NCBI GenBank assembly: GCA_037833965.1
Contig: AP031356.1
Coordinates: forward strand, 15,150,501 to 15,214,500
DNA: 64,000 nucleotides
Direction of reading: 5' to 3'
DNA from: Marchantia polymorpha subsp. ruderalis
Taxonomy: Eukaryota > Streptophyta > Marchantiopsida > Marchantiales > Marchantiaceae
Shown here: in pieces, positions 1 through 64,000 of the stretch
Layout: each line of letters starts with the position of its first letter
Position numbering within the stretch: position 1 is the stretch's first letter
The notes under the pieces: model-generated
Told to the model about the DNA's origin: nothing
What the model saw: only the letters and a program-made list of their open reading frames with translations
The model's database searches: none
Translations under genes and position numbers: made by a program

Positions 1-1
1 G

Positions 2-2323
2 TGTGCCGGCGAGGAAGGGGATCTCCTCTTCGAGGCCGACAGCGTGAAAGTGTCCCAGGAGGAAGAAGTCTCTTACAATGAGCTCTTCAAGGTGGCTAGA
101 CATCCCAAGAACGGTTTCCGGACTCGGGATTACAAGGATCGATTGCGGAGAAATGTCGCGACAGCATTGCTGCAGATATTGCAGCCGACCAAGACCGCTT
201 ACATGCATGGTTGGCAGGTAGAGTTCGTGGAGCTAGTGTTGTCAGGAGCTCCGGTGCATTGGGCACGGCTCCTGTGGAAGGTGACGCGCCAACATGCGCA
301 AGAAGAGAGGGGAGGAACGCTCAATCATCTATCGCCTTACTTAATCGTGTTTTACCGGGCGATGGGATGTTTGACGAATGCTGAGAAAACTCGGTTTCCG
401 CAGCTGAGCCGGTCTTATCCAGGTAGATATTCAAGGGAAGCCGAAGTAGACACGGATCCGGACGAGGAACCTGCCAGTACGCCTCCGGCTCCGGCTCCAG
501 CCAGAGCAGCAGAAGAACGTCGAAGTGAGCGCATTCCGCGCAAGCGGAAGTGGGATGAGAGACCTGAGGACAGGCAGCCGGAAGTACCAGCTGCGCCGAC
601 TCGTGGTCGGCCCACCCCCGAGCCTCATAGTCGACCAAAACAGAGGGCACGCAGAATGCCAACTGTTACTGAGGAGACCAGGCGAACTCCGACCCGGCGG
701 AATCTCACACAGGAAGAGATAATTGCTCAGGTCCTAGGGAAGACGGCAGAAACCTCTGCACAGAAGGCACCACGGCCTTCGGGAGGAGATGGACGGACTG
801 ACGACCGGCCGACTGCGAGTCGGATGACTGAAGGTCGACAAGCGGAAGGAAGGCCAACTGAACGGCGCGTTGAACCGGACAGCAGGCCGGAAGCGGAAGA
901 GAGTTTGGCTGACGAGCCAACAATCCTCAGAGGGTCGTCTTCGGCGGAAGGCACTTCTGAAAGAACGCCACCAGCAAACAGGCCAAGTGGAGTCAAGACG
1001 CGCAGGGTGTATCCGACTCCCAGTCGGACAACTGCTGGTCGGCCGACTGCGAGTCGGACAACAGAGAGTCAGCCGGATTCGCCGACTGCGAGACGGATGG
1101 GGCCAACGACCAGTGTGCGGACGCCTTCGGCGGACGCACCTTCAGCAAGGACACCTTCCGCGCAGATTGCGCCGGAGGGACAGGCAGCAGAAGCGGGCGG
1201 TGCAAGAGTGACAAAAGTCACTGCGGCGTCGACCCCTTCACAAACCGAAGATCGAGCCGGAACAGGGGCTCAAGCAGTGGGATCTCCCACTGCCTTGGAT
1301 ATTTTAGCAGGCAGTGGAGCAGCAGTCGCAGCAGAAGCTGCTGCGCGCCACAGTTCCAGGGAGTCGCCAAGGGATTCGGTAGCGACTGAGATCCTCGAGA
1401 CTGAGGATGAGACGAGCTCGGAAGAGCAAGAAGAGGATTCGGTGCAGAAAACGCCAACAGGGGTGCTGTGCGAACAGATAGTTCCACTCCTGCGATATCT
1501 GGATCGCAAGACATCCAAATACGGAAGTGCCTTAAAACCGCAGTCTTATGTGGAGACTATCAGGCGAAGGACGAGGATCAAGGTGGCAAAGTGGGCCTCT
1601 AGTTGCCAAGTATATGTGGAGAGGAACACCGCCCTCCGACAACACCTGGCGGTCACCCAGAAGCTGTACCAAGCCTTGCAGCAGCAGAAGGAGGATGCGG
1701 CGACGAAGAGTCAGGCGGAGGCCGAACTAATACGGGCAAAGATCGAGTCGGAACTGCAGGAGGAGCGGAGACAGAACAAAGTCCTAGCAGCCGAGCTTGC
1801 GCGCCAGACGCGCGCCTTAGAAGAAAGTCAAAGAGCCCGCAAGGAGGATGAGGAGTTGTTGTGCAACTTGCAATCCGAGTGCTCGGATTTGAGGGCACAA
1901 CGTGCGGGATTAGAAATGCAGCTGGCCGAGGTGGAGAGCAGCTGCAGGGCACGAGGAGAGTTGGCGGCACGGGTGACTCGTTGTCTAAACGGATACACCC
2001 ATTGGGAGGTGGCAGCCCAAGAGAGGATCACACTCAGGGAGTTCGAGCTTCGGGCGGCGGCATTGACGGAAGGTGACAGTCGGAGTCGGCGGCGAGTGGC
2101 GAGAAAATTAGAAACTTTCTTGTCGGGTGCGCGCGACACTATGGCGCACTTGCAGTCGGAAGTCACTGCAGCGCTCCGACGCCTGGGGTTACGCAGCCGG
2201 TCGGAAGACTGGCAAGGTAGAGACAGTAAGCGGAGCAGTCCGGCGCGCAGGAGGCGCAGCACCGGATCTGCTGAGTGCAGTAGAGTAGTTTGGTTTCGCG
2301 CAGATGCTGCGAGTGGTAGATAG
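2..2323 (+). CDS. LTR-resident protein, family B, 5' end cut by window edge
   Basis: The frame is open from the first base and lacks about the first 85 residues of the full B2 protein. Visible parts in order: the rest of the conserved N-terminal domain (HWARLLWKVTRQHA, GGTLNHLSPYLIVFY), a basic NLS-like cluster (RIPRKRKWDE), a Thr/Arg/Pro-rich linker with repeated GRPTASRTTE-like units, a second conserved block (EQIVPLLRYLDRKTSKY), a long Gln/Glu/Arg-rich coiled coil and a conserved C-terminal block (LREFELRAAALTEGDSRSRR). No transmembrane segment or enzyme motif is seen. It has no stops or frameshifts in the window. Function is unknown. The TATA box of the LTR lies 34 bases after its stop, so the gene is in U3. 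Confidence 0.75.
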   Translation, partial: CAGEEGDLLFEADSVKVSQEEEVSYNELFKVARHPKNGFRTRDYKDRLRRNVATALLQILQPTKTAYMHGWQVEFVELVLSGAPVHWARLLWKVTRQHAQEERGGTLNHLSPYLIVFYRAMGCLTNAEKTRFPQLSRSYPGRYSREAEVDTDPDEEPASTPPAPAPARAAEERRSERIPRKRKWDERPEDRQPEVPAAPTRGRPTPEPHSRPKQRARRMPTVTEETRRTPTRRNLTQEEIIAQVLGKTAETSAQKAPRPSGGDGRTDDRPTASRMTEGRQAEGRPTERRVEPDSRPEAEESLADEPTILRGSSSAEGTSERTPPANRPSGVKTRRVYPTPSRTTAGRPTASRTTESQPDSPTARRMGPTTSVRTPSADAPSARTPSAQIAPEGQAAEAGGARVTKVTAASTPSQTEDRAGTGAQAVGSPTALDILAGSGAAVAAEAAARHSSRESPRDSVATEILETEDETSSEEQEEDSVQKTPTGVLCEQIVPLLRYLDRKTSKYGSALKPQSYVETIRRRTRIKVAKWASSCQVYVERNTALRQHLAVTQKLYQALQQQKEDAATKSQAEAELIRAKIESELQEERRQNKVLAAELARQTRALEESQRARKEDEELLCNLQSECSDLRAQRAGLEMQLAEVESSCRARGELAARVTRCLNGYTHWEVAAQERITLREFELRAAALTEGDSRSRRRVARKLETFLSGARDTMAHLQSEVTAALRRLGLRSRSEDWQGRDSKRSSPARRRRSTGSAECSRVVWFRADAASGR

Positions 2324-2356
2324 GATAGCGTAGTGCTAGTTAGGATCTTTTGAGAG

Positions 2357-2363
2357 TATAAAG
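2357..2363 (+). promoter_or_regulatory. LTR TATA box (B0)
   Basis: TATAAAG lies 34 bases after the LTR gene stop and is followed 8 bases later by the GC-rich hairpin found in all copies. It probably marks the U3/R boundary region, with transcription reading towards the LTR end. Confidence 0.6.
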
Positions 2364-3282
2364 TAGATCAAGGCGTTCTGCCTTGGGACTCTTCCAGTTT
2401 CGGAAGTGCAGATCAGGAACTCACTTTCTTGGCGTGTTTGTGCATTTTGGTCCTGGCACCACGTAGGGAAGCTGCAGCATAGCGAAGTTACCGTATGTTG
2501 TAGTTGAAGGCCTTCGGCTGAATGTTCAGAGCTAGCACCCGGTTAGAGACTTGAGTAGTGCGGATCTGCACCTGCGGGTGATTTCGGATACTCAGAGCCG
2601 GCTGCGAGTTAGATACTTGAACAGTTCCCCCTTACTCCTTCGAGTGACATATTCTGATTGTACTCCTACGGGAAGTTTCCCCTGAATGCCAATGTGAAGT
2701 TTCATTACTTCGTGTAAACCTTGGTTTGTAATTCAGGTTGTGTGTGTGTTACTGGATCGTGTTTTCAGTAAGTTCTCAGTCGGGTCTGCACTCCCTGCGT
2801 TTTGTGTGATAGTCGAGGGTGACGTCCACGGCGTACGTAGAGGCTTCGTTCCGAAGTGAGAAGTCCAGTCCGGGTACCCCCGCTAGTTCCTGGCGGAAGG
2901 GCAGTAAAAGCCGGAGTGGGAGGCACTTCCTGCAGAACCTCTGAGTGAACTTGCGAGACACTTTCCTCCTGAAATCCGAAGTGGAGGTCCTGACCGACCT
3001 CCGAGTTGTGCTTTTTGCCAGTTTCAGGTGTGTGTGTGTGTGTGTTGAGTAACCAAGCTATACCGTGCATCCTCCGAGCATCCTCCGAGTTGAGTTCCTC
3101 CTCCGAGTCGAGTCTCCGAGTCGAGCACTACAGTATTTCTGGGAGTGACAGTCGCCTAGAATTCAAACTCTACCCAAAAGTCTGTTAAACGTGACACTTT
3201 TACTCTGTGTGTTGCCTCTGTCCCTGTGGGTTCGATCTTTTTACCACCATACTGCAGTTTTAGCCTTTGGTGGGTTATTACA

Positions 3283-4164
3283 TGGTACCCCACTTTTGGT
3301 AATTTTGAGGAAATTAAAACATTTTTGGAAAACTGTACCAAGGCATCAATGTAAATAGCCTTCAGTGCATCAAAATAGAGTGAATTCGGAAGATCGCAGA
3401 GATTCTCGAGGGACCTCGTAGAATCTAGGAGTTGGGTGCAGCGTCAAGGAAGGGCACCACCCTCCCTGCGAGCTCTGAAGGTATGATCCCTACGGCGCAA
3501 GGCGCAAAATCCGCCTTCGGCGCTGCGCCCTCGGCGGCAGGGAAATCCTTCATATTTAGCTCAACCCCCAAACGCCTTGACTTAGTTAGGGTCTCGTTGG
3601 AAAGAGCTTGACGCGCTGATTCCAACGAGCCCAAGAACGCCACAAACGGATGAGGACTCCGGGAGTTATGAAGGTTGTAAGCTACTCAGCTTTCCGCCTG
3701 CGCACAGGCGAAGAAGTTTTGTCCTATGCGCGGACGAAGGAAGTTCGCCTGCGCACAGGCGAAATAGGGATTTGATGTAGGCGCGAAGTTCGCCTACGCA
3801 CAGGCGTCCGCCTGTGCACAGGCGCTCCGGCGTCGGCGGGAAATCCGCCTTTGGCCCTAGAAATGCGCCTTCGGAGGTAGAAATTGTACGCCGCCTTCTG
3901 CGCCAGCGCAACGGCGCGAACGAGCAAGGAGCCGCCAGAATAGTAAAATCCGTACGGACCGTACGGACTGTACGGACGGGACGGATGGATGCTCTCGTGG
4001 TCGGGCGGAGTTGCGGCGGCGAGCGCGCCGACGGAGAGACCAGGAATGGACAGTCTGGAGGGAGGCTCTTGACCGCGGTCAACGCCTTCCGCGCCAGCGC
4101 ATCAACGCGGACGGAATTTGCCCGCGCACAGGCGAGCGCCTGTGCACAGGCGGGTGAAGTTCCG
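3283..4164 (+). repeat. E3 5' LTR, first piece
   Basis: U3 start of a family A LTR (TGGTACCCCACTTTTGG onward, missing the first two bases). It carries several GCCTGTGCACAGGC-type palindromes (for example 3809-3824 and 4137-4152) and a GTACGGAC repeat at 3949-3985. It stops at TTCCG (4160-4164), the TSD of S1. Confidence 0.85.
3690..4152 (+). repeat. U3 palindrome cluster upstream of LTR gene
   Basis: A group of perfect or near-perfect 16-bp palindromes of the form CGCCTGTGCACAGGCG and variants (CGCCTACGCACAGGCG), mixed with shorter inverted repeats such as GCCTTCGGCGC. The same cluster recurs in each full A LTR (4575-5100, 18240-18710, 26640-27120, 37805-38285, 40760-41220). It is absent from S2 because of a deletion. 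Confidence 0.7.
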
Positions 4165-5367
4165 TGTGGTACCCCACTTTTGGTAATTTTGAGGAAATTA
4201 AAACATTTTTGGAAAACTGTACCCTGGCAGCAATGTAAATAGCCTTCGGTGCATCAAAACAGAGTGAATTCGGAAGATCGCGGGGATTCTCGAGGGATCT
4301 CGTAGAATCTAGGAGTTGGGTGCAGCAGTAAGGACAGGCACCACCCTCCCTGCGAGCTCTGCAGTTAGGATCCCTACGGCGCAAGGCGCAAAACCCGCCT
4401 TCGGAGCTGCGTCCGCGGCGGTAGGGAAATCCTTCATATTTAGGTCAAACCCCAGACGCCTTGACCTAGTTAGGGTCTCGTTGGAAAGAGCTCAACGCAC
4501 TGATTCCAACGAGCCCAAGAACGCCAACCGCGGATAAGGACTCCGGGAGTTATGAAGGTTGTAAGATACTCAGCTCTTCGCCTACGCACAGGCGGAGAAG
4601 TTTTGTCCTATGCGCGGACGAAGGAAGTTCGCCTGTGCACAGGCGAAATAGGGTTTTGACGTAGGCGCAAAGCTCGCCTACGCACAGGCGTTCGCCTGTG
4701 CACAGGCGCTTCGGCGTCGGCGGGAAATCCGCCTTGGGCCCTAGAAATGCGCCTTGTGAGGTAGAAAGTGTACGGCGCCTTCTGCGCCAGCGCAGCGCCG
4801 CGGGCGAGCAGGAGCCGCCAGAATAGTCAAATCCGTACGGACCGTACGGACGGGACGGATGGATGCGCCCTTGGACGGACGGAGTTGCGGCGGCGGAAGC
4901 GCCGACGAAGAGACAAGGAACGGACAGTCTGGACGGAGACGGCTGACCGCGGTCAACGCCTTCCGCGCCAGCGCGTCGCCGCGGACGGAATTCGCCTGCG
5001 CACAGGCGAGCGCCTGTGCACAGGAGGATGAAGTTCCGCGCCGGCGGAGAATCCGCCGAGGAGTCTGCCTGCGCACAGGCAGGAGTCGAACTTTTGTCCG
5101 ACATGCGGACACACGCGTCGAGGCAGAAGGGGATTGGCTGAGGAGCGGTACGAACGAGTGTACCGCGCAAGGCGGAAAACTCGCCTTTGGCGCTGCGCAC
5201 CCATGTCCGCGGGGTAGTACGCTCGCGGAGTTCAAATCCGCCAATTCGAGCGTGAGAGTTTAATCGGCGACGGCGGAGCGTGAAGCCGCGCGTGAGAGCG
5301 GAGACCGTTTCAGCGTAGAGCCGGCGCGGCCATCAATTGAGACGTCCTCCACGAGCAAGAGCCGACC

Positions 5368-8300
5368 ATGACCTTCGACCGGGCGGCGGAGAGCGTCCCA
5401 TTCTTGAATTCGCGATTCCATTCTCTTGTGCGAGCTGCGCGCGTCCATCTGCTGGCTGCTAAGCATTCTCGACATCGCCGCACAGAGGATTTCTTGGTGA
5501 TAGAGGGAGAAGTGAGTGCGCGTGATTTGGAATTAAGGGCGATTAGAGTTTGCCAAGGAAGAAAGGAGCTCGAGCGGTGCGGAAGTAGAATGAGCGGGCG
5601 AGCGAACTCCAGAAACGCAATGACGAGACCGGGCCGATTGCGGATGCTGCCGCTTCGTCTACCACAGAACGGGCTGCGCGCTTTCGAGGAGCGCTTGATA
5701 GCAAGAAAGCTCGATTTCTTGCTATGGGGATGGAACTACATCTGTGCGGATATGGTGCGCGAGTGGCTAGAGCCACAGGGACCACCCTCGCGCGGATTGC
5801 GTCCGCATGTTGATCGGTGGACAGTCCAAGATTGGGCGCAGGCTTTGGGAAGATGTGCCGGCATGCCAGGGCACCTCCTCTTTGACAGTGAGAGCATCAA
5901 GGTGACCAAGCAGGAAGAGGCGCAATTTGTGGAGCTGTTCAAGACCGGGAGGTCTACCAAGAATGGGTACAGGACCCGCGATTACAAGGATCGATTCCGC
6001 CGGACTTTGTCCGCGGCGCTGATGCAATTACTGCAGCCACACCGCGCCTGCTACGTCACATTGTGGCAGGTCTCTTTTGTGGAGTGCGTCATCGAGGGAA
6101 CTCCAATTCACTGGGCGAGCATCCTGCACAGGGTGATGCGACAGCACGCTTTTGAGGAGAAGGGGGGAACTCTAAACCATCTCTCTCCTTTCCTCATCAA
6201 TTTTTATCGACAGCGGAATTGTTTGACAGCGGCGGAGCTTGAGCGTTTTCCGCCGTTGTCCGTCGACCATCCCGGGAAGTATGTGCGGGAGAATGAGGTC
6301 GACACTGATGCAGAGGAGTCACCGACTTCTACTCCGTCAAGGCGGAGGGACGAAGGGAGGAACACTCCTGCAGCACGAGTGCCGCGGAAGCGACGATGGA
6401 GAGAGGAGTCCGAAGAGGAGCAGCATCAAGAACCCTCTGCTCCCATTCGACCGCGGCCGTTGTACGAGTCATACAGCCGGCCGAAGCAGAAGGCACGCAG
6501 ACTTGTGTTACCAGCCAAGAGTGCGGACACGGCGACGATTGCGACGGAGAAAGGAAGTGCGTCGCCAGAGAAGAATGAGGAAGCGCGGACGTCCGCAGGA
6601 GCAACGGACAACGCTGCAGCCTCGACGGACGAGAGGCCGCCTACGGGCCAAGGGCCTCCGGAGTTACCACGTGCGTTGCGGACAGGTGTTCCGTTTGCGC
6701 ACAGGCGAGCCTCCGCGGACAGACGAGACTCCGCGGACGGACGATCACAAGCGGACGTAGATCTACGCCTACGCGTGGGAAGAAGCAGTCCGCCTGTGCA
6801 CAGCTTGCACCCCCGTTCCAACGTAGGAAGGGGAAGGAGCCGGCGGAAGAGCCGCCTACGAGACACCGGCCTTCGGGGCCAGACCCTCCGGCGCACAACG
6901 CGCCGCGATTTGCGCCTTCGGCGCCAGGGCCTTCGAGCCGAGGAGATACGAGCAGGGAGTGTGCGGAGGCCGCACCATCGGCGGGTAATCCGCCGGTAGA
7001 TGCGCCTTCGGCGGTAGGGCCTCAGGGCCAAGGGACATCGGGCGAGCGGCCCCCGGCCATGTCGCCTTTGGCGATGGACGTCCGCGGCGCTACGCCTGCG
7101 GCGGACAAGGCGCCGGCATTTGCGCCTGCGCACAGGCCAAGCACAGCCCCCGCGGGCCGATCAAGGGAGCAGCAACTGACAGAGGAGCGGAGTGACTGTC
7201 CGCGGGATGAAATTTTGGTGCGCGATGCGCAATCAAACCCCGCGCAGCCACCCTCCGCTCGATCGCCTTCGGCGGCGGATGTCGGCGGCAGAAAGGATAC
7301 GGTAGACGATCAACAAGCGGGCGGCGGGGATGCAGCACGGGCACATTCGCCTACCGCCTTAGACATTTTGGCGAAGAGCAGCGAGGCTGCAGCCGTGCCT
7401 TCGCAGGCAGCACACGTCGACGACGTGCAGCCCCACTCGGGTCAGTCGCCGACGCAATCAATGGCGACTGAAATTCTCCACTCGGATGATGACGACGGAG
7501 GCTTCACCGAAGAAATGTCAGGAGCAGGGGACACCGAGGAGGAGGAGGAGGAAATTGTTGGAGCGCCGGCGGCGGCGCTCTCTGAGCAGGTGATTCCGTT
7601 GCTGAGGTACTTGGATCGCAAAGTCGATAAATACGCCGACCCACTTCAGCCGGGATCTTACATCGAGTTAGTGCGCAGGCGGACTCGCACTAAAGTCCAC
7701 ACCAGCAAGCTACTAGCTAGAGTGGACCAGGAGTTGAGGGAATTGAAGGAGAAGCATGAATGCTTGTGAGGTCAGTATAAACTCAATCAGAAATTCTACA
7801 AGTACTCCGAGAAGGTGAGGGATGGGAAACTGGAAGAGCTCACCAAGGAGCAGGTGAAGGTCACAGAAGCACTAATTTCTGAGCAGGCCTAGAATCGGAT
7901 TTTGTCAGAGGAGCTCGTGCGACAGACGCGGTTGTTAGAACAGTGTCAGCTCGCACGACAGGCGGATGAGGATGTAATCCGCAGGCTACAGTCAGAGTGT
8001 GGCGAATTGAGAGCGCAACGTGCTGAGGCCGAATCGCAATTAGTGGTAATTGAAGAGGATCGCAGGAAGGAGGCAGATCGCACAAGGGTGGAGACGGCGA
8101 GGCGTGTCGCCCACTGTCTCAAGGGCTACGCCCACTAGGAAGTGGCGGCGCAGGAGAAACTCACACTGCGTGAGTTTGAACTTCGCGCAGCCGGGTTGTT
8201 GTCAGGCGACAGCAGGAGTCGTCGGAAGGTAGCAAAGAAGCTCGATGCTTTTCTGTCGAAGGCGCGGGATACCATGTCCGCCCTCGAAGTGGAGGTGTCC

Positions 8301-8441
8301 GCGGCGTTGCAGCGATTGGGACTGCGCAGTCGAGCAGAAGACTGGCAGGGTAGGGAGTTAGTGCGCGGCAGTCCGTCGCGCAGGAGACGTAGCACAGGTT
8401 CCGCGGAGTATAGTGTAGCGTGGTTCCGTGCAGGCGTGTAG
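5368..8441 (+). pseudogene. LTR-resident protein pseudogene in S1
   Basis: Homologous along its length to the intact gene in S3. The conserved start shared with family B is the ATG at 5620; the frame is open upstream to an ATG at 5368. The frame is lost near 6791-6812, where most of the palindrome (PVHR) array is deleted, and reading continues in another frame to 6999. The correct frame resumes before 7059 and is then broken by a TGG-to-TGA change at 7767-7769, CAG-to-TAG at 7890-7892 and TGG-to-TAG at 8136-8138. The N-terminal conserved domain (about 5620-6330) is intact. Confidence 0.88.
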
Positions 8442-8477
8442 CGTAGTGCAGTGTAGTGCTAGGTAGGACTTAGAAGG

Positions 8478-8486
8478 TATAAAATA
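8478..8486 (+). promoter_or_regulatory. LTR TATA box (S1)
   Basis: TATAAAATA follows the LTR gene stop by 37 bases and precedes the hairpin at 8490-8506. It is the likely core promoter of the LTR, firing away from the LTR gene. Confidence 0.6.
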
Positions 8487-8489
8487 GTT

Positions 8490-8506
8490 CAAGGCGTTTT
8501 GCCTTG
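8490..8506 (+). other. Conserved hairpin just after TATA
   Basis: CAAGGC-GTTTT-GCCTTG forms a 6-bp stem with a 5-base loop. Most other A copies have CCAGGC-GTTTT-GCCTGG at the same place, so one pair changes from A-T to C-G on both sides of the stem, which is evidence for selection on the structure. Confidence 0.6.
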
Positions 8507-8892
8507 GGTTCTTTCCCAAACTCAGAAGTATAGATCAGGAACCCATTTCCTTTGCGTGTTTGTGTCCTTGAGTTCTGTCACCACGCATGAGGAGTTACAA
8601 CTTAGCGTTCCACATTTTGTAGCTGAAGGCCTTCGGCCGAATGTTCAGAGCTAGTACATTGGTTAGAGACTTGAGTAGTTCGGATCTACACCTGCGGGTG
8701 ACTGCCGATGCTCAGAGCCAGTGACTAGTTAGAAACTTGAACAGTTTCGCCCCTACCCCTTCGAGTGTTTCTTTCTGTTTGTACTCCTTTGGGATTTTTC
8801 CCCTGAATGCCAAAGTGAAGTTTTGCTACTTCTTGAAAGCCTTGGTTGTAAATTCAGGTTACGCTGCAGCAGGTGCCTTGAGGGTAACCCGT

Positions 8893-9358
8893 GTAGTATT
8901 TCTGGGAATGACAAGTGCCTGAGAATTCAAACTCTTCAATAGACTGTCATTGTGTTACTGGAATGTTTCTCAGTGAGTCCTTCAGTGCGGACCTGTGTTC
9001 TCTGCGCGTTTTGTGAGTTGAGAGTGTTGTTCACCGCGTCTGAGTGACTTCGATCCGAAGTAGGCAGTCCAAACCGGGTTTCCTACACTAGCAGCAAGCT
9101 AGTGGAAGTGTTGTAAAAGCCGGAGTTGGAAATCACTACCCGCAGCTTCGCTGAGTGTACTCTTGAGAGACCTTCCCCCCTGAAATCTTGAGAAGAGGTC
9201 CTAACGGATCTCTGGGTTGTGTTTCTGTAGTTTCAGGTGTGTGTGTGTGTGTTTGTTACGCTGCACTGTGCGACCTCCGAGTGCGCTCCGAGTGGACACT
9301 TGCAGTATTTCTGGGAGTGACAGTTGCCTGAGAATTCAAACTCCTCAATAGTCTGTTA
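8893..9358 (+). repeat. Pair of about 55-bp direct repeats in U5 (S1)
   Basis: The blocks at about 8896-8946 and 9307-9358 share ATTTCTGGGA-TGACA-GCCTGAGAATTCAAACTC-TCAATAG with few differences. The pair recurs in every A LTR. A GT microsatellite lies between them (about 9236-9252). Confidence 0.65.
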
Positions 9359-9459
9359 AAACGTGACACTTTGTACCCTGTGTGTTCCTCTGTCCCTGTG
9401 GGTTCGACCTTTCTACCACTATATTGCAGTTTTAGCCTTTAGTGGGTTATTACATTCCG

Positions 9460-10866
9460 CGCCGTCGGAGAATCCGCCGAGGAGTCCGCCTGTGCACAGG
9501 CGGGAGTTGAACTTTTGTCCGACGTGCGGACAAGCGCCGAGGCAGAGGAAGATTGGCTGAGGAGCGGTACGAACGAGTGTACCGCGCAAGGCGGAAAATC
9601 CGCCTTCGGCGCTGCGCACCCATGTCCGCGGCGTAGTACGCTCGCGGAGTTCAAATTCACCAATTCGAGCGTGTGAGTTAAATCGGCGTCGGCGGAGCGT
9701 GAAGCCGCGCGTGAGAGTGGAGACCGTTTTAGCGTAGAGCCGGCGCGGCCATCATTTGAGTCGACCCTCACGGGCAAGAGCCGACCATGACCTTCGACTG
9801 GGAGGCGGAGAGCGTCCCATTCTTGAATTTGCGATTCCATTTTCTAGTGCGAGCTGCGCGCGTCCATCTGCTAGCTGCTAAACATTCCCGACATCGCCGC
9901 GCAGAGGATTACTTGGTGATTGAGAGAGAAGTGAGTGCGCGTGATTTGGAATTGAGTGAGATTAGAGTTTGCCGAGGAAGCAAGGAGCTCGAGCGGAGTA
10001 GAAGGAGAATTAGTGAACAGGCGAATTCCAAGAACGCAATGTCAAGACTGAGCCGATTGCGGATGCTGCCGCTCCGACTGCCACAGAACGGGCTACGCGC
10101 TTACGAGGAACGGCTGATAGCAAGAAAGCTCGATTTCTTGCTATGGGGATGGAACTACATTTGTGCGGATATGGTGCGCGAGTGGCTAGAACCACAGAGA
10201 CCACCTTCGCGCGGATTGCGTCCGCATGTCGATCGGTGGACAGTCCAAGATTGGGCGCAAGCATTCGGGAGGTGTGCCGGCATCCCAGGGCACCTCCTCT
10301 TTGATAGTGAGAGCATCAAGATGTCTAAGCAGGACGAGGCGCAATTTGTGGAGCTGTTCAAGCGGGAGAGGTCTACCAAGAATGGGTACAAGACCCGCGA
10401 TTACAAGGATCGCTTCCGCCGAACTGTGGCTACGGCGGTGCTGCAATTACTGCAGCCACACCGCGCCTGCTACATCACATTGTGGCAGGTCTCTTTTGTG
10501 GAGTGCATCATCGAGGGAGCTCCAATTCACTGGGCGAGCATCCTGCACAGAGTGATGCGACAGCACGCTTTTGAGGAGAAGGGGGGAACTCTAAATCATC
10601 TCTCTACTTTCCTAATCAATTTTTATCGACAGCGAAATTGTTTGACCGCGGCGGAGCTTGCTTGTTTTCCGCCGTTGTCCGTCGACCATCCCGGAAAGTA
10701 TGTGCGGGACAACGAGGTCGACACTGACGCAGAGGAGTCGCCGACTTCTACTCCGACAAGGCGGAGGGACAAAGGAAGAAACACTCCCGCAGCAAGAGTG
10801 CCGCGGAATCGGCGATGGAGAGAGGAGTCCGAAGAGGAGCAGCATCAAGAACCCACTGCTCCCATT
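9460..10866 (+). repeat. E3 5' LTR, second piece
   Basis: Continues the E3 5' LTR after S1 (the second TSD copy is 9455-9459). It includes the start of the LTR gene and ends abruptly at the deletion junction with pol. Confidence 0.85.
10039..10866 (+). pseudogene. LTR-resident protein, N-terminal fragment (E3 5' LTR)
   Basis: Starts at the conserved ATG in AACGCAATG context (10039); the frame is open upstream to an ATG at 9787. It encodes the whole conserved N-terminal domain including LDFLLWGWNYICADMVREWL and GGTLNHLS, then the NLS-like cluster (RVPRNRRWRE). It is cut at the ATT junction to pol and the hybrid frame stops at 10878 after a few unrelated residues. It is a more divergent copy than the others. 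Confidence 0.85.
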
Positions 10867-11027
10867 TCCGGAAGTTGAATGCAGCAACACACAAGGATCA
10901 TCACCCGTTGCCATTCACGGATGCCATTCTAGACCATGTCGCAGGACATGAATGCTATAGCTTCCTGGACGGGTTCTCAGGTTACAATCAGGTGTCTATC
11001 CGGGAACAGGACAAGGATAAAACTACG
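10864..11027 (+). pseudogene. pol: pol fragment of E3, RT part 1
   Basis: Encodes the RT segment FRKLNAATHKDHHPLPF to DKDKTT, colinear with F1 RT. Everything upstream (gag, protease, first RT motifs) is deleted. It is interrupted at CTACG (11023-11027) by S2 and resumes at 15456. Confidence 0.88.
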
Positions 11028-11534
11028 TGTGGTACCCCACTTTTGGCAATTTTGAGGAAATTAAAACATTTTTGGAAAACTGTACCATGGAAGCATTGTA
11101 AATAGCCTTCGGTACATCAAAACAGAGTGAATCCGGAAGATCGCGGGGATTCTCGAGGGATCTTGTAGAATCTGGGATTTGGGGTGCCGCACCAAGCACA
11201 GGCACCACCCTCCCTGCGAGCTCCGCAGTTAGGATCTCTACGGCGCAAGGCGCAAAACCCGCCTTCGGAGGTTGCGTCCGCGGCTGTAGGGAAACCCCCG
11301 TAATTAGGTCAACCCTCGGGCGCCTTGACCAAGTTAGGGTCCCGTTTAGGGCGTCCCGTCCATCTGCTAGCTGCGGACCATTCTTGTCGTCGTCGCACAG
11401 GAGATTTCTTGTTGATTGAGGGAGAAGTGAGTGCGCGTGATTTGGAATTGAGAGCGATTAGAGTTTGCCGAGAGAGAAAGAAACGCGGACAGTGCGGAAG
11501 TAGAATGAGCGGGCGAGCGAACCCCAGGAACGCA

Positions 11535-14435
11535 ATGACGAGACCAAGCAGATTGCGGATGGTGCCACTTCGCCTGCCGCAGAACGGGCTGCGCGCTTTC
11601 GAGGAGCGCTTAATAGCAAGAAAGCTCGATTTCTTGCTATGGGGATGGAATTACATCTGCGCGAATATGGTGCGCGAGTGGCTAGAGCCACAGGGACCAC
11701 CCTCGCGCGGATTGCGTCCGCATGTTGACCGGTGGACAGTCCAAGATTGGGCGCAGGCGTTGGGAAGATGTGCTGGCATGCCAGGGCATCTCCTTTTCGA
11801 CAGTGAGAGCATCAAGGTGACCAAGCAAGAAGAGGCGCAATTTGTGGAGCTGTTCAAGACCGGGAGGTCAACCAAGAATGGGTACAGGACCCGTGATTAC
11901 AAGGATCGATTTCGCCGGACTTTGTCCGCGGCGCTGATGCAATTACTGCAGCCGCACCGCGCCTGCTACATCACATTGTGGCAGGTCTCTTTTGTGGAGT
12001 GCGTCATCGAGGGAACTCCCATTCACTGGGCGAGCATCCTGCACAGAGTGATGCGACAGCACGCGTTTGAGGAGAAGGGGGGAACTCTAAACCATCTTTC
12101 TCCTTTCCTCATCAATTTTTATCGACAGCGGAATTGTTTGACAGCGGCGGAGCTTGAACATTTTCCGCCATTGTCCATCGACCATCCCGGGAAGTATGTG
12201 CGGGAGAACGAGGTCGATACTGACGCAGAGGAGTCCCCGACTTCTACCCCATCAAGACGGAGAGACGAAGGGAGACACACCCCTGCAGCGCGAGTGCCGC
12301 GGAAGCGGCGATGGAGGGAAGAGTCTGAAGAGGAGCAGCATCAAGAACCCTCTGCTCCCATTCGACCGCGGCCGCTGTGCGAGCCATACAGCCGGCCGAA
12401 GCAGAAGGCACGCAGACTGGTGTTACCAGCTGACAGTGCAGACACGGCGACGATTGCGACGGAGATAGGAAGTGCGTCGCCAGAGAGGCGAGAGGAAGCG
12501 CGGACGACCGCAGGAGCAACGGGCCACGCTGCAACCTCGTCGGGAGAGAGGCCGCCTACGGGCCAAGGGCCTCCGGAGTTACCACGTGCGATGCGGACAG
12601 ATGTTCCGTTTGCACACAGGCGAACCTCCGCGGACGGACGAGCCTCCGCGGACCGGCGAACACAAGTGGACGTGGATCTACGCTTACGCGTGGGAAGGAG
12701 CAGTCCGCCTGTGCACAGGCGCTCGCCTGTACACAGGTCGCCTGTGCACAGGTCACCTGTGCACAGAACACCTCCGCACGTGCCGCCTGTGCACAGGCAA
12801 GAATCACCCCCGTTCCAACGTAGGAAGGGGAAGGAGCCGGCGGAAGAACCGCCTACGAGACACCGGCCCTCGGGGCCAGACCCTCCGGCGCACCACGCGC
12901 CGCAATTCGCGCCTTCGGCGCCAGGGCCTTCGAGCCGAGGGGACACGAGCAGAGAGCGTGCGGAGGCCGCACCATCGGCGGAAAGTCCGCCGATAGATGC
13001 GCCTTCGGCGGTAGGGCCTATAGGCCAAGGAACATCGGGCGTGCGGCCCCCGGCCATGTCGCCTTCGGCGATAGATGTCCGCGGCGCTACGTCCGCGACG
13101 AACAAGGCGCCGGCAAATGCGCCTGCGCACGGGCCAGGCACAGCCCCCACGGACCGATCGAGGGAGCAGCAGACGGAGGAGCGGAGTGACTGTCCGCGGG
13201 ACGACATCTCGATGCGCGATGCGCAATCCAACCCCGCGCAGCCACCCTCCGCTCGATCGCCTTCGGCGACGGACGACGGCGACAGAGAGAATGCGGTGGG
13301 CAATCAACCAGCGAGCGACGGGGATGCCGCTCGGATACATTCGCCTTCCGCCTTAGACATTTTGGCGACGAGCAGCGAGGCAGCAGCCGTGCCTTCGTAG
13401 GCAGCACACGTCGAGGACGTGCAGCCCCACTCGGGGCAGTCGCCGACGCATTCAATGGCGACTGAAATTCTCCACTCGGATGATGACGACGGAGGCTCCA
13501 CGGAAGAAATGTCAGGAGCAGAAGACACCGAGGAGGAGGAGGAGGAAATTGTTGGAGCGCCGGCGGCGGCGCTCTCTGAGCAGGTGATTCCGTTGCTGCG
13601 GTACTTGGATCGCAAGGTCGATAAATACGCCGACCCACTCCAGCCGGGATCTTACATCGAGTTAGTGCGCAGGCGGACTCGCACTAAAGTCCACACCAGC
13701 AAGCTATTAGCTAGAGTGGACCAAGAGTTGAGGGACTTGAAGGAGAAGCATGAGTGCTTGTGGGGACAGTACAAGCTTAATCAGAAGTTCTACAAGCACT
13801 CCGAGAAGATGAAGGATGAGAAACTGGGCGAGCTCACCAAGGAGCAGGTGAAGGTCAAGGAAGCACTCGATTTTGAGCAGGCCCAGAATCGGATTTTGTC
13901 AGAGGAGCTCGTGCGACAGACGCGGTTGTTGGAACAATGTCAGCTCGCACGGCAGGCGGATGAAGAATTAATCCGCAGGTTACAGTCAGAGTGTGGCGAA
14001 TTGAGAGCGCAACGTGCCGAAGCCGAATCGCAATTAGTGACAATTGAAGAGGATCGCAGGAAGGAGGCGGATCGCACGAAGGTGGAGACGGCGAGGCGAG
14101 TCGCCCACTGTCTCAAGGGCTACGCCCACTGGGAAGTGAAGGCGCAGGAGAAACTCACACTGCGTGAGTTTGAATTGCGCGCAGCCGGGTTGTTGTCAGG
14201 CGACAGTAGGAGTCGGCGGAAGGTAGCAAAGAAGCTCGAGGCCTTTCTGTCGAAGGCACAGGATGCCATGTCCGCCCTCGAGGGGGAGGTGTCCGCGGCG
14301 TTGCAGCGGTTGGGACTGCGCAGTCGAGCGGAAGAGTGGCAGGGTAGGGAGTTAGTGCGCGGCAGTCGGCCGCGCAGGAGACGTAGTACAGGTTCCGCGG
14401 AGTGTAGTGTAGCGTGGTTCCGTGCAGGCGTGTAG
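11535..14435 (+). pseudogene. LTR-resident protein in S2, one nonsense change
   Basis: From the conserved ATG (11535) the frame is open to 14435 apart from a single CAG-to-TAG change at 13398-13400 in the linker. The open frame upstream begins at an ATG at 11325 created by the U3 deletion. It carries the longest PVHR palindrome array of the window (about 12706-12800). Conserved N-terminal domain, NLS-like cluster, acidic stretch, coiled coil and C-terminal block are all present. Confidence 0.88.
12706..12800 (+). repeat. Coding palindrome array (PVHR repeats) in S2
   Basis: Tandem 15-bp units of the form TCGCCTGTGCACAGG encode SPVHR; each unit is itself a palindrome around GTGCAC. S2 has about four in-line units plus a separated one (PPHVPPVHR). 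Unit number differs between copies: more here than in E3 3' LTR, S3 and the two F1 LTRs. Confidence 0.8.
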
Positions 14436-14471
14436 CGTAGTGCAGTGTAGTGCTAGGTAGGACTTAGAAGG

Positions 14472-14500
14472 TATAAAATAGTTCCAGGCGTTTTGCCTGG
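14472..14500 (+). promoter_or_regulatory. LTR TATA box and hairpin (S2)
   Basis: TATAAAATA at 14472-14480 followed by the stem CCAGGC-GTTTT-GCCTGG at 14484-14500, the C-G version of the covarying pair. Confidence 0.6.
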
Positions 14501-15226
14501 GGTTCTTTCCCATCAGAAGTGCAGATCAGGAACCCATTTCCTTTGCGTGTTTGTGTCCTTGAGTTCTGTCACCACGCACGAGGAGTTACAACTTAGCGTT
14601 CCGCATTTTGTAGCTGAAGGCCTTCGGCCGAATGTTCAGAGCTAGTACATTGGTTAGAGACTTGAGTAGTTCGGATCTGCACCTGCGGGTGACTGCCGAT
14701 GCTCAGAGCCAGTGACTAGTTAGATACTTGAACAGTTTCGCCCCTACACCTTCGAGTGTTTCTTTCTGATTGTACTCCTTGGGATTTTTCCCCTGAATGC
14801 CAAAGTGAAGTTTTGCTACTTCGTGTAAGCCTTGGTTGTAAATTCAGGTTACGCTGCAGCAGGTGCCTTGAGGGTAACCCCTGTAGTATTTCTGAGAATG
14901 ACAAGTGCCTGAGAATTCAAACTCTTCAATAGACTGTTGTTGTGTTACTGGAATGTTTCACAGTGAGTCCTTCAGTGCGGACCTGTGTTCTCTGCGCGTT
15001 TTGTGAGCTGAGAGTGTTGTTCACCGCGTAGGAGTGACTTCGATCCGAAGTAGGCAGTCTAAACCGGGTTTCCTACACTAGCAGCAAGCTAGTGGAAGTG
15101 TTGTAAAAGCCGGAGTTGGAAGTCACTGCCCGCAGCTTTGCCGAGTGTACTCTTGAGAGACTTTCCCCCTGAAATCTTGAGGTAGAGGTCCTAACGGATC
15201 TCTGGGTTGTGTTTCTGTAGTTTCAG

Positions 15227-15252
15227 GTGTGTGTGTGTGTGTGTGTGTGTGT
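15227..15252 (+). repeat. GT microsatellite in U5 (S2)
   Basis: Thirteen GT repeats after TTTCAG. The same site has different repeat numbers in every LTR of the window and separates them as a fast-changing marker. Confidence 0.85.
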
Positions 15253-15455
15253 TACGCTGCACTGTGCGACCTCCGAGTGCGCTCCGAGTGGACACTTGCA
15301 GTATTTCTGGGAGTGACAGTTGCCTGAGAATTCAAACTCCTCAATAGTCTGTTAAAACGTGACACTTTGTACCCTGTGTGTTCCTCTGTCCCTGTGGGTT
15401 CGACCTTTCTACCACTATATTGCAGTTTTAGCCTTTAGTGGGTTATTACACTACG

Positions 15456-17705
15456 TTCACAACCGACTGGGGAACTTACGCATACCACAAGATGCCCTTC
15501 GGTCTGTGCAACGCGCCTGCCACCTTTCAACGGATGATGACCAATATCTTCCAGGAACAACTGAGGAAGTTCCTGGAAATATTCATAGATGACTTCTGTG
15601 TCTTTGGGAAGCGGTCTGAACACCTAAGTCACTTGAAGCAGACCTTCGATAAATGTAGAGAGAGCAGTTTATCACTGCATCCCGAGAAGTGCTTTTTCTT
15701 TATGACTAGTGGGATCTTGTTGGGTCATCGGGTCTCGGCAGACGGCATTGCGGTGGACATCGAGAAGGTCAAGGTTATACTCGAGCTTGAGCCACCCACG
15801 AATCTAAGAGAGCTGCGAGCATTCCTGGGTCACGTGGGCTACTACCGAAGATTCATACACCTGTATGCAATACTGGCGGCGGACCTGACCAAGTTGTTGA
15901 AGAAGGACGAGCCTTATGCCTGGGGTGCGAACCAGCAGTCAGCATTTGAGGCTCTTAAAGCGAAACTCACGACTGCTCCCGTGCTAAGGAGTCCAGACTG
16001 GAATCGACCATTCCATGTTTACGTTGACACATCTGCATTCGCCATCGGTGTAGTACTGAGTCAAAAGGATGACAACAAAAAGGACTACCCGATCTACTTC
16101 GCGAGCCGACAGCTGTCTCTAGCAGAGCGGAAGTACACCACGACGGAGAGAGAAGCGTTGGGGATGGTGTACTCCTGTAAAAAGTTCCGTCACTACCTAA
16201 TCTGCTACGAGTTTGTGTTCCATGTGGACCACTACGCATTGCAACACCTAGTCAAGAAAGCCGACCTATCCGGTCGGATCGCCAGGTGGGTGTTGTTACT
16301 ACAAGAGTTCACCTACACAGTCCAGACCAGGAAAGGGGTGCACCACGAAAATGCGGATTACTTGTCCCGATTATGGACCCAGCCGACAGAGGAGGAATTG
16401 GTGGACGATTTTCCAGATGAAGAGTTATTTCAGTTGTCTGCAGGGCATGAGTCCCGCTATGCCGACCTGTATCGATATCTGCTAACCCTCCAGTGTCCCG
16501 TAGGCATGGATTTGGAACAGCGAACTGTCTTTATTCATAAGGCAGGCCCGTACCAACTCCAGCAGGGGGTTTTGTTCAAGAAGATGGCAGATGAGCGCTT
16601 ATGCAGATGCCTGGAGGAATCAGAGGTACCAAGAATAGTGAGTGCGATGCATACAGACGAGGCGGGTGGACACTATGCCACCAGGAACACGGTCACAAAG
16701 ATTCTAAATGCGGGGTATTGGTGGCCGACCATGTTTAAGGATGTTCTCGATTACATCCGCAAGTGCGACAGTTGCCAGAGGACGGGGAGACCGACGCCTA
16801 CAACACGCTGGCCCCTGACTCCCATCATGCCTCTAGCACCTTTCGAAAAGTGGGGCATTGACTTTGTAGGGCCGATACAACCAGTGACTAGAAGCACACG
16901 GAGGCGCTACATTCTGGTAGCAACGGACTACGCCACCAAAATGGTGGAGGCCAGGGCCACCAGGAGGGATGATGCTGCCACAGTGGCAGCCTTCTTGTTT
17001 GAGTCGATTATCACACGCTACGGATGTCCCTTAGAGCTAGTCAGCGACCGGGGCACGCATTTTCTGAATCAGATCATCGAAGATCTGACACGGTATTTCC
17101 ACATCAAGCACCGGAAGACTACTCCATACAATCCCAAGGCGAATGGACTGACGGAGAAGTCCAATGGTCTGCTGTGTAAAATACTACTCAAGGTCACGGT
17201 GAATCACGCTCACGACTGGGATACGAAGCTAGCAGCCGCTCTATGGGCGTACCGGACAGCTGAGAAGATCACGACCAAACAGACACCATACTTTCTGGTG
17301 TATGGGCAACACCCTATCCTCCCGATCGAATTTGAAGTACCCACCCAACGAACGTTGGATTTGCAGAGGATGGGCGCAGAGGAGAGTCAGCTCTACAGGT
17401 TACAGGAGGTCACGCTGCTGGATGAGAGGAGACGAGACGCCGAAGATCGCACCAGGAAAATCCAGCTCCGCCGAAAGGAGAGATACGATAAAAAGATCAA
17501 ACCTGTACTCCTGCAGGCGGGTGATTTGGCATTGCTCTACGACAGCAGGCATGCCAGATTCCCAGGCAAACTGCACCTAAGATGGATGGGACCTTACAGG
17601 GTTGTCGAAGTCTTCCCGAATGGATCCATCCAACTTGCGGACCTGGCCGGCGATTTGTTAGGCACCCGAGTGAACGGGTGGCGGTTGAAGAAATACCACA
17701 TGTGA
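15456..17705 (+). pseudogene. pol: pol fragment of E3: RT (part 2), RNase H, integrase
   Basis: Continuous open frame from FTTDWGTYAYHKMPFG to the end of pol. Shows the RT catalytic box as FIDDF, an RNase H domain (VDTSAFAIGVVLSQ, TEREALGMVYS, ENADYLSRL), the integrase HHCC zinc region (KCDSCQ), the DD35E core (GIDFVGP, SDRGTHF, GLTEKSNG) and a GPY-like end (RWMGPYRV). No chromodomain. The reading frame has no stop, but the gene lacks its gag, protease and start of RT, so it cannot make a complete polyprotein. Confidence 0.92.
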
Positions 17706-17727
17706 GTGTTCGCGTGGGCGCTCACAA

Positions 17728-17742
17728 TTGAGGAGGGGAGCA
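17728..17742 (+). promoter_or_regulatory. Polypurine tract of E3
   Basis: TTGAGGAGGGGAGCA directly before the 3' LTR start TGTGGTA; it is the expected plus-strand primer site. It begins only about 20 bases after the pol stop, so there is no env-like gene between pol and the LTR. Confidence 0.85.
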
Positions 17743-19240
17743 TGTGGTATCCCACTTTTGGCAATTTTGAGGAAATTAAAACATTTTTGGAAAACTGTAC
17801 CCTGGCAGCATTTAAATAGCCTTCGGTACATCAAAACGGAGTGAATCCGGAAGATCGCGGGGATTCTCGAGGGATCTTGTAGAATCTAGGATTTGGGGTG
17901 CAGCAGTAAGGACAGGCACCACCCTCCCTGCGAGCTCTGCAGTTAGGACCCCTACGACGCAAGGCGCAAAACCCGCCTTCGGAGGTTGCGTCCGCGGCGG
18001 TAGGGAAATCCTCCATAATTAGGTCAACCCTCGGGCGCCTTGACCAAGTTTGGGTCTCGTTGGAAAGAGCTCGACGCACTGATTCCAACGAGTACAAGAA
18101 CGCTTGGAACGGATGAGGACTTAGGGAGTTATCACTATTGGAAGATACGGAGACGGTCGCCTTCGGCGGAAGGAGTTCGCCACCGGCGGGAATTCCGCCT
18201 ACGCGGAAGGGGGAATCAAGTTTTGTCCTATGCGCGGACGAAGGCGTTCGCCTGTGCACAGGCGAAGTAGGGTTTGGGGAGGCGCGAAGTCCGCCTACGC
18301 ACAGGCGTCCGCCTGTGCACAGGCGCTTCGGCGTCGGCGGAAAATCCGCCTTGGGCCCTAGAAATGCGCCTTGTGAGGTAGAAAGTGTACGGCGCCTTCC
18401 GCGCCAGCGCAGCGCCGCGTACGGCGGAAGAGCCGCCAGAGTAATCAAATCTGTACGGACCATGCGGACGGGACGGGTGGATGCGCTCTTGGACGGACGG
18501 AGTTGCGGCGGCGGAAGCGCCGACGAAGAGACAAGAAACGGACAGACTGGACGGAGACGGCTGACCACGGTCAACGCCTTCCGCGCCAGCGCGACGCCGC
18601 GCACGGAATTCGCCTGCGCACAGGCGAGCGCCTGTGCACAGGCAGGAGTTGATTCTCCGCGCCGGCGGAGAATCCGCCGAGGAGTCTGCCTGCGCACAGG
18701 CAGGAGTTGAACTTTTGTCCGACATGCGGACACACGCGTCAAGGCAGAGGGGGATTGGCCGAGGGGCGGTACGAACAAGTGTACCGCGCAAGGCGGAAAA
18801 CTTGCCTTCGGCGCTACGCCCCCATGTCCGCGGGGTAATACGCTCGCGGAGTTCAAATCCGCCAATTCGAGCGTGAGAGTTTAATCGGCGACAGCGGAGC
18901 GTGAAGCCGCGCGTGAGAGCGGAGACCGTTCCAGCGTAGAGCCGGCGCGGCCATCAAGTGAGACGTTCTCCACGAGCAAGAGCCGACCATGACCTTCGAC
19001 CGGGCGGCGGAGAACGTCCCATTCTTGAATTCGCGATTCCAATCTCTTGTGCGCGCTGCGCGCATCCATCTGCTGGCTGCTAAACATTCTCGACGTCGCC
19101 GCACAGGAGATTTCTTGTTGATTGAGGGAGAAGTGAATGCGCGTGATTTGGAATTGAGGGCGATTAGAGTTTGCCGAGAGAGAGAGAAGCTCGGGCGGTG
19201 CGGAAGTAGAATGAGCGGCCGAGCGAACCCCAGGAACGCA

Positions 19241-22129
19241 ATGACGAGACCGAGCAGATTGCGGATGGTGCCACTTCGCCTACCACAGAACGGGCTGCGC
19301 GCTTTCGAGGAGCGCTTAATAGCAAGAAAGCTCGATTTCTTGCTATGGGGATGGAACTACATCTGTGCGAATATGGTGCGCGAGTGGCTAGAGCCACAGG
19401 GACCACCCTCGCGCGGATTGCGTCCGCATGTTGATCGGTGGACAGTCCAAGATTGGGCGCAGGCGTTGGGAAGATGTGCTGGCATGCCAGGGCATCTCCT
19501 TTTCGACAGTGAGAGCATCAAGGTGACCAAGCAGGAAGAGGCGCAATTTGTGGAGCTGTTCAAGACCGGGAGGTCTACCAAGAATGGGTACAGGACCCGT
19601 GATTACAAGGATCGATTTCGCCGGACTTTGTCCGCGGCGCTGATGCAATTACTGCAGCCACACCGCGCCTGCTACATCACATTGTGGCAGGTCTCTTTTG
19701 TGGAGTGCGTCATCGAGGGAACTCCAATTCACTGGGCGAGCATCCTGCACAGGGTGATGCGACAGCACGCTTTTGAGGAGAAAGGGGGAACTCTAAACCA
19801 TCTTTCTCCTTTCCTCATCAATTTTTATCGACAGCGGAATTGTTTGACAGCGGCGGAGCTTGAGCATTTTCCGCCATTGTCCGTCGACCATCCCGGGAAG
19901 TATGTGCGGGAGAATGAGGTCGACACTGATGCAGAGGAGTCACCGACTTCTACCCCATCAAGGCGGAGGGACAAAGGGAGAAACACTCCTGCAGCACGAG
20001 TGCCGCGGAAGCGGCGATGGAGAGAAGAGTCCGAAGAGGAGCAGCATCAAGAACCCTCTGCTCCCATTCGACCGCGGCCGCTGTACGAGTCATACAGCCG
20101 GCCAAAGCAGAAGGCACGCAGACTGGTGTTACCAGCCGACAGTGCGGACACGGCGACGATTGCGACGGAGAAAGGAAGTGCGTCGCCAGAGAAACATGAG
20201 GAAGCGCGGACGACCGCAGCAGCAACGGGCCACGCTGCAACCTCGACGGGAGAGAGGCCGCCTACGGGCCAAGGGCCTCCGGAGTTACCACGTGCGTTGC
20301 GGACAGATGTTCCGTTTGCGCACAGACGAGACTCCGCGGACGGACGAGCCTCCGCGGACAGGCAATCACAAGTGGACGTGGATCTACGCTTACGCGTGGG
20401 AAGGAGCAGTCCGCCTGTGCACAGGCGCTCGCCTGTGCACAGGTCGCCTGTGCACAGGACACCTCCACACGTGCCGCCTGTGCACAGGCAAGAATCACCC
20501 CCGTTCCAACGTAGGAAGGGGAAGGAGCCGGCGGAAGAACCGCCTACGAGACACCGGCCCTCGGGGCCAGACCCTCCGGCGCACCACGCGCCGCAATTTG
20601 CGCCTTCGGCGCCAGGGCCTTCGAGCCGAGGAGATACGAGCAGGGAGCGTGCGGAGGCCGCACCATCGGCGGGTAGTCCGCCGATAGATGCGCCTTCGGC
20701 GGTAGGGCCTATAGGCCAAGGAACATCGGGCGAGCGGCCCCCGGCCATGTCGCCTTTGGCGATGGATGTCCGCGGCGCTACGCCTGCGGCGGACAAGGCG
20801 CCGGCATTTGCGCCTGCGCACAGGCCGAGCACAGCCCCCACGGACCGATCAAGGGAGCAACAACAGACGGAGGAGCGGAGTGACTGTCCGCGGGATGAAA
20901 TTTCGATGCGCGATGCGCAATCGAACCCCGCGCAGCCACCCTCTGCTCGATCGCCTTCGGCGGCGGGCGTCGGCGGCAGAGAGGACACGGTAGACGACCA
21001 ACAAGCGAGCGGCGGGGATGCCGCACGGGCACATTCGCCTACCGCCTTAGACATTTTGGCGAAGAGCAGCGAGGCTGCAGCCGTGCCTTCGCAGGCAGCA
21101 CACGTCGACGACGTGCAGCCCCACTCGGGGCAGTCGCCGACGCAATCAATGGCGACTAAAATTCTCCACTCGGATGATGACGACGGAGGCTCCACCAAAG
21201 AAATGTCAGGAGCAGAGGACACCGAGGAGGAGGAGGAGGAAATTGTTGGAGCGCCGGCGGCGGCGCTCTCTGAGCAGGTGATTCCGTTGCTGAGGTACTT
21301 GGATCGCAAGGTCGATAAATACGCCGACCCACTTCAGCCGGGATCTTACATCGAGTTAGTGCGCAGGCGGACTCGCACTAAAGTCCACACCAGCAAGCTG
21401 TTAGCTAGAGTGGACTAGGAGTTGAGGGAATTGAAGGAGAAGCATGCATGCTTGTGGGGTCAGTATAAACTTAATCAGAAATTCTACAAGTACTCCGAGA
21501 AGGTGAAGGATGAGAAACTGGACGAGCTCACCAAGGAGCAGGTGAAGGTGAAGGAAGCACTTATTTATGAGCAGGCCCAGAATCGGATTTTGTCAGAGGA
21601 GCTCGTGCGACAGACGCGGTTGTTGGAACAATGTCAGCTCGCACGGCAGGCGGATGAGGAGTTAATCCGCAGGTTACAGCCAGAGTGTGGCGAATTGAGA
21701 GCGCAACGTGCTGAGGCCGAATCGCAATTAGTGATAATTGAAGAGGATCGCAGGAAGGATGCGGATCGCACGAAGGTGGAGACGGCGAGGCGTGTCGCCC
21801 ACTGTCTCAAGGGCTACGCCCACTGGGAAGTAAAGGCGCAGGAGAAACTCACACTGCGTGAGTTTGAACTTCGCGCAGCCGGGTTGTTGTCAGGCGACAG
21901 TAGCAGTCGGCGGAAGGTAGCAAAGAAGCTCGATGCTTTTCTGTAGAAGGCGCAGGATACCATGTCCGCCCTCGAAGTGGAGGTGTCCGCGGCGTTGCAG
22001 CGTTTGGGACTGCGCAGTCGAGCGGAAGATTGGCAGGGTAGGGAGTTAGTGCGCGGCAGTCCGCCGCGCAGGAGACGTAGTACAGGTTCCGCGGAGTGTA
22101 GTGTAGCGTGGTTCCGTGCAGGCGTGTAG
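19241..22129 (+). pseudogene. LTR-resident protein in E3 3' LTR, two nonsense changes
   Basis: Conserved ATG at 19241 (open upstream to 18989). The frame is kept to the normal end at 22127-22129 but has a CAG-to-TAG change at 21416-21418 before the coiled coil and TCG-to-TAG at 21944-21946. There is no frameshift. PVHR array at about 20408-20490. Confidence 0.88.
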
Positions 22130-22165
22130 CGTAGTACAGTGTAGTGCTAGGTAGGACTTAGAAGG

Positions 22166-22174
22166 TATAAAATA
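22166..22174 (+). promoter_or_regulatory. LTR TATA box (E3 3' LTR)
   Basis: TATAAAATA followed by the CCAGGC/GCCTGG hairpin. F1 is inserted about 50 bases downstream, which separates this promoter from the rest of its R-U5. Confidence 0.6.
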
Positions 22175-23169
22175 GTTCCAGGCGTTTTGCCTGGGGTTCT
22201 TTCCCAAACTCAGAAGTATAGATCAGTGTAATAACCCACTAAAGGCTAAAACTGCAATATAGTGGTAGAAAGGTCGAACCCACAGGGACAGAGGAACACA
22301 CAGGGTACAAAGTGTCACGTTTTAACAGACTATTGAGGAGTTTGAATTCTCAGGCAACTGTCACTCCCAGAAATACTGCAAGTGTCCACTCGGAGCACAC
22401 TCGGAGGTCGCATAGTGCAGCGTAACACACACACACACACACACCTGAAACTACAGAAACACAACCCAGAGATCCGTTAGGACCTCTACTTCAAGATTTC
22501 AGGGGAAAGTCTCTCAAGAGTACACTCTGCGAAGCTGCGGGTAGTGACTTCCAACTCCGGCTTTTACAACACTTCCACTAGCTTGCTGCTAGTGTAGGAA
22601 ACCCGGTTTGGACTGCCTACTTCGGATCGAAGTCACTCAGACGCGGTGAACAACACTCTCAACTCACAAAACGCGCAGAGAACACAGGTCCGCACTGAAG
22701 GACTCACTGAGAAACATTCCAGTAACACAACAACAGTCTATTGAAGAGTTTGAATTCTCAGGCACTTGTCATTCCCAGAAATACTACAGGGGTTACCCTC
22801 AAGGCACCTGCTGCAGCGTAACCTGAATTTACAACCAAGGCTTACACGAAGTAGCAAAACTTCACTTTGGCATTCAGGGGAAAAATCCCAAGGAGTACAA
22901 ACAGAAAGAAACACTCGAAGGTGTAGGGGCGAAACTGTTCAAGTATCTAACTAGTCACTGGCTCTGAGCATCGGCAGTCACCCGCAGGTGCAGATCCGAA
23001 CTACTCAAGTCTCTAACCAATGTACTAGCTCTGAACATTCGGCCGAAGGCCTTCAGCTACAAAATGCGGAACGCTAAGTTGTAACTCCTCGTGCGTGGTG
23101 ACAGAACTCAAGGACACAAACACGCAAAGGAAATGGGTTCCTGATCTGCACTTCTGATGGGAAAGAACC

Positions 23170-23198
23170 CCAGGCAAAACGCCTGGAACTATTTTATA
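23170..23198 (-). promoter_or_regulatory. LTR TATA box and hairpin (F1 3' LTR)
   Basis: TATAAAATA on the minus strand at 23190-23198 and hairpin CCAGGC/GCCTGG at 23170-23186. Confidence 0.6.
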
Positions 23199-23315
23199 CC
23201 TTCTAAGTCCTACCTAGCACTACACTGCACTACGCTACACGCCTGCACGGAACCACGCTACACTACACTCCGCGGAACCTGTACTACGTCTCCTGCGCGG
23301 CGGATTGCCGCGCAC

Positions 23316-26120
23316 TTACTCCCTACCCTGCCAATCTTCCGTTTGACTGCGCAGTCCCAAACGCTGCAATGCCGCGGACACCTCCACTTCGAGGGCGGAC
23401 ATGGTATCCTGTGCCTTCGACAGAAAAGCATCGAGCTTCTTTGCTACCTTCCGTCGACTCCTACTGTCGCCTGACAACAACCCGGCTGCGCGCAATTCAA
23501 ACTCACGCAGTGTGAGTTTCTCCTGCGCCTTCACTTCCCAGTGGGCGTAGTCCTTGAGACAGTGGGCGACACGCCTCGCCGTCTCCACCTTCGTGCGATC
23601 CGCCTCCTTCCTGCGATCCTCTTCAATTATCACTAATTGCGATTCGGCCTCAGCACGTTGCGCTCTCAATTCGCCACACTCTGACTGTAACCTGCGGATT
23701 AACTCCTCATCCGCCTGCCGTGCGAGCTTACATTGTTCCAACAACCGCGTCTGTCGCACGAGCTCCTCTGACAAAATCCGATTCTGGGCCTGCTCAGAAA
23801 TGAGTGCTTCCTTGACCTTCACCTGCTCCTTGGTGAGCTCGTCCAGTTTCTCATCCTTCACCTTCTCGGAGTGCTTGTAGAATTTCTGATTAAGTTTATA
23901 CTGACCCCACAAGCATGCATGCTTCTCCTTCAATTCCCTCAACTCTTGGTCCACTCTAGCTAACAGCTTGCTGGTGTGGACTTTAGTGCGAGTCCGCCTG
24001 CGCACTAACTCGATGTAAGATCCCGGCTGAAGTGGGTTGGCGTATTTATCGACCTTACGATCCAAGTACCTCAGCAACGGAATCACCTGCTCAGAGAGCG
24101 CCGCCGCCGGCGCTCCAACAATTTCCTCCTCCTCCTCGGTGTCTTCTGCTCCTGACATTTCTTCCGTGGAGCCTCCGTCGTCATCATCCGAGTGGAGAAT
24201 TTTGGTCGCCATTGATTGCGTCGGCGACTGCCCCGAGTGGGGCTGCACGTCGTCGACGTGTGCTGCCTGCGAAGGCACGGCTGCAGCCTCGCTGCTCTTC
24301 GCCAAAATGTCTAAGGCGGTAGGCGAATGTGCCCGTGCGGCATCCCCGCCGCTCGCTTGTTGGTCGTCTACCGTGTCCTCTCTGCCGCCGACGCCCGCCG
24401 CCGAAGGCGATCGAGCGGAGGGTGGCTGCGCGGGGTTTGATTGCGCATCGCGCATCGAAATTTCATCCCGCGGACAGTCACTCCGCTCCTCCGTCTGTTG
24501 CTGCTCCCTTGATCGGTCCGTGGGGGCTGTGCTCGGCCTGTGCGCAGGCGCAAATGCCGGCGCCTTGTACGCCGCAGGCGTAGCGCCGCGGACATCCATC
24601 GCCAAAGGCGACATGGCCGGGGGCCGCTCGCCCGATGTCCCTTGGCCTATAGGTCCTACCGCCGAAGGCGCATCTATCGGCGGTCTACCCGCCGATGGTG
24701 CGGCCTCCGCACGCTCCCTGCTCGTATCTCCTCGGCTCGAAGGCCCTGGCGCCGAAGGCGCAAATTGCGGCGCGTGGTGCGCCGGAGGGTCTGGCCCCGA
24801 GGGTCGGTGTCTCGTAGGCGGTTCTTCCGCCGGCTCTTTCCCCTTCCTACGTTGGAACGGGGGTGATTCTTGCCTGTGCACAGGCGGCACGTGTGGAGGT
24901 GTCCTATGCACAGGCGACCTGTGCACAGGCGAGCGCCTGTGCATAGGCGGACTACTCCTTCCCACGCGTAAGCGTAGATCCACGTCCACTTGTGATCGCC
25001 TGTCCGCGGAGGCTCGTCCGTCCGTGGAGTCTCGTCTGTGCGCAAACGGAACATCTGATTGCGACGCACGTGGTAACTCCGGAGGCCCTTGGCCCGTAGG
25101 CGGCCTCTCTCCCGTCGAGGTTGCAGCGTGGCCCGTTGCTCCTGCGGTCGTCCGCGCTTCCTCATGCTTCTCTGGCGACGCACTTCCTTTCTCCGTCGCA
25201 ATCGTCGCCGTGTCCGCACTGTCGGCTGGTAACACCAGTCTGCGTGCCTTCTGCTTCGGCCGGCTGTATGACTCGTACAGCGGCCGCGGTCGAATGGGAG
25301 CAGAGGGTTCTTGATGCTGCTCCTCTTCGGACTCTTCTCTCCATCGCCGCTTCCGCGGCACTCGTGCTGCAGGAGTGTTTCTCCCTTCGTCCCTCCGCCT
25401 TGATGGGGTAGAAGTCGGTGACTCCTCTGCATCAGTGTCGACCTCATTCTCCCGCACATACTTCCCGGGATGGTCGACGGACAATGGCGGAAAATGCTCA
25501 AGCTCCGCCGCTGTCAAACAATTCCGCTGTCGATAAAAATTGATGAGGAAAGGAGAAAGATGGTTTAGAGTTCCCCCCTTCTCCTCAAAAGCGTGCTGTC
25601 GCATCACCCTGTGCAGGATGCTCGCCCAGTGAATTGGAGTTCCCTCGATGACGCACTCCACAAAAGAGACCTGCCACAATGTGATGTAGCAGGCGCGGTG
25701 TGGCTGCAGCAATTGCATCAGCGCCGCGGACAAAGTCCGGCGAAATCGATCCTTGTAATCACGGGTCCTGTACCCATTCTTGGTAGACCTCCCGGTCTTG
25801 AACAGCTCCACAAATTGCGCCTCTTCCTGCTTGGTCACCTTGATGCTCTCACTGTCGAAAAGGAGATGCCCTGGCATGCCAGCACATCTTCCCAACGCCT
25901 GCGCCCAATCTTGGACTGTCCACCGATCAACATGCGGACGCAATCCGCGCGAGGGTGGTCCCTGTGGCTCTAGCCACTCGCGCACCATATTCGCACAGAT
26001 GTAGTTCCATCCCCATAGCAAGAAATCGAGCTTTCTTGCTATTAAGCGCTCCTCGAAAGCGCGCAGCCCGTTTTGTGGTAGGCGAAGTGGCACCATCCGC
26101 AATCTGCTCGGTCTCGTCAT
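23316..26120 (-). CDS. LTR-resident protein in F1 3' LTR (934 aa)
   Basis: Open from the conserved ATG (26118-26120) to a TAA at 23316-23318; the frame continues upstream to an ATG at 26372, giving 1018 aa. Parts: conserved N-terminal domain about residues 1-240 (LDFLLWGWNYICANMVREWL, HWASILHRVMRQHAFEEKGG), NLS-like RVPRKRRWREE, long Pro/Ser/Ala-rich linker with PVHR array, acidic DDDDGG/EEEEE stretch, SEQVIPLLRYLDRK block, coiled coil, C-terminal LREFELRAAGLLSGDSRSRRK block. A TTA-to-TAA change ends it about 27 residues earlier than the S3 copy; the same change is in the 5' LTR, so it predates or accompanied this insertion. In the genomic RNA this would be the last gene, in the U3 of the 3' LTR. 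Function unknown. Confidence 0.85.
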   Translation of the reverse strand: MTRPSRLRMVPLRLPQNGLRAFEERLIARKLDFLLWGWNYICANMVREWLEPQGPPSRGLRPHVDRWTVQDWAQALGRCAGMPGHLLFDSESIKVTKQEEAQFVELFKTGRSTKNGYRTRDYKDRFRRTLSAALMQLLQPHRACYITLWQVSFVECVIEGTPIHWASILHRVMRQHAFEEKGGTLNHLSPFLINFYRQRNCLTAAELEHFPPLSVDHPGKYVRENEVDTDAEESPTSTPSRRRDEGRNTPAARVPRKRRWREESEEEQHQEPSAPIRPRPLYESYSRPKQKARRLVLPADSADTATIATEKGSASPEKHEEARTTAGATGHAATSTGERPPTGQGPPELPRASQSDVPFAHRRDSTDGRASADRRSQVDVDLRLRVGRSSPPMHRRSPVHRSPVHRTPPHVPPVHRQESPPFQRRKGKEPAEEPPTRHRPSGPDPPAHHAPQFAPSAPGPSSRGDTSRERAEAAPSAGRPPIDAPSAVGPIGQGTSGERPPAMSPLAMDVRGATPAAYKAPAFAPAHRPSTAPTDRSREQQQTEERSDCPRDEISMRDAQSNPAQPPSARSPSAAGVGGREDTVDDQQASGGDAARAHSPTALDILAKSSEAAAVPSQAAHVDDVQPHSGQSPTQSMATKILHSDDDDGGSTEEMSGAEDTEEEEEIVGAPAAALSEQVIPLLRYLDRKVDKYANPLQPGSYIELVRRRTRTKVHTSKLLARVDQELRELKEKHACLWGQYKLNQKFYKHSEKVKDEKLDELTKEQVKVKEALISEQAQNRILSEELVRQTRLLEQCKLARQADEELIRRLQSECGELRAQRAEAESQLVIIEEDRRKEADRTKVETARRVAHCLKDYAHWEVKAQEKLTLREFELRAAGLLSGDSRSRRKVAKKLDAFLSKAQDTMSALEVEVSAALQRLGLRSQTEDWQGRE
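24871..24955 (-). repeat. Coding palindrome array in F1 3' LTR
   Basis: Palindromic CCTGTGCACAGG units encoding PVHR. One unit more than in the F1 5' LTR (36053-36115). Some units have lost symmetry by single changes (CTATGCACAGG, GTGCATAGG). Confidence 0.8.
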
Positions 26121-27616
26121 TGCGTTCCTGGGGTTCGCTCGGCCGCTCATTCTACTTCCGCACCGCCCGAGCTTCTCTCTCTCTCGGCAAACTCTAATCG
26201 CCCTCAATTCCAAATCACGCGCATTCACTTCTCCCTCAATCAACAAGAAATCTCCTGTGCGGCGACGTCGAGAATGTTTAGCAGCCAGCAGATGGATGCG
26301 CGCAGCGCGCACAAGAGATTGGAATCGCGAATTCAAGAATGGGACGTTCTCCGCCGCCCGGTCGAAGGTCATGGTCGGCTTTTGCTCGTGGAGAACGTCT
26401 CACTTGATGGCCGCGCCGGCTGTACGCTGGAACGGTCTTCGCTCTCACGCGCGGCTTCACGCTCCGCCGTCGTCGATTAAACTCTCACGCTCGAATTGGC
26501 GGATTTGAACTCCGCGAGCGTATTACCCCGCGGACATGGGGGCGTAGCGCCGAAGGCGAGTTTTCCGCCTTGCGCGGTACACTTGTTCGTATCGCCCCTC
26601 GGCCAATCCCCCTCTGCCTTGACGCGTGTGTCCGCATGTCGGACAAAAGTTCAACTCCTGCCTGTGCGCAGGCAGACTCCTCGGCGGATTCTCCGCCGGC
26701 GCGGAACTTCATCCTCCTGTGCACAGGCGCTCGCCTGTGCGCAGGCGAATTCCGTGCGTGGCGTCGCGCTGGCGCGGAAGGCGTTGACCGTGGTCAGCCG
26801 TCTCCGTCCAGTCTGCCCGTTTCTTGTCTCTTCGTCGGCGCTTCCGCCGCCGCAACTCCGTCCGTCCAAGAGCGCATCCACCCGTCCCGTCCGCATGGTC
26901 CGTACAGATTTGATTACTCTGGCGGCTCTTCCGCCGTACGCGGCGCTGCGCTGGCGCGGAAGACGCCGTACACTTTCTACCTCACAAGGCGCATTTCTAG
27001 GGCCCAAGGCGGATTTTCCGCCGACGCCGAAGCGCCTGTGCACAGGCGAACGCCTGTGCGTAGGCGGACTTCGCGCCTCCCCAAACCCTACTTCGCCTGT
27101 GCACAGGCGAAGGCCTTCGTCCGCGCATAGGACAAAACTTGATTCCCCCTTCCGCGTAGGCGGAATTCGCGCCGGTGGCGAACTCCTTCCGCCGAAGGCG
27201 ACCGTCTCCGTATCTTCCAATAGTGATAGCTCCCTAAGTCCCCATCCGTTCCAAGCGTTCTTGGACTCGTTGGAATCAGTGCGTTGAGCTCTTTCCAACG
27301 GGACCCTAACTTGATCAAGGCGCCCGAGGGTTGACCTAATTATGGAGGGTTTCCCTACAGCCGCGGACGCAACCTCCGAAGGCGGGTTTTGCGCCTTGCG
27401 TCGTAGGGGTCCTAACTGCAGAGCTCGCAAGGAGGGTGGTGCCTGTCCTTACTGCTGCACCCCAAATCCCAGATTCTACAAGATCCCTCGAGAATCCCCG
27501 CGATCTTCCGGATTCACTCCGTTTTGATGTACCGAAGGCTATTTACAATGCTGCCAGGGTACAGTTCTCCAAAAATGTTTTAATTTCCTCAAAATTGCCA
27601 AAAGTGGGGTACCACA

Positions 27617-27631
27617 TGCTCCCCTCCTCAA
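27617..27631 (-). promoter_or_regulatory. Polypurine tract of F1
   Basis: TTGAGGAGGGGAGCA on the minus strand, adjoining the 3' LTR, identical to that of E3. Confidence 0.88.
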
Positions 27632-27653
27632 TTGTGAGCGCCCACGCGAACAC

Positions 27654-30494
27654 TCACATGTGGTATTTCTTCAACCGCCACCCGTTCACTCGGGTGCCTA
27701 ACAAATCGCCGGCCAGGTCCGCAAGTTGGATGGATCCATTCGGGAAGACTTCGACAACCCTGTAAGGTCCCATCCATCTTAGGTGCAGTTTGCCTGGGAA
27801 TCTGGCATGCCTGCTGTCGTAGAGCAATGCCAAATCACCCGCCTGCAGGAGTACAGGTTTGATCTTTTTATAGTATCTCTCCTTTCGGCGGAGCTGGATT
27901 TTCCTGGTGCGATCTTCGGCGTCTCGTCTCCTCTCATCCAGCAGCGTGACCTCCTGTAACCTGTAGAGCTGACTCTCCTCTGCGCCCATCCTCTGCAAAT
28001 CCAACGTTCGTTGGGTGGGTACTTCAAATTCGATCGGGAGGATCGGGTGTTGCCCATACACCAGAAAGTATGGTGTCTGTTTGGTCGTGATCTTCTCAGC
28101 TGTCCGGTACGCCCATAGAGCGGCTGCTAGCTTCGTATCCCAGTCGTGAGCGTGATTCACCGTGACCTTGAGTAGTATTTTACACAGCAGACCATTGGAC
28201 TTCTCCGTCAGTCCATTCGCCTTGGGATTGTATGGAGTAGTCTTCCGGTGCTTGATGTGGAAATACCGTGTCAGATCTTCGATGATCTGATGCAGAAAAT
28301 GCGTGCCCCAGTCGCTGACTAGCTCTAAGGGACATCCGTAGCGTGTGATGATCGACTCAAACAAGAAGGCTGCCACTGTGGCAGCATCATCCCTTCTGGT
28401 GGCCCTGGCCTCTACCATTTTGGTGGCGTAGTCCGTTGCTACCAGAATGTAGCGCCTTCGTGTGCTTCTAGTCACTGGTTGTATCGGCCCTACAAAGTCA
28501 ATGCCCCACTTTTCGAAAGGTGCTAGAGGCATGATGGGAGTCAGGGGCCAGCGTGTTGTAGGCGTCGGTCTCCCCGTCCTCTGGCAACTGTCGCACTTGC
28601 GGATGTAATCGAGAACATCCTTAAACATGGTCGGCCACCAATACCCCGCATTTAGAATCTTTGTGACCGTGTTCCTGGTGGCATAGTGTCCACCCGCCTC
28701 CTCTGTATGCATCGCACTCACTATTCTTGGTACCTCTGATTCCTCCAGGCATCTGCATAAGCGCTCATCTGCCATCTTCTTGAACAAAACCCCCTGCTGG
28801 AGTTGGTACGGGCCTGCCTTATGAATAAAGACAGTTTGCTGTTCCAAATCCATGCCTACGGGACACTGGAGGGTTAGCAGATATCGATACAGGTCGGCAT
28901 AGCGGGACTCATGCCCTGCCGACAACTGAAATAACTCTTCATCTGGAAAATCGTCCACCAATTCCTCCTCTGTCGGCTGGGTCCATAATCGGGACAAGTA
29001 ATCCGCATTTTCGTGGTGCACCCCTTTCCTGGTCTGGACTGTGTAGGTGAACTCTTGTAGTAACAACACCCACCTGGCGATCCGACCGGATAGGTCGGCT
29101 TTCTTGACTAGGTGTTGCAATGCGTAGTGGTCCACATGGAACACAAATTCGTAGCAGATTAGGTAGTGACGGAACTTTTTACAGGAGTACACCATCCCCA
29201 ACGCTTCTCTCTCCGTCGTGGTGTACTTCCGCTCTGCTAGAGACAGCTGTCGGCTCGCGAAGTAGATCGGGTAGTCCTTTTTGTTGTCATCCTTTTGACT
29301 CAGTACTACACCGATGGCGAATGCAGATGTGTCAACGTAAACATGGAATGGTCGATTCCAGTCTGGACTCCTTAGTACGGGAGCAGTCGTGAGTTTCGCT
29401 TTAAGAGCCTCAAATGCTGACTGCTGGTTCGCACCCCAGGCATAAGGCTCGTCCTTCTTCAACAGCTTGGTCAGGTCCGCCGCCAGTATTGCATACAGGT
29501 GTATGAATCTTTGGTAGTAGCCCACATGACCCAGGAATGCTCGCAGCTCTCTTAGATTCGTGGGTGGCTCAAGCTCGAGTATAACCTTGACCTTCTCGAT
29601 GTCCACCGCAATGCCGTCTGCCGAGACCCGATGACCCAACAAGATCCCACTAGTCATAAAGAAAAAGCACTTCTCGGGATGCAATGATAAACTGCTCTGT
29701 CTACATTTATCGAAGGTCTGCTTCAAGTGACTTAGGTGTTCAGACCGCTTCCCAAAGACACAGAAGTCATCTATGAATATTTCCAGGAACTTCCTCAGTT
29801 GTTCCTGGAAGATATTGGTCATCATCCGTTGAAAGGTGGCAGGCGCGTTGCACAGACCGAAGGGCATCTTGTGGTATGCGTAAGTTCCCCAGTCGGTCGT
29901 GAACGTAGTTTTATCCTTGTCCTGTTCCCGGATAGACACCTGATTGTAACCTGAGAACCCGTCCAGGAAGCTATAGCATTCATGTCCTGCGACTTGGTCT
30001 AGAATGGCATCCGTGAAGGGCAACGGGTGATGATCCTTGCGTGTTGGTGCATTCAACTTCCGGAAATCCTGACACACTCGTATCTTACCCGTCAACTTCT
30101 TGGGTACGATAACAATCGGCGACACCCACTCACTGCTGAGCACTGGGTAAATAATACCAGCACTCAAGTACTTATCTATCTCCTCCTTAACTAGCAAGGA
30201 GTATTTTGGGTTGAGGCGATACTGGCGCTGTCGTATGGGTACTGAGTCGTCCAGTAAATCGATGCGGTGTTCCCCATACCGTGCAGGTATCCCCTTCATG
30301 TCTTCGATCTTCCAGGCGAAGACGTCGACATAATGGCTAAGGAATGCCTGTACTTTCCTTAGCTCGTCTCCTCTCACTGTGCTTGATACCTTCAAGCACT
30401 TGTCGGGACTGAGTTGTACTTCGTGACAGTCACTAGGGTCGACAATGCCCTCGGTGTGACTCGTCTCACTCCTTCCCAGTCCCACCGTTAATTG
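27654..30494 (-). CDS. pol: F1 pol: reverse transcriptase, RNase H, integrase
   Basis: In the same frame as gag, directly after the gag UAG. No ATG lies near the start, so expression by readthrough as a Gag-Pol fusion is likely. About 946 residues. RT about 90-260 with the catalytic box FIDDF at about 240 (most relatives have Y or F before xDD); RNase H about 370-500; integrase zinc region HHCC about 600-640 (KCDSCQ); DD35E core at about 661, 725 and 760; GPY-like motif near the end (LRWMGPYRV). No chromodomain. Compared with E3 pol it has SDWGTHF in place of SDRGTHF next to the second catalytic Asp; whether this affects activity cannot be told. It copies the element RNA into DNA and inserts it in the nucleus. 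Confidence 0.95.
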   Translation of the reverse strand, partial: QLTVGLGRSETSHTEGIVDPSDCHEVQLSPDKCLKVSSTVRGDELRKVQAFLSHYVDVFAWKIEDMKGIPARYGEHRIDLLDDSVPIRQRQYRLNPKYSLLVKEEIDKYLSAGIIYPVLSSEWVSPIVIVPKKLTGKIRVCQDFRKLNAPTRKDHHPLPFTDAILDQVAGHECYSFLDGFSGYNQVSIREQDKDKTTFTTDWGTYAYHKMPFGLCNAPATFQRMMTNIFQEQLRKFLEIFIDDFCVFGKRSEHLSHLKQTFDKCRQSSLSLHPEKCFFFMTSGILLGHRVSADGIAVDIEKVKVILELEPPTNLRELRAFLGHVGYYQRFIHLYAILAADLTKLLKKDEPYAWGANQQSAFEALKAKLTTAPVLRSPDWNRPFHVYVDTSAFAIGVVLSQKDDNKKDYPIYFASRQLSLAERKYTTTEREALGMVYSCKKFRHYLICYEFVFHVDHYALQHLVKKADLSGRIARWVLLLQEFTYTVQTRKGVHHENADYLSRLWTQPTEEELVDDFPDEELFQLSAGHESRYADLYRYLLTLQCPVGMDLEQQTVFIHKAGPYQLQQGVLFKKMADERLCRCLEESEVPRIVSAMHTEEAGGHYATRNTVTKILNAGYWWPTMFKDVLDYIRKCDSCQRTGRPTPTTRWPLTPIMPLAPFEKWGIDFVGPIQPVTRSTRRRYILVATDYATKMVEARATRRDDAATVAAFLFESIITRYGCPLELVSDWGTHFLHQIIEDLTRYFHIKHRKTTPYNPKANGLTEKSNGLLCKILLKVTVNHAHDWDTKLAAALWAYRTAEKITTKQTPYFLVYGQHPILPIEFEVPTQRTLDLQRMGAEESQLYRLQEVTLLDERRRDAEDRTRKIQLRRKERYYKKIKPVLLQAGDLALLYDSRHARFPGKLHLRWMGPYRVVEVFPNGSIQLADLAGDLLGTRVNGWRLKKYHM

Positions 30495-30500
30495 CTATTC
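30483..30500 (-). promoter_or_regulatory. gag-pol leaky stop, UAG CAA UUA
   Basis: Gag ends GAC GAA TAG and continues CAA TTA ACG in the same frame into pol. UAG-CAA-UUA is the known tobacco-mosaic-virus-type readthrough context (UAG CAR YYA). Same frame, one stop, the precise context and the absence of a pol ATG together support programmed readthrough as the means of making Gag-Pol. Confidence 0.8.
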
Positions 30501-33329
30501 GTCTTCCGGCTGAATAGCTTCCGGCTCTTCTTCTTCTCCCACCGAACAGCAGGCAACGAATCCCACGAAATAATCGGATTCGGTACCACTGGAATCCGAT
30601 CGCGCGGTCGACTCACTGTCCCCGCCCGATGTGTAACCTGCACTTGTCGATGGGGTCTCTCCTTCGTGTCTGACCCTATTCCAGGGCACCGTAATGGTCT
30701 TGGTCGGTTCCGAAGGATGGGGAAACTTAAGGCGATGCCTTCGCCAATCACATCTGACTTGTGCGCCATATAGCCATGGTCGCCCGAGCAGAACGTCATA
30801 GCCCTGCTTCATCATCGGTTGAAGGATGATATACGTCAACCGAAAGTCCGCACCACCGATGATTGTTTTGACATTGCGCAGCATACCTGCAGGCATTCTC
30901 CGCGTCTGATCCGCTAATCTCAACACACGCTTCGAGGGTTCGTATTGACTGAACCCCAAAGCTCTCGCGGTATCCTCCGTCATTATGTTGACTCCTGACC
31001 CAGAGTCGATTGGTACCCTGCGTACACAACACCCTGCTATTTCCACATCGATCTCTGGTGGCCCTTGGTCTTCGCTCTCCACTTGATATACTTGAGAGGA
31101 TGTGGATGCGCGCGGCTTCCGCGGACGCCGTAGCGAAAGCATCAACATTCTCCGATACGTCTTATTGTCCTTCAGGAGCTGCTTGAACGTGATGTTCACT
31201 TTCCGACTCCCGAGATCTTCGACCAAGTCATAGTGGGCGCGTTGGGTCGCCGGGGTCGGCGGCGACGCTCTGCGAGGTTCCAAGGTGGCTGCCAACTTCG
31301 CCCCAAGGAAGGATGGCAAGTCTGGCCGCTGTGGGTCCTTTTGAGTGCGGATCGCTTCCTTCAACAGGTTGGTTACCTCGTTGCGGATATCCGGAGCATA
31401 GTCCCGTTTCAGCAAGCGTACTGGCTCATCCTCGACTGCTGACTGGGGGCGCACTGCTGGTGCTTCTCGCGTAACCGAAGACTTCCGTGCAGGTCGCAAG
31501 TCGGACTTGCTGGATGTCTTCTCCTTCCTTTTCCCCGTCCGGTCGTCGGTTCTCCGTTCGTGCTTGCGTGTGTCACGCTCTTGCTCCTTCGATTTCTTGG
31601 AACTACGAGTTTCGACCCGTGCGCACATAACCTCTTCCGTCGGCCATTCTTCGTCTTCGTCCTCCCCGTCTGAACCTACTTCGACCTGGTTAACTTGGAC
31701 GTCCTCCTTGGCAGGAGGGTTCACAAATCGTACCGCTGGCCGAGGGACTGGTGGCTGATCACACTCTGGCGCAGTATGCCCGGTCTTCTTGCAATTACTA
31801 CATGTCGAAACATAATCGTTTCGCCTTTTTGGATGGGGACACTGCGGTGAGAAGTGTCCAACTTCCCCGCAGTTATAACAAGCTCGCGGTGGCGGTGGGT
31901 CAAACGTCCCTGGAGGTGCTCTCCGCCTCACGGGTACTGTAGTGGCCCGATCCACCGGATGATATCGTGGGACTTGCATTGCTGAAACTGCAGTAGGGGT
32001 GGGAACCGACTGGACGGCGTAGGCTGTCTCTTCGCTAGCCTCTCCATAATACTGGGGGTGCTCTCCATAGTACGGTTGTGCCCACTCTACAGCGTTGACT
32101 GGATATGACGGACGGGTGGTAAGGCACTCGGTGTTTGCATGTCCCACCGCCCCGCACGTAGTACACCATAAGTTCGCTCGCACTCTCCCGGGTGATTTTC
32201 GGCGATCATGCCCGCCTACCACTTGAACCTTGAGATCGGCGAAGTCCTTCACAAGGGTCTCCATCTTCGAGGCTATGTCTCCCGGCGCTCTGTCCGTAGT
32301 CACTCGTCGGGTGCCCTTCTTCTTCGCTGCCCCATGCTTCTTCCTCTTTTTCTCCTCCTCCGACGATGAGGTTTCCTCTTCTTCGGATGAGGAACGGTTC
32401 TCGTCCGAAGACGATTCCTCCGATGACGGAGTTGTACCTCTACGTCGTCTTCGCCCTCCCTTCGGTTTTCGCTCCTTTGACTCCCGTCTCTCTCTCCCTC
32501 TTCGGTTGAGAGTGGAAGTTTCGAAGGCTTCTGCCGATGCAATCACATCCTCAATAGTGTCGCACTTGCTGCGTCGGCAAAAAGTCTCCATCTCCCGAGT
32601 TAAACCGGTCACGTACCAATCCACAGCTTGTTGTACCGAGAAAGGGGACCCTGGTCCTGTTTTCGGTATTCTGTCAAGGAGGTCCAGAAATCTCTCAGTG
32701 TAGTCACGCAGACTCTCCTTCTTCTCTCGCTGCAAATTACGTAACTTTGTCAATACCCGACTGTCGTAGCCGAGCTCGCGGAAGCGGCGAAGGAACTTCT
32801 CCTTCAGCTGGGCCCATGTTGTCAACCCAGTCGGATCGATGCTCTCGTGATTGTACCAACTCCTCGCTTTCTTCCGCAGAAGGCTTGGAAAGATCCTTAG
32901 TCGGTCGTCGTCTGCGATCTCGCGATTGGCAATAGACACCGATTCGAACAACTTGATGTATGAATCTGCATCGTCGTCATCCCCACTCCCTTTATACTTT
33001 GGGTAGGAATGTTTAGTAATCGGCTGAGGTAGCCGCACATTGGCTTGTCCGTCCGCCATCGGTGTGTCTGTCGACGGTTCTCGGGCGGTCGTTTCTAAAT
33101 CCCGAGGCGGGTCCGTGCAAGGAATATCTAGTAGAACTGTAAGCACCAAGTTTGGTTCCAAGTCGCCGGGGGTAGGTTCCCCAAGGATGTCGGCCGAACT
33201 AGGCTTAGGTACTCTTTTTGGTGTTTTCTTGTTTTGACGCCGTGTCTCTTCCACGGCCTTCTCTGAATCTCGTCGGAACCTGCGGACAGCTCTAGCACTT
33301 AGGTTGCTCCCGCTAGCCCCAGTCGACAT
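30495..33329 (-). CDS. gag: F1 gag with aspartic protease (944 aa)
   Basis: Capsid-like retrotransposon Gag domain about residues 100-230 (ARSWYNHE, TTWAQLKEKFLRRF). Lys/Glu/Ser-rich charged region about 270-350. Three CX2CX4HX4C zinc knuckles at about 387 (CTTCGAVGHANTEC), 483 (CYNCGEVGHFSPQC) and 510 (CSNCKKTGHTAPEC); three is more than the one or two usual in plant Ty3/Gypsy Gag. Aspartic protease near 776 with active site IDSGSG (DSG in place of the common DTG). An acidic tail follows to the UAG. Gag packages the RNA and builds the particle; protease would process Gag-Pol. Because protease lies before the UAG it is made at Gag level, unlike elements with protease in Pol. Confidence 0.94.
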   Translation of the reverse strand: MSTGASGSNLSARAVRRFRRDSEKAVEETRRQNKKTPKRVPKPSSADILGEPTPGDLEPNLVLTVLLDIPCTDPPRDLETTAREPSTDTPMADGQANVRLPQPITKHSYPKYKGSGDDDDADSYIKLFESVSIANREIADDDRLRIFPSLLRKKARSWYNHESIDPTGLTTWAQLKEKFLRRFRELGYDSRVLTKLRNLQREKKESLRDYTERFLDLLDRIPKTGPGSPFSVQQAVDWYVTGLTREMETFCRRSKCDTIEDVIASAEAFETSTLNRRGRERRESKERKPKGGRRRRRGTTPSSEESSSDENRSSSEEEETSSSEEEKKRKKHGAAKKKGTRRVTTDRAPGDIASKMETLVKDFADLKVQVVGGHDRRKSPGRVRANLWCTTCGAVGHANTECLTTRPSYPVNAVEWAQPYYGEHPQYYGEASEETAYAVQSVPTPTAVSAMQVPRYHPVDRATTVPVRRRAPPGTFDPPPPRACYNCGEVGHFSPQCPHPKRRNDYVSTCSNCKKTGHTAPECDQPPVPRPAVRFVNPPAKEDVQVNQVEVGSDGEDEDEEWPTEEVMCARVETRSSKKSKEQERDTRKHERRTDDRTGKRKEKTSSKSDLRPARKSSVTREAPAVRPQSAVEDEPVRLLKRDYAPDIRNEVTNLLKEAIRTQKDPQRPDLPSFLGAKLAATLEPRRASPPTPATQRAHYDLVEDLGSRKVNITFKQLLKDNKTYRRMLMLSLRRPRKPRASTSSQVYQVESEDQGPPEIDVEIAGCCVRRVPIDSGSGVNIMTEDTARALGFSQYEPSKRVLRLADQTRRMPAGMLRNVKTIIGGADFRLTYIILQPMMKQGYDVLLGRPWLYGAQVRCDWRRHRLKFPHPSEPTKTITVPWNRVRHEGETPSTSAGYTSGGDSESTARSDSSGTESDYFVGFVACCSVGEEEEPEAIQPEDE

Positions 33330-33340
33330 TCACCGAGCAT
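33299..33340 (-). CDS. Short upstream ORF overlapping gag start
   Basis: ATG eleven bases before the gag ATG opens a 13-codon frame (MLGECRLGLAGAT) that ends inside gag. The B2 leader has an ORF of the same length and start (MLGECR) at 63889-63930. It could reduce or tune gag initiation. The matching length may partly come from conservation of gag itself. Confidence 0.4.
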   Translation of the reverse strand: MLGECRLGLAGAT

Positions 33341-33375
33341 GGCTGCTTGTAAAAACCCCGGTGTTGACGCAACTG

Positions 33376-33393
33376 TCCCCGGCAGCGGCGCCA
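33376..33393 (-). other. Primer-binding site, tRNA-Asp type
   Basis: TGGCGCCGCTGCCGGGGA on the minus strand matches the complement of the 3' end of plant tRNA-Asp(GUC), with one difference (C for T) from the usual TGGCGCCGTTGCCGGGGA. It is 22 bases from the LTR end, which is unusually far; the spacer contains a GAAG/CTTC mini-stem and is nearly the same in B2. Confidence 0.85.
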
Positions 33394-34349
33394 AAAAGAA
33401 GTTGTCGGCTTCTTATGTAATAACCCACTAAAGGCTAAAACTGCAATATAGTGGTAGAAAGGTCGAACCCACAGGGACAGAGGAACACACAGGGTACAAA
33501 GTGTCACGTTTTAACAGACTATTGAGGAGTTTGAATTCTCAGGCAACTGTCACTCCCAGAAATACTGCAAGTGTCCACTCGGAGCGCACTCGGAGGTCGC
33601 ACAGTGCAGCGTAACACACACACCTGAAACTACAGAAACACAACCCAGAGATCCGTTAGGACCTCTACTTCAAGATTTCAGGGGGAAAGTCTCTCAAGAG
33701 TACACTCTGCGAAGCTGCGGGTAGTGACTTCCAACTCCGGCTTTTACAACACTTCCACTAGCTTGCTGCTAGTGTAGGAAACCCGGTTTGGACTGACTAC
33801 TTCGGATCGAAGTCACTCAGACGCGGTGAACAACACTCTCAACTCACAAAACGCGCAGAGAACACAGGTCCGCACTGAAGGACTCACTGAGAAACATTCC
33901 AGTAACACAACAACAATCTATTGAAGAGTTTGAATTCTCAGGCACTTGTCATTCCCAGAAATACTACAGGGGTTACCCTCAAGGCACCTGCTGCAGCGTA
34001 ACCTGAATTTACAACCAAGGCTTACACGAAGTAGCAAAACTTCACTTTGGCATTCAGGGGAAAAATCCCAAGGAGTACAAACAGAAAGAAACACTCGAAG
34101 GTGTAGGGGCGAAACTGTTCAAGTATCTAACTAGTCACTGGCTCTGAGCATCGGCAGTCACCCGCAGGTGCAGATCCGAACTACTCAAGTCTCTAACCAA
34201 TGTACTAGCTCTGAACATTCGGCCGAAGGCCTTCAGCTACAAAATGCGGAACGCTAAGTTGTAACTCCTCGTGCGTGGTGACAGAACTCAAGGACACAAA
34301 CACGCAAAGGAAATGGGTTCCTGATCTGCACTTCTGATGGGAAAGAACC

Positions 34350-34378
34350 CCAGGCAAAACGCCTGGAACTATTTTATA
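34350..34378 (-). promoter_or_regulatory. LTR TATA box and hairpin (F1 5' LTR)
   Basis: TATAAAATA at 34370-34378 and CCAGGC/GCCTGG hairpin at 34350-34366 on the minus strand. This copy is placed to drive the F1 genomic RNA. Confidence 0.62.
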
Positions 34379-34495
34379 CCTTCTAAGTCCTACCTAGCAC
34401 TACACTGCACTACGCTACACGCCTGCACGGAACCACGCTACACTACACTCCGCGGAACCTGTACTACGTCTCCTGCGCGGCGGATTGCCGCGCAC

Positions 34496-37285
34496 TTACT
34501 CCCTACCCTGCCAATCTTCCGTTTGACTGCGCAGTCCCAAACGCTGCAATGCCGCGGACACCTCCACTTCGAGGGCGGACATGGTATCCTGTGCCTTCGA
34601 CAGAAAAGCATCGAGCTTCTTTGCTACCTTCCGTCGACTCCTACTGTCGCCTGACAACAACCCGGCTGCGCGCAATTCAAACTCACGCAGTGTGAGTTTC
34701 TCCTGCGCCTTCACTTCCCAGTGGGCATAGCCCTTGAGACAGTGGGCGACACGCCTCGCCGTCTCCACCTTCGTGCGATCCGCCTCCTTCCTGCGATCCT
34801 CTTCAATTATCACTAATTGCGATTCGGCCTCAGCACGTTGCGCTCTCAATTCGCCACACTCTGACTGTAACCTGCGGATTAACTCCTCATCCGCCTGCCG
34901 TGCGAGCTGACATTGTTCCAACAACCGCGTCTGTCGCACGAGCTCCTCTGACAAAATCCGATTCTGGGCCTGCTCAGAAATGAGTGCTTCCTTGACCTTC
35001 ACCTGCTCCTTGGTGAGCTCGTCCAGTTTCTCATCCTTCACCTTCTCGGAGTGCTTGTAGAATTTCTGATTAAGTTTATACTGACCCCACAAGCATGCAT
35101 GCTTCTCCTTCAATTCCCTCAACTCTTGGTCCACTCTAGCTAACAGCTTGCTGGTGTGGACTTTAGTGCGAGTCCGCCTGCGCACTAACTCGATGTAAGA
35201 TCCCGGCTGAAGTGGGTCGGCGTATTTATCGACCTTACCATCCAAGTACCTCAGCAACGGAATCACCTGCTCAGAGAGCGCCGCCGCCGGCGCTCCAACA
35301 ATTTCCTCCTCCTCCTCGGTGTCTTCTGCTCCTGACATTTCTTCCGTGGAGCCTCCGTCGTCATCATCCGAGTGGAGAATTTTGGTCGCCATTGATTGCG
35401 TCGGCGACTGCCCCGAGTGGGGCTGCACGTCGTCGACGTGTGCTGCCTGCGAAGGCACGGCTGCAGCCTCGCTGCTCTTCGCCAAAATGTCTAAGGCGGT
35501 AGACGAATGTGCCCGTGCGGCATCCCCGCCGCTCGCTTGTTGGTCGTCTACCGTGTCCTCTCTGCCGCCGACGCCCGCCGCCGTAGGCGATCGAGCGGAG
35601 GGTGGCTGCGCGGGGTTTGATTGCGCATCGCGCATCGAAATTTCATCCCGCGGACAGTCACTCCGCTCCTCCGTCTGTTGCTGCTCCCTTGATCGGTCCG
35701 TGGGGGCTGTGCTCGGCCTGTGCGCAGGCGCAAATGCCGGCGCCTTGTCCGCCGCAGGCGTAGCGCCGCGGACATCCATCGCCAAAGGCGACATGGCCGG
35801 GGGCCGCTCGCCCGATGTCCCTTGGCCTATAGGTCCTACCGCCGAAGGCGCATCTATCGGCGGTCTACCCGCCGATGGTGCGGCCTCCGCACGCTCCCTG
35901 CTCGTATCTCCTCGGCTCGAAGGCCCTGGCGCCGAAGGCGCAAATTGCGGCGCGTGGTGCGCCGGAGGGTCTGGCCCCGAGGGTCGGTGTCTCGTAGGCG
36001 GTTCTTCCGCCGGCTCTTTCCCCTTCCTACGTTGGAACGGGGGTGATTCTTGCCTGTGCACAGGCGGCACGTGTGGAGGTGTCCTGTGCACAGGCGAGCG
36101 CCTGTGCACAGGCGGACTACTCCTTCCCACGCGTAAGCGTAGATCCACGTCCACTTGTGATCGCCTGTCCGCGGAGGCTCGTCCGTCCGCGGAGTCTCGT
36201 CTGTGCGCAAACGGAACATCTGTCCGCGACGCACGTGGTAACTCCGGAGGCCCTTGGCCCGTAGGCGGCCTCTCTCCCGTCGAGGTTGCAGCGTGGCCCG
36301 TTGCTCCTGCGGTCGTCCGCGCTTCCTCATGCTTCTCTGGCGACGCACTTCCTTTCTCCGTCGCAATCGTCGCCGTGTCCGCACTGTCGGCTGGTAACAC
36401 CAGTCTGCGTGCCTTCTGCTTCGGCCGGCTGTATGACTCGTACAGCGGCCGCGGTCGAATGGGAGCAGAGGGTTCTTGATGCTGCTCCTCTTCGGACTCT
36501 TCTCTCCATCGCCGCTTCCGCGGCACTCGTGCTGCAGGAGTGTTTCTCCCTTCGTCCCTCCGCCTTGATGGGGTAGAAGTCGGTGACTCCTCTGCATCAG
36601 TGTCGACCTCATTCTCCCGCACATACTTCCCGGGATGGTCGACGGACAATGGCGGAAAATGCTCAAGCTCCGCCGCTGTCAAACAATTCCGCTGTCGATA
36701 AAAATTGATGAGGAAAGGAGAAAGATGGTTTAGAGTTCCCCCCTTCTCCTCAAAAGCGTGCTGTCGCATCACCCTGTGCAGGATGCTCGCCCAGTGAATT
36801 GGAGTTCCCTCGATGACGCACTCCACAAAAGAGACCTGCCACAATGTGATGTAGCAGGCGCGGTGTGGCTGCAGCAATTGCATCAGCGCCGCGGACAAAG
36901 TCCGGCGAAATCGATCCTTGTAATCACGGGTCCTGTACCCATTCTTGGTAGACCTCCCGGTCTTGAACAGCTCCACAAATTGCGCCTCTTCTTGCTTGGT
37001 CACCTTGATGCTCTCACTGTCGAAAAGGAGATGCCCTGGCATGCCAGCACATCTTCCCAACGCCTGCGCCCAATCTTGGACTGTCCACCGATCAACATGC
37101 GGACGCAATCCGCGCGAGGGTGGTCCCTGTGGCTCTAGCCACTCGCGCACCATATTCGCACAGATGTAGTTCCATCCCCATAGCAAGAAATCGAGCTTTC
37201 TTGCTATTAAGCGCTCCTCGAAAGCGCGCAGCCCGTTTTGTGGTAGGCGAAGTGGCACCATCCGCAATCTGCTCGGTCTCGTCAT
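34496..37285 (-). CDS. LTR-resident protein in F1 5' LTR (929 aa)
   Basis: Same gene as in the F1 3' LTR, from the conserved ATG (37283-37285) to TAA (34496-34498); open upstream to 37537 (1013 aa). Differs by about a dozen residue changes and one missing SPVHR unit. In this LTR it lies upstream of the LTR TATA box, so it needs its own promoter or readthrough from outside; the U3 start and palindrome cluster (37690-38781) are the only element sequence before it. Confidence 0.85.
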   Translation of the reverse strand: MTRPSRLRMVPLRLPQNGLRAFEERLIARKLDFLLWGWNYICANMVREWLEPQGPPSRGLRPHVDRWTVQDWAQALGRCAGMPGHLLFDSESIKVTKQEEAQFVELFKTGRSTKNGYRTRDYKDRFRRTLSAALMQLLQPHRACYITLWQVSFVECVIEGTPIHWASILHRVMRQHAFEEKGGTLNHLSPFLINFYRQRNCLTAAELEHFPPLSVDHPGKYVRENEVDTDAEESPTSTPSRRRDEGRNTPAARVPRKRRWREESEEEQHQEPSAPIRPRPLYESYSRPKQKARRLVLPADSADTATIATEKGSASPEKHEEARTTAGATGHAATSTGERPPTGQGPPELPRASRTDVPFAHRRDSADGRASADRRSQVDVDLRLRVGRSSPPVHRRSPVHRTPPHVPPVHRQESPPFQRRKGKEPAEEPPTRHRPSGPDPPAHHAPQFAPSAPGPSSRGDTSRERAEAAPSAGRPPIDAPSAVGPIGQGTSGERPPAMSPLAMDVRGATPAADKAPAFAPAHRPSTAPTDRSREQQQTEERSDCPRDEISMRDAQSNPAQPPSARSPTAAGVGGREDTVDDQQASGGDAARAHSSTALDILAKSSEAAAVPSQAAHVDDVQPHSGQSPTQSMATKILHSDDDDGGSTEEMSGAEDTEEEEEIVGAPAAALSEQVIPLLRYLDGKVDKYADPLQPGSYIELVRRRTRTKVHTSKLLARVDQELRELKEKHACLWGQYKLNQKFYKHSEKVKDEKLDELTKEQVKVKEALISEQAQNRILSEELVRQTRLLEQCQLARQADEELIRRLQSECGELRAQRAEAESQLVIIEEDRRKEADRTKVETARRVAHCLKGYAHWEVKAQEKLTLREFELRAAGLLSGDSRSRRKVAKKLDAFLSKAQDTMSALEVEVSAALQRLGLRSQTEDWQGRE

Positions 37286-38786
37286 TGCGTTCCTGGGGTT
37301 CGCTCGGCCGCTCATTCTACTTCCGCACCGCCCGAGCTTCTCTCTCTCTCGGCAAACTCTAATCGCCCTCAATTCCAAATCACGCGCATTCACTTCTCCC
37401 TCAATCAACAAGAAATCTCCTGTGCGGCAACGTCGAGAATGTTTAGCAGCCAGCAGATGGATGCGCGCAGCGCGCACAAGAGATTGGAATCGCGAATTCA
37501 AGAATGGGACGTTCTCCGCCGCCCGGTCGAAGGTCATGGTCGGCTTTTGCTCGTGGAGAACGTCTCACTTGATGGCCGCGCCGGCTGTACGCTGGAACGG
37601 TCTTCGCTCTCACGCGCGGCTTCACGCTCCGCCGTCGTCGATTAAACTCTCACGCTCGAATTGGCGGATTTGAACTCCGCGAGCGTATTACCCCGCGGAC
37701 ATGGGGGCGTAGCGCCGAAGGCGAGTTTTCCGCCTTGCGCGGTACACTTGTTCGTATCGCCCCTCGGCCAATCCCCCTCTGCCTTGACGCGTGTGTCCGC
37801 ATGTCGGACAAAAGTTCAACTCCTGCCTGTGCGCAGGCAGACTCCTCGGCGGATTCTCCGCCGGCGCGGAACTTCATCCTCCTGTGCACAGGCGCTCGCC
37901 TGTGCGCAGGCGAATTCCGTGCGTGGCGTCGCGCTGGCGCGGAAGGCGTTGACCGTGGTCAGCCGTCTCCGTCCAGTCTGCCCGTTTCTTGTCTCTTCGT
38001 CGGCGCTTCCGCCGCCGCAACTCCGTCCGTCCAAGAGCGCATCCACCCGTCCCGTCCGCATGGTCCGTACAGATTTGATTACTCTGGCGGCTCTTCCGCC
38101 GTACGCGGCGCTGCGCTGGCGCGGAAGACGCCGTACACTTTCTACCTCACAAGGCGCATTTCTAGGGCCCAAGGCGGATTTTCCGCCGACGCCGAAGCGC
38201 CTGTGCACAGGCGAACGCCTGTGCGTAGGCGGACTTCGCGCCTCCCCAAACCCTACTTCGCCTGTGCACAGGCGAAGGCCTTCGTCCGCGCATAGGACAA
38301 AACTTGATTCCCCCTTCCGCGTAGGCGGAATTCGCGCCGGTGGCGAACTCCTTCCGCCGAAGGCGACCGTCTCCGTATCTTCCAATAGTGATAGCTCCCT
38401 AAGTCCCCATCCGTTCCAAGCGTTCTTGGACTCGTTGGAATCAGTGCGTCGAGCTCTTTCCAACGGGACCCTAACTTGGTCAAGGCGCCCGAGGGTTGAC
38501 CTAATTATGGAGGGTTTCCCTACAGCCGCGGACGCAACCTCCGAAGGCGGGTTTTGCGCCTTGCGTCGTAGGGGTCCTAACTGCAGAGCTCGCAAGGAGG
38601 GTGGTGCCTGTCCTTACTGCTGCACCCCAAATCCCAGATTCTACAAGATCCCTCGAGAATCCCCGCGATCTTCCGGATTCACTCCGTTTTGATGTACCGA
38701 AGGCTATTTACAATGCTGCCAGGGTACAGTTCTCCAAAAATGTTTTAATTTCCTCAAAATTGCCAAAAGTGGGGTACCACAATCAG

Positions 38787-39702
38787 GAACCCATTTCCTT
38801 TGCGTGTTTGTGTCCTTGAGTTCTGTCACCACGCACAAGGAGTTACAACTTAGCGTTCCGCATTTTGTAGCTGAAGGCCTGCGGCCGAATGTTCAGAGCT
38901 AGTACATTGGTTAGAGACTTGAGTAGTTCGGATCTGCACCTGCGGGTGACTGCCGATGCTCAGAGCCAGTGACTAGTTAGATACTTGAACAGTTTCGCCC
39001 CTACACCTTCGAGTGTTTCTTTCTGATTGTACTCCCTTGGGATTTTTCCCCTGAATGCCAAAGTGAAGTTTTGCTACTTCGTGTAAGCCTTGGTTGTAAA
39101 TTCAGGTTACGCTGCAGCAGGTGCCTTGAGGGTAACCCCTGTAGTATTTCTGGGAATGACAAGTGCCTGAGAATTCAAACTCTTCAATAGACTGTTGTTG
39201 TGTTACTGGAATGTTTCACTGTGAGTCCTTCAGTGCGGACCTGTGTTCTCTGCGCGTTTTGTGAGTTGAGAGTGTTGTTCACCGCGTAGGAGTGACTTCG
39301 ATCCGAAGTAGGCAGTCCAAACCGGGTTTCCTACACTAGCAGCAAGCTAGTGGAAGTGTTGTAAAAGCCGGAGTTGGAAGTCACTGCCCGCAGCTTTGCC
39401 GAGTGTGCTCGCAAGAGACTTTCCCCCTGAAATCTTGAAGTAGAGGTCCTAACGGATCTCTGGGTTGTGTTTCTGTAGTTTCAGGTGTGTGTGTGTGTGT
39501 GTGTTACGCTGCACTGTGCGACCTCCGAGTGCGCTCCGAGCGGACACTTGCAGTATTTCTGGGAGTGACAGTTGCCTGAGAATTCAAACTCCTCAATAGT
39601 CTGTTAAAACGTGACACTTTGTACCCTGTGTGTTCCTCTGTCCCTGTGGGTTCGACCTTTCTACCACTATATTGCAGTTTTAGCCTTTAGTGGGTTATTA
39701 CA
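38787..39702 (+). repeat. E3 3' LTR, second piece (R-U5)
   Basis: Resumes after the second ATCAG copy with GAACCCATTTCC, as in uninterrupted LTRs, and ends GGGTTATTACA. It includes both U5 direct repeats and a GT microsatellite (about 39484-39503). Confidence 0.92.
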
Positions 39703-40259
39703 AGTGTGCAGCCAGCCGAAGCAGAAGGCGCGCAGGCTTGTGTTACCAGCCAGCAGCGCGGACACGGCGACGATTGCCACGGAGAAAGGAAGTGCGTCGC
39801 CGGAGAAGAGCGAGGGAGCGCGGACGTCTGCAGGAGCAACAAACCACGCTGCACCTTCGACGGACGAGAGGCCGCCTACGTGCCAAGGGCCTCCGGAGTT
39901 ACCACGTGCGTTGCGGACGGATGTTCCGCCTGCGCACAGGCGAGCCTCGACGGAAAGGCGACCACAAGCGGACGTGGACCTACGCCTACGCGTGGGAAGA
40001 AGCAGTCCGCCTGTGCACAGGCGTTCGCATGTGCACAGGCAGGATTCACCCCCTTTTCAGCGTAGGAAGGGGAAGGAGCCGGCGGAAGATCCGCCTACGG
40101 GTCACGGGCCTTCGGGGCCAGACCCTCTAACGCCCAACACGCCGCGATTTGCGCCTTCGGCGCCAGGGCCTTCGGGCCAACGAGATGCAAACAGGGAGCG
40201 TGCGGAGGCCGCACGATCGGCGGGTAGTCCGCCGGTAGATGCGCCTTCGGCGGTAAGGC
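39703..40259 (+). repeat. E2 LTR remnant, first visible piece
   Basis: Middle of an older A LTR: LTR-gene linker (SQPKQKARRLVLPA to DAPSAVR). E3 inserted at its left edge (TSD AGTGT expected), S3 at its right edge (AAGGC, 40255-40259). The left portion of E2 is outside the window. Confidence 0.82.
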
Positions 40260-41754
40260 TGTGGTACCCCACTTTTGGCAATTTTGAGGAAATTAAAACA
40301 TTTTTGAAAAACTGTACCCTGGCAGCATTGTAAATAGCCTTCGGTACATCAAAACAGAGTGAATCCGGAAGATCGCGGGGATTCTCGAGGGATCTTGTAG
40401 AATCTGGGATTTGGGGTGCCGCAGTAAGGACAGGCACCACCCTCCCTGCGAGCTCCGCAGTTAGGATCTCTACGGCGCAAGGCGCAAAACCCGCCTTCGG
40501 AGGTTGCGTCCGCGGCTGTAGGGAAACCCCCGTAATTAGGTAAACCCTCGGGCGCCTTGACCAAATTAGGGTCCCGTTGGAAAGAGCTCGACGCGCTGAT
40601 TCCAACGAGCCCAAGAACGCTTGGAACGGACGAGGACTTAGGGAGTTATCGCTACTGGAAGGAACGGAGGCGGTCGCCTACGGCGGAAGGAGTTCGCCAC
40701 CGGCGCGAATTCCGCCTACGCGGAAGAGGGGATCAAGTTTTGTCCTATGCGCGGGCGAAGGCGTTCGCCTGTGCACAGGCGAAGTAGGGTTAGGGAAGGC
40801 GCGAAGTCCGCCTACGCACAGGCGCTTGCCTGTGCACAGGCACTTCGGCGTCGGCGGAAAATCCGCCTTGGGCCCTAGAAATGCGCCTTGTGAGGTAGAA
40901 AGTGTACGGCGCCTTCCGCGCCAGCGCAGCGCCACGTACGTCGGAAGAGCCGCCAGAGTAATCCAATCGGTACGGACCGGGCGGACGACACGGGTGGATG
41001 CGCTCTTGGACGGACGGAGTTGCGGCGGCGGAAGCGCCGACGGAGAGACAAGGAACGGACAGTCTGGACGGAGACGGCTGACCACGGTCAACGCATTCCG
41101 CGCCAGCGCAGCGCCGCGGACGGAATTCGCCTGCGCACAGGCGAACGCCTGTGCACAGGAGGATGGAGTTCCGCACCGGCGGAGGATCCGCCGAGGCTCC
41201 TGCCTGCGCACAGGCAGGAGTTGAATTTTTGTCCGACATGCGGACGCACGCGTCAAGGCAGAAGGAGATTGGCCGAGGGGCGGTACGAACAAGTGTACCG
41301 CGCAAGGCGGAAAACTCGCCTTCGGCGCTACGCCCCCATGTCCACAGGGTGACACGCTCGCGGAGTTCAAATCCGCCAATTCGAGCGTGAGAGTTTAATC
41401 GACGACGGCGGAGCGTGAAGCCGCGCGTGAGAGCGAAGACCGTTCCAGCGTACAGCCGGCGCGGCCATCAAGTGAGACGTTCTTCACGACCAAGAGCCGA
41501 CCATGACCTTCGACCGGGCGGCGGAGAACGTCCCATTCTTGAATTCGCGATTCCAATCTCTTGTGCGCGCTGCGCGCATCCATCTGCTGGCTGCGGACCA
41601 TTCTCGACGTCGTCACACAGGAGATTTCTTGTTGATTGAGGGAGAAGTGAGTGCGCGTGATTTGGAATTGAGAGCGATTAGAGTTTGCCGAGAGAGAAAG
41701 AAGCGCGGGCAGTGCGGAAGTAGAATGAGCGGGCGAGCGAACCCCAGGAACGCG

Positions 41755-44640
41755 ATGACGAGACCGAGCAGATTGCGGATGGTGCCACTTCGCCTACCGC
41801 AGAACGGGCTGCGCGCTTTCGAAGAGCGCTTAATAGCAAGAAAGCTCGATTTCTTGCTATGGGGATGGAATTACATCTGTGCGAATATGGTGCGCGAGTG
41901 GCTAGAGCCACAGGGACCACCCTCGCGCGGATTGCGTCCGCATGTTGATCGGTGGACAGTCCAAGATTGGGCGCAGGCGTTGGGAAGATGTGCTGGCATG
42001 CCAGGGCATCTCCTTTTCGACAGTGAGAGCATCAAGGTGACCAAGCAAGAAGAGGCGCAATTTGTGGAGCTGTTCAAGACCGGGAGGTCTACCAAGAATG
42101 GGTACAGGACCCGTGATTACAAGGATCGATTTCGCCGGACTTTGTCCGCGGCGCTGATGCAATTACTGCAGCCGCACCGCGCCTGCTACATCACATTGTG
42201 GCAGGTCTCTTTTGTGGAGTGCGTCATCGAGGGAACTCCAATTCACTGGGCGAGCATCCTGCACAGGGTGATGCGACAGCACGCGTTTGAGGAGAAGGGG
42301 GGAACTCTAAACCATCTTTCTCCTTTCCTCATCAATTTTTATCGACAGCGGAATTGTTTGACAGCGGCGGAGCTTGAACATTTTCCGCCATTGTCCATCG
42401 ACCATCCCGGGAAGTATGTGCGGGAGAACGAGGTCGATACTGACGCAGTGGAGTCACCGACTTCTACCCCATCAAGACGGAGGGACGAAGGGAGACACAC
42501 TCCTGCAGCGCGAGTGCCGCGGAAGCGGCGATGGAGGGAAGAGTCCGAAGAGGAGCAGCATCAAGAACCCTCTGCTCCCATTCGACCGCGGCCGCTGTGC
42601 GAGCCATACAGCCGGCCGAAGCAGAAGGCACGCAGACTGGTGTTACCAGCTGACAGTGCAGACACGGCGACGATTGCGACGGAGATAGGAAGTGCGTCGC
42701 CAGAGAGGCGAGAGGAAGCGCGGACGACCGCAGGAGCGACGGGCCACGCTGCAACCTCGTCGGGAGAGAGGCCGCCTACGGGCCAAGGGCCTCCGGAGTT
42801 ACCACGTGCGATGCGGACAGATGTTCCGTTTGCGCACATGCGAACCTCCGCGGACGGACGAGCCTCCGCGGACCGGCGAACACAAGTGGACGTGGACCTA
42901 CGCTTACGCGTGGGAAGGAGCAGTCCGCCTGTGCACAGGCGCTCGCCTGTGCACAGGTCGCCTGTGAACAGGACACCTCCGCACGTGCCGCCTGTGCACA
43001 GGCAAGAATCACCCCCGTTCCAACGTAGGAAGGGGAAGGAGCCGGCGGAAGAACCGCCTACGAGACACCGGCCCTCGGGGCCAGACCCTCCGGCGCACCA
43101 CGCGCCGCAATTTGCGCCTTCGGCGCCAGGGCCTTCAAGCCGAGGAGATACGAGCAGAGAGCGTGCGGAGGCCGCACCATCGGCGGGAAGTCCGCCGATA
43201 GATGCGCCTTCGGCGGTAGGGCCTATAGGCCAAGGAACATCGGGCGTGCGGCCCCCGGCCATGTCGCCTTCGGCGATAGATGTCCGCGGCGCTACGCCTG
43301 CGGCGAACAAGGCGCCGGCAAATGCGCCTGCGCACGGGCCGAGCACAGCCCCCACGGACCGATCAAGGGAGCAGCAGACGGAGGAGCGGAGTGACTGTCC
43401 GCGGGATGAAATCTCGATGCGCGATGCGCAATCCAACCCCGCGCAGCCACCCTCCGCTCAATCGCCTTCAGCGACGGACGACGGCGACAGAGAGAACGCG
43501 GTAGGCAATCAACAAGCGAGCGACGAGGATGCCGCTCGGGTACATTCGCCTTCCGCCTTAGACATTTTGGCGACGAGCAGCGAGGCTGCAGCCGTGCCTT
43601 CGCAGGCAGCACACGTCGAGGACGTGCAGCCCCACTCGGGGAAGTCGCCGACACAATCAATGGCGACTGAAATTCTCCACTTGGATGATGACGACGGAGG
43701 CTCCACGGAAGAAATGTCAGGAGCAGAAGACACCGAGGAGGAGGAGGAGGAAATTGTTGGAGCGCCGGCGGCGGCGCTCTCTGAGCAGGTGATTCCGTTG
43801 CTGCGGTACTTGGATCGCAAGGTCGATAAATACGCCGACCCACTCCAGCCGGGATCTTATATCGAGTTAGTGCGCAGGCGGACTCGCACTAAAGTCCACA
43901 CCAGCAAGCTATTAGCTAGAGTGGACCAGGAGTTGAGGGACTTGAAGGAGAAGCATGAGTGCTTGTGGGGACAGTACAAGCTTAATCAGAAATTCTACAA
44001 GCACTCCGAGAAGATGAAGGATGAGAAACTGGGCGAGCTCACCAAGGAGCAGGTGAAGGTCAAGGAAGCACTCAACTCTGAGCAGGCCCAGAATCGGATT
44101 TTGTCAGAGGAGCTCGTGCGACAGACGAGGTTGTTGGAACAATGTCAGCTCACACGGCAGGCGGATGAAGAATTAATCCGCAGTTTGCAGTCAGAGTGCG
44201 GCGAATTGAGAGCGCAACGTGCTGAAGCCGAATCGCAATTAGTGACGATTGAAGAGGATCGCAGGAAGGAGGCGGATCGCACGAAGGTAGAGACGGCGAG
44301 GCGAGTCGCCCACTGTCTCAAGGGCTACGCCCACTGGGAAGTGAAGGCGCAGGAGAAACTCACACTGCGTGAGTTTGAATTGCGCGCAGCCGGGTTGTTG
44401 TCAGGCGACAGTAGGAGTCGGCGGAAGGTAGCGAAGAAGCTCGAAGCCTTTCTGTCGAAGGCACAGGATACCATGTCCGCCCTCGAGGGGGAGGTGTCCG
44501 CGGCGTTGCAGCGGTTGGGACTGCGTAGTCGAGCGGAAGAGTGGCAGGGTAGGGAGTTAGTGCGCGGCAGTCGGCCGCGCAGGAGACGTAGTACAGGTTC
44601 CGCGGAGTGTAGTGTAGCGTGGTTCCGTGCAGGCGTGTAG
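41755..44640 (+). CDS. LTR-resident protein in solo LTR S3, intact (961 aa)
   Basis: Open from the conserved ATG at 41755 (and upstream to 41503, 1045 aa) to the full-length stop. The conserved ATG is preferred because family B starts at the same point (AACGC-ATG, then -LR--PLR-PQ-GLRAF) while upstream residues are not shared. Approximate parts: N-terminal domain 1-240; NLS-like cluster near 250; variable linker 260-640 with PVHR array; acidic stretch 640-670; SEQVIPLLRYLDRK at about 677; coiled coil 715-850; C-terminal block 850-935; basic tail RRRRSTGSAECS. No signal peptide, membrane span or zinc motif, so env is unlikely. Gag-like, nuclear or regulatory roles are all possible; function unknown. 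Confidence 0.88.
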   Translation: MTRPSRLRMVPLRLPQNGLRAFEERLIARKLDFLLWGWNYICANMVREWLEPQGPPSRGLRPHVDRWTVQDWAQALGRCAGMPGHLLFDSESIKVTKQEEAQFVELFKTGRSTKNGYRTRDYKDRFRRTLSAALMQLLQPHRACYITLWQVSFVECVIEGTPIHWASILHRVMRQHAFEEKGGTLNHLSPFLINFYRQRNCLTAAELEHFPPLSIDHPGKYVRENEVDTDAVESPTSTPSRRRDEGRHTPAARVPRKRRWREESEEEQHQEPSAPIRPRPLCEPYSRPKQKARRLVLPADSADTATIATEIGSASPERREEARTTAGATGHAATSSGERPPTGQGPPELPRAMRTDVPFAHMRTSADGRASADRRTQVDVDLRLRVGRSSPPVHRRSPVHRSPVNRTPPHVPPVHRQESPPFQRRKGKEPAEEPPTRHRPSGPDPPAHHAPQFAPSAPGPSSRGDTSRERAEAAPSAGSPPIDAPSAVGPIGQGTSGVRPPAMSPSAIDVRGATPAANKAPANAPAHGPSTAPTDRSREQQTEERSDCPRDEISMRDAQSNPAQPPSAQSPSATDDGDRENAVGNQQASDEDAARVHSPSALDILATSSEAAAVPSQAAHVEDVQPHSGKSPTQSMATEILHLDDDDGGSTEEMSGAEDTEEEEEEIVGAPAAALSEQVIPLLRYLDRKVDKYADPLQPGSYIELVRRRTRTKVHTSKLLARVDQELRDLKEKHECLWGQYKLNQKFYKHSEKMKDEKLGELTKEQVKVKEALNSEQAQNRILSEELVRQTRLLEQCQLTRQADEELIRSLQSECGELRAQRAEAESQLVTIEEDRRKEADRTKVETARRVAHCLKGYAHWEVKAQEKLTLREFELRAAGLLSGDSRSRRKVAKKLEAFLSKAQDTMSALEGEVSAALQRLGLRSRAEEWQGRELVRGSRPRRRRSTGSAECSVAWFRAGV
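42926..43007 (+). repeat. Coding palindrome array in S3
   Basis: CCTGTGCACAGG units encoding PVHR/SPVHR; one unit has a single change (CCTGTGAACAGG, PVNR), which breaks its palindrome while keeping the frame. Confidence 0.8.
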
Positions 44641-44676
44641 CGTAGTGCAGTGTAGTGCTAGGTAGGACTTAGAAGG

Positions 44677-44705
44677 TATAAAATAGTTCCAGGCGTTTTG
44701 CCTGG
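44677..44705 (+). promoter_or_regulatory. LTR TATA box and hairpin (S3)
   Basis: TATAAAATA at 44677-44685 and CCAGGC/GCCTGG hairpin just after it. Confidence 0.6.
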
Positions 44706-45653
44706 GGTTCTTTCCCATCAGAAGTGCAGATCAGGAACCCATTTCCTTTGCGTGTTTGTGTCCTTGAGTTCTGTCACCACGCACGAGGAGTTACAACTTA
44801 GCGTTCCGCATTTTGTAGCTGAAGGCCTGCGGCCGAATGTTCAGAGCTAGTCCATTGGTTAGAGACTTGAGTAGTTCGGATCTGCACCTGCGGGTGACTG
44901 CCGATGCTCAGAGCCAGTGACTAGTTAGATACTTGAACAGTTTCGCCCCTACACCTTCGAGTGTTTCTTTCTGATTGTACTCCTTTGGGATTTTTCCCCT
45001 GAATGCCAAAGTGAAGTTTTGTTACTTCGTGTAAGCCTTGGTGGTAAATTCAGGTTACGCTGCAGCAGGTGCTTTGAGGGTAACCCCTGTAGTATTTCTG
45101 GGAATGACAAGTGCCTGAGAATTCAAACTCTTCAATAGTCTGTTGTTGTGTTACTGGAATGTTTCTCAGTGAGTCCTTCAGTGCGGACCTGTGTTCTCTG
45201 CGCGTTCTGTGAGTTGAGAGTGTTGTTCACCGCGTCTGAGTGACTTCGATCCGAAGTAGGTAGTCCAAACCGGGTTTCCTACACTAGCAGCAAGCTAGTG
45301 GAAGTGTTGTAAAAGCCGGAGTTGGAAGTCACTGCCCGCAGCTTTGCCGAGTGTGCTCGTGAGAGACTTTCCCCCTGAAATCTTGAAGTAGAGGTCCTAA
45401 CGGATCTCTGGGTTGTGTTTTTGTAGTTTCAGGTGTGTGTGTGTGTGTGTTACGCTGCACTGTGCGACCTCCGAGTGCGCTCCGAGCGGACACTTGCAGT
45501 ATTTCTGGGAGTGACAGTTGCCTGAGAATTCAAACTCCTCAATAGTCTGTTAAAACGTGACACTTTGTACCCTGTGTGTTCCTCTGTCCCTGTGGGTTCG
45601 ACCTTTCTACCACTATATTGCAGTTTTAGCCTTTAGTGGGTTATTACAAAGGC

Positions 45654-48069
45654 CTACGGGCCAAGGGACAAGGGCGAGCGACCTCCGGCTATGTCGACTT
45701 CGGCGATAGACGCCTTCGGCGCTGCGCCTGCGGCGGGCAAGGCGCGGGCATTTGCGCCTGCGCACAGGCCAGGCACAGCCCTCGCGCAGGACCGATCAAG
45801 GGAGCAGGACCTGACGGAGGAGCGGATTGACTGTTCGCGGGACAAAATTTTGGTGCGCGATGCGCAATCAAACCCCGCGCAGACACCCTCCGCTCGATCG
45901 CCTTCGGCGGCGGACGTCGGCGGCAGAGAGGATACGGTCGAAGACCGACAAGCGGGCGTCGGGGATGTAGTACGGCCACATTCGCCCACCGCCTTGGACA
46001 TTTTGGCGAAGAGCAGCGAGGTTGCAGCTGTGCCTTCGCAGGCAGCACCCGTAGATGACGTGCAGCCCCACTCGGGTCAGTCGCCAACGCAATCAATGGC
46101 GACTGAAATCCTTAACTCGGATGATGACGACGGAGGCTCCACAGAAGCAATGTCGGGAGCAGGGGATACCGAGGAGGAGGAGGAGGAAATTGTTGGAGCG
46201 CCGGCGCCGGCGCTCTCTGAGCAGGTGATACCGTTGCTGAAGTACTTGGATCGCAAATTTGATAAATACGCCGATCTACTCCAGCCGGGATCTTACATCG
46301 AATTAGTGCGCAGGCGGACTCGCACTAAAGTCCACACTAGCAAGCTACTAGCTAGGACGGACCAGGAATTGAAGGACTTGAGGGAGAAGCATGCCTGTTT
46401 GTGGGGTCAGTACAACCTTGTGAGGAAATCGCACGCCCTCGACAGGATGAAGAAGGAGAGACTGGAAGAGCTCACCAGGGATGTGGTGAAGATCACGACG
46501 GATTTGATGTCTGAGAGAACTCAGAATCAGATTCTGTCAGAGGAGCTCGTGCGACAGACGCGTTTGTTGGCGGAGTGTCAGCTCGCACGACAGGTGGATG
46601 AGGATTTAATCCGCAGGCTACAGTCTGAGTGTGGTGAATTGAGAGCGCAGCGTGCGGAGGCCGAATCGCAGTTGGTGGTAATTGAAGAGGATCGCAGGCG
46701 AGAGGCAGATCGCACGAAGGAGGAGATGGCGGGGCGTGTCGCCCACTGTCTCAAGGGCTACGCCCACTGGGAAGTGGCGGCGCAGGAGAAACTCACACTG
46801 CGTGAGTTTGAGCTTCGCGCAGCGGGGCTGTTGGCAGGCGACAGCAGGAGTCGGCGGAAGGTGGCGAAGAAGCTAGACGCTTTTCTGTCAAAGGCGCGGG
46901 ATACCATGTCCACCCTCGAGGTGGAGGTGTCCGCGGCGTTGCAGCGGTTAGGACTGCGCAGTCGAGCGGAGGACTGGTAGGGTAGGGAGTTAGTGCGCGG
47001 CAGTCCGTCGCGCAGGAGACGTAGCACAGGTTCTGCGGAGTGTAGTGTAGCGTGGTTCCGTGCCGGCGCATAGTGTAGCGTAGTGTAGTGTTAGTTAGGA
47101 CTTACTTCAAGGCGTTTTGCCTTGGGTTCTTTCCCAATTTCGGAAGTGCAAATCAGGAACTCATTTTCTTTGCGTGTTTGTGTCCTTAGTTCTGTCACCA
47201 CGCACGAGGAGCTACACCTTAGCGTTCCGCATTGTGTAGCTGAAGGCCTTCGGCCGAATGTTCAGAGCTGGTACATTGGTTAGAGACTTGAGTAGTTCGG
47301 ATCTACACCTGCGGGTGATTGCCGATGCTCAAAGCCAGTGACTAGTTAGATACTTGAACAGTTTCGCCTCTACACCTTCGAGTGTCTATTCCTGATTGTA
47401 CTCCTTCGGGATTTTTCCCCTGAATGCCAAAGTGAAGTTTTGCTACTTCGTGTAAGCCTTGGTTGTAAATTCAGGTTACGCTGCAGCAAGTGCCTTCGGG
47501 GTAACCCCTGTAGTATTTCTGGGAATGACAAGTGCCTGAGAATTCAAACTCTTCAATAGACTATTATTGTGTTACTGGAATGTTTCTTAGTGAGTCCTTC
47601 AGTGCGGACCTGTGTTCTCTGCGCGTTTTGTGAGTTGAGAGTGTTGTTCACCGCGTATGAGTGACTTCGATCCGAAGTAGGCAGTCCAAACCGGGTTTCC
47701 TACGCTAGCAGCAAGCTAGTGGAAGCGTTGTAAAAGCCGGAGTTGGAAGTCACTACCCGCAGCTTCGCAGAGTGTACTCTTGAGAGACTTCCCCCCTGAA
47801 ATCTTGAGTAGAGGTCCTAACGGATCTCTAGGTTGTGTTTCTGTAGTTTCAGGTGTGTGTGTGTGTGTGTGTTACACTGCATTGTGCGACCTCCGAGTGC
47901 GCTCCGAGTGGACACTTGCAGTATTTCTGGGAGTGACAGTCGCCTGAGAATTCAAACTCCTCAATAGTCTGTTAAACGTGACACTTTGTACCCTGTGTGT
48001 TCCTCTGTCCCTGTGGGTTCGACCTTTCTACCACTATATTGCAGTTTTAGCCTTTAGTGGGTTATTACA
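45654..48069 (+). repeat. E2 LTR remnant, second piece with LTR end
   Basis: Continues E2 after S3 through the LTR gene and R-U5 to GGGTTATTACA. The TATA box is missing: GGACTTA is followed directly by CTTCAAGGCG near 47100, so the core promoter has been deleted. Confidence 0.85.
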
Positions 48070-49197
48070 GTAGTCGAGCGAAAGACTCGCAGGGTAGAGA
48101 GTTAGTGCGCGGCAGTCCGTCGCGCAGGAGGCGAAGCACAAGTTCCGCGGAGTGTAGTGTAGCGTGGTTCCGTGCCGGCGCATAGTCTAGTGCAGTGTAG
48201 TGCTAGTTAGGACTTAGAAGGTATAAAGTAGTTCAAGGCGTCTTGCCTTGGGATTCTTCCCAGTTTCAGAAGTGCAGATCAGGAACTCATTTTCTCTGCG
48301 TGTTTGTGTCCTTAGTTCTGTCACCACGCACGAGGAGCTACACCTTAGCGATCCGCATTGTGTAGCTGAAGGTCTTCGGCCGAATGTTCAGAGCTAGTAC
48401 ATTGGTTAGAGACTTGAGTAGTTCGGATCTACACCTGCGGGTGATTACCGATGCTTAGAGCCAGTGACTAGTTAGATACTTGAGTAGTTTCGCCCCTACA
48501 CCTTCGAGTGTTTGTTCCTGATTGTACTCCTTCGGGATTTTTCCCCTGAATGCCAAAGTGAAGTTTTGCTACTTCGTGTAAGCCTTGGTTGTAAATTCAG
48601 GTTACGTTGCAGCAGGTGCCTGTGAGGTAACCCCTGTAGTATTTCTGGGAATGACAAGTGCCTGAGAATTCAAACTCTTCAATAGACTGTTATTGTGTTA
48701 CTGGAATGTTTCTCAGTGAGTCCTTCAGTGCGGACCTGTGTTCTCTGCGCGTTTTGTGAGTTGAGAGTGTTGTTCACCGCGTATGAGTGACTTCGATCCG
48801 AAGTAGGCAGTTCAAACCGGGTTTCCTACGCTAGCAGCAAGCTAGTGGAAGTGTTGTAAAAGCCGGAATTGGGAGTCACTACCCGCAGCTTCGCTGAGTG
48901 TACTCCCGAGAGACTTTCCACCCCTGAAATCTTGAGTAGAGGTCCTAACGGATCTCTGGGTTGTGTTTCTGTAGTTTCAGGTGTGTGTGTGTGTGTGTGT
49001 TACGCTGCACTGTGCGACCTCCGAGTGCGCTCCGAGTGGACACTTGCAGTATTTCTGGGAGTGACAGTCGCCTGAGAATTCAAACTCCTCAATAGTCTGT
49101 TAAACGTGACACTTTGTACCCTGTGTGTTACTCTGTACCTGTGGGTTCGACCTTTTTACCACTATATTGCAGTTTTAGCCTTTAGTGGGTTATTACA
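48070..49197 (+). repeat. E1: oldest family A LTR remnant
   Basis: End of the LTR gene (CGAGCGAAAGACTCGCAGGG onward) and the complete R-U5, ending GGGTTATTACA next to host DNA. E2 inserted at its left edge, near the LTR gene end. TATAAAGTA at 48222-48230. The host flank CGCGG (49198-49202) is the expected TSD; its partner is outside the window. Confidence 0.85.
48222..48230 (+). promoter_or_regulatory. LTR TATA box (E1)
   Basis: TATAAAGTA, followed by the A-T version of the hairpin (CAAGGC-GTCTT-GCCTTG). If active it would read out of the LTR towards the host region at 49198. Confidence 0.5.
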
Positions 49198-49199
49198 CG

Positions 49200-49631
49200 C
49201 GGAGTCTTTTCCAACAAGACGGGGTTTTTTTCTATTCGTGGCTGGGTTTTAATTCAGCCAGAATTAGCTGCGTGTATTAAGAGACTCGTCCACACCTCGA
49301 GAGCCACCTATACAGCTACAGTCTTGTTGGAAAAGCGCAGAGCGGGGAGAAGAGTGTAGTAAGCGAGTCTTCTCCCCCTCGAGAGTCACAGATTCAGTTC
49401 GCGGCTTGTTGGAAAAGTGCAGAGTGGGGGGAAGAGTGTAGTACGCGAGTCTTCTACCCCTCGGGAGTCACAGATACAAGTCCCGTCTTGTTATAAAAGC
49501 GCAGATGCACGGGTAGCCTGAGTCTATCCCTCGCTGAAGATCCGTCTTTAGGAAGAGTTGAAGACACATATCAAAGTCAAGCACATATCTGATAAGTCCA
49601 AATGGAACAATTTCACGGCCTCACTCCACAG
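49200..49631 (+). repeat. Left arm of inverted duplication around LBD gene
   Basis: About 430 bp that match the reverse complement of 52169-52583: GGAGTCTTTTCCAACAAGACGG end, three 82-bp tandem repeats, TATA box, leader and first ten codons (MEQFHGLTPQ). Similarity stops exactly after CCACAG in both arms. The outer end lies next to the E1 LTR. Confidence 0.85.
49323..49560 (+). repeat. Three 82-bp tandem repeats in LBD-type promoter
   Basis: Units start CTTGTTGGAAAAG at 49323, CTTGTTGGAAAAG at 49405 and CTTGTTATAAAAG at 49487, each 82 bases apart, each followed by GCAGAG and a CTCGAGAGTCACAGAT-like segment. In the third unit the GGAAAAG has become TATAAAAG (49492-49499), which serves as the probable TATA box about 100 bases before the ATG. 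The right arm has the same arrangement. Confidence 0.8.
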
Positions 49632-49934
49632 ATCCTTGCAAGATGTAAGGCTCCAGAACAGACATGTTCATTCGTGTTTCGAGTCCCTGTTTATCAACCA
49701 CATACGCGAGCGCCTCAAGGTCTAAGTACTCGCAGTACGCACGTACTGTTTGCGGAATTTATCACTATACCTTGCGAAGACCTCGGAAAATGTACAACTA
49801 CAGGCAGCAGCATTTCATCTTCAATCATCATGAGTGAAGTCGACCTTGTAGCAATTCCAGCAATCATGGGGCCAGTGGTAAGCAGTGAACAGTGCGTCGG
49901 AAGAATCCTAATATCGGCCAAATTATTATATTAA
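49602..49934 (+). pseudogene. Partial duplicate of LBD gene start
   Basis: Shares promoter, leader and first ten codons with the LBD gene at 51305-52198, then leads into an unrelated 100-residue open frame with no LOB cysteines. Probably a broken inverted copy under an LBD promoter; a short chimeric gene cannot be excluded. Confidence 0.5.
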
Positions 49935-51304
49935 GTCCAAATCGTTCACCAAAGCCTGCAAAGAGTATCTCTACAGGCTTTGATGACCAGGTCTAATGCG
50001 TCACCATGAACGCCTCCAAGCTCAACTGTATCTTACCTCAACTGTATGTTACCTGTTGCTATTATGTGTCGGAAGTGATGACAGCAGGAGAACCTACGTT
50101 GAGGGCTTATAAAGTTCACGTTCATGTAAGGAATCTAATCCGAGAGCCATCCTGATTCACAGCTTGTGACCAATTCAATAACTCGCATAATCTACAATTT
50201 TTCGGACAATCAACATGGATGAGGAGTCATGTAGTCACTATTGGCTAGTTTTGCCCCAAGATTGAACAGTATGAATTGCAACTGGAACCATCAAGCTGCG
50301 AAAAAAAACAAGGCCAGCGGGCAGAGAATCAGAACATCCGATCGAACCTGCTTCGTCAATACTTCTTTGAAGCTTTCCAAGAGGCAAACGGGAAAGTGCC
50401 TAAGAGTGTAAGATGCCACCCGCCGAGGTTAGAAAACAAAAGCCAAGTATTTGGTCAAGTTCGCTTGGTAAGATTCATCAGTTTAGATATATGTCCTTGG
50501 TCAAGTTTCTCGAATTCTTTTTGAACATTTGCGTGACGAGGAAGAGATCATATTGGATGCTATAAGAAAGTTTTCATTGCAATTAGGTTGAAAGTACGGA
50601 ACTTTGTCTAAGTCTTACGCGGCTTCCCAGTCAATTTTTGGCATATGAAATCTCTCTCAACCTGTTCCTTTCTTTCTTCCTGAGAAGGTGGACACGACAT
50701 CTTTGTGGGGAACGATGTTGTGTCCACCTTCTCAGCCAGTTACCACACAGACTATGAAAGCTAAGCTCACGATCATTCCAGCTTTGCCTCAGCTAGATTT
50801 GACGAACTTGTATAGCATGATCAACTCAAGAAAATATCTTGATTTAACGCTTAGAGGTCAGACTTTTATGTTGTTTTGAGAAGGCATTAAGGTTTTTTTT
50901 GTCAATGAGCCATAAAGCCTATTTTATTGCACAATGTCGCATAATGCGTAGCTTCAGAATAAGTTTTTAGCAAAACCATGAGACAAAGCTCAATACTAAG
51001 TGGTTTAGACTACATTGTCACTCTACTTTTCCACAGATAGAAAATGTTAAAGTTGTGATGGAGTCTAATTACCTGCAAAATTATCTGCAGACGTATTGAG
51101 TCTGAGCCACTTAGCGGGGAAGTAGCTTACAGCTTCTACCTAGCTAGGAGCTATAGCTACCATATAATGCTATCGAAATAAGGTAGCAATAGAGCGAAAA
51201 GCCTCGTGAGAACAACGTGAATATTCCCAGTTCTTCTGTCCACAACTCTCAACCGCGTTGCATCGTCCTCACGATGTCCCAAGACGTTGAACGTCGTCAC
51301 CAAC
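49935..51304. other. Host sequence between inverted arms, no gene recognised
   Basis: AT-richer DNA with only short unconvincing ORFs (50276-50524, 50688-50879). A foldback at 50681-50734 is the only clear structure. Confidence 0.5.
50681..50734. other. 20-bp inverted repeat (hairpin)
   Basis: Arms 50681-50700 and 50715-50734 (AGAAGGTGGACACGACAT against ATGTTGTGTCCACCTTCT) pair along 20 bp with one G-T mismatch around a 14-base loop. It is too short for a typical plant microRNA precursor; a miniature foldback or target-derived repeat is more likely. Confidence 0.65.
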
Positions 51305-52198
51305 TTACACAATTCTGGAACTGCGGGAGTCCGTGAAGAGGTCCAAACACAATCGCGAAGCAGGGAATATATCACCGCTTGCGGGAACCACGGTGTTGTG
51401 GTTCCCGTGAGTTACCATGGTTCTATCCGTGAGTTGCATCGATGTACTCCTATCCGTGAGTTGCATCGGAGCGCCCGTTAGCTGTACCGGAGTAAATCCT
51501 CCTCCACCAAAGAGATTCATTTGCTGCTGTAGCTGATACATGTCAGTCTCCTGATGCTGTTGCTGCATATGAAAGCCCCCATTATCCTGAAACGCGACCT
51601 GATGCTGCATATGAAAACCTCCATTTTTGGGAAACGTGACCTGTTGGATAGGCGCGAAAAAATGAAAACCTCCATTTTCGGGAAACGAGACCTGTTGAGT
51701 AGGCGCGACATGTTGAGTAGGCCGCGCATGCCCATAATAAGTTTCTGGATGATTACCGTTGTAAGCAGGAGCAAACAACGCAGGAGTTTGAGCTGCAGCA
51801 TCTTCTGCCTTCAAAATCCTTAATTTCTCCGCCAAAGTCGACCTGTGCTCCTCCAGTATATCAGCCTCGCGCTTAAGACGCCTCAGTATTCCGTAAACTC
51901 CGTGAACAGGATCTCGTTCCCTTGCGTCGGACTCGAAGCACACACTTTTCATCAGATCGCCCACTGAGTTTTTATTTTCTTGAATTAATCTCAGTATGTG
52001 CGCGACTCCGAACAGCCTGTGGGCGTTCGCAAATCGCCTGGGCTGATGAGGAGGGAACCACGGTGCCAGTAAGCAATCCACGGTGCACTTTCGCCTTTGG
52101 AACTTGCAGGCAGCGCACGCTCCATTCGGAGGGAAGCCCATTCTCGATGAAACCTGAACACCTGAAACCTGTGGAGTGAGGCCGTGAAATTGTTCCAT
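51305..52198 (-). CDS. LBD: LOB-domain (LBD/AS2-like) transcription factor, 297 aa
   Basis: LOB DNA-binding domain about residues 26-125: zinc-finger-like CX2CX6CX3C (C28, C31, C38, C42 in CAACKFQRRKCTVDC), LAPWFPPHQPRRF, GAS-like block (FANAHRLFGVAHILRLI) and ARERDPVHGVYGIL, which fits the family ARxRDPVxGxxGxI signature. Then a coiled segment (LRRLKREADILEEHRSTLAEKL). The C-terminal half has three to four NGGFH repeats (QQVTFPKNGGFHMQ-like) and MQLTDR repeats, which is unusual. LBD proteins act in the nucleus in organ boundaries and lateral organ or root formation in plants. No intron is needed for this reading. TATAAAAG at 52284-52291 and three 81-82-bp repeats lie upstream. Some family positions differ (for example W47), so it is a divergent member. 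Confidence 0.85.
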   Translation of the reverse strand: MEQFHGLTPQVSGVQVSSRMGFPPNGACAACKFQRRKCTVDCLLAPWFPPHQPRRFANAHRLFGVAHILRLIQENKNSVGDLMKSVCFESDARERDPVHGVYGILRRLKREADILEEHRSTLAEKLRILKAEDAAAQTPALFAPAYNGNHPETYYGHARPTQHVAPTQQVSFPENGGFHFFAPIQQVTFPKNGGFHMQHQVAFQDNGGFHMQQQHQETDMYQLQQQMNLFGGGGFTPVQLTGAPMQLTDRSTSMQLTDRTMVTHGNHNTVVPASGDIFPASRLCLDLFTDSRSSRIV

Positions 52199-52583
52199 TT
52201 GGACTTATCAGATATGTGTCTTCAACTCTTCCTGTAGACGGATCTTCAGCGAGGGATAGACTCAGGCTATCTGTGCCTCTGCGCTTTTATAACAAGACGG
52301 GACTTGTATCTGTGACTCCCGAGGGATAGAAGACTCGCTTACTACACTCTTGCCCCCACTCTGCGCTTTTCCAACAAGCCGGGAACTGAATCTGTGACTC
52401 TCGAGGGGGAGAAGACTAGCTTACTACACTCTTCTCCCCACTCTGCGCTTTTTCAACAAGACGGTAGCTGTAGATGTGGCTCTCGAGGTGTGGACGAGTC
52501 TCTTAATACACGCAGCTAATGCTGGCTAAATTAAAATCCAGCCACGAATAGAAAAAAAGCCCGTCTTGTTGGAAAAGACTCCG
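52169..52583 (-). repeat. Right arm of inverted duplication, LBD promoter
   Basis: Reverse-complement match of 49200-49631, with repeats near 52288, 52372 and 52454 and the end GGAGTCTTTTCCAACAAGAC at 52562-52583. A third copy of this end sequence, plus strand, is at 52856-52876 (GGAGTCTTTTTCAACAAGACG), so the motif may be a transposon end. Confidence 0.82.
52284..52291 (-). promoter_or_regulatory. TATA box of LBD gene
   Basis: TATAAAAG on the minus strand, about 90 bases before the ATG, inside the promoter-proximal tandem repeat. Confidence 0.65.
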
Positions 52584-52783
52584 GGCGAGCGTGACATTCA
52601 GGACATCTGCCGTTCAAACTGTGTGTGCGTGTCCTGGAGACGAGAAAGTTCCTCTTCAAATCCTTGAGCCCTTCGTTCGGGCTCTACGCGGTCGCCGCGG
52701 ACAGTGACCGGGCCTGGCCTCGGTTACTGTCGGTTACCTCGATCCTAGCCGTCAGAGGAGGACGCGCGGCTCGACCGGCCCTT

Positions 52784-52841
52784 CCGAGTGTGCATGTGCC
52801 ATCTGGACGTAGATACGTCCAGATTTCACATGCACACTCGG
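52784..52841. other. Near-perfect 58-bp palindrome
   Basis: CCGAGTGTGCATGTG (52784-52798) pairs with CACATGCACACTCGG (52827-52841), and ATCTGGACGTA (52801-52811) with TACGTCCAGAT (52814-52824). Only a CC/TT mismatch and a two-base centre interrupt the pairing: 26 bp of stem. The almost absent loop argues against a microRNA precursor; it may be a protein-binding palindrome, a foldback scar or a cruciform site. Confidence 0.75.
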
Positions 52842-55583
52842 TTGCCGCTCGCGTGGAGTCTTTTTCAACAAGACGAGAACTTTATCTGTGACTCTCGAGG
52901 GGTGGACGATATCCCAAGCAGAATACGTCGGTGCGCCTCCCGACCCCATGCATTGGGATGAGCGGCCGCTTCAAAACGAAAAACGTCTATATTTACCTCT
53001 CCGTCGTTTCCAGCAGGTGGATGCTGTTACATCTCGTGCGTAGGAAATACATCTCATCTATCGGTTGTTGCAGGCCATGGGTACTGAAATCGACGCTTTA
53101 TACCTCCTTACACAAATTGCGCGTGCATGTTTGGCACTGCATTCATCGGTATCATGAATCCCAGAAAATAAGTCCGCATCTGTCATGATCATGAGTTTCT
53201 CTTATCTCCGCGACCCATTTCCCCCACGTGCGCTGGCGGATTCCGTTGAACTCCCACGAGTAATTGTCGGGTACTCCCTTGACTTTTTTTGGGACGACCG
53301 AGGTCGCATTTGTCGCAAGTGCAACCTGGATCGTAAATCGGGCTAAAATTTAGCCAGGCTAAATCTGGCTAGCAGGGTTGCCAAAATCTTGCCGACCGAG
53401 TTTGCTGGAATTGTGACAAATTTTTTTCTTAAATTCTGGCAATTTTGGCGTTTACATTAATTGTAGAGAGGTTTGCTATAATAGTTTCAGGGTTTTTATT
53501 GACATTAATTTACGATTTTAAATAGCGAGCAAGATACGCAAATTGTCTTCAGAAATGAAATAACGGTTTTACAAGTGAGTCTCATAAGCAAATAAAAAAT
53601 AACTTATACCATGTCCATCACAAGATGAAAAATGTCCAGGTAAATATGCCATTATTTGTTCTCTGTCAAGCAAAAAAAATATTTTCTTAGGGATCTTCGC
53701 TCGTAAGATGACCTTGTATAGCTAAGAAAAATTCTGAAATTCAAACTTTTTGAAACAACTTGATCGATACGTACATTGTTGGTAACATGAACTTGGGGAG
53801 TCTGTCATCTTTGAAATAGATTCTATGATGTCAACGGACGCTCCACTTTTATTTCCTCCTGGGCAGGTAGGTTTATGGCCTCGTGAGACTTCTGGCTATG
53901 GCACTGTCCTTCTTCTCTTTAGTTCTAATTGCCCAATCTGTACTATTTAATTTCTCCTGTAAACCTTTGAAATATCGATATGTTTCATGTGGCAATTGTG
54001 AGCCATGTGACTGATGATCAAATAGTTATTAAACCACCCTGTGTTTCTCTCCATCTGTAGCTAGCTATGGCCGCATAACGAAGAGCAAATGAAGTGGACA
54101 AGAAAGTGGATCTCAAATGTTGTTGTCAAAAAACCATCGCTCGAGTTGTGTGTCATTCTGACCTCTAAGTATCTTGGCCGCTACAGTTTCTTCTTGGTAA
54201 AACTCAACTCTTTTTATTTCTTGTCCAACTGCATCTCACTATAGACACATACCTGACAACTAGATACATGTCCTTAAGGATCTCTTAGGTCATAAGGCTG
54301 CGAAGTCTTATATTGCCCTCTTTAGAATTTGTGCTTGTTGACGAATTGCCATGTTGAGCCCTAGTCAAGCTTTCGCATAGAGAAGTTCATTGTCTTGTTT
54401 TTTGTGTTCACTTGCTTTTTGCAATTGAACAGATATATATAAGGTATAATACATCGTCTAGCGACCAAACATTCCGTTTTAGAACTGGAAACTGCAATGA
54501 AAGCTATCTATAAGGCAGTGAGTGTAATGAAACTCAGAGGATATGAACGTTCAATTGACATATTTTGGTCCTCACTTTTTTAGACTGTATCCATTCTACT
54601 GTATTTATACTAATCACCAGCTTCTACATCAGTTTCAAATGCAGATGCAAGAAACGAGAAAGAAAAGAACAAATGCAGAAGAGGCCGTTACAAGAGGGGG
54701 CACCACCTATGGACCCCAACAACATGTAGGTCACTTTTACTTTTTCTTTGCTACATGAGACGACCCCTCTCAACTATTCAGCAATTTTGTGCATAGTAGT
54801 TGCACCTAGTTGTAATTTAATTGGTCCTCTAAACTCCATGTCAAGACTGGCCTGATGGCAAGCCACTGCAAGCTGCACCAGGAGGAACTGTATGGACTAC
54901 TCGAGGACTTGCTAACCTCTAGTTTAGAAGCAAATTTGTTAACTTCTGAGAATATGCTCCTTATTCCATAAAGTTGTTATGATTTGACTTCTATTTCTGT
55001 ACTCATTTTCAACATATAATATTATGATATATGTTATAATATTACTATATTCTTGCGGGATGAAACGATGCAAATCAATCAGTTGTGCAGTCCCCAGCGT
55101 CGCTTATGAGATAGTGGATGTTCATAAAAATAAATGACTGTTAGGAAGTTAATCAAGTGTTGTATTCGCGCAGGGACACGACTAATCACGGAGTGAAAAG
55201 AAGACATAGTGAACCGGAAGGTTGACATTGTAGTTCTCTTTATGTTTATATGGAACTAGGACCTTCAGGCAATCAGATCGAAGAGAATGTGAAGAGCAAT
55301 ATAAATCTGCCTGTCTATTATCCAAGATTATTCACGGTCATAATCATGGTTCTTAACACTTCAGTCTAGCAATTAGTCAACCTCATATCATACAGACGTA
55401 TGTGGCAATCCTGAAGTCGCATTTTTTGTTTCTGCTCAGTAAGAATTAGACATCTCAATTCAGGAGAGGTACGTTTGATTTTTATTTAATGAGATAGATA
55501 AGAAAGATTGAATGCCCCTTCGAGCATTACATCAGTTGGATTCAGAAACTGTATGGTATCATACTTTGGGTTTCTTGTTGCAG
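52842..55583. other. AT-rich host DNA, intron or intergenic
   Basis: No conserved protein recognised. Small ORFs (52931-53188, 54543-54758) lack support. Several GT/AG-like borders suggest it could include introns of a gene, perhaps that ending in the proline-rich exon. From 53200 on the sequence is clearly AT-rich compared with the retroelements. Confidence 0.45.
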
Positions 55584-55933
55584 AGCAAACCTTTGTTGGG
55601 AAATCTCGATGGGCTACAAGGGTCGCAAGCCTAGCAAGCCGAAGTCTCCCCCTACTCAATCTCCCGATTGTAACCCACCTGCAGCTAAATCTTCCCCTCC
55701 TACTGTTGTCGTGAAATCTCCCCCTCCCCCTTCCCCTTTCTACTCACCTCAGACGCCACCACCTCCGGCTAAATTGCCACCTCTTCCCGTGGTTGTGAAG
55801 TCCCCTCCTCCACCTGCGAAATCACCTGCTCCTCCCGTTGTGGCTAAATCACCACCACCTCCGGCAAAATCTCCTCCTCCTCCAGTGGTGGTCAATTCCC
55901 CTCCACCCCCCATGAAGTCTCCCACACCGCCAT
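55584..55933 (+). pseudogene. Proline-rich (extensin/HRGP-like) exon cut by LTR B1
   Basis: Follows a splice-acceptor-like TTTCTTGTTGCAG (55571-55583). The frame including MGYKGRKPSKPKS (55609) encodes repeats of KSPPPPAKS and PPPVVVKS type, as in plant cell-wall proline-rich glycoproteins or PERK extracellular regions. No signal peptide in this exon, so an upstream exon is expected. LTR B1 begins at 55934 and adds a stop after one codon (55939-55941), so the gene is broken here. The remainder would lie beyond B1, outside the window. Confidence 0.55.
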
Positions 55934-58742
55934 TGTGGTAACACACTTTTTGTTTTTTTTGCAGAATTTAAACAATTTTAGAAAACTAGTACCAAAGCAG
56001 TGTTTGTAGCTAGAGAAGGGTACGCTAAATAGAGTGGATTGATGAGATCGTCACGAGGGCACAAAGAATCACGTAGTCGGATGTACCAACGCCAACGTCT
56101 TCGGCGCCTTCGGCAAAAGCTCCTTTTTGAGGTGTCTCTACTCACGCGCCTCCAGCGTATAAGGAAGCTACGCTTCCGGCGCAGACACCTCAGGAGGAGG
56201 TTTTGCTAAAGACGTCAGGAGAAGGGCCCGGACCTCTAAAGGCATCCGACCATGAGTGCGCCTTCGGCGAAGCGCCGCTAGCGCGGAAAGGGAAAACCTT
56301 CATAACAATCGGGATACACGGTAGATCCAGTTGGTTGCAGTTGCGTTAGAAAGAACTCGGGACGCTTGTTCTAACGAGTCCAAGAGCGTTGGAGATGGAT
56401 CAGGAATGGAGAAGTTATGAGCGTCGGAAAACTCGTAGCCGGACATGCGCCGTTCGCGCTAGGGTTCACAGCCGGAAAGGATTTCCGTACGCCCTCGGCG
56501 ATGCGCCTTCGGCGGAATCACGCGCTCATAGGAGGAAACCAACTCAGAGTCGGAAGCGCCCTTGGCGGCTGTTCATGGAAGGAAAGCGCCGGTCGGGTGT
56601 ACGCCTCCGACGTGGCGCTGACGGCCGGATGCGCTGGCATGAGTTGCGCTGACGGATATGCGCCGGCAGCAACGGACGATGCATAAAGGACAAAATAGGC
56701 GGTACAACTGCGCGCCGGCGTAATTCGCTCCGGCTGGATGTGCGCCTCCAGCAAGGCGCCGACGGATAATGAACGCACCAGCGGCGACACGCCTCCGGAG
56801 AAGGGCGGGTTAGGAAAAGACAACATGGCCGACGTATACCCTGCAGCGGACTCGAGTCCGGAAGGTGGCGGCGGCGGGAGAATTCAACGTTTAAGCATGC
56901 GAATGCGCGCAATGCGGAGACGTGAATTCGCGCATGCAAAGGGCGAACCATTAAGCCGTATAGCCGGCTGCGTACGTTGCAACCAGTAAGAACGTTGGAC
57001 GTTCTTGAAATCGGAGAAGAAAAGACTGCGCTCCAGTCTCATTCTCTCATTCTTGACTTTGCGATTTCCAGTTCCAAGATTACGCGCAAGGGCGGATCGA
57101 CCTGCAGTGAGAGTAGAGAGTGCGGAGACGAGTTGCGCAAGGATCTTGGCGGACCTTGAAAGAATTGTGAGTAGCGATCTTGAACGAGCGCAGAGAGAGT
57201 GAGCAGTCAGTGCTTGAGTGACCGACGCGCAGTGGCGAGTGAGAGAGAGCGAGCGAAAGGGAGAACGTTTGTGTGTGCAGGCAACGCAATGTCGAAGGTT
57301 CCCCAGCTGCGAGTGTCTCCACTCAGGGTGCCGCAGATCGGTCTACGCGCATTTCAAGATGTGCTGTTGAAGCTGAAGCTCGATTTTCTCCTATGGGGGT
57401 GGAATTGGACATGTCCGGAGATGGTGCGCGAGTATCTGCAAGAGAGACACAAGCCTTCTCGCGGATTTCGCCCACACCCAGAGAGATGGGACATTTGCAA
57501 TTGGGCGCAGGTGTTGGGCAGGTGTGCCGGCGAGGAAGGGGATCTCCTCTTCGAGGCCGATAGCGTGAAGGTGTCCCAGGAGGAAGAAGTCTCTTACAAT
57601 GAGCTCTTCAAAGTTGCCAGACATCCCAAGAACGGTTTCCGGACACGGGATTACAAGGATCGATTGCGGAGAAATGTCGCGACGGCATTGCTGCAGATAT
57701 TGCAGCCGACCAAGACCGCTTACATGCATGGTTGGCAGGTAGAGTTTGTGGAGCTAGTGTTGTCAGGAGCTCCGGTGCATTGGGCACGGCTCCTGTGGAA
57801 GGTGACGCGCCAACATGCGCAAGAAGAGAGGGGAGGAACCCTCAATCATCTATCGCCTTACTTAATCGTGTTTTACTGGGCGATGGGATGTTTGACGAAT
57901 GATGAGAAAACTCGGTTTCCGCAGCTGACCCGGACTTATCCAGGTAGATATTCGAGGGAGGCCGAAGTAGACACGGATCCGGACGAGGAACCTGCCAGTA
58001 CGCCTCCGGCTCCGGCTCCAGCCAGAGCAGCAGAAGAACGTCGAAGTGAGCGCATTCCGCGCAAGCGGAAGTGGGATGAGAGACCTGAGGACAGGCAGCC
58101 GGAAGTGCCAGCTGCGCCGACTCGTGGTCGGCCCACCCCCGAGCCTCACAGTCGACCAAAACAGAGGGCACGCAAAATGCCAACTGTTACCGAGGAGACC
58201 AGGCGAACTCCGACCCAGCGGAATCTCACACAGGAAGAGATAATCGCTCACATTCTAGGGAAGACGGCAGAAACCTCTGCACAGAAGGCACCACGGCCTT
58301 CGGGAGGAGATGGACGGACTGACAGCCGGCCGACTGCGAGTCGGATGACTGAAGGTCGACAAGCGGAAGGAAGGCCAACTGAACGGCGCGTTGAACCGGA
58401 CAGCAGGCCGGAAGCAGAAGAGAGTTTGGCTGACGAGCCAACAATCCTCAGAGGGTCGTCTTCGGCGGAAGGCACTTCTGGAAGAACGCCACCAGCAAGC
58501 AGGCCAAGTGGAGTCAAGACGCGCAGGGTGTGTCCGACTCCCAGTCGGACAACTGCTGGTCGGCCGACTGCGAGTCGGACAACAGAGAGCCGGCCGGATT
58601 CGCCGACTGCGAGACAGATGGGGCCAACGACCAGTGTGCGGACGCCTTCGGCGGACGCACCTTCAGCAAGGACACCTTCCGCGCAGATTGCGCCGGAAGG
58701 ACAGGCAGCAGAAGCGGGCGGTGCAAGAGTGACAAAAGTCAC
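55934..58742 (+). mobile_element. B1: family B LTR, 5' part, in proline-rich gene
   Basis: Starts TGTGGTAACACAC after GCCAT (55929-55933, expected TSD). Matches B2 LTR from its start to the middle of the LTR gene, where B2 is inserted. The rest is outside the window. Confidence 0.88.
57289..58742 (+). pseudogene. LTR-resident protein in B1, cut by B2
   Basis: Conserved ATG at 57289 (MSKVPQLRVSPLRVPQIGLRAF). Upstream the frame is open to 57199 but those residues differ from B2 because of small indels, which supports the 57289 start. Open to the B2 insertion at KVTV, so N-terminal domain and linker are intact but coiled coil and C-terminus are separated. Confidence 0.85.
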
Positions 58743-60100
58743 TGTGGTAACCCACTTTTTGTTTTTTTTGCAGAATTTAAACAATTTTAGAAAACTAGTA
58801 CCAAAGCAGTGTTTGTAGCTAGAGAAGGGTACGCTAAATAGAGTGGATTGATGAGATCGTCACGAGGGCACAAAGAATCACGTAGTCGGATGTACCAACG
58901 CCAACGTCTTCGGCGCCTTCGGCAAAAGCTCCTTTTTAAGGTGTCTCTACTCATGCGCCTCTAGCGTATAAGGAAGCTACGCTTCCGGCGCAGACACCTC
59001 AGGAGGAGGTTTTGCTAGAGACGTCAGGAGAAGGGCCCGGACCTCTAAAGGCATCCGACCATGAGTGCGCCTTCGGCGAAGCGCCGCTAGCGCGGAAAGG
59101 GAAAACCTTCATAACAATCGGGATACACGGTAGATCCAGTTGGTTGAAGTTGCATTAGAAAGAGCTCGGGACGCTCGTTCTAACGAGTCCAAGAGCGCCG
59201 GAGATGGATCAGGAATGGAGAAGTTATGAGCGTCGGAAAACTCGTAGCCGGACATGCGCCGTTCGCGCTAGGGTTCACAGCCGGAAAGGATTCCCGTACG
59301 CCCTCGGCGATGCGCCTTCGGCGGAATCACGCGCTCACAGGAGGAAACCAACTCAGAGTCGGAAGCGCCCTTGGCGGCTGTTCATGGAAGGAAAGCGCCG
59401 GTCGGATGTACGCCTCCGACGTGGCGCTGACGGCCGGATGCGCTGGCATGAGTTGCGCTGACGGATATGCGCTGGCAGCAACGGACGAGGCATAAAGGAC
59501 AAAATAGGCGGTACGACTGCGCGCCGGCGTAATTCGCTCCGGCTGGATGTGCGCCTCCAGCAAGGCGCCGACGGATAATGAACACACCAGCGGCGACACG
59601 CCTCCGGAGAAGGGCGGGTTAGGAAAAGACAACAGGGCCGACGTATACCCTGCAGCGGACTCGAGTCCGGAAGGTGGCGGCGGCGGGAGAATTTAACGTT
59701 TAAGCATGCGAATGCGCGCAAGGCGGAGACGTGAATTCGCGCATGCAAAGGGCGAACCGTTAAGCCGTATAGCCGGCTGCGTACGTTGCAACCAGTAAGA
59801 ACGTTGGACGTTCTTGAAATCGGAGAAGAAAAGACTGCGCTCCAGTCTCATTCTCTCATTCTTGACTTTGCGATTTCCAGTTCCAAGATTACGCGCAAGG
59901 GCGGAGCGACCTGCAGTGAGAGTAGAGAGTGCGGAGACGAGTTGCGCAAGGATCTTGGCGGACCTTCAAAGAATTGGGAGTAGCGAATCTTGAACGAGCG
60001 TAGAGAGAGTGAGCAGTCAGTGCTTGAGTGGCCGACGCACAGTGGCGATTGTGAGAGAGCGAGCGAAAGGGAGAACGTTTGTGTGTGTGCAGACAACGCA

Positions 60101-62656
60101 ATGTCGAAGGTTCCCCAGCTGCGAGTGTCTCCACTCAGGGTGCCGCAGATCGGTCTACGCGCATTTCAAGATGTGCTGACGAGGCTGAAGCTCGATTTTC
60201 TCCTATGGGGGTGGAATTGGACGTGTCCGGAGATGGTGCGCGAGTACCTGCAAGAGAGACACAAGCCTTCTCGCGGATTTCGCCCACACCCAGAGAGATG
60301 GGAAATTTACAATTGGGCGCAGGTGTTGGGCAGGTGTGCCGGCGAGGAAGGGGATCTCCTCTTCGAGGCCGACAGCGTGAAAGTGTCCCGGGAGGAAGAA
60401 GTCTCTTACAATGAGCTCTTCAAGGTGGCTAGACATCCCAAGAACGGTTTCCGGACTCGGGATTACAAGGATCGATTGCGGAGAAATGTCGCGACAGCAT
60501 TGCTGCAGATATTGCAGCCGACCAAGACCGCTTACATGCATGGTTGGCAGGTAGAGTTCGTGGAGCTAGTGTTGTCAGGAGCTCCGGTGCATTGGGCACG
60601 ACTTCTGTGGAAGGTGACGCGCCAACATGCGCAAGAAGAGAGGGGAGGAACGCTCAATCATCTATCGCCTTACTTAATCGTGTTTTACCGGGCGATGGGA
60701 TGTTTGACGAATGCTGAGAAAACTCGGTTTCCGCAGCTGAGCCGGTCTTATCCAGGTAGATATTCGAGGGAAGCCGAAGTAGACACGGATCCGGACGAGG
60801 AACCTGCCAGTACGTCTCCGGCTCCGGCTCCAGCCAGAGCAGCAGAAGAACGTCGAAGTGAGCGCATTCCGCGCAAGCGGAAGTGGGATGAGAGACCTGA
60901 GGACAGGCAGCCGGAAGTACCAGCTGCGCCGACTCGTGGTCGGCCCACCCCCGAACCTCATAGTCGACCAAAACAGAGGGCACGCAGAATGCCAACTGTT
61001 ACTGAGGAGACCAGGCGAACTCCGACCCGGCGGAATCTCACACAGGAAGAGATAATTGCTCAGGTCCTAGGGAAGACGGCAGAAACCTCTGCACAGAAGG
61101 CACCACGGCCTTCGGGAGGAGATGGACGGACTGACGACCGGCCGACTGCGAGTCGGATGACTGAAGGTCGACAAGCGGAAGGAAGGCCAACTGAACGGCG
61201 CGTTGAACCGGACAGCAGGCCGGAAGCGGAAGAGAGTTTGGCTGACGAGCCAACAATCCTTAGAGGGTCGTCTTCGGCGGAAGGCACTTCTGGAAGAACG
61301 CCCCCAACAAGCAGGCCAAATGGAGTCAAGACGCGCAGGGTGTATCCGACTCCCAGTCGGACAACTGCTGGTCGGCCGACTGCGAGTCGGACAACAGAGA
61401 GTCAGCCGGATTCGCCGACTGCGAGACGGATGGAGCCAACGACCAGTGTGCGGACGCCTTCGGCGGACGCACCTTCAGCAAGGATACCTTCCGCGCAGAT
61501 TGCGCCGGAAGGACAGGTAGCAGAAGCGGGCGGTGCAAGAGTGACAAAAGTCACTGCGGCGTCGACCCCTTCACAAACCGAAGATCGAGCCGGAACAGGG
61601 GCTCGAGCAGTGGGATCTCCCACTGCCCTGGATATTTTAGCAGGCAGTGGAGCAGCAGTCGCAGCAGAAGCTGCTGCGCGCCACAGTTCCAGGGAGTCGC
61701 CAAGGGATTCGGTGGCGACTGAAATCCTCGCGACTGAGGATGAGACGAGCTCGGAAGAGCAAGAAGAGGATTCGGTGCAGAAAACGCCAACAGGGGTGCT
61801 GTGCGAACAGATAGTTCCACTCCTGCGATATCTGGATCGCAAGACATCCAAATACGCAAGTGCCTTAAAACCGCAGTCTTATGTGGAGACAATCAGGCGA
61901 AGGACGAGGAGCAAGGTGGCAAAGTGGGCCTCTAGATGCGGAGTATATGTGGATAGGAACACCGCCCTCCGACAACACCTGGCGGTCACCCAGAAGCTGT
62001 ACCAAGCCTTGCAGCAGCAGAAGGAGGATGCGGCGACGAAGAGTCAGGCGGAGGCCGAACTAATACGGGCAAGGATCGAGTCGGAACTGCAGGAGGAGCG
62101 GAGACAGAACGAAGTCCTAGCAGCCGAGCTTGCGCGCCAGACGCGCGCCTTAGAGGAAAGTCAACGAGCCCGCAAGGAGGATGAGGAGTTGTTGTGCAGC
62201 TTGCAAACCGAGTGCTCGGATTTGAGGGCACAACGTGCGGATTTAGAAATGCAGCTGGCAGAGGTGGAGAGCAGCTGCAGGGCACGAGGAGAGTTGGCGG
62301 CACGGGTGACTCGTTGTCTAAACGGATACACCCATTGGGAGGTGGCAGCTCAAGAGAGGGTTACACTCCGGGAGTTCGAGCTTCGGGCGGCGGCATTGAC
62401 GGAAGGTGACAGTCGGAGTCGGCGGCGAGTGGCAAGAAAATTAGAAACCTTCTTGTCGGGTGCGCGCGACACTATGGCGCACTTGCAGTCGGAAGTCACT
62501 GCAGCGCTCCGACGCCTGGGGTTACGCAGCCGGTCGGAAGACTGGCAGGGTAGAGATAGTACGCGGAGCAGTCCGGCGCGCAGGAGGCGCAGCACCGGAT
62601 CTGCCGAGTGCAGTAGAGTAGTTTGGTTTCGCGCAGATGCTGCGAGTGGTAGATAG
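60101..62656 (+). CDS. LTR-resident protein in B2, intact (851 aa)
   Basis: From the conserved ATG (60101, AACGC-ATG context; open to 59990) to a TAG. Alignable with family A over the N-terminal domain (LDFLLWGWN, MVRE-L, PSRG-RPH, WAQ-LGRCAG, RTRDYKDR-RR, HWA, GGTLNHLSP), the NLS-like RIPRKRKWDE, PLLRYLDRK, the coiled coil, HWEV-AQE--TLREFELRAA, GDSRSRR and RRRRSTGSAECS; the linker is not conserved. The pattern of conserved ends and free linker suggests selection on the protein in both families. Function unknown. Confidence 0.88.
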   Translation: MSKVPQLRVSPLRVPQIGLRAFQDVLTRLKLDFLLWGWNWTCPEMVREYLQERHKPSRGFRPHPERWEIYNWAQVLGRCAGEEGDLLFEADSVKVSREEEVSYNELFKVARHPKNGFRTRDYKDRLRRNVATALLQILQPTKTAYMHGWQVEFVELVLSGAPVHWARLLWKVTRQHAQEERGGTLNHLSPYLIVFYRAMGCLTNAEKTRFPQLSRSYPGRYSREAEVDTDPDEEPASTSPAPAPARAAEERRSERIPRKRKWDERPEDRQPEVPAAPTRGRPTPEPHSRPKQRARRMPTVTEETRRTPTRRNLTQEEIIAQVLGKTAETSAQKAPRPSGGDGRTDDRPTASRMTEGRQAEGRPTERRVEPDSRPEAEESLADEPTILRGSSSAEGTSGRTPPTSRPNGVKTRRVYPTPSRTTAGRPTASRTTESQPDSPTARRMEPTTSVRTPSADAPSARIPSAQIAPEGQVAEAGGARVTKVTAASTPSQTEDRAGTGARAVGSPTALDILAGSGAAVAAEAAARHSSRESPRDSVATEILATEDETSSEEQEEDSVQKTPTGVLCEQIVPLLRYLDRKTSKYASALKPQSYVETIRRRTRSKVAKWASRCGVYVDRNTALRQHLAVTQKLYQALQQQKEDAATKSQAEAELIRARIESELQEERRQNEVLAAELARQTRALEESQRARKEDEELLCSLQTECSDLRAQRADLEMQLAEVESSCRARGELAARVTRCLNGYTHWEVAAQERVTLREFELRAAALTEGDSRSRRRVARKLETFLSGARDTMAHLQSEVTAALRRLGLRSRSEDWQGRDSTRSSPARRRRSTGSAECSRVVWFRADAASGR
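61140..61440 (+). repeat. CCGACTnnnAGTCGG inverted repeats in B linker
   Basis: Units such as CCGACTGCGAGTCGG and CCGACTCCCAGTCGG recur at intervals inside the coding linker, encoding PTASRT or PTPSRT. They are also at 808-1090 in B0 and 58328-58620 in B1. Confidence 0.7.
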
Positions 62657-62689
62657 GATAGCGTAGTGCTAGTTAGGATCTTTTGAGAG

Positions 62690-62696
62690 TATAAAG
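62690..62696 (+). promoter_or_regulatory. LTR TATA box (B2)
   Basis: TATAAAG followed by the hairpin CAAGGC-GTTTT-GCCTTG. As a 5' LTR copy it would drive the B2 genomic RNA. Confidence 0.6.
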
Positions 62697-63358
62697 TAGA
62701 TCAAGGCGTTTTGCCTTGGGACTCTTCCAGTTTCGGAAGTGCAGATCAGGAACTCACTTTCTTGGCGTGTTTGTGCATTTTGGTCCTGGCACCACGTAGA
62801 GAAGCTGCAGCATAGCGAAGTTACCGTATGTTGTAGTTGAAGGCCTTCGGCTGAATGTTCAGAGCTCGCACCCGGTTAGAGACTTGAGTAGTGCGGATCT
62901 GCACCTGCGGGTGATTTCTGATGCTCAGAGCCGGCTGCGAGTTAGAGACTTGAACAGTTCCCCCTTACTCCTTCGAGTGACATATCCTGATTGTACTCCT
63001 ACGGGAAGTTTCCCCTGAATGCCAATGTGAAGTTTCATTACTTCGTGTAAACCTTGGTTTGTAATTCAGGTTGTGTGTGTGTTACTGGATCGTGTTTTCA
63101 GTAAGTTCTCAGTCGGGTCTGCACTCCCTGCGTTTTGTGTGATAGTCGAGGGTGACGTCCACGGCGTACGTAGAGGCTTCGTTCCGAAGTGAGAAGTCCA
63201 GTCCGGGTACCCCCGCTAGTTCCTGGCGGAAGGGCAGTAAAAGCCGGAGTGGGAGGCACTTCCTGCAGAACCTCTGAGTGAACTTGCGAGACACTTTCCT
63301 CCTGAAATCCGAAGCGGAGGTCCTGACCGACCTCCGAGTTGTGCTTTTTGCCAGTTTC

Positions 63359-63380
63359 AGGTGTGTGTGTGTGTGTGTGT
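63359..63380 (+). repeat. GT microsatellite in U5 (B2)
   Basis: About ten GT repeats after TTTCAG, the same site as in family A LTRs. Confidence 0.8.
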
Positions 63381-63638
63381 TGAGTGACCAAGCTGTACCG
63401 TGCATCCTCCGAGCATCCTCCGAGTTGAGTTCCTCCTCCGAGTCGAGCCTCCGAGTCGAGCACTACAGTATTTCTGGGAGTGACAGTCGCCTAGAATTCA
63501 AACTCTACCAAAAGTCTGTTAAATGTGACACTTTTACTCTGTGTGTTGCCTCTGTCCCTGTGGGTTCGATCTTTTTACCACCATACTGCAGTTTTAGCCT
63601 TTGGTGGGTTATTACATAAGGAGCCGACAACTTCTTTT

Positions 63639-63656
63639 TGGCGCCGCTGCCGGGGA
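63639..63656 (+). other. Primer-binding site of B2, tRNA-Asp type
   Basis: TGGCGCCGCTGCCGGGGA, identical to F1, 22 bases after the LTR end. The spacer TAAGGAGCCGACAACTTCTTTT differs from that of F1 at one position only. Confidence 0.85.
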
Positions 63657-63692
63657 CAGTGCGTCAACACCAGAGTACTTGAGCAGCAATCT

Positions 63693-63884
63693 CAGTTAAG
63701 TCCTCAGTCGGGCCTGTACTCCCTACGTTTGGTGTGAGTCGAGGGTGACGTCCACGGCGTATGAAGAGGCTTCGTTCCGAAGTGGGAAGTCCAGTCCGGG
63801 TTCCCTACGCTAGTTCCTGGCGGAAGGGCAGTAAAAGCCGGAGTGGGAGTCACTACCTGCAGAGCCTCTGAGTGAACTTTTGAG
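63693..63884 (+). repeat. U5 segment duplicated in B2 leader
   Basis: About 190 bases between PBS and gag repeat the U5 sequence at 63099-63291 (TCAGTCGGG to CCTCTGAGTGAACTT) with scattered differences. F1 has no such segment at this place. Confidence 0.8.
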
Positions 63885-63888
63885 ATGA

Positions 63889-63930
63889 ATGCTCGGTGAA
63901 TGTCGACGAGCGATGGTGTGGGGGACCTGA
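63889..63930 (+). CDS. Short upstream ORF overlapping B2 gag start
   Basis: 13 codons (MLGECRRAMVWGT) starting eleven bases before the gag ATG, the same layout as in F1. Confidence 0.4.
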   Translation: MLGECRRAMVWGT

Positions 63931-63966
63931 GTGCGAGAGCCACACGTAAGCTCCGTCGAGATTCGG

Positions 63967-64000
<34 letters not shown>
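63900..64000 (+). CDS. gag: B2 gag, first codons only, runs into poly(A)
   Basis: Starts MSTSDGVGDLSARATRKLRRDSEK, homologous to the F1 Gag start (MSTGASGSNLSARAVRRFRRDSEK). From 63967 the sequence is only A to the window end, which does not match the expected gag sequence. The rest of the element is not visible. Confidence 0.7.
63967..64000 (+). repeat. Poly(A) run of at least 34 at window end
   Basis: Uninterrupted A from 63967 to 64000, replacing gag coding sequence after RRDSEK. It may be a genuine A-tract, a breakpoint, or a sequencing or assembly fault. Confidence 0.8.

What the first reader, a model, noticed from the sequence alone, without database searches (positions are those of the whole stretch)
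33416..38781. A roughly 1000-residue gene lies entirely inside the LTR
LTR boundaries are fixed by TSDs, PBS and PPT, and the long ORF sits between them in all full LTRs (S1, S2, S3, E3, both F1 LTRs, B2). One LTR is nearly as long as the whole internal region. Plant Tat/Athila relatives are known for extra ORFs, but between gag-pol and the LTRs; a large gene wholly within the LTR is best known from MMTV (sag). I know of no described plant family with this layout.
Basis: partly seen in the sequence, partly recalled or inferred. Interest (0 to 1): 0.92.

Follow-up and report, generated by a model that had tools for sequence, protein, structure and literature searches.

The report
Conserved gene inside retrotransposon LTRs
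A very abundant jumping element of a liverwort carries a large protein gene, kept by natural selection, inside its two end repeats instead of between them, a layout best known from a mouse retrovirus.

Summary
The minus-strand element 38781-22227 has a 5366-bp 5' LTR, 5799-bp internal region and 5390-bp 3' LTR (99.1% alike), TG..CA ends, CTGAT target duplication, tRNA-Asp-type PBS and PPT. A 1013/1018-codon sense ORF lies wholly inside each LTR. It is a real gene: codons 85-310 have dN/dS 0.048 between insertions (codons 701-1013: 0.17; shifted frames at least 1.3), against 0.82 between the two LTRs of this insertion. The conserved start is probably Met85. A second family (X; LTR protein 49% identical, pol 91%, synonymous sites saturated) keeps the layout: 51 of 51 scored matches have no stop and 48 of 51 form 24 same-strand pairs, 19 of them 10.66-10.68 kb apart. 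A conserved TATA box lies just after the ORF, so the gene is in U3 (sag-like position). Exact motifs give 5566 LTR ends against 1119 PBS and 1136 PPT junctions, so lone LTRs outnumber full elements. The protein has a basic N-terminal domain without Pfam match, a low-complexity middle and a long C-terminal helix, and no membrane segment. The host is a Marchantia-like liverwort. My searches found no described plant family with this layout; how the gene is expressed and what it does are inferred.

The parts
33416..38781 (-). 5' LTR of element A (5366 bp), TG...CA
22227..27616 (-). 3' LTR of element A (5390 bp), 99.1% identical to the 5' LTR
38782..38786 (-). TSD CTGAT upstream of the 5' LTR (partner 22222-22226)
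34496..37285 (-). LTR gene, conserved part from Met85 to the stop: N-terminal domain (codons 85-310), low-complexity middle (311-700), long-helix C-terminus (701-1013)
37286..37537 (-). codons 1-84 of the mechanical ORF, weakly constrained (dN/dS 0.50; changes spread 10/9/12 over codon positions); probably 5' untranslated
23316..26372 (-). the same gene in the 3' LTR, 1018 aa
34371..34378 (-). TATA box (TATAAAAT), same in 21 of 21 distinct aligned LTRs, with a counterpart (TATAAAGT) in family X; marks the end of U3
33416..34345 (-). inferred R + U5 (~0.93 kb), about 70-71% nt identical between families A and X
   Evidence: the transcription start is inferred from the TATA box
33882..33887 (-). 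candidate 5' splice site GTGAGT (GTRAGT in 20 of 21 distinct LTRs; GTAAGT at the corresponding place in X, the only GTRAGT of that LTR)
   Evidence: splicing itself not shown; A has a second GTGAGT 40 nt downstream
33394..33415 (-). 22-nt spacer between LTR end and PBS with a small hairpin (AAGAAG/CTTCTT; AAGGAG/CTTCTT in X)
   Evidence: pairing read by eye
33377..33393 (-). PBS, tRNA-Asp type (identity of the tRNA recalled)
30495..33329 (-). gag-pro ORF, 944 aa (Retrotrans_gag, zinc knuckles, aspartic protease just under its curated cut-off)
30489..30497 (-). UAG CAA UUA between gag-pro and pol, in frame (UAG CAA CUA in X): candidate leaky stop
27654..30485 (-). pol ORF, 943 aa (RT, RNase H, integrase)
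27617..27629 (-). PPT
17743..22226 (+). older LTR copy D (resumes at 38782, ends 39702), preceded by pol; element A is inserted in it, downstream of its ORF
40260..45648 (+). LTR copy C, with ORF 41503-44640 (1045 aa)
58743..63616 (+). LTR of the second family X, followed by a PBS; LTR gene from Met at 60101 to the stop at 62656

Best explanation
[quoted passage not shown] Shown: boundaries, position, conservation, presence in two deeply separated families, retention in solo LTRs. Inferred: the main promoter is the TATA box just after the gene, so the genomic RNA runs R-U5-PBS-gag-pro-pol-PPT-U3(gene)-R and carries the gene once, near its 3' end, where other plant elements keep their extra sense ORF; the PPT lies on the near side of the gene, so reverse transcription copies the gene into both LTRs. 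The protein would be made from a spliced subgenomic RNA (candidate donor in R/U5, acceptor just before Met85) or from a TATA-less promoter in the first 1.2 kb of the LTR, which would also work in solo LTRs. The protein (basic N-terminal domain, P/S/T/A-rich linker, a 166-residue helix that is presumably a coiled coil, no membrane segment) is most likely an intracellular oligomeric helper of the element (RNA or particle handling, integration, or escape from silencing), not an envelope.
For: Anatomy. LTR identity at other loci: 13 of 30 solo with TSD, 4 of 10; four X elements read at their junctions all show LTR ends, PBS and PPT, three of four with a 5-bp TSD; 42 of 80 PBS junctions on C1 and C2 have an exact-motif PPT junction 5762-5794 bp downstream. 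Selection. Second family. Promoter. Eight of 26 matching proteins (M. polymorpha gene models) align from their own first residue to Met85 (P0001 left out; four others, P0002, P0005, P0017 and P0024, start further in). C-terminus: a predicted helix of 166 residues, 11 of its roughly 17 ten-residue blocks above pLDDT 90. No hydrophobic segment: maximum 19-residue Kyte-Doolittle 1.14-1.22.
Against: No RNA data: transcription start, splicing, polyadenylation and translation are untested. The U3 part before the gene has 8 upstream ATGs before the mechanical ORF in A and 19 before the start Met in X, against about 11 and 15 expected, so a scanning leader from the LTR start looks unlikely; the candidate acceptor before Met85 is weak in A. 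ATG counts in the R/U5 leader are not clearly depleted (41 and 57 of 300 shuffles as low). The N-terminal fold could not be modelled (pLDDT 44.9). Two of 6 indel events in the ORF are not multiples of 3. Function has no direct evidence.
Confidence: 0.82

Rival explanations
1. The ORF is a chance open frame in G+C-rich LTR DNA, amplified with the element.
For: Window G+C 0.55; long antisense frames also occur in the LTR.
Against: dN/dS 0.048 for codons 85-310 with frames +1/+2 at 1.31 and 1.59; in 21 distinct LTRs shared variable sites fall 16/14/48 on the codon positions and 6 indel events lie in the 3-kb ORF against 28 in 2.3 kb of flanks (most of these copies were picked by protein similarity); conserved ends of the protein in family X and M. 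polymorpha.
Confidence: 0.01
2. The 5.4-kb repeats are not LTRs but gene-bearing units that happen to flank gag-pol.
For: Most copies are alone: 5566 LTR ends against 1119 and 1136 junctions.
Against: PBS and PPT abut the repeat at about 1100 places each; lone copies have the same ends and TSDs; pairs have constant spacing.
Confidence: 0.02
3. The gene is transcribed by its own TATA-less promoter in the first 1.2 kb of each LTR, as a unit separate from the genomic RNA; solo LTRs then form a large set of potential source genes acting in trans.
For: The gene has an open frame in many solo LTRs; no strong conserved acceptor before the ORF; 1.2 kb of upstream LTR available.
Against: No TATA motif upstream of the ORF in A, C or X. 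Intact solo copies may simply be young. No RNA data.
Confidence: 0.4
4. The gene is the plant env-like or plant-mobile-domain/Transposase_28 extra ORF of Tat/Athila/Ogre elements, displaced into the LTR.
For: Same sense and same place relative to pol as sense extra ORFs; globular end, low-complexity middle and helical end resemble such proteins as I recall them (not tested).
Against: No match to these domains among the Pfam matches of any of 20 aligned members at E<=10; no membrane segment; N-terminal model too poor to compare.
Confidence: 0.25

Closest known systems
Sense extra ORFs of plant LTR retrotransposons (aORF-3S / eORF-3'F, env-like; e.g. Bagy2, Athila, SIRE)
   Same: Additional sense gene downstream of pol, role unclear; splicing reported for barley Bagy2 (review PMC7264820: abstract, section 4 and passages read)
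   Different: Those lie between pol and the 3' LTR; here the PPT precedes the gene, so it is in both LTRs. No membrane segment here
MMTV sag
   Same: Sense ORF inside U3 of the LTR (position recalled; one search listed several MMTV papers for 'LTR ORF', titles and abstract starts only)
   Different: No Pfam match to any family; plant Ty3/gypsy element without an env found; long C-terminal helix
[not shown]
   Same: Ty3/gypsy elements without additional RNase H reported from both Marchantia genomes surveyed
   Different: No LTR gene in the passages read; whether this element is one of them was not tested
Retand elements with antisense Transposase_28 ORF (PMC11963269, passages read)
   Same: Extra ORF of unknown role beside pol
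   Different: Antisense, between pol and 3' LTR, domain PF04195; here sense, in the LTR, and no PF04195 match

Membership tests
Ty3/gypsy LTR retrotransposon | LTRs with TSD, PBS, PPT and gag-PR-RT-RH-INT order | tested here: met
Tat (with additional RNase H) | second RNase H (PF13456) in pol | tested here: not met
   not among Pfam matches at E<=1
[not shown]
   absence of PF13456 seen; no tree made
Chromovirus | chromodomain after integrase | tested here: not met
   none among Pfam matches at E<=1
Athila | Athila ORF-1 domain (PF03078), found in 16% of Athila elements per PMC6317226 (passage read) | tested here: not met
   not among matches; as only 16% have it, this does not exclude Athila
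Plant env-like ORF | transmembrane segment | tested here: not met
   maximum hydropathy 1.14-1.22 (simple window; no dedicated predictor)
MMTV sag-like arrangement | sense ORF wholly in U3 | tested here: met
   ORF lies between LTR start and TATA box in A, C and X; the transcription start itself is inferred
MMTV sag (homology) | sequence similarity to superantigen | tested here: not met
   no Pfam match of the ORF at E<=10, none in PDB sequences at E<=1
Ogre / Retand extra ORF | plant mobile domain (PF10536) or Transposase_28 (PF04195) | tested here: not met
   not among matches; remote homology not excluded

The most novel reading that the evidence does not exclude
A clade of liverwort retrotransposons has moved an essential trans-acting gene into U3, so that every insertion carries two copies and every solo LTR remains a complete gene unit; the protein, made also from solo LTRs, acts on the whole population of copies (for instance against silencing, or to steer integration), a sag-like layout evolved independently in plants.
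Probability: 0.3. Interest if true: 0.88.

Novelty: new variant of a known kind. Interest (0 to 1): 0.72.

Why it matters
[quoted passage not shown] A gene inside the LTR is duplicated by reverse transcription itself, survives solo-LTR formation and is spread in very many copies; it changes what a solo LTR can do and how selection sees the gene (only the 3' U3 is passed on in the genomic RNA). It is a testable case of an accessory gene under very strong constraint in a plant retrotransposon, in a tractable liverwort genus.

Tried and rejected
Chance ORF and non-LTR repeats: rejected (above). Envelope: no hydrophobic segment. Pfam at E<=10 for P0001-P0005 and copy C and for 20 aligned members: no family shared by members; the CENP-K and Extensin_1 hits of single members look like coiled-coil or low-complexity matches. 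PDB sequence search: nothing at E<=1. N-terminal AlphaFold model unusable, so no fold search was run. Rfam on 22000-39000 at gathering thresholds: no match. I considered that LTR and pol of families A and X might have different histories (91% against 49-58% identity); synonymous sites are saturated in both (pS 0.85 and 0.75-0.79), so this gives no evidence of module swapping. ATG depletion in the leader: not significant. Papers: the ten searches (and, on readthrough, 104) showed no plant family with a gene inside the LTR in titles, abstract starts or the passages I opened; one search found no paper for its phrase. Of the 16 papers I opened three non-MMTV ones by passage: 'LTR ORF' there means an ORF of an LTR element (PMC12037069), 'non-LTR ORF' (PMC4016481) or protein domains of LTR elements (PMC13195028). 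The library lacks most subscription journals. On checking, two loci turned out to be in my alignment twice (L010 is window copy B; L014 duplicates L012); the counts (21/16/49) were redone without them (16/14/48).

Full report
WHAT IS THERE. The element runs on the minus strand from 38781 to 22227. Its two LTRs (5366 and 5390 bp) align at 99.1%, start TGTGGTACC and end TTATTACA; both flanks carry CTGAT. After the 5' LTR comes a 22-nt spacer and a PBS of tRNA-Asp type (tRNA identity recalled); a PPT precedes the 3' LTR. The 5799-bp internal region holds gag-pro (944 aa) and RT-RNase H-integrase (943 aa). The reported ORF, 34496-37537, and its twin, 23316-26372, lie wholly inside the LTRs in the sense of gag-pol. 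The host is a Marchantia-like liverwort: 9 contigs, 241 Mb, and the homologues of the LTR protein listed are 27 M. polymorpha proteins and 2 unnamed ones (29 of 29). The best genome match to the M. polymorpha protein P0008 is 89%, so it may be another species of the genus (inference).

IT IS A GENE. Between the two LTRs of this insertion dN/dS is 0.82 (5 synonymous, 13 other changes), as expected of neutral decay; between copy A and other insertions in the window it is 0.19-0.42 over all aligned codons. In 11 copies not picked by protein similarity (9 of the 10 loci L041-L050, L041 left out because it is cut, plus window copies C and D), each against A, dN/dS is 0.50 for codons 1-84, 0.048 for 85-310, 0.55 for 311-700 and 0.17 for 701-1013; frames +1 and +2 give 1.31 and 1.59. 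The 11 comparisons share copy A and are not independent. In 21 distinct aligned LTRs (17 of them picked by protein similarity, the other four being window copies A-D), shared variable sites fall 16/14/48 on the three codon positions, and 6 indel events (4 of them multiples of 3) lie in the ORF against 28 outside. Codons 1-84 show no clear codon-position pattern (10/9/12 against 11/7/40 for 85-310, made before two duplicate rows were removed), and 8 of 26 matching M. polymorpha or unnamed proteins start exactly at Met85, so the protein probably begins there.

THE REPEATS ARE LTRs GENOME-WIDE. Of 30 copies examined, 13 are solo LTRs with identical 5-bp TSDs (12 independent), 6 follow the PPT, 1 precedes the PBS, and 10 are truncated or unclassified (two of the 6 and the 1 are the window's own). 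Of 10 copies picked by the LTR end, 4 are solo with TSD, 3 follow a PPT, 1 precedes a PBS, 2 are unclassified. Exact motifs: 5566 LTR ends, 1136 PPT/LTR junctions, 1119 LTR/PBS junctions, controls 0; the motifs differ in length and truncated copies also count as LTR ends, so the estimate of about three lone LTRs per full element is rough. Of 80 PBS junctions on C1 and C2, 42 have an exact-motif PPT 5762-5794 bp downstream.

A SECOND FAMILY. Family X (window 58743-63616 and others) has an LTR protein 49% identical to A over 790 codons and 58% in the N-terminal domain, while pol is 91% identical over 667 codons; synonymous sites are saturated. Of 51 scored matches 51 have no stop. They form 24 same-strand pairs (48 matches), 19 of them 10,660-10,684 bp apart; in 19 of 24 pairs the two scores are identical. 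At four such pairs the junctions show LTR ends, PBS and PPT as in A, three with TSD (AGCAT, TATCT, GGACG); in the fourth the 3' LTR runs on 22 nt to the edge of the PBS and no TSD is seen. So the layout is older than the split of A and X, and X elements are young.

WHERE IN THE LTR. A TATA box follows the ORF: 36 nt after the stop in copy C and 33 nt in X, 117 nt in A whose ORF stops early. It is identical in 21 of 21 distinct A-type LTRs and matched in X; the R/U5 region after it is 70-71% identical between the families. No TATA motif lies upstream of the ORF in A, C or X. Hence the gene is in U3. In the genomic RNA it would follow pol, as extra sense ORFs do in other plant elements, but the PPT lies before it, so both LTRs receive it. 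A GTRAGT donor in R/U5 sits at the same place in A and X; the acceptor before Met85 is good in X and weak in A. Expression is therefore open between splicing and an own promoter.

THE PROTEIN. N-terminal domain: basic (pI 9.6-9.7), no Pfam match, AlphaFold unusable (pLDDT 44.9). Middle: 45-46% P/S/T/A. C-terminus: AlphaFold mean pLDDT 81, pTM 0.34, one helix of 166 residues, presumably a coiled coil. No membrane segment. This suggests an oligomeric intracellular helper; its role is inferred.

Noticed in passing
30489-30497 (minus); L067:85-93: gag-pro and pol are in one frame separated by UAG-CAA-UUA in family A and UAG-CAA-CUA in family X, both fitting the leaky-stop motif UAG-CAR-YYA (motif recalled). 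It is kept although synonymous sites are saturated, which suggests programmed readthrough.
   Followed up: partly
33394-33415; L038; L058: 22 nt separate the LTR end from the PBS, with a small hairpin in both families. In L038 and in X element E2 the LTR is followed by just this spacer up to the PBS edge, without TSD, as if an untrimmed cDNA end had been inserted.
   Followed up: partly
L009-L038: Strong nesting: of 20 full LTRs tested, 15 have A- or X-family sequence in a flank; 14 of 20 if L030, whose only such flank is its own internal region, is left out. L009/L010 are one insertion and L012/L014 one duplicated locus.
   Followed up: partly
G000 C2:31345316-31384681: Four PPT and four PBS junctions at a constant 11,184-bp step: looks like a tandem chain of elements sharing LTRs.
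   Followed up: no
A and X LTR start (window 38781 minus; 58743 plus): The X LTR starts with a long T tract and TGCAG, which looks like a 3' splice site at the very start of U3; A has only a weaker AG there.
   Followed up: no
G000, 82 candidates scored: An older, mostly broken third group of LTR-ORF relatives (best matches 62-89% to M. polymorpha protein P0008); whether its ORF lies in LTRs was not read.
   Followed up: no
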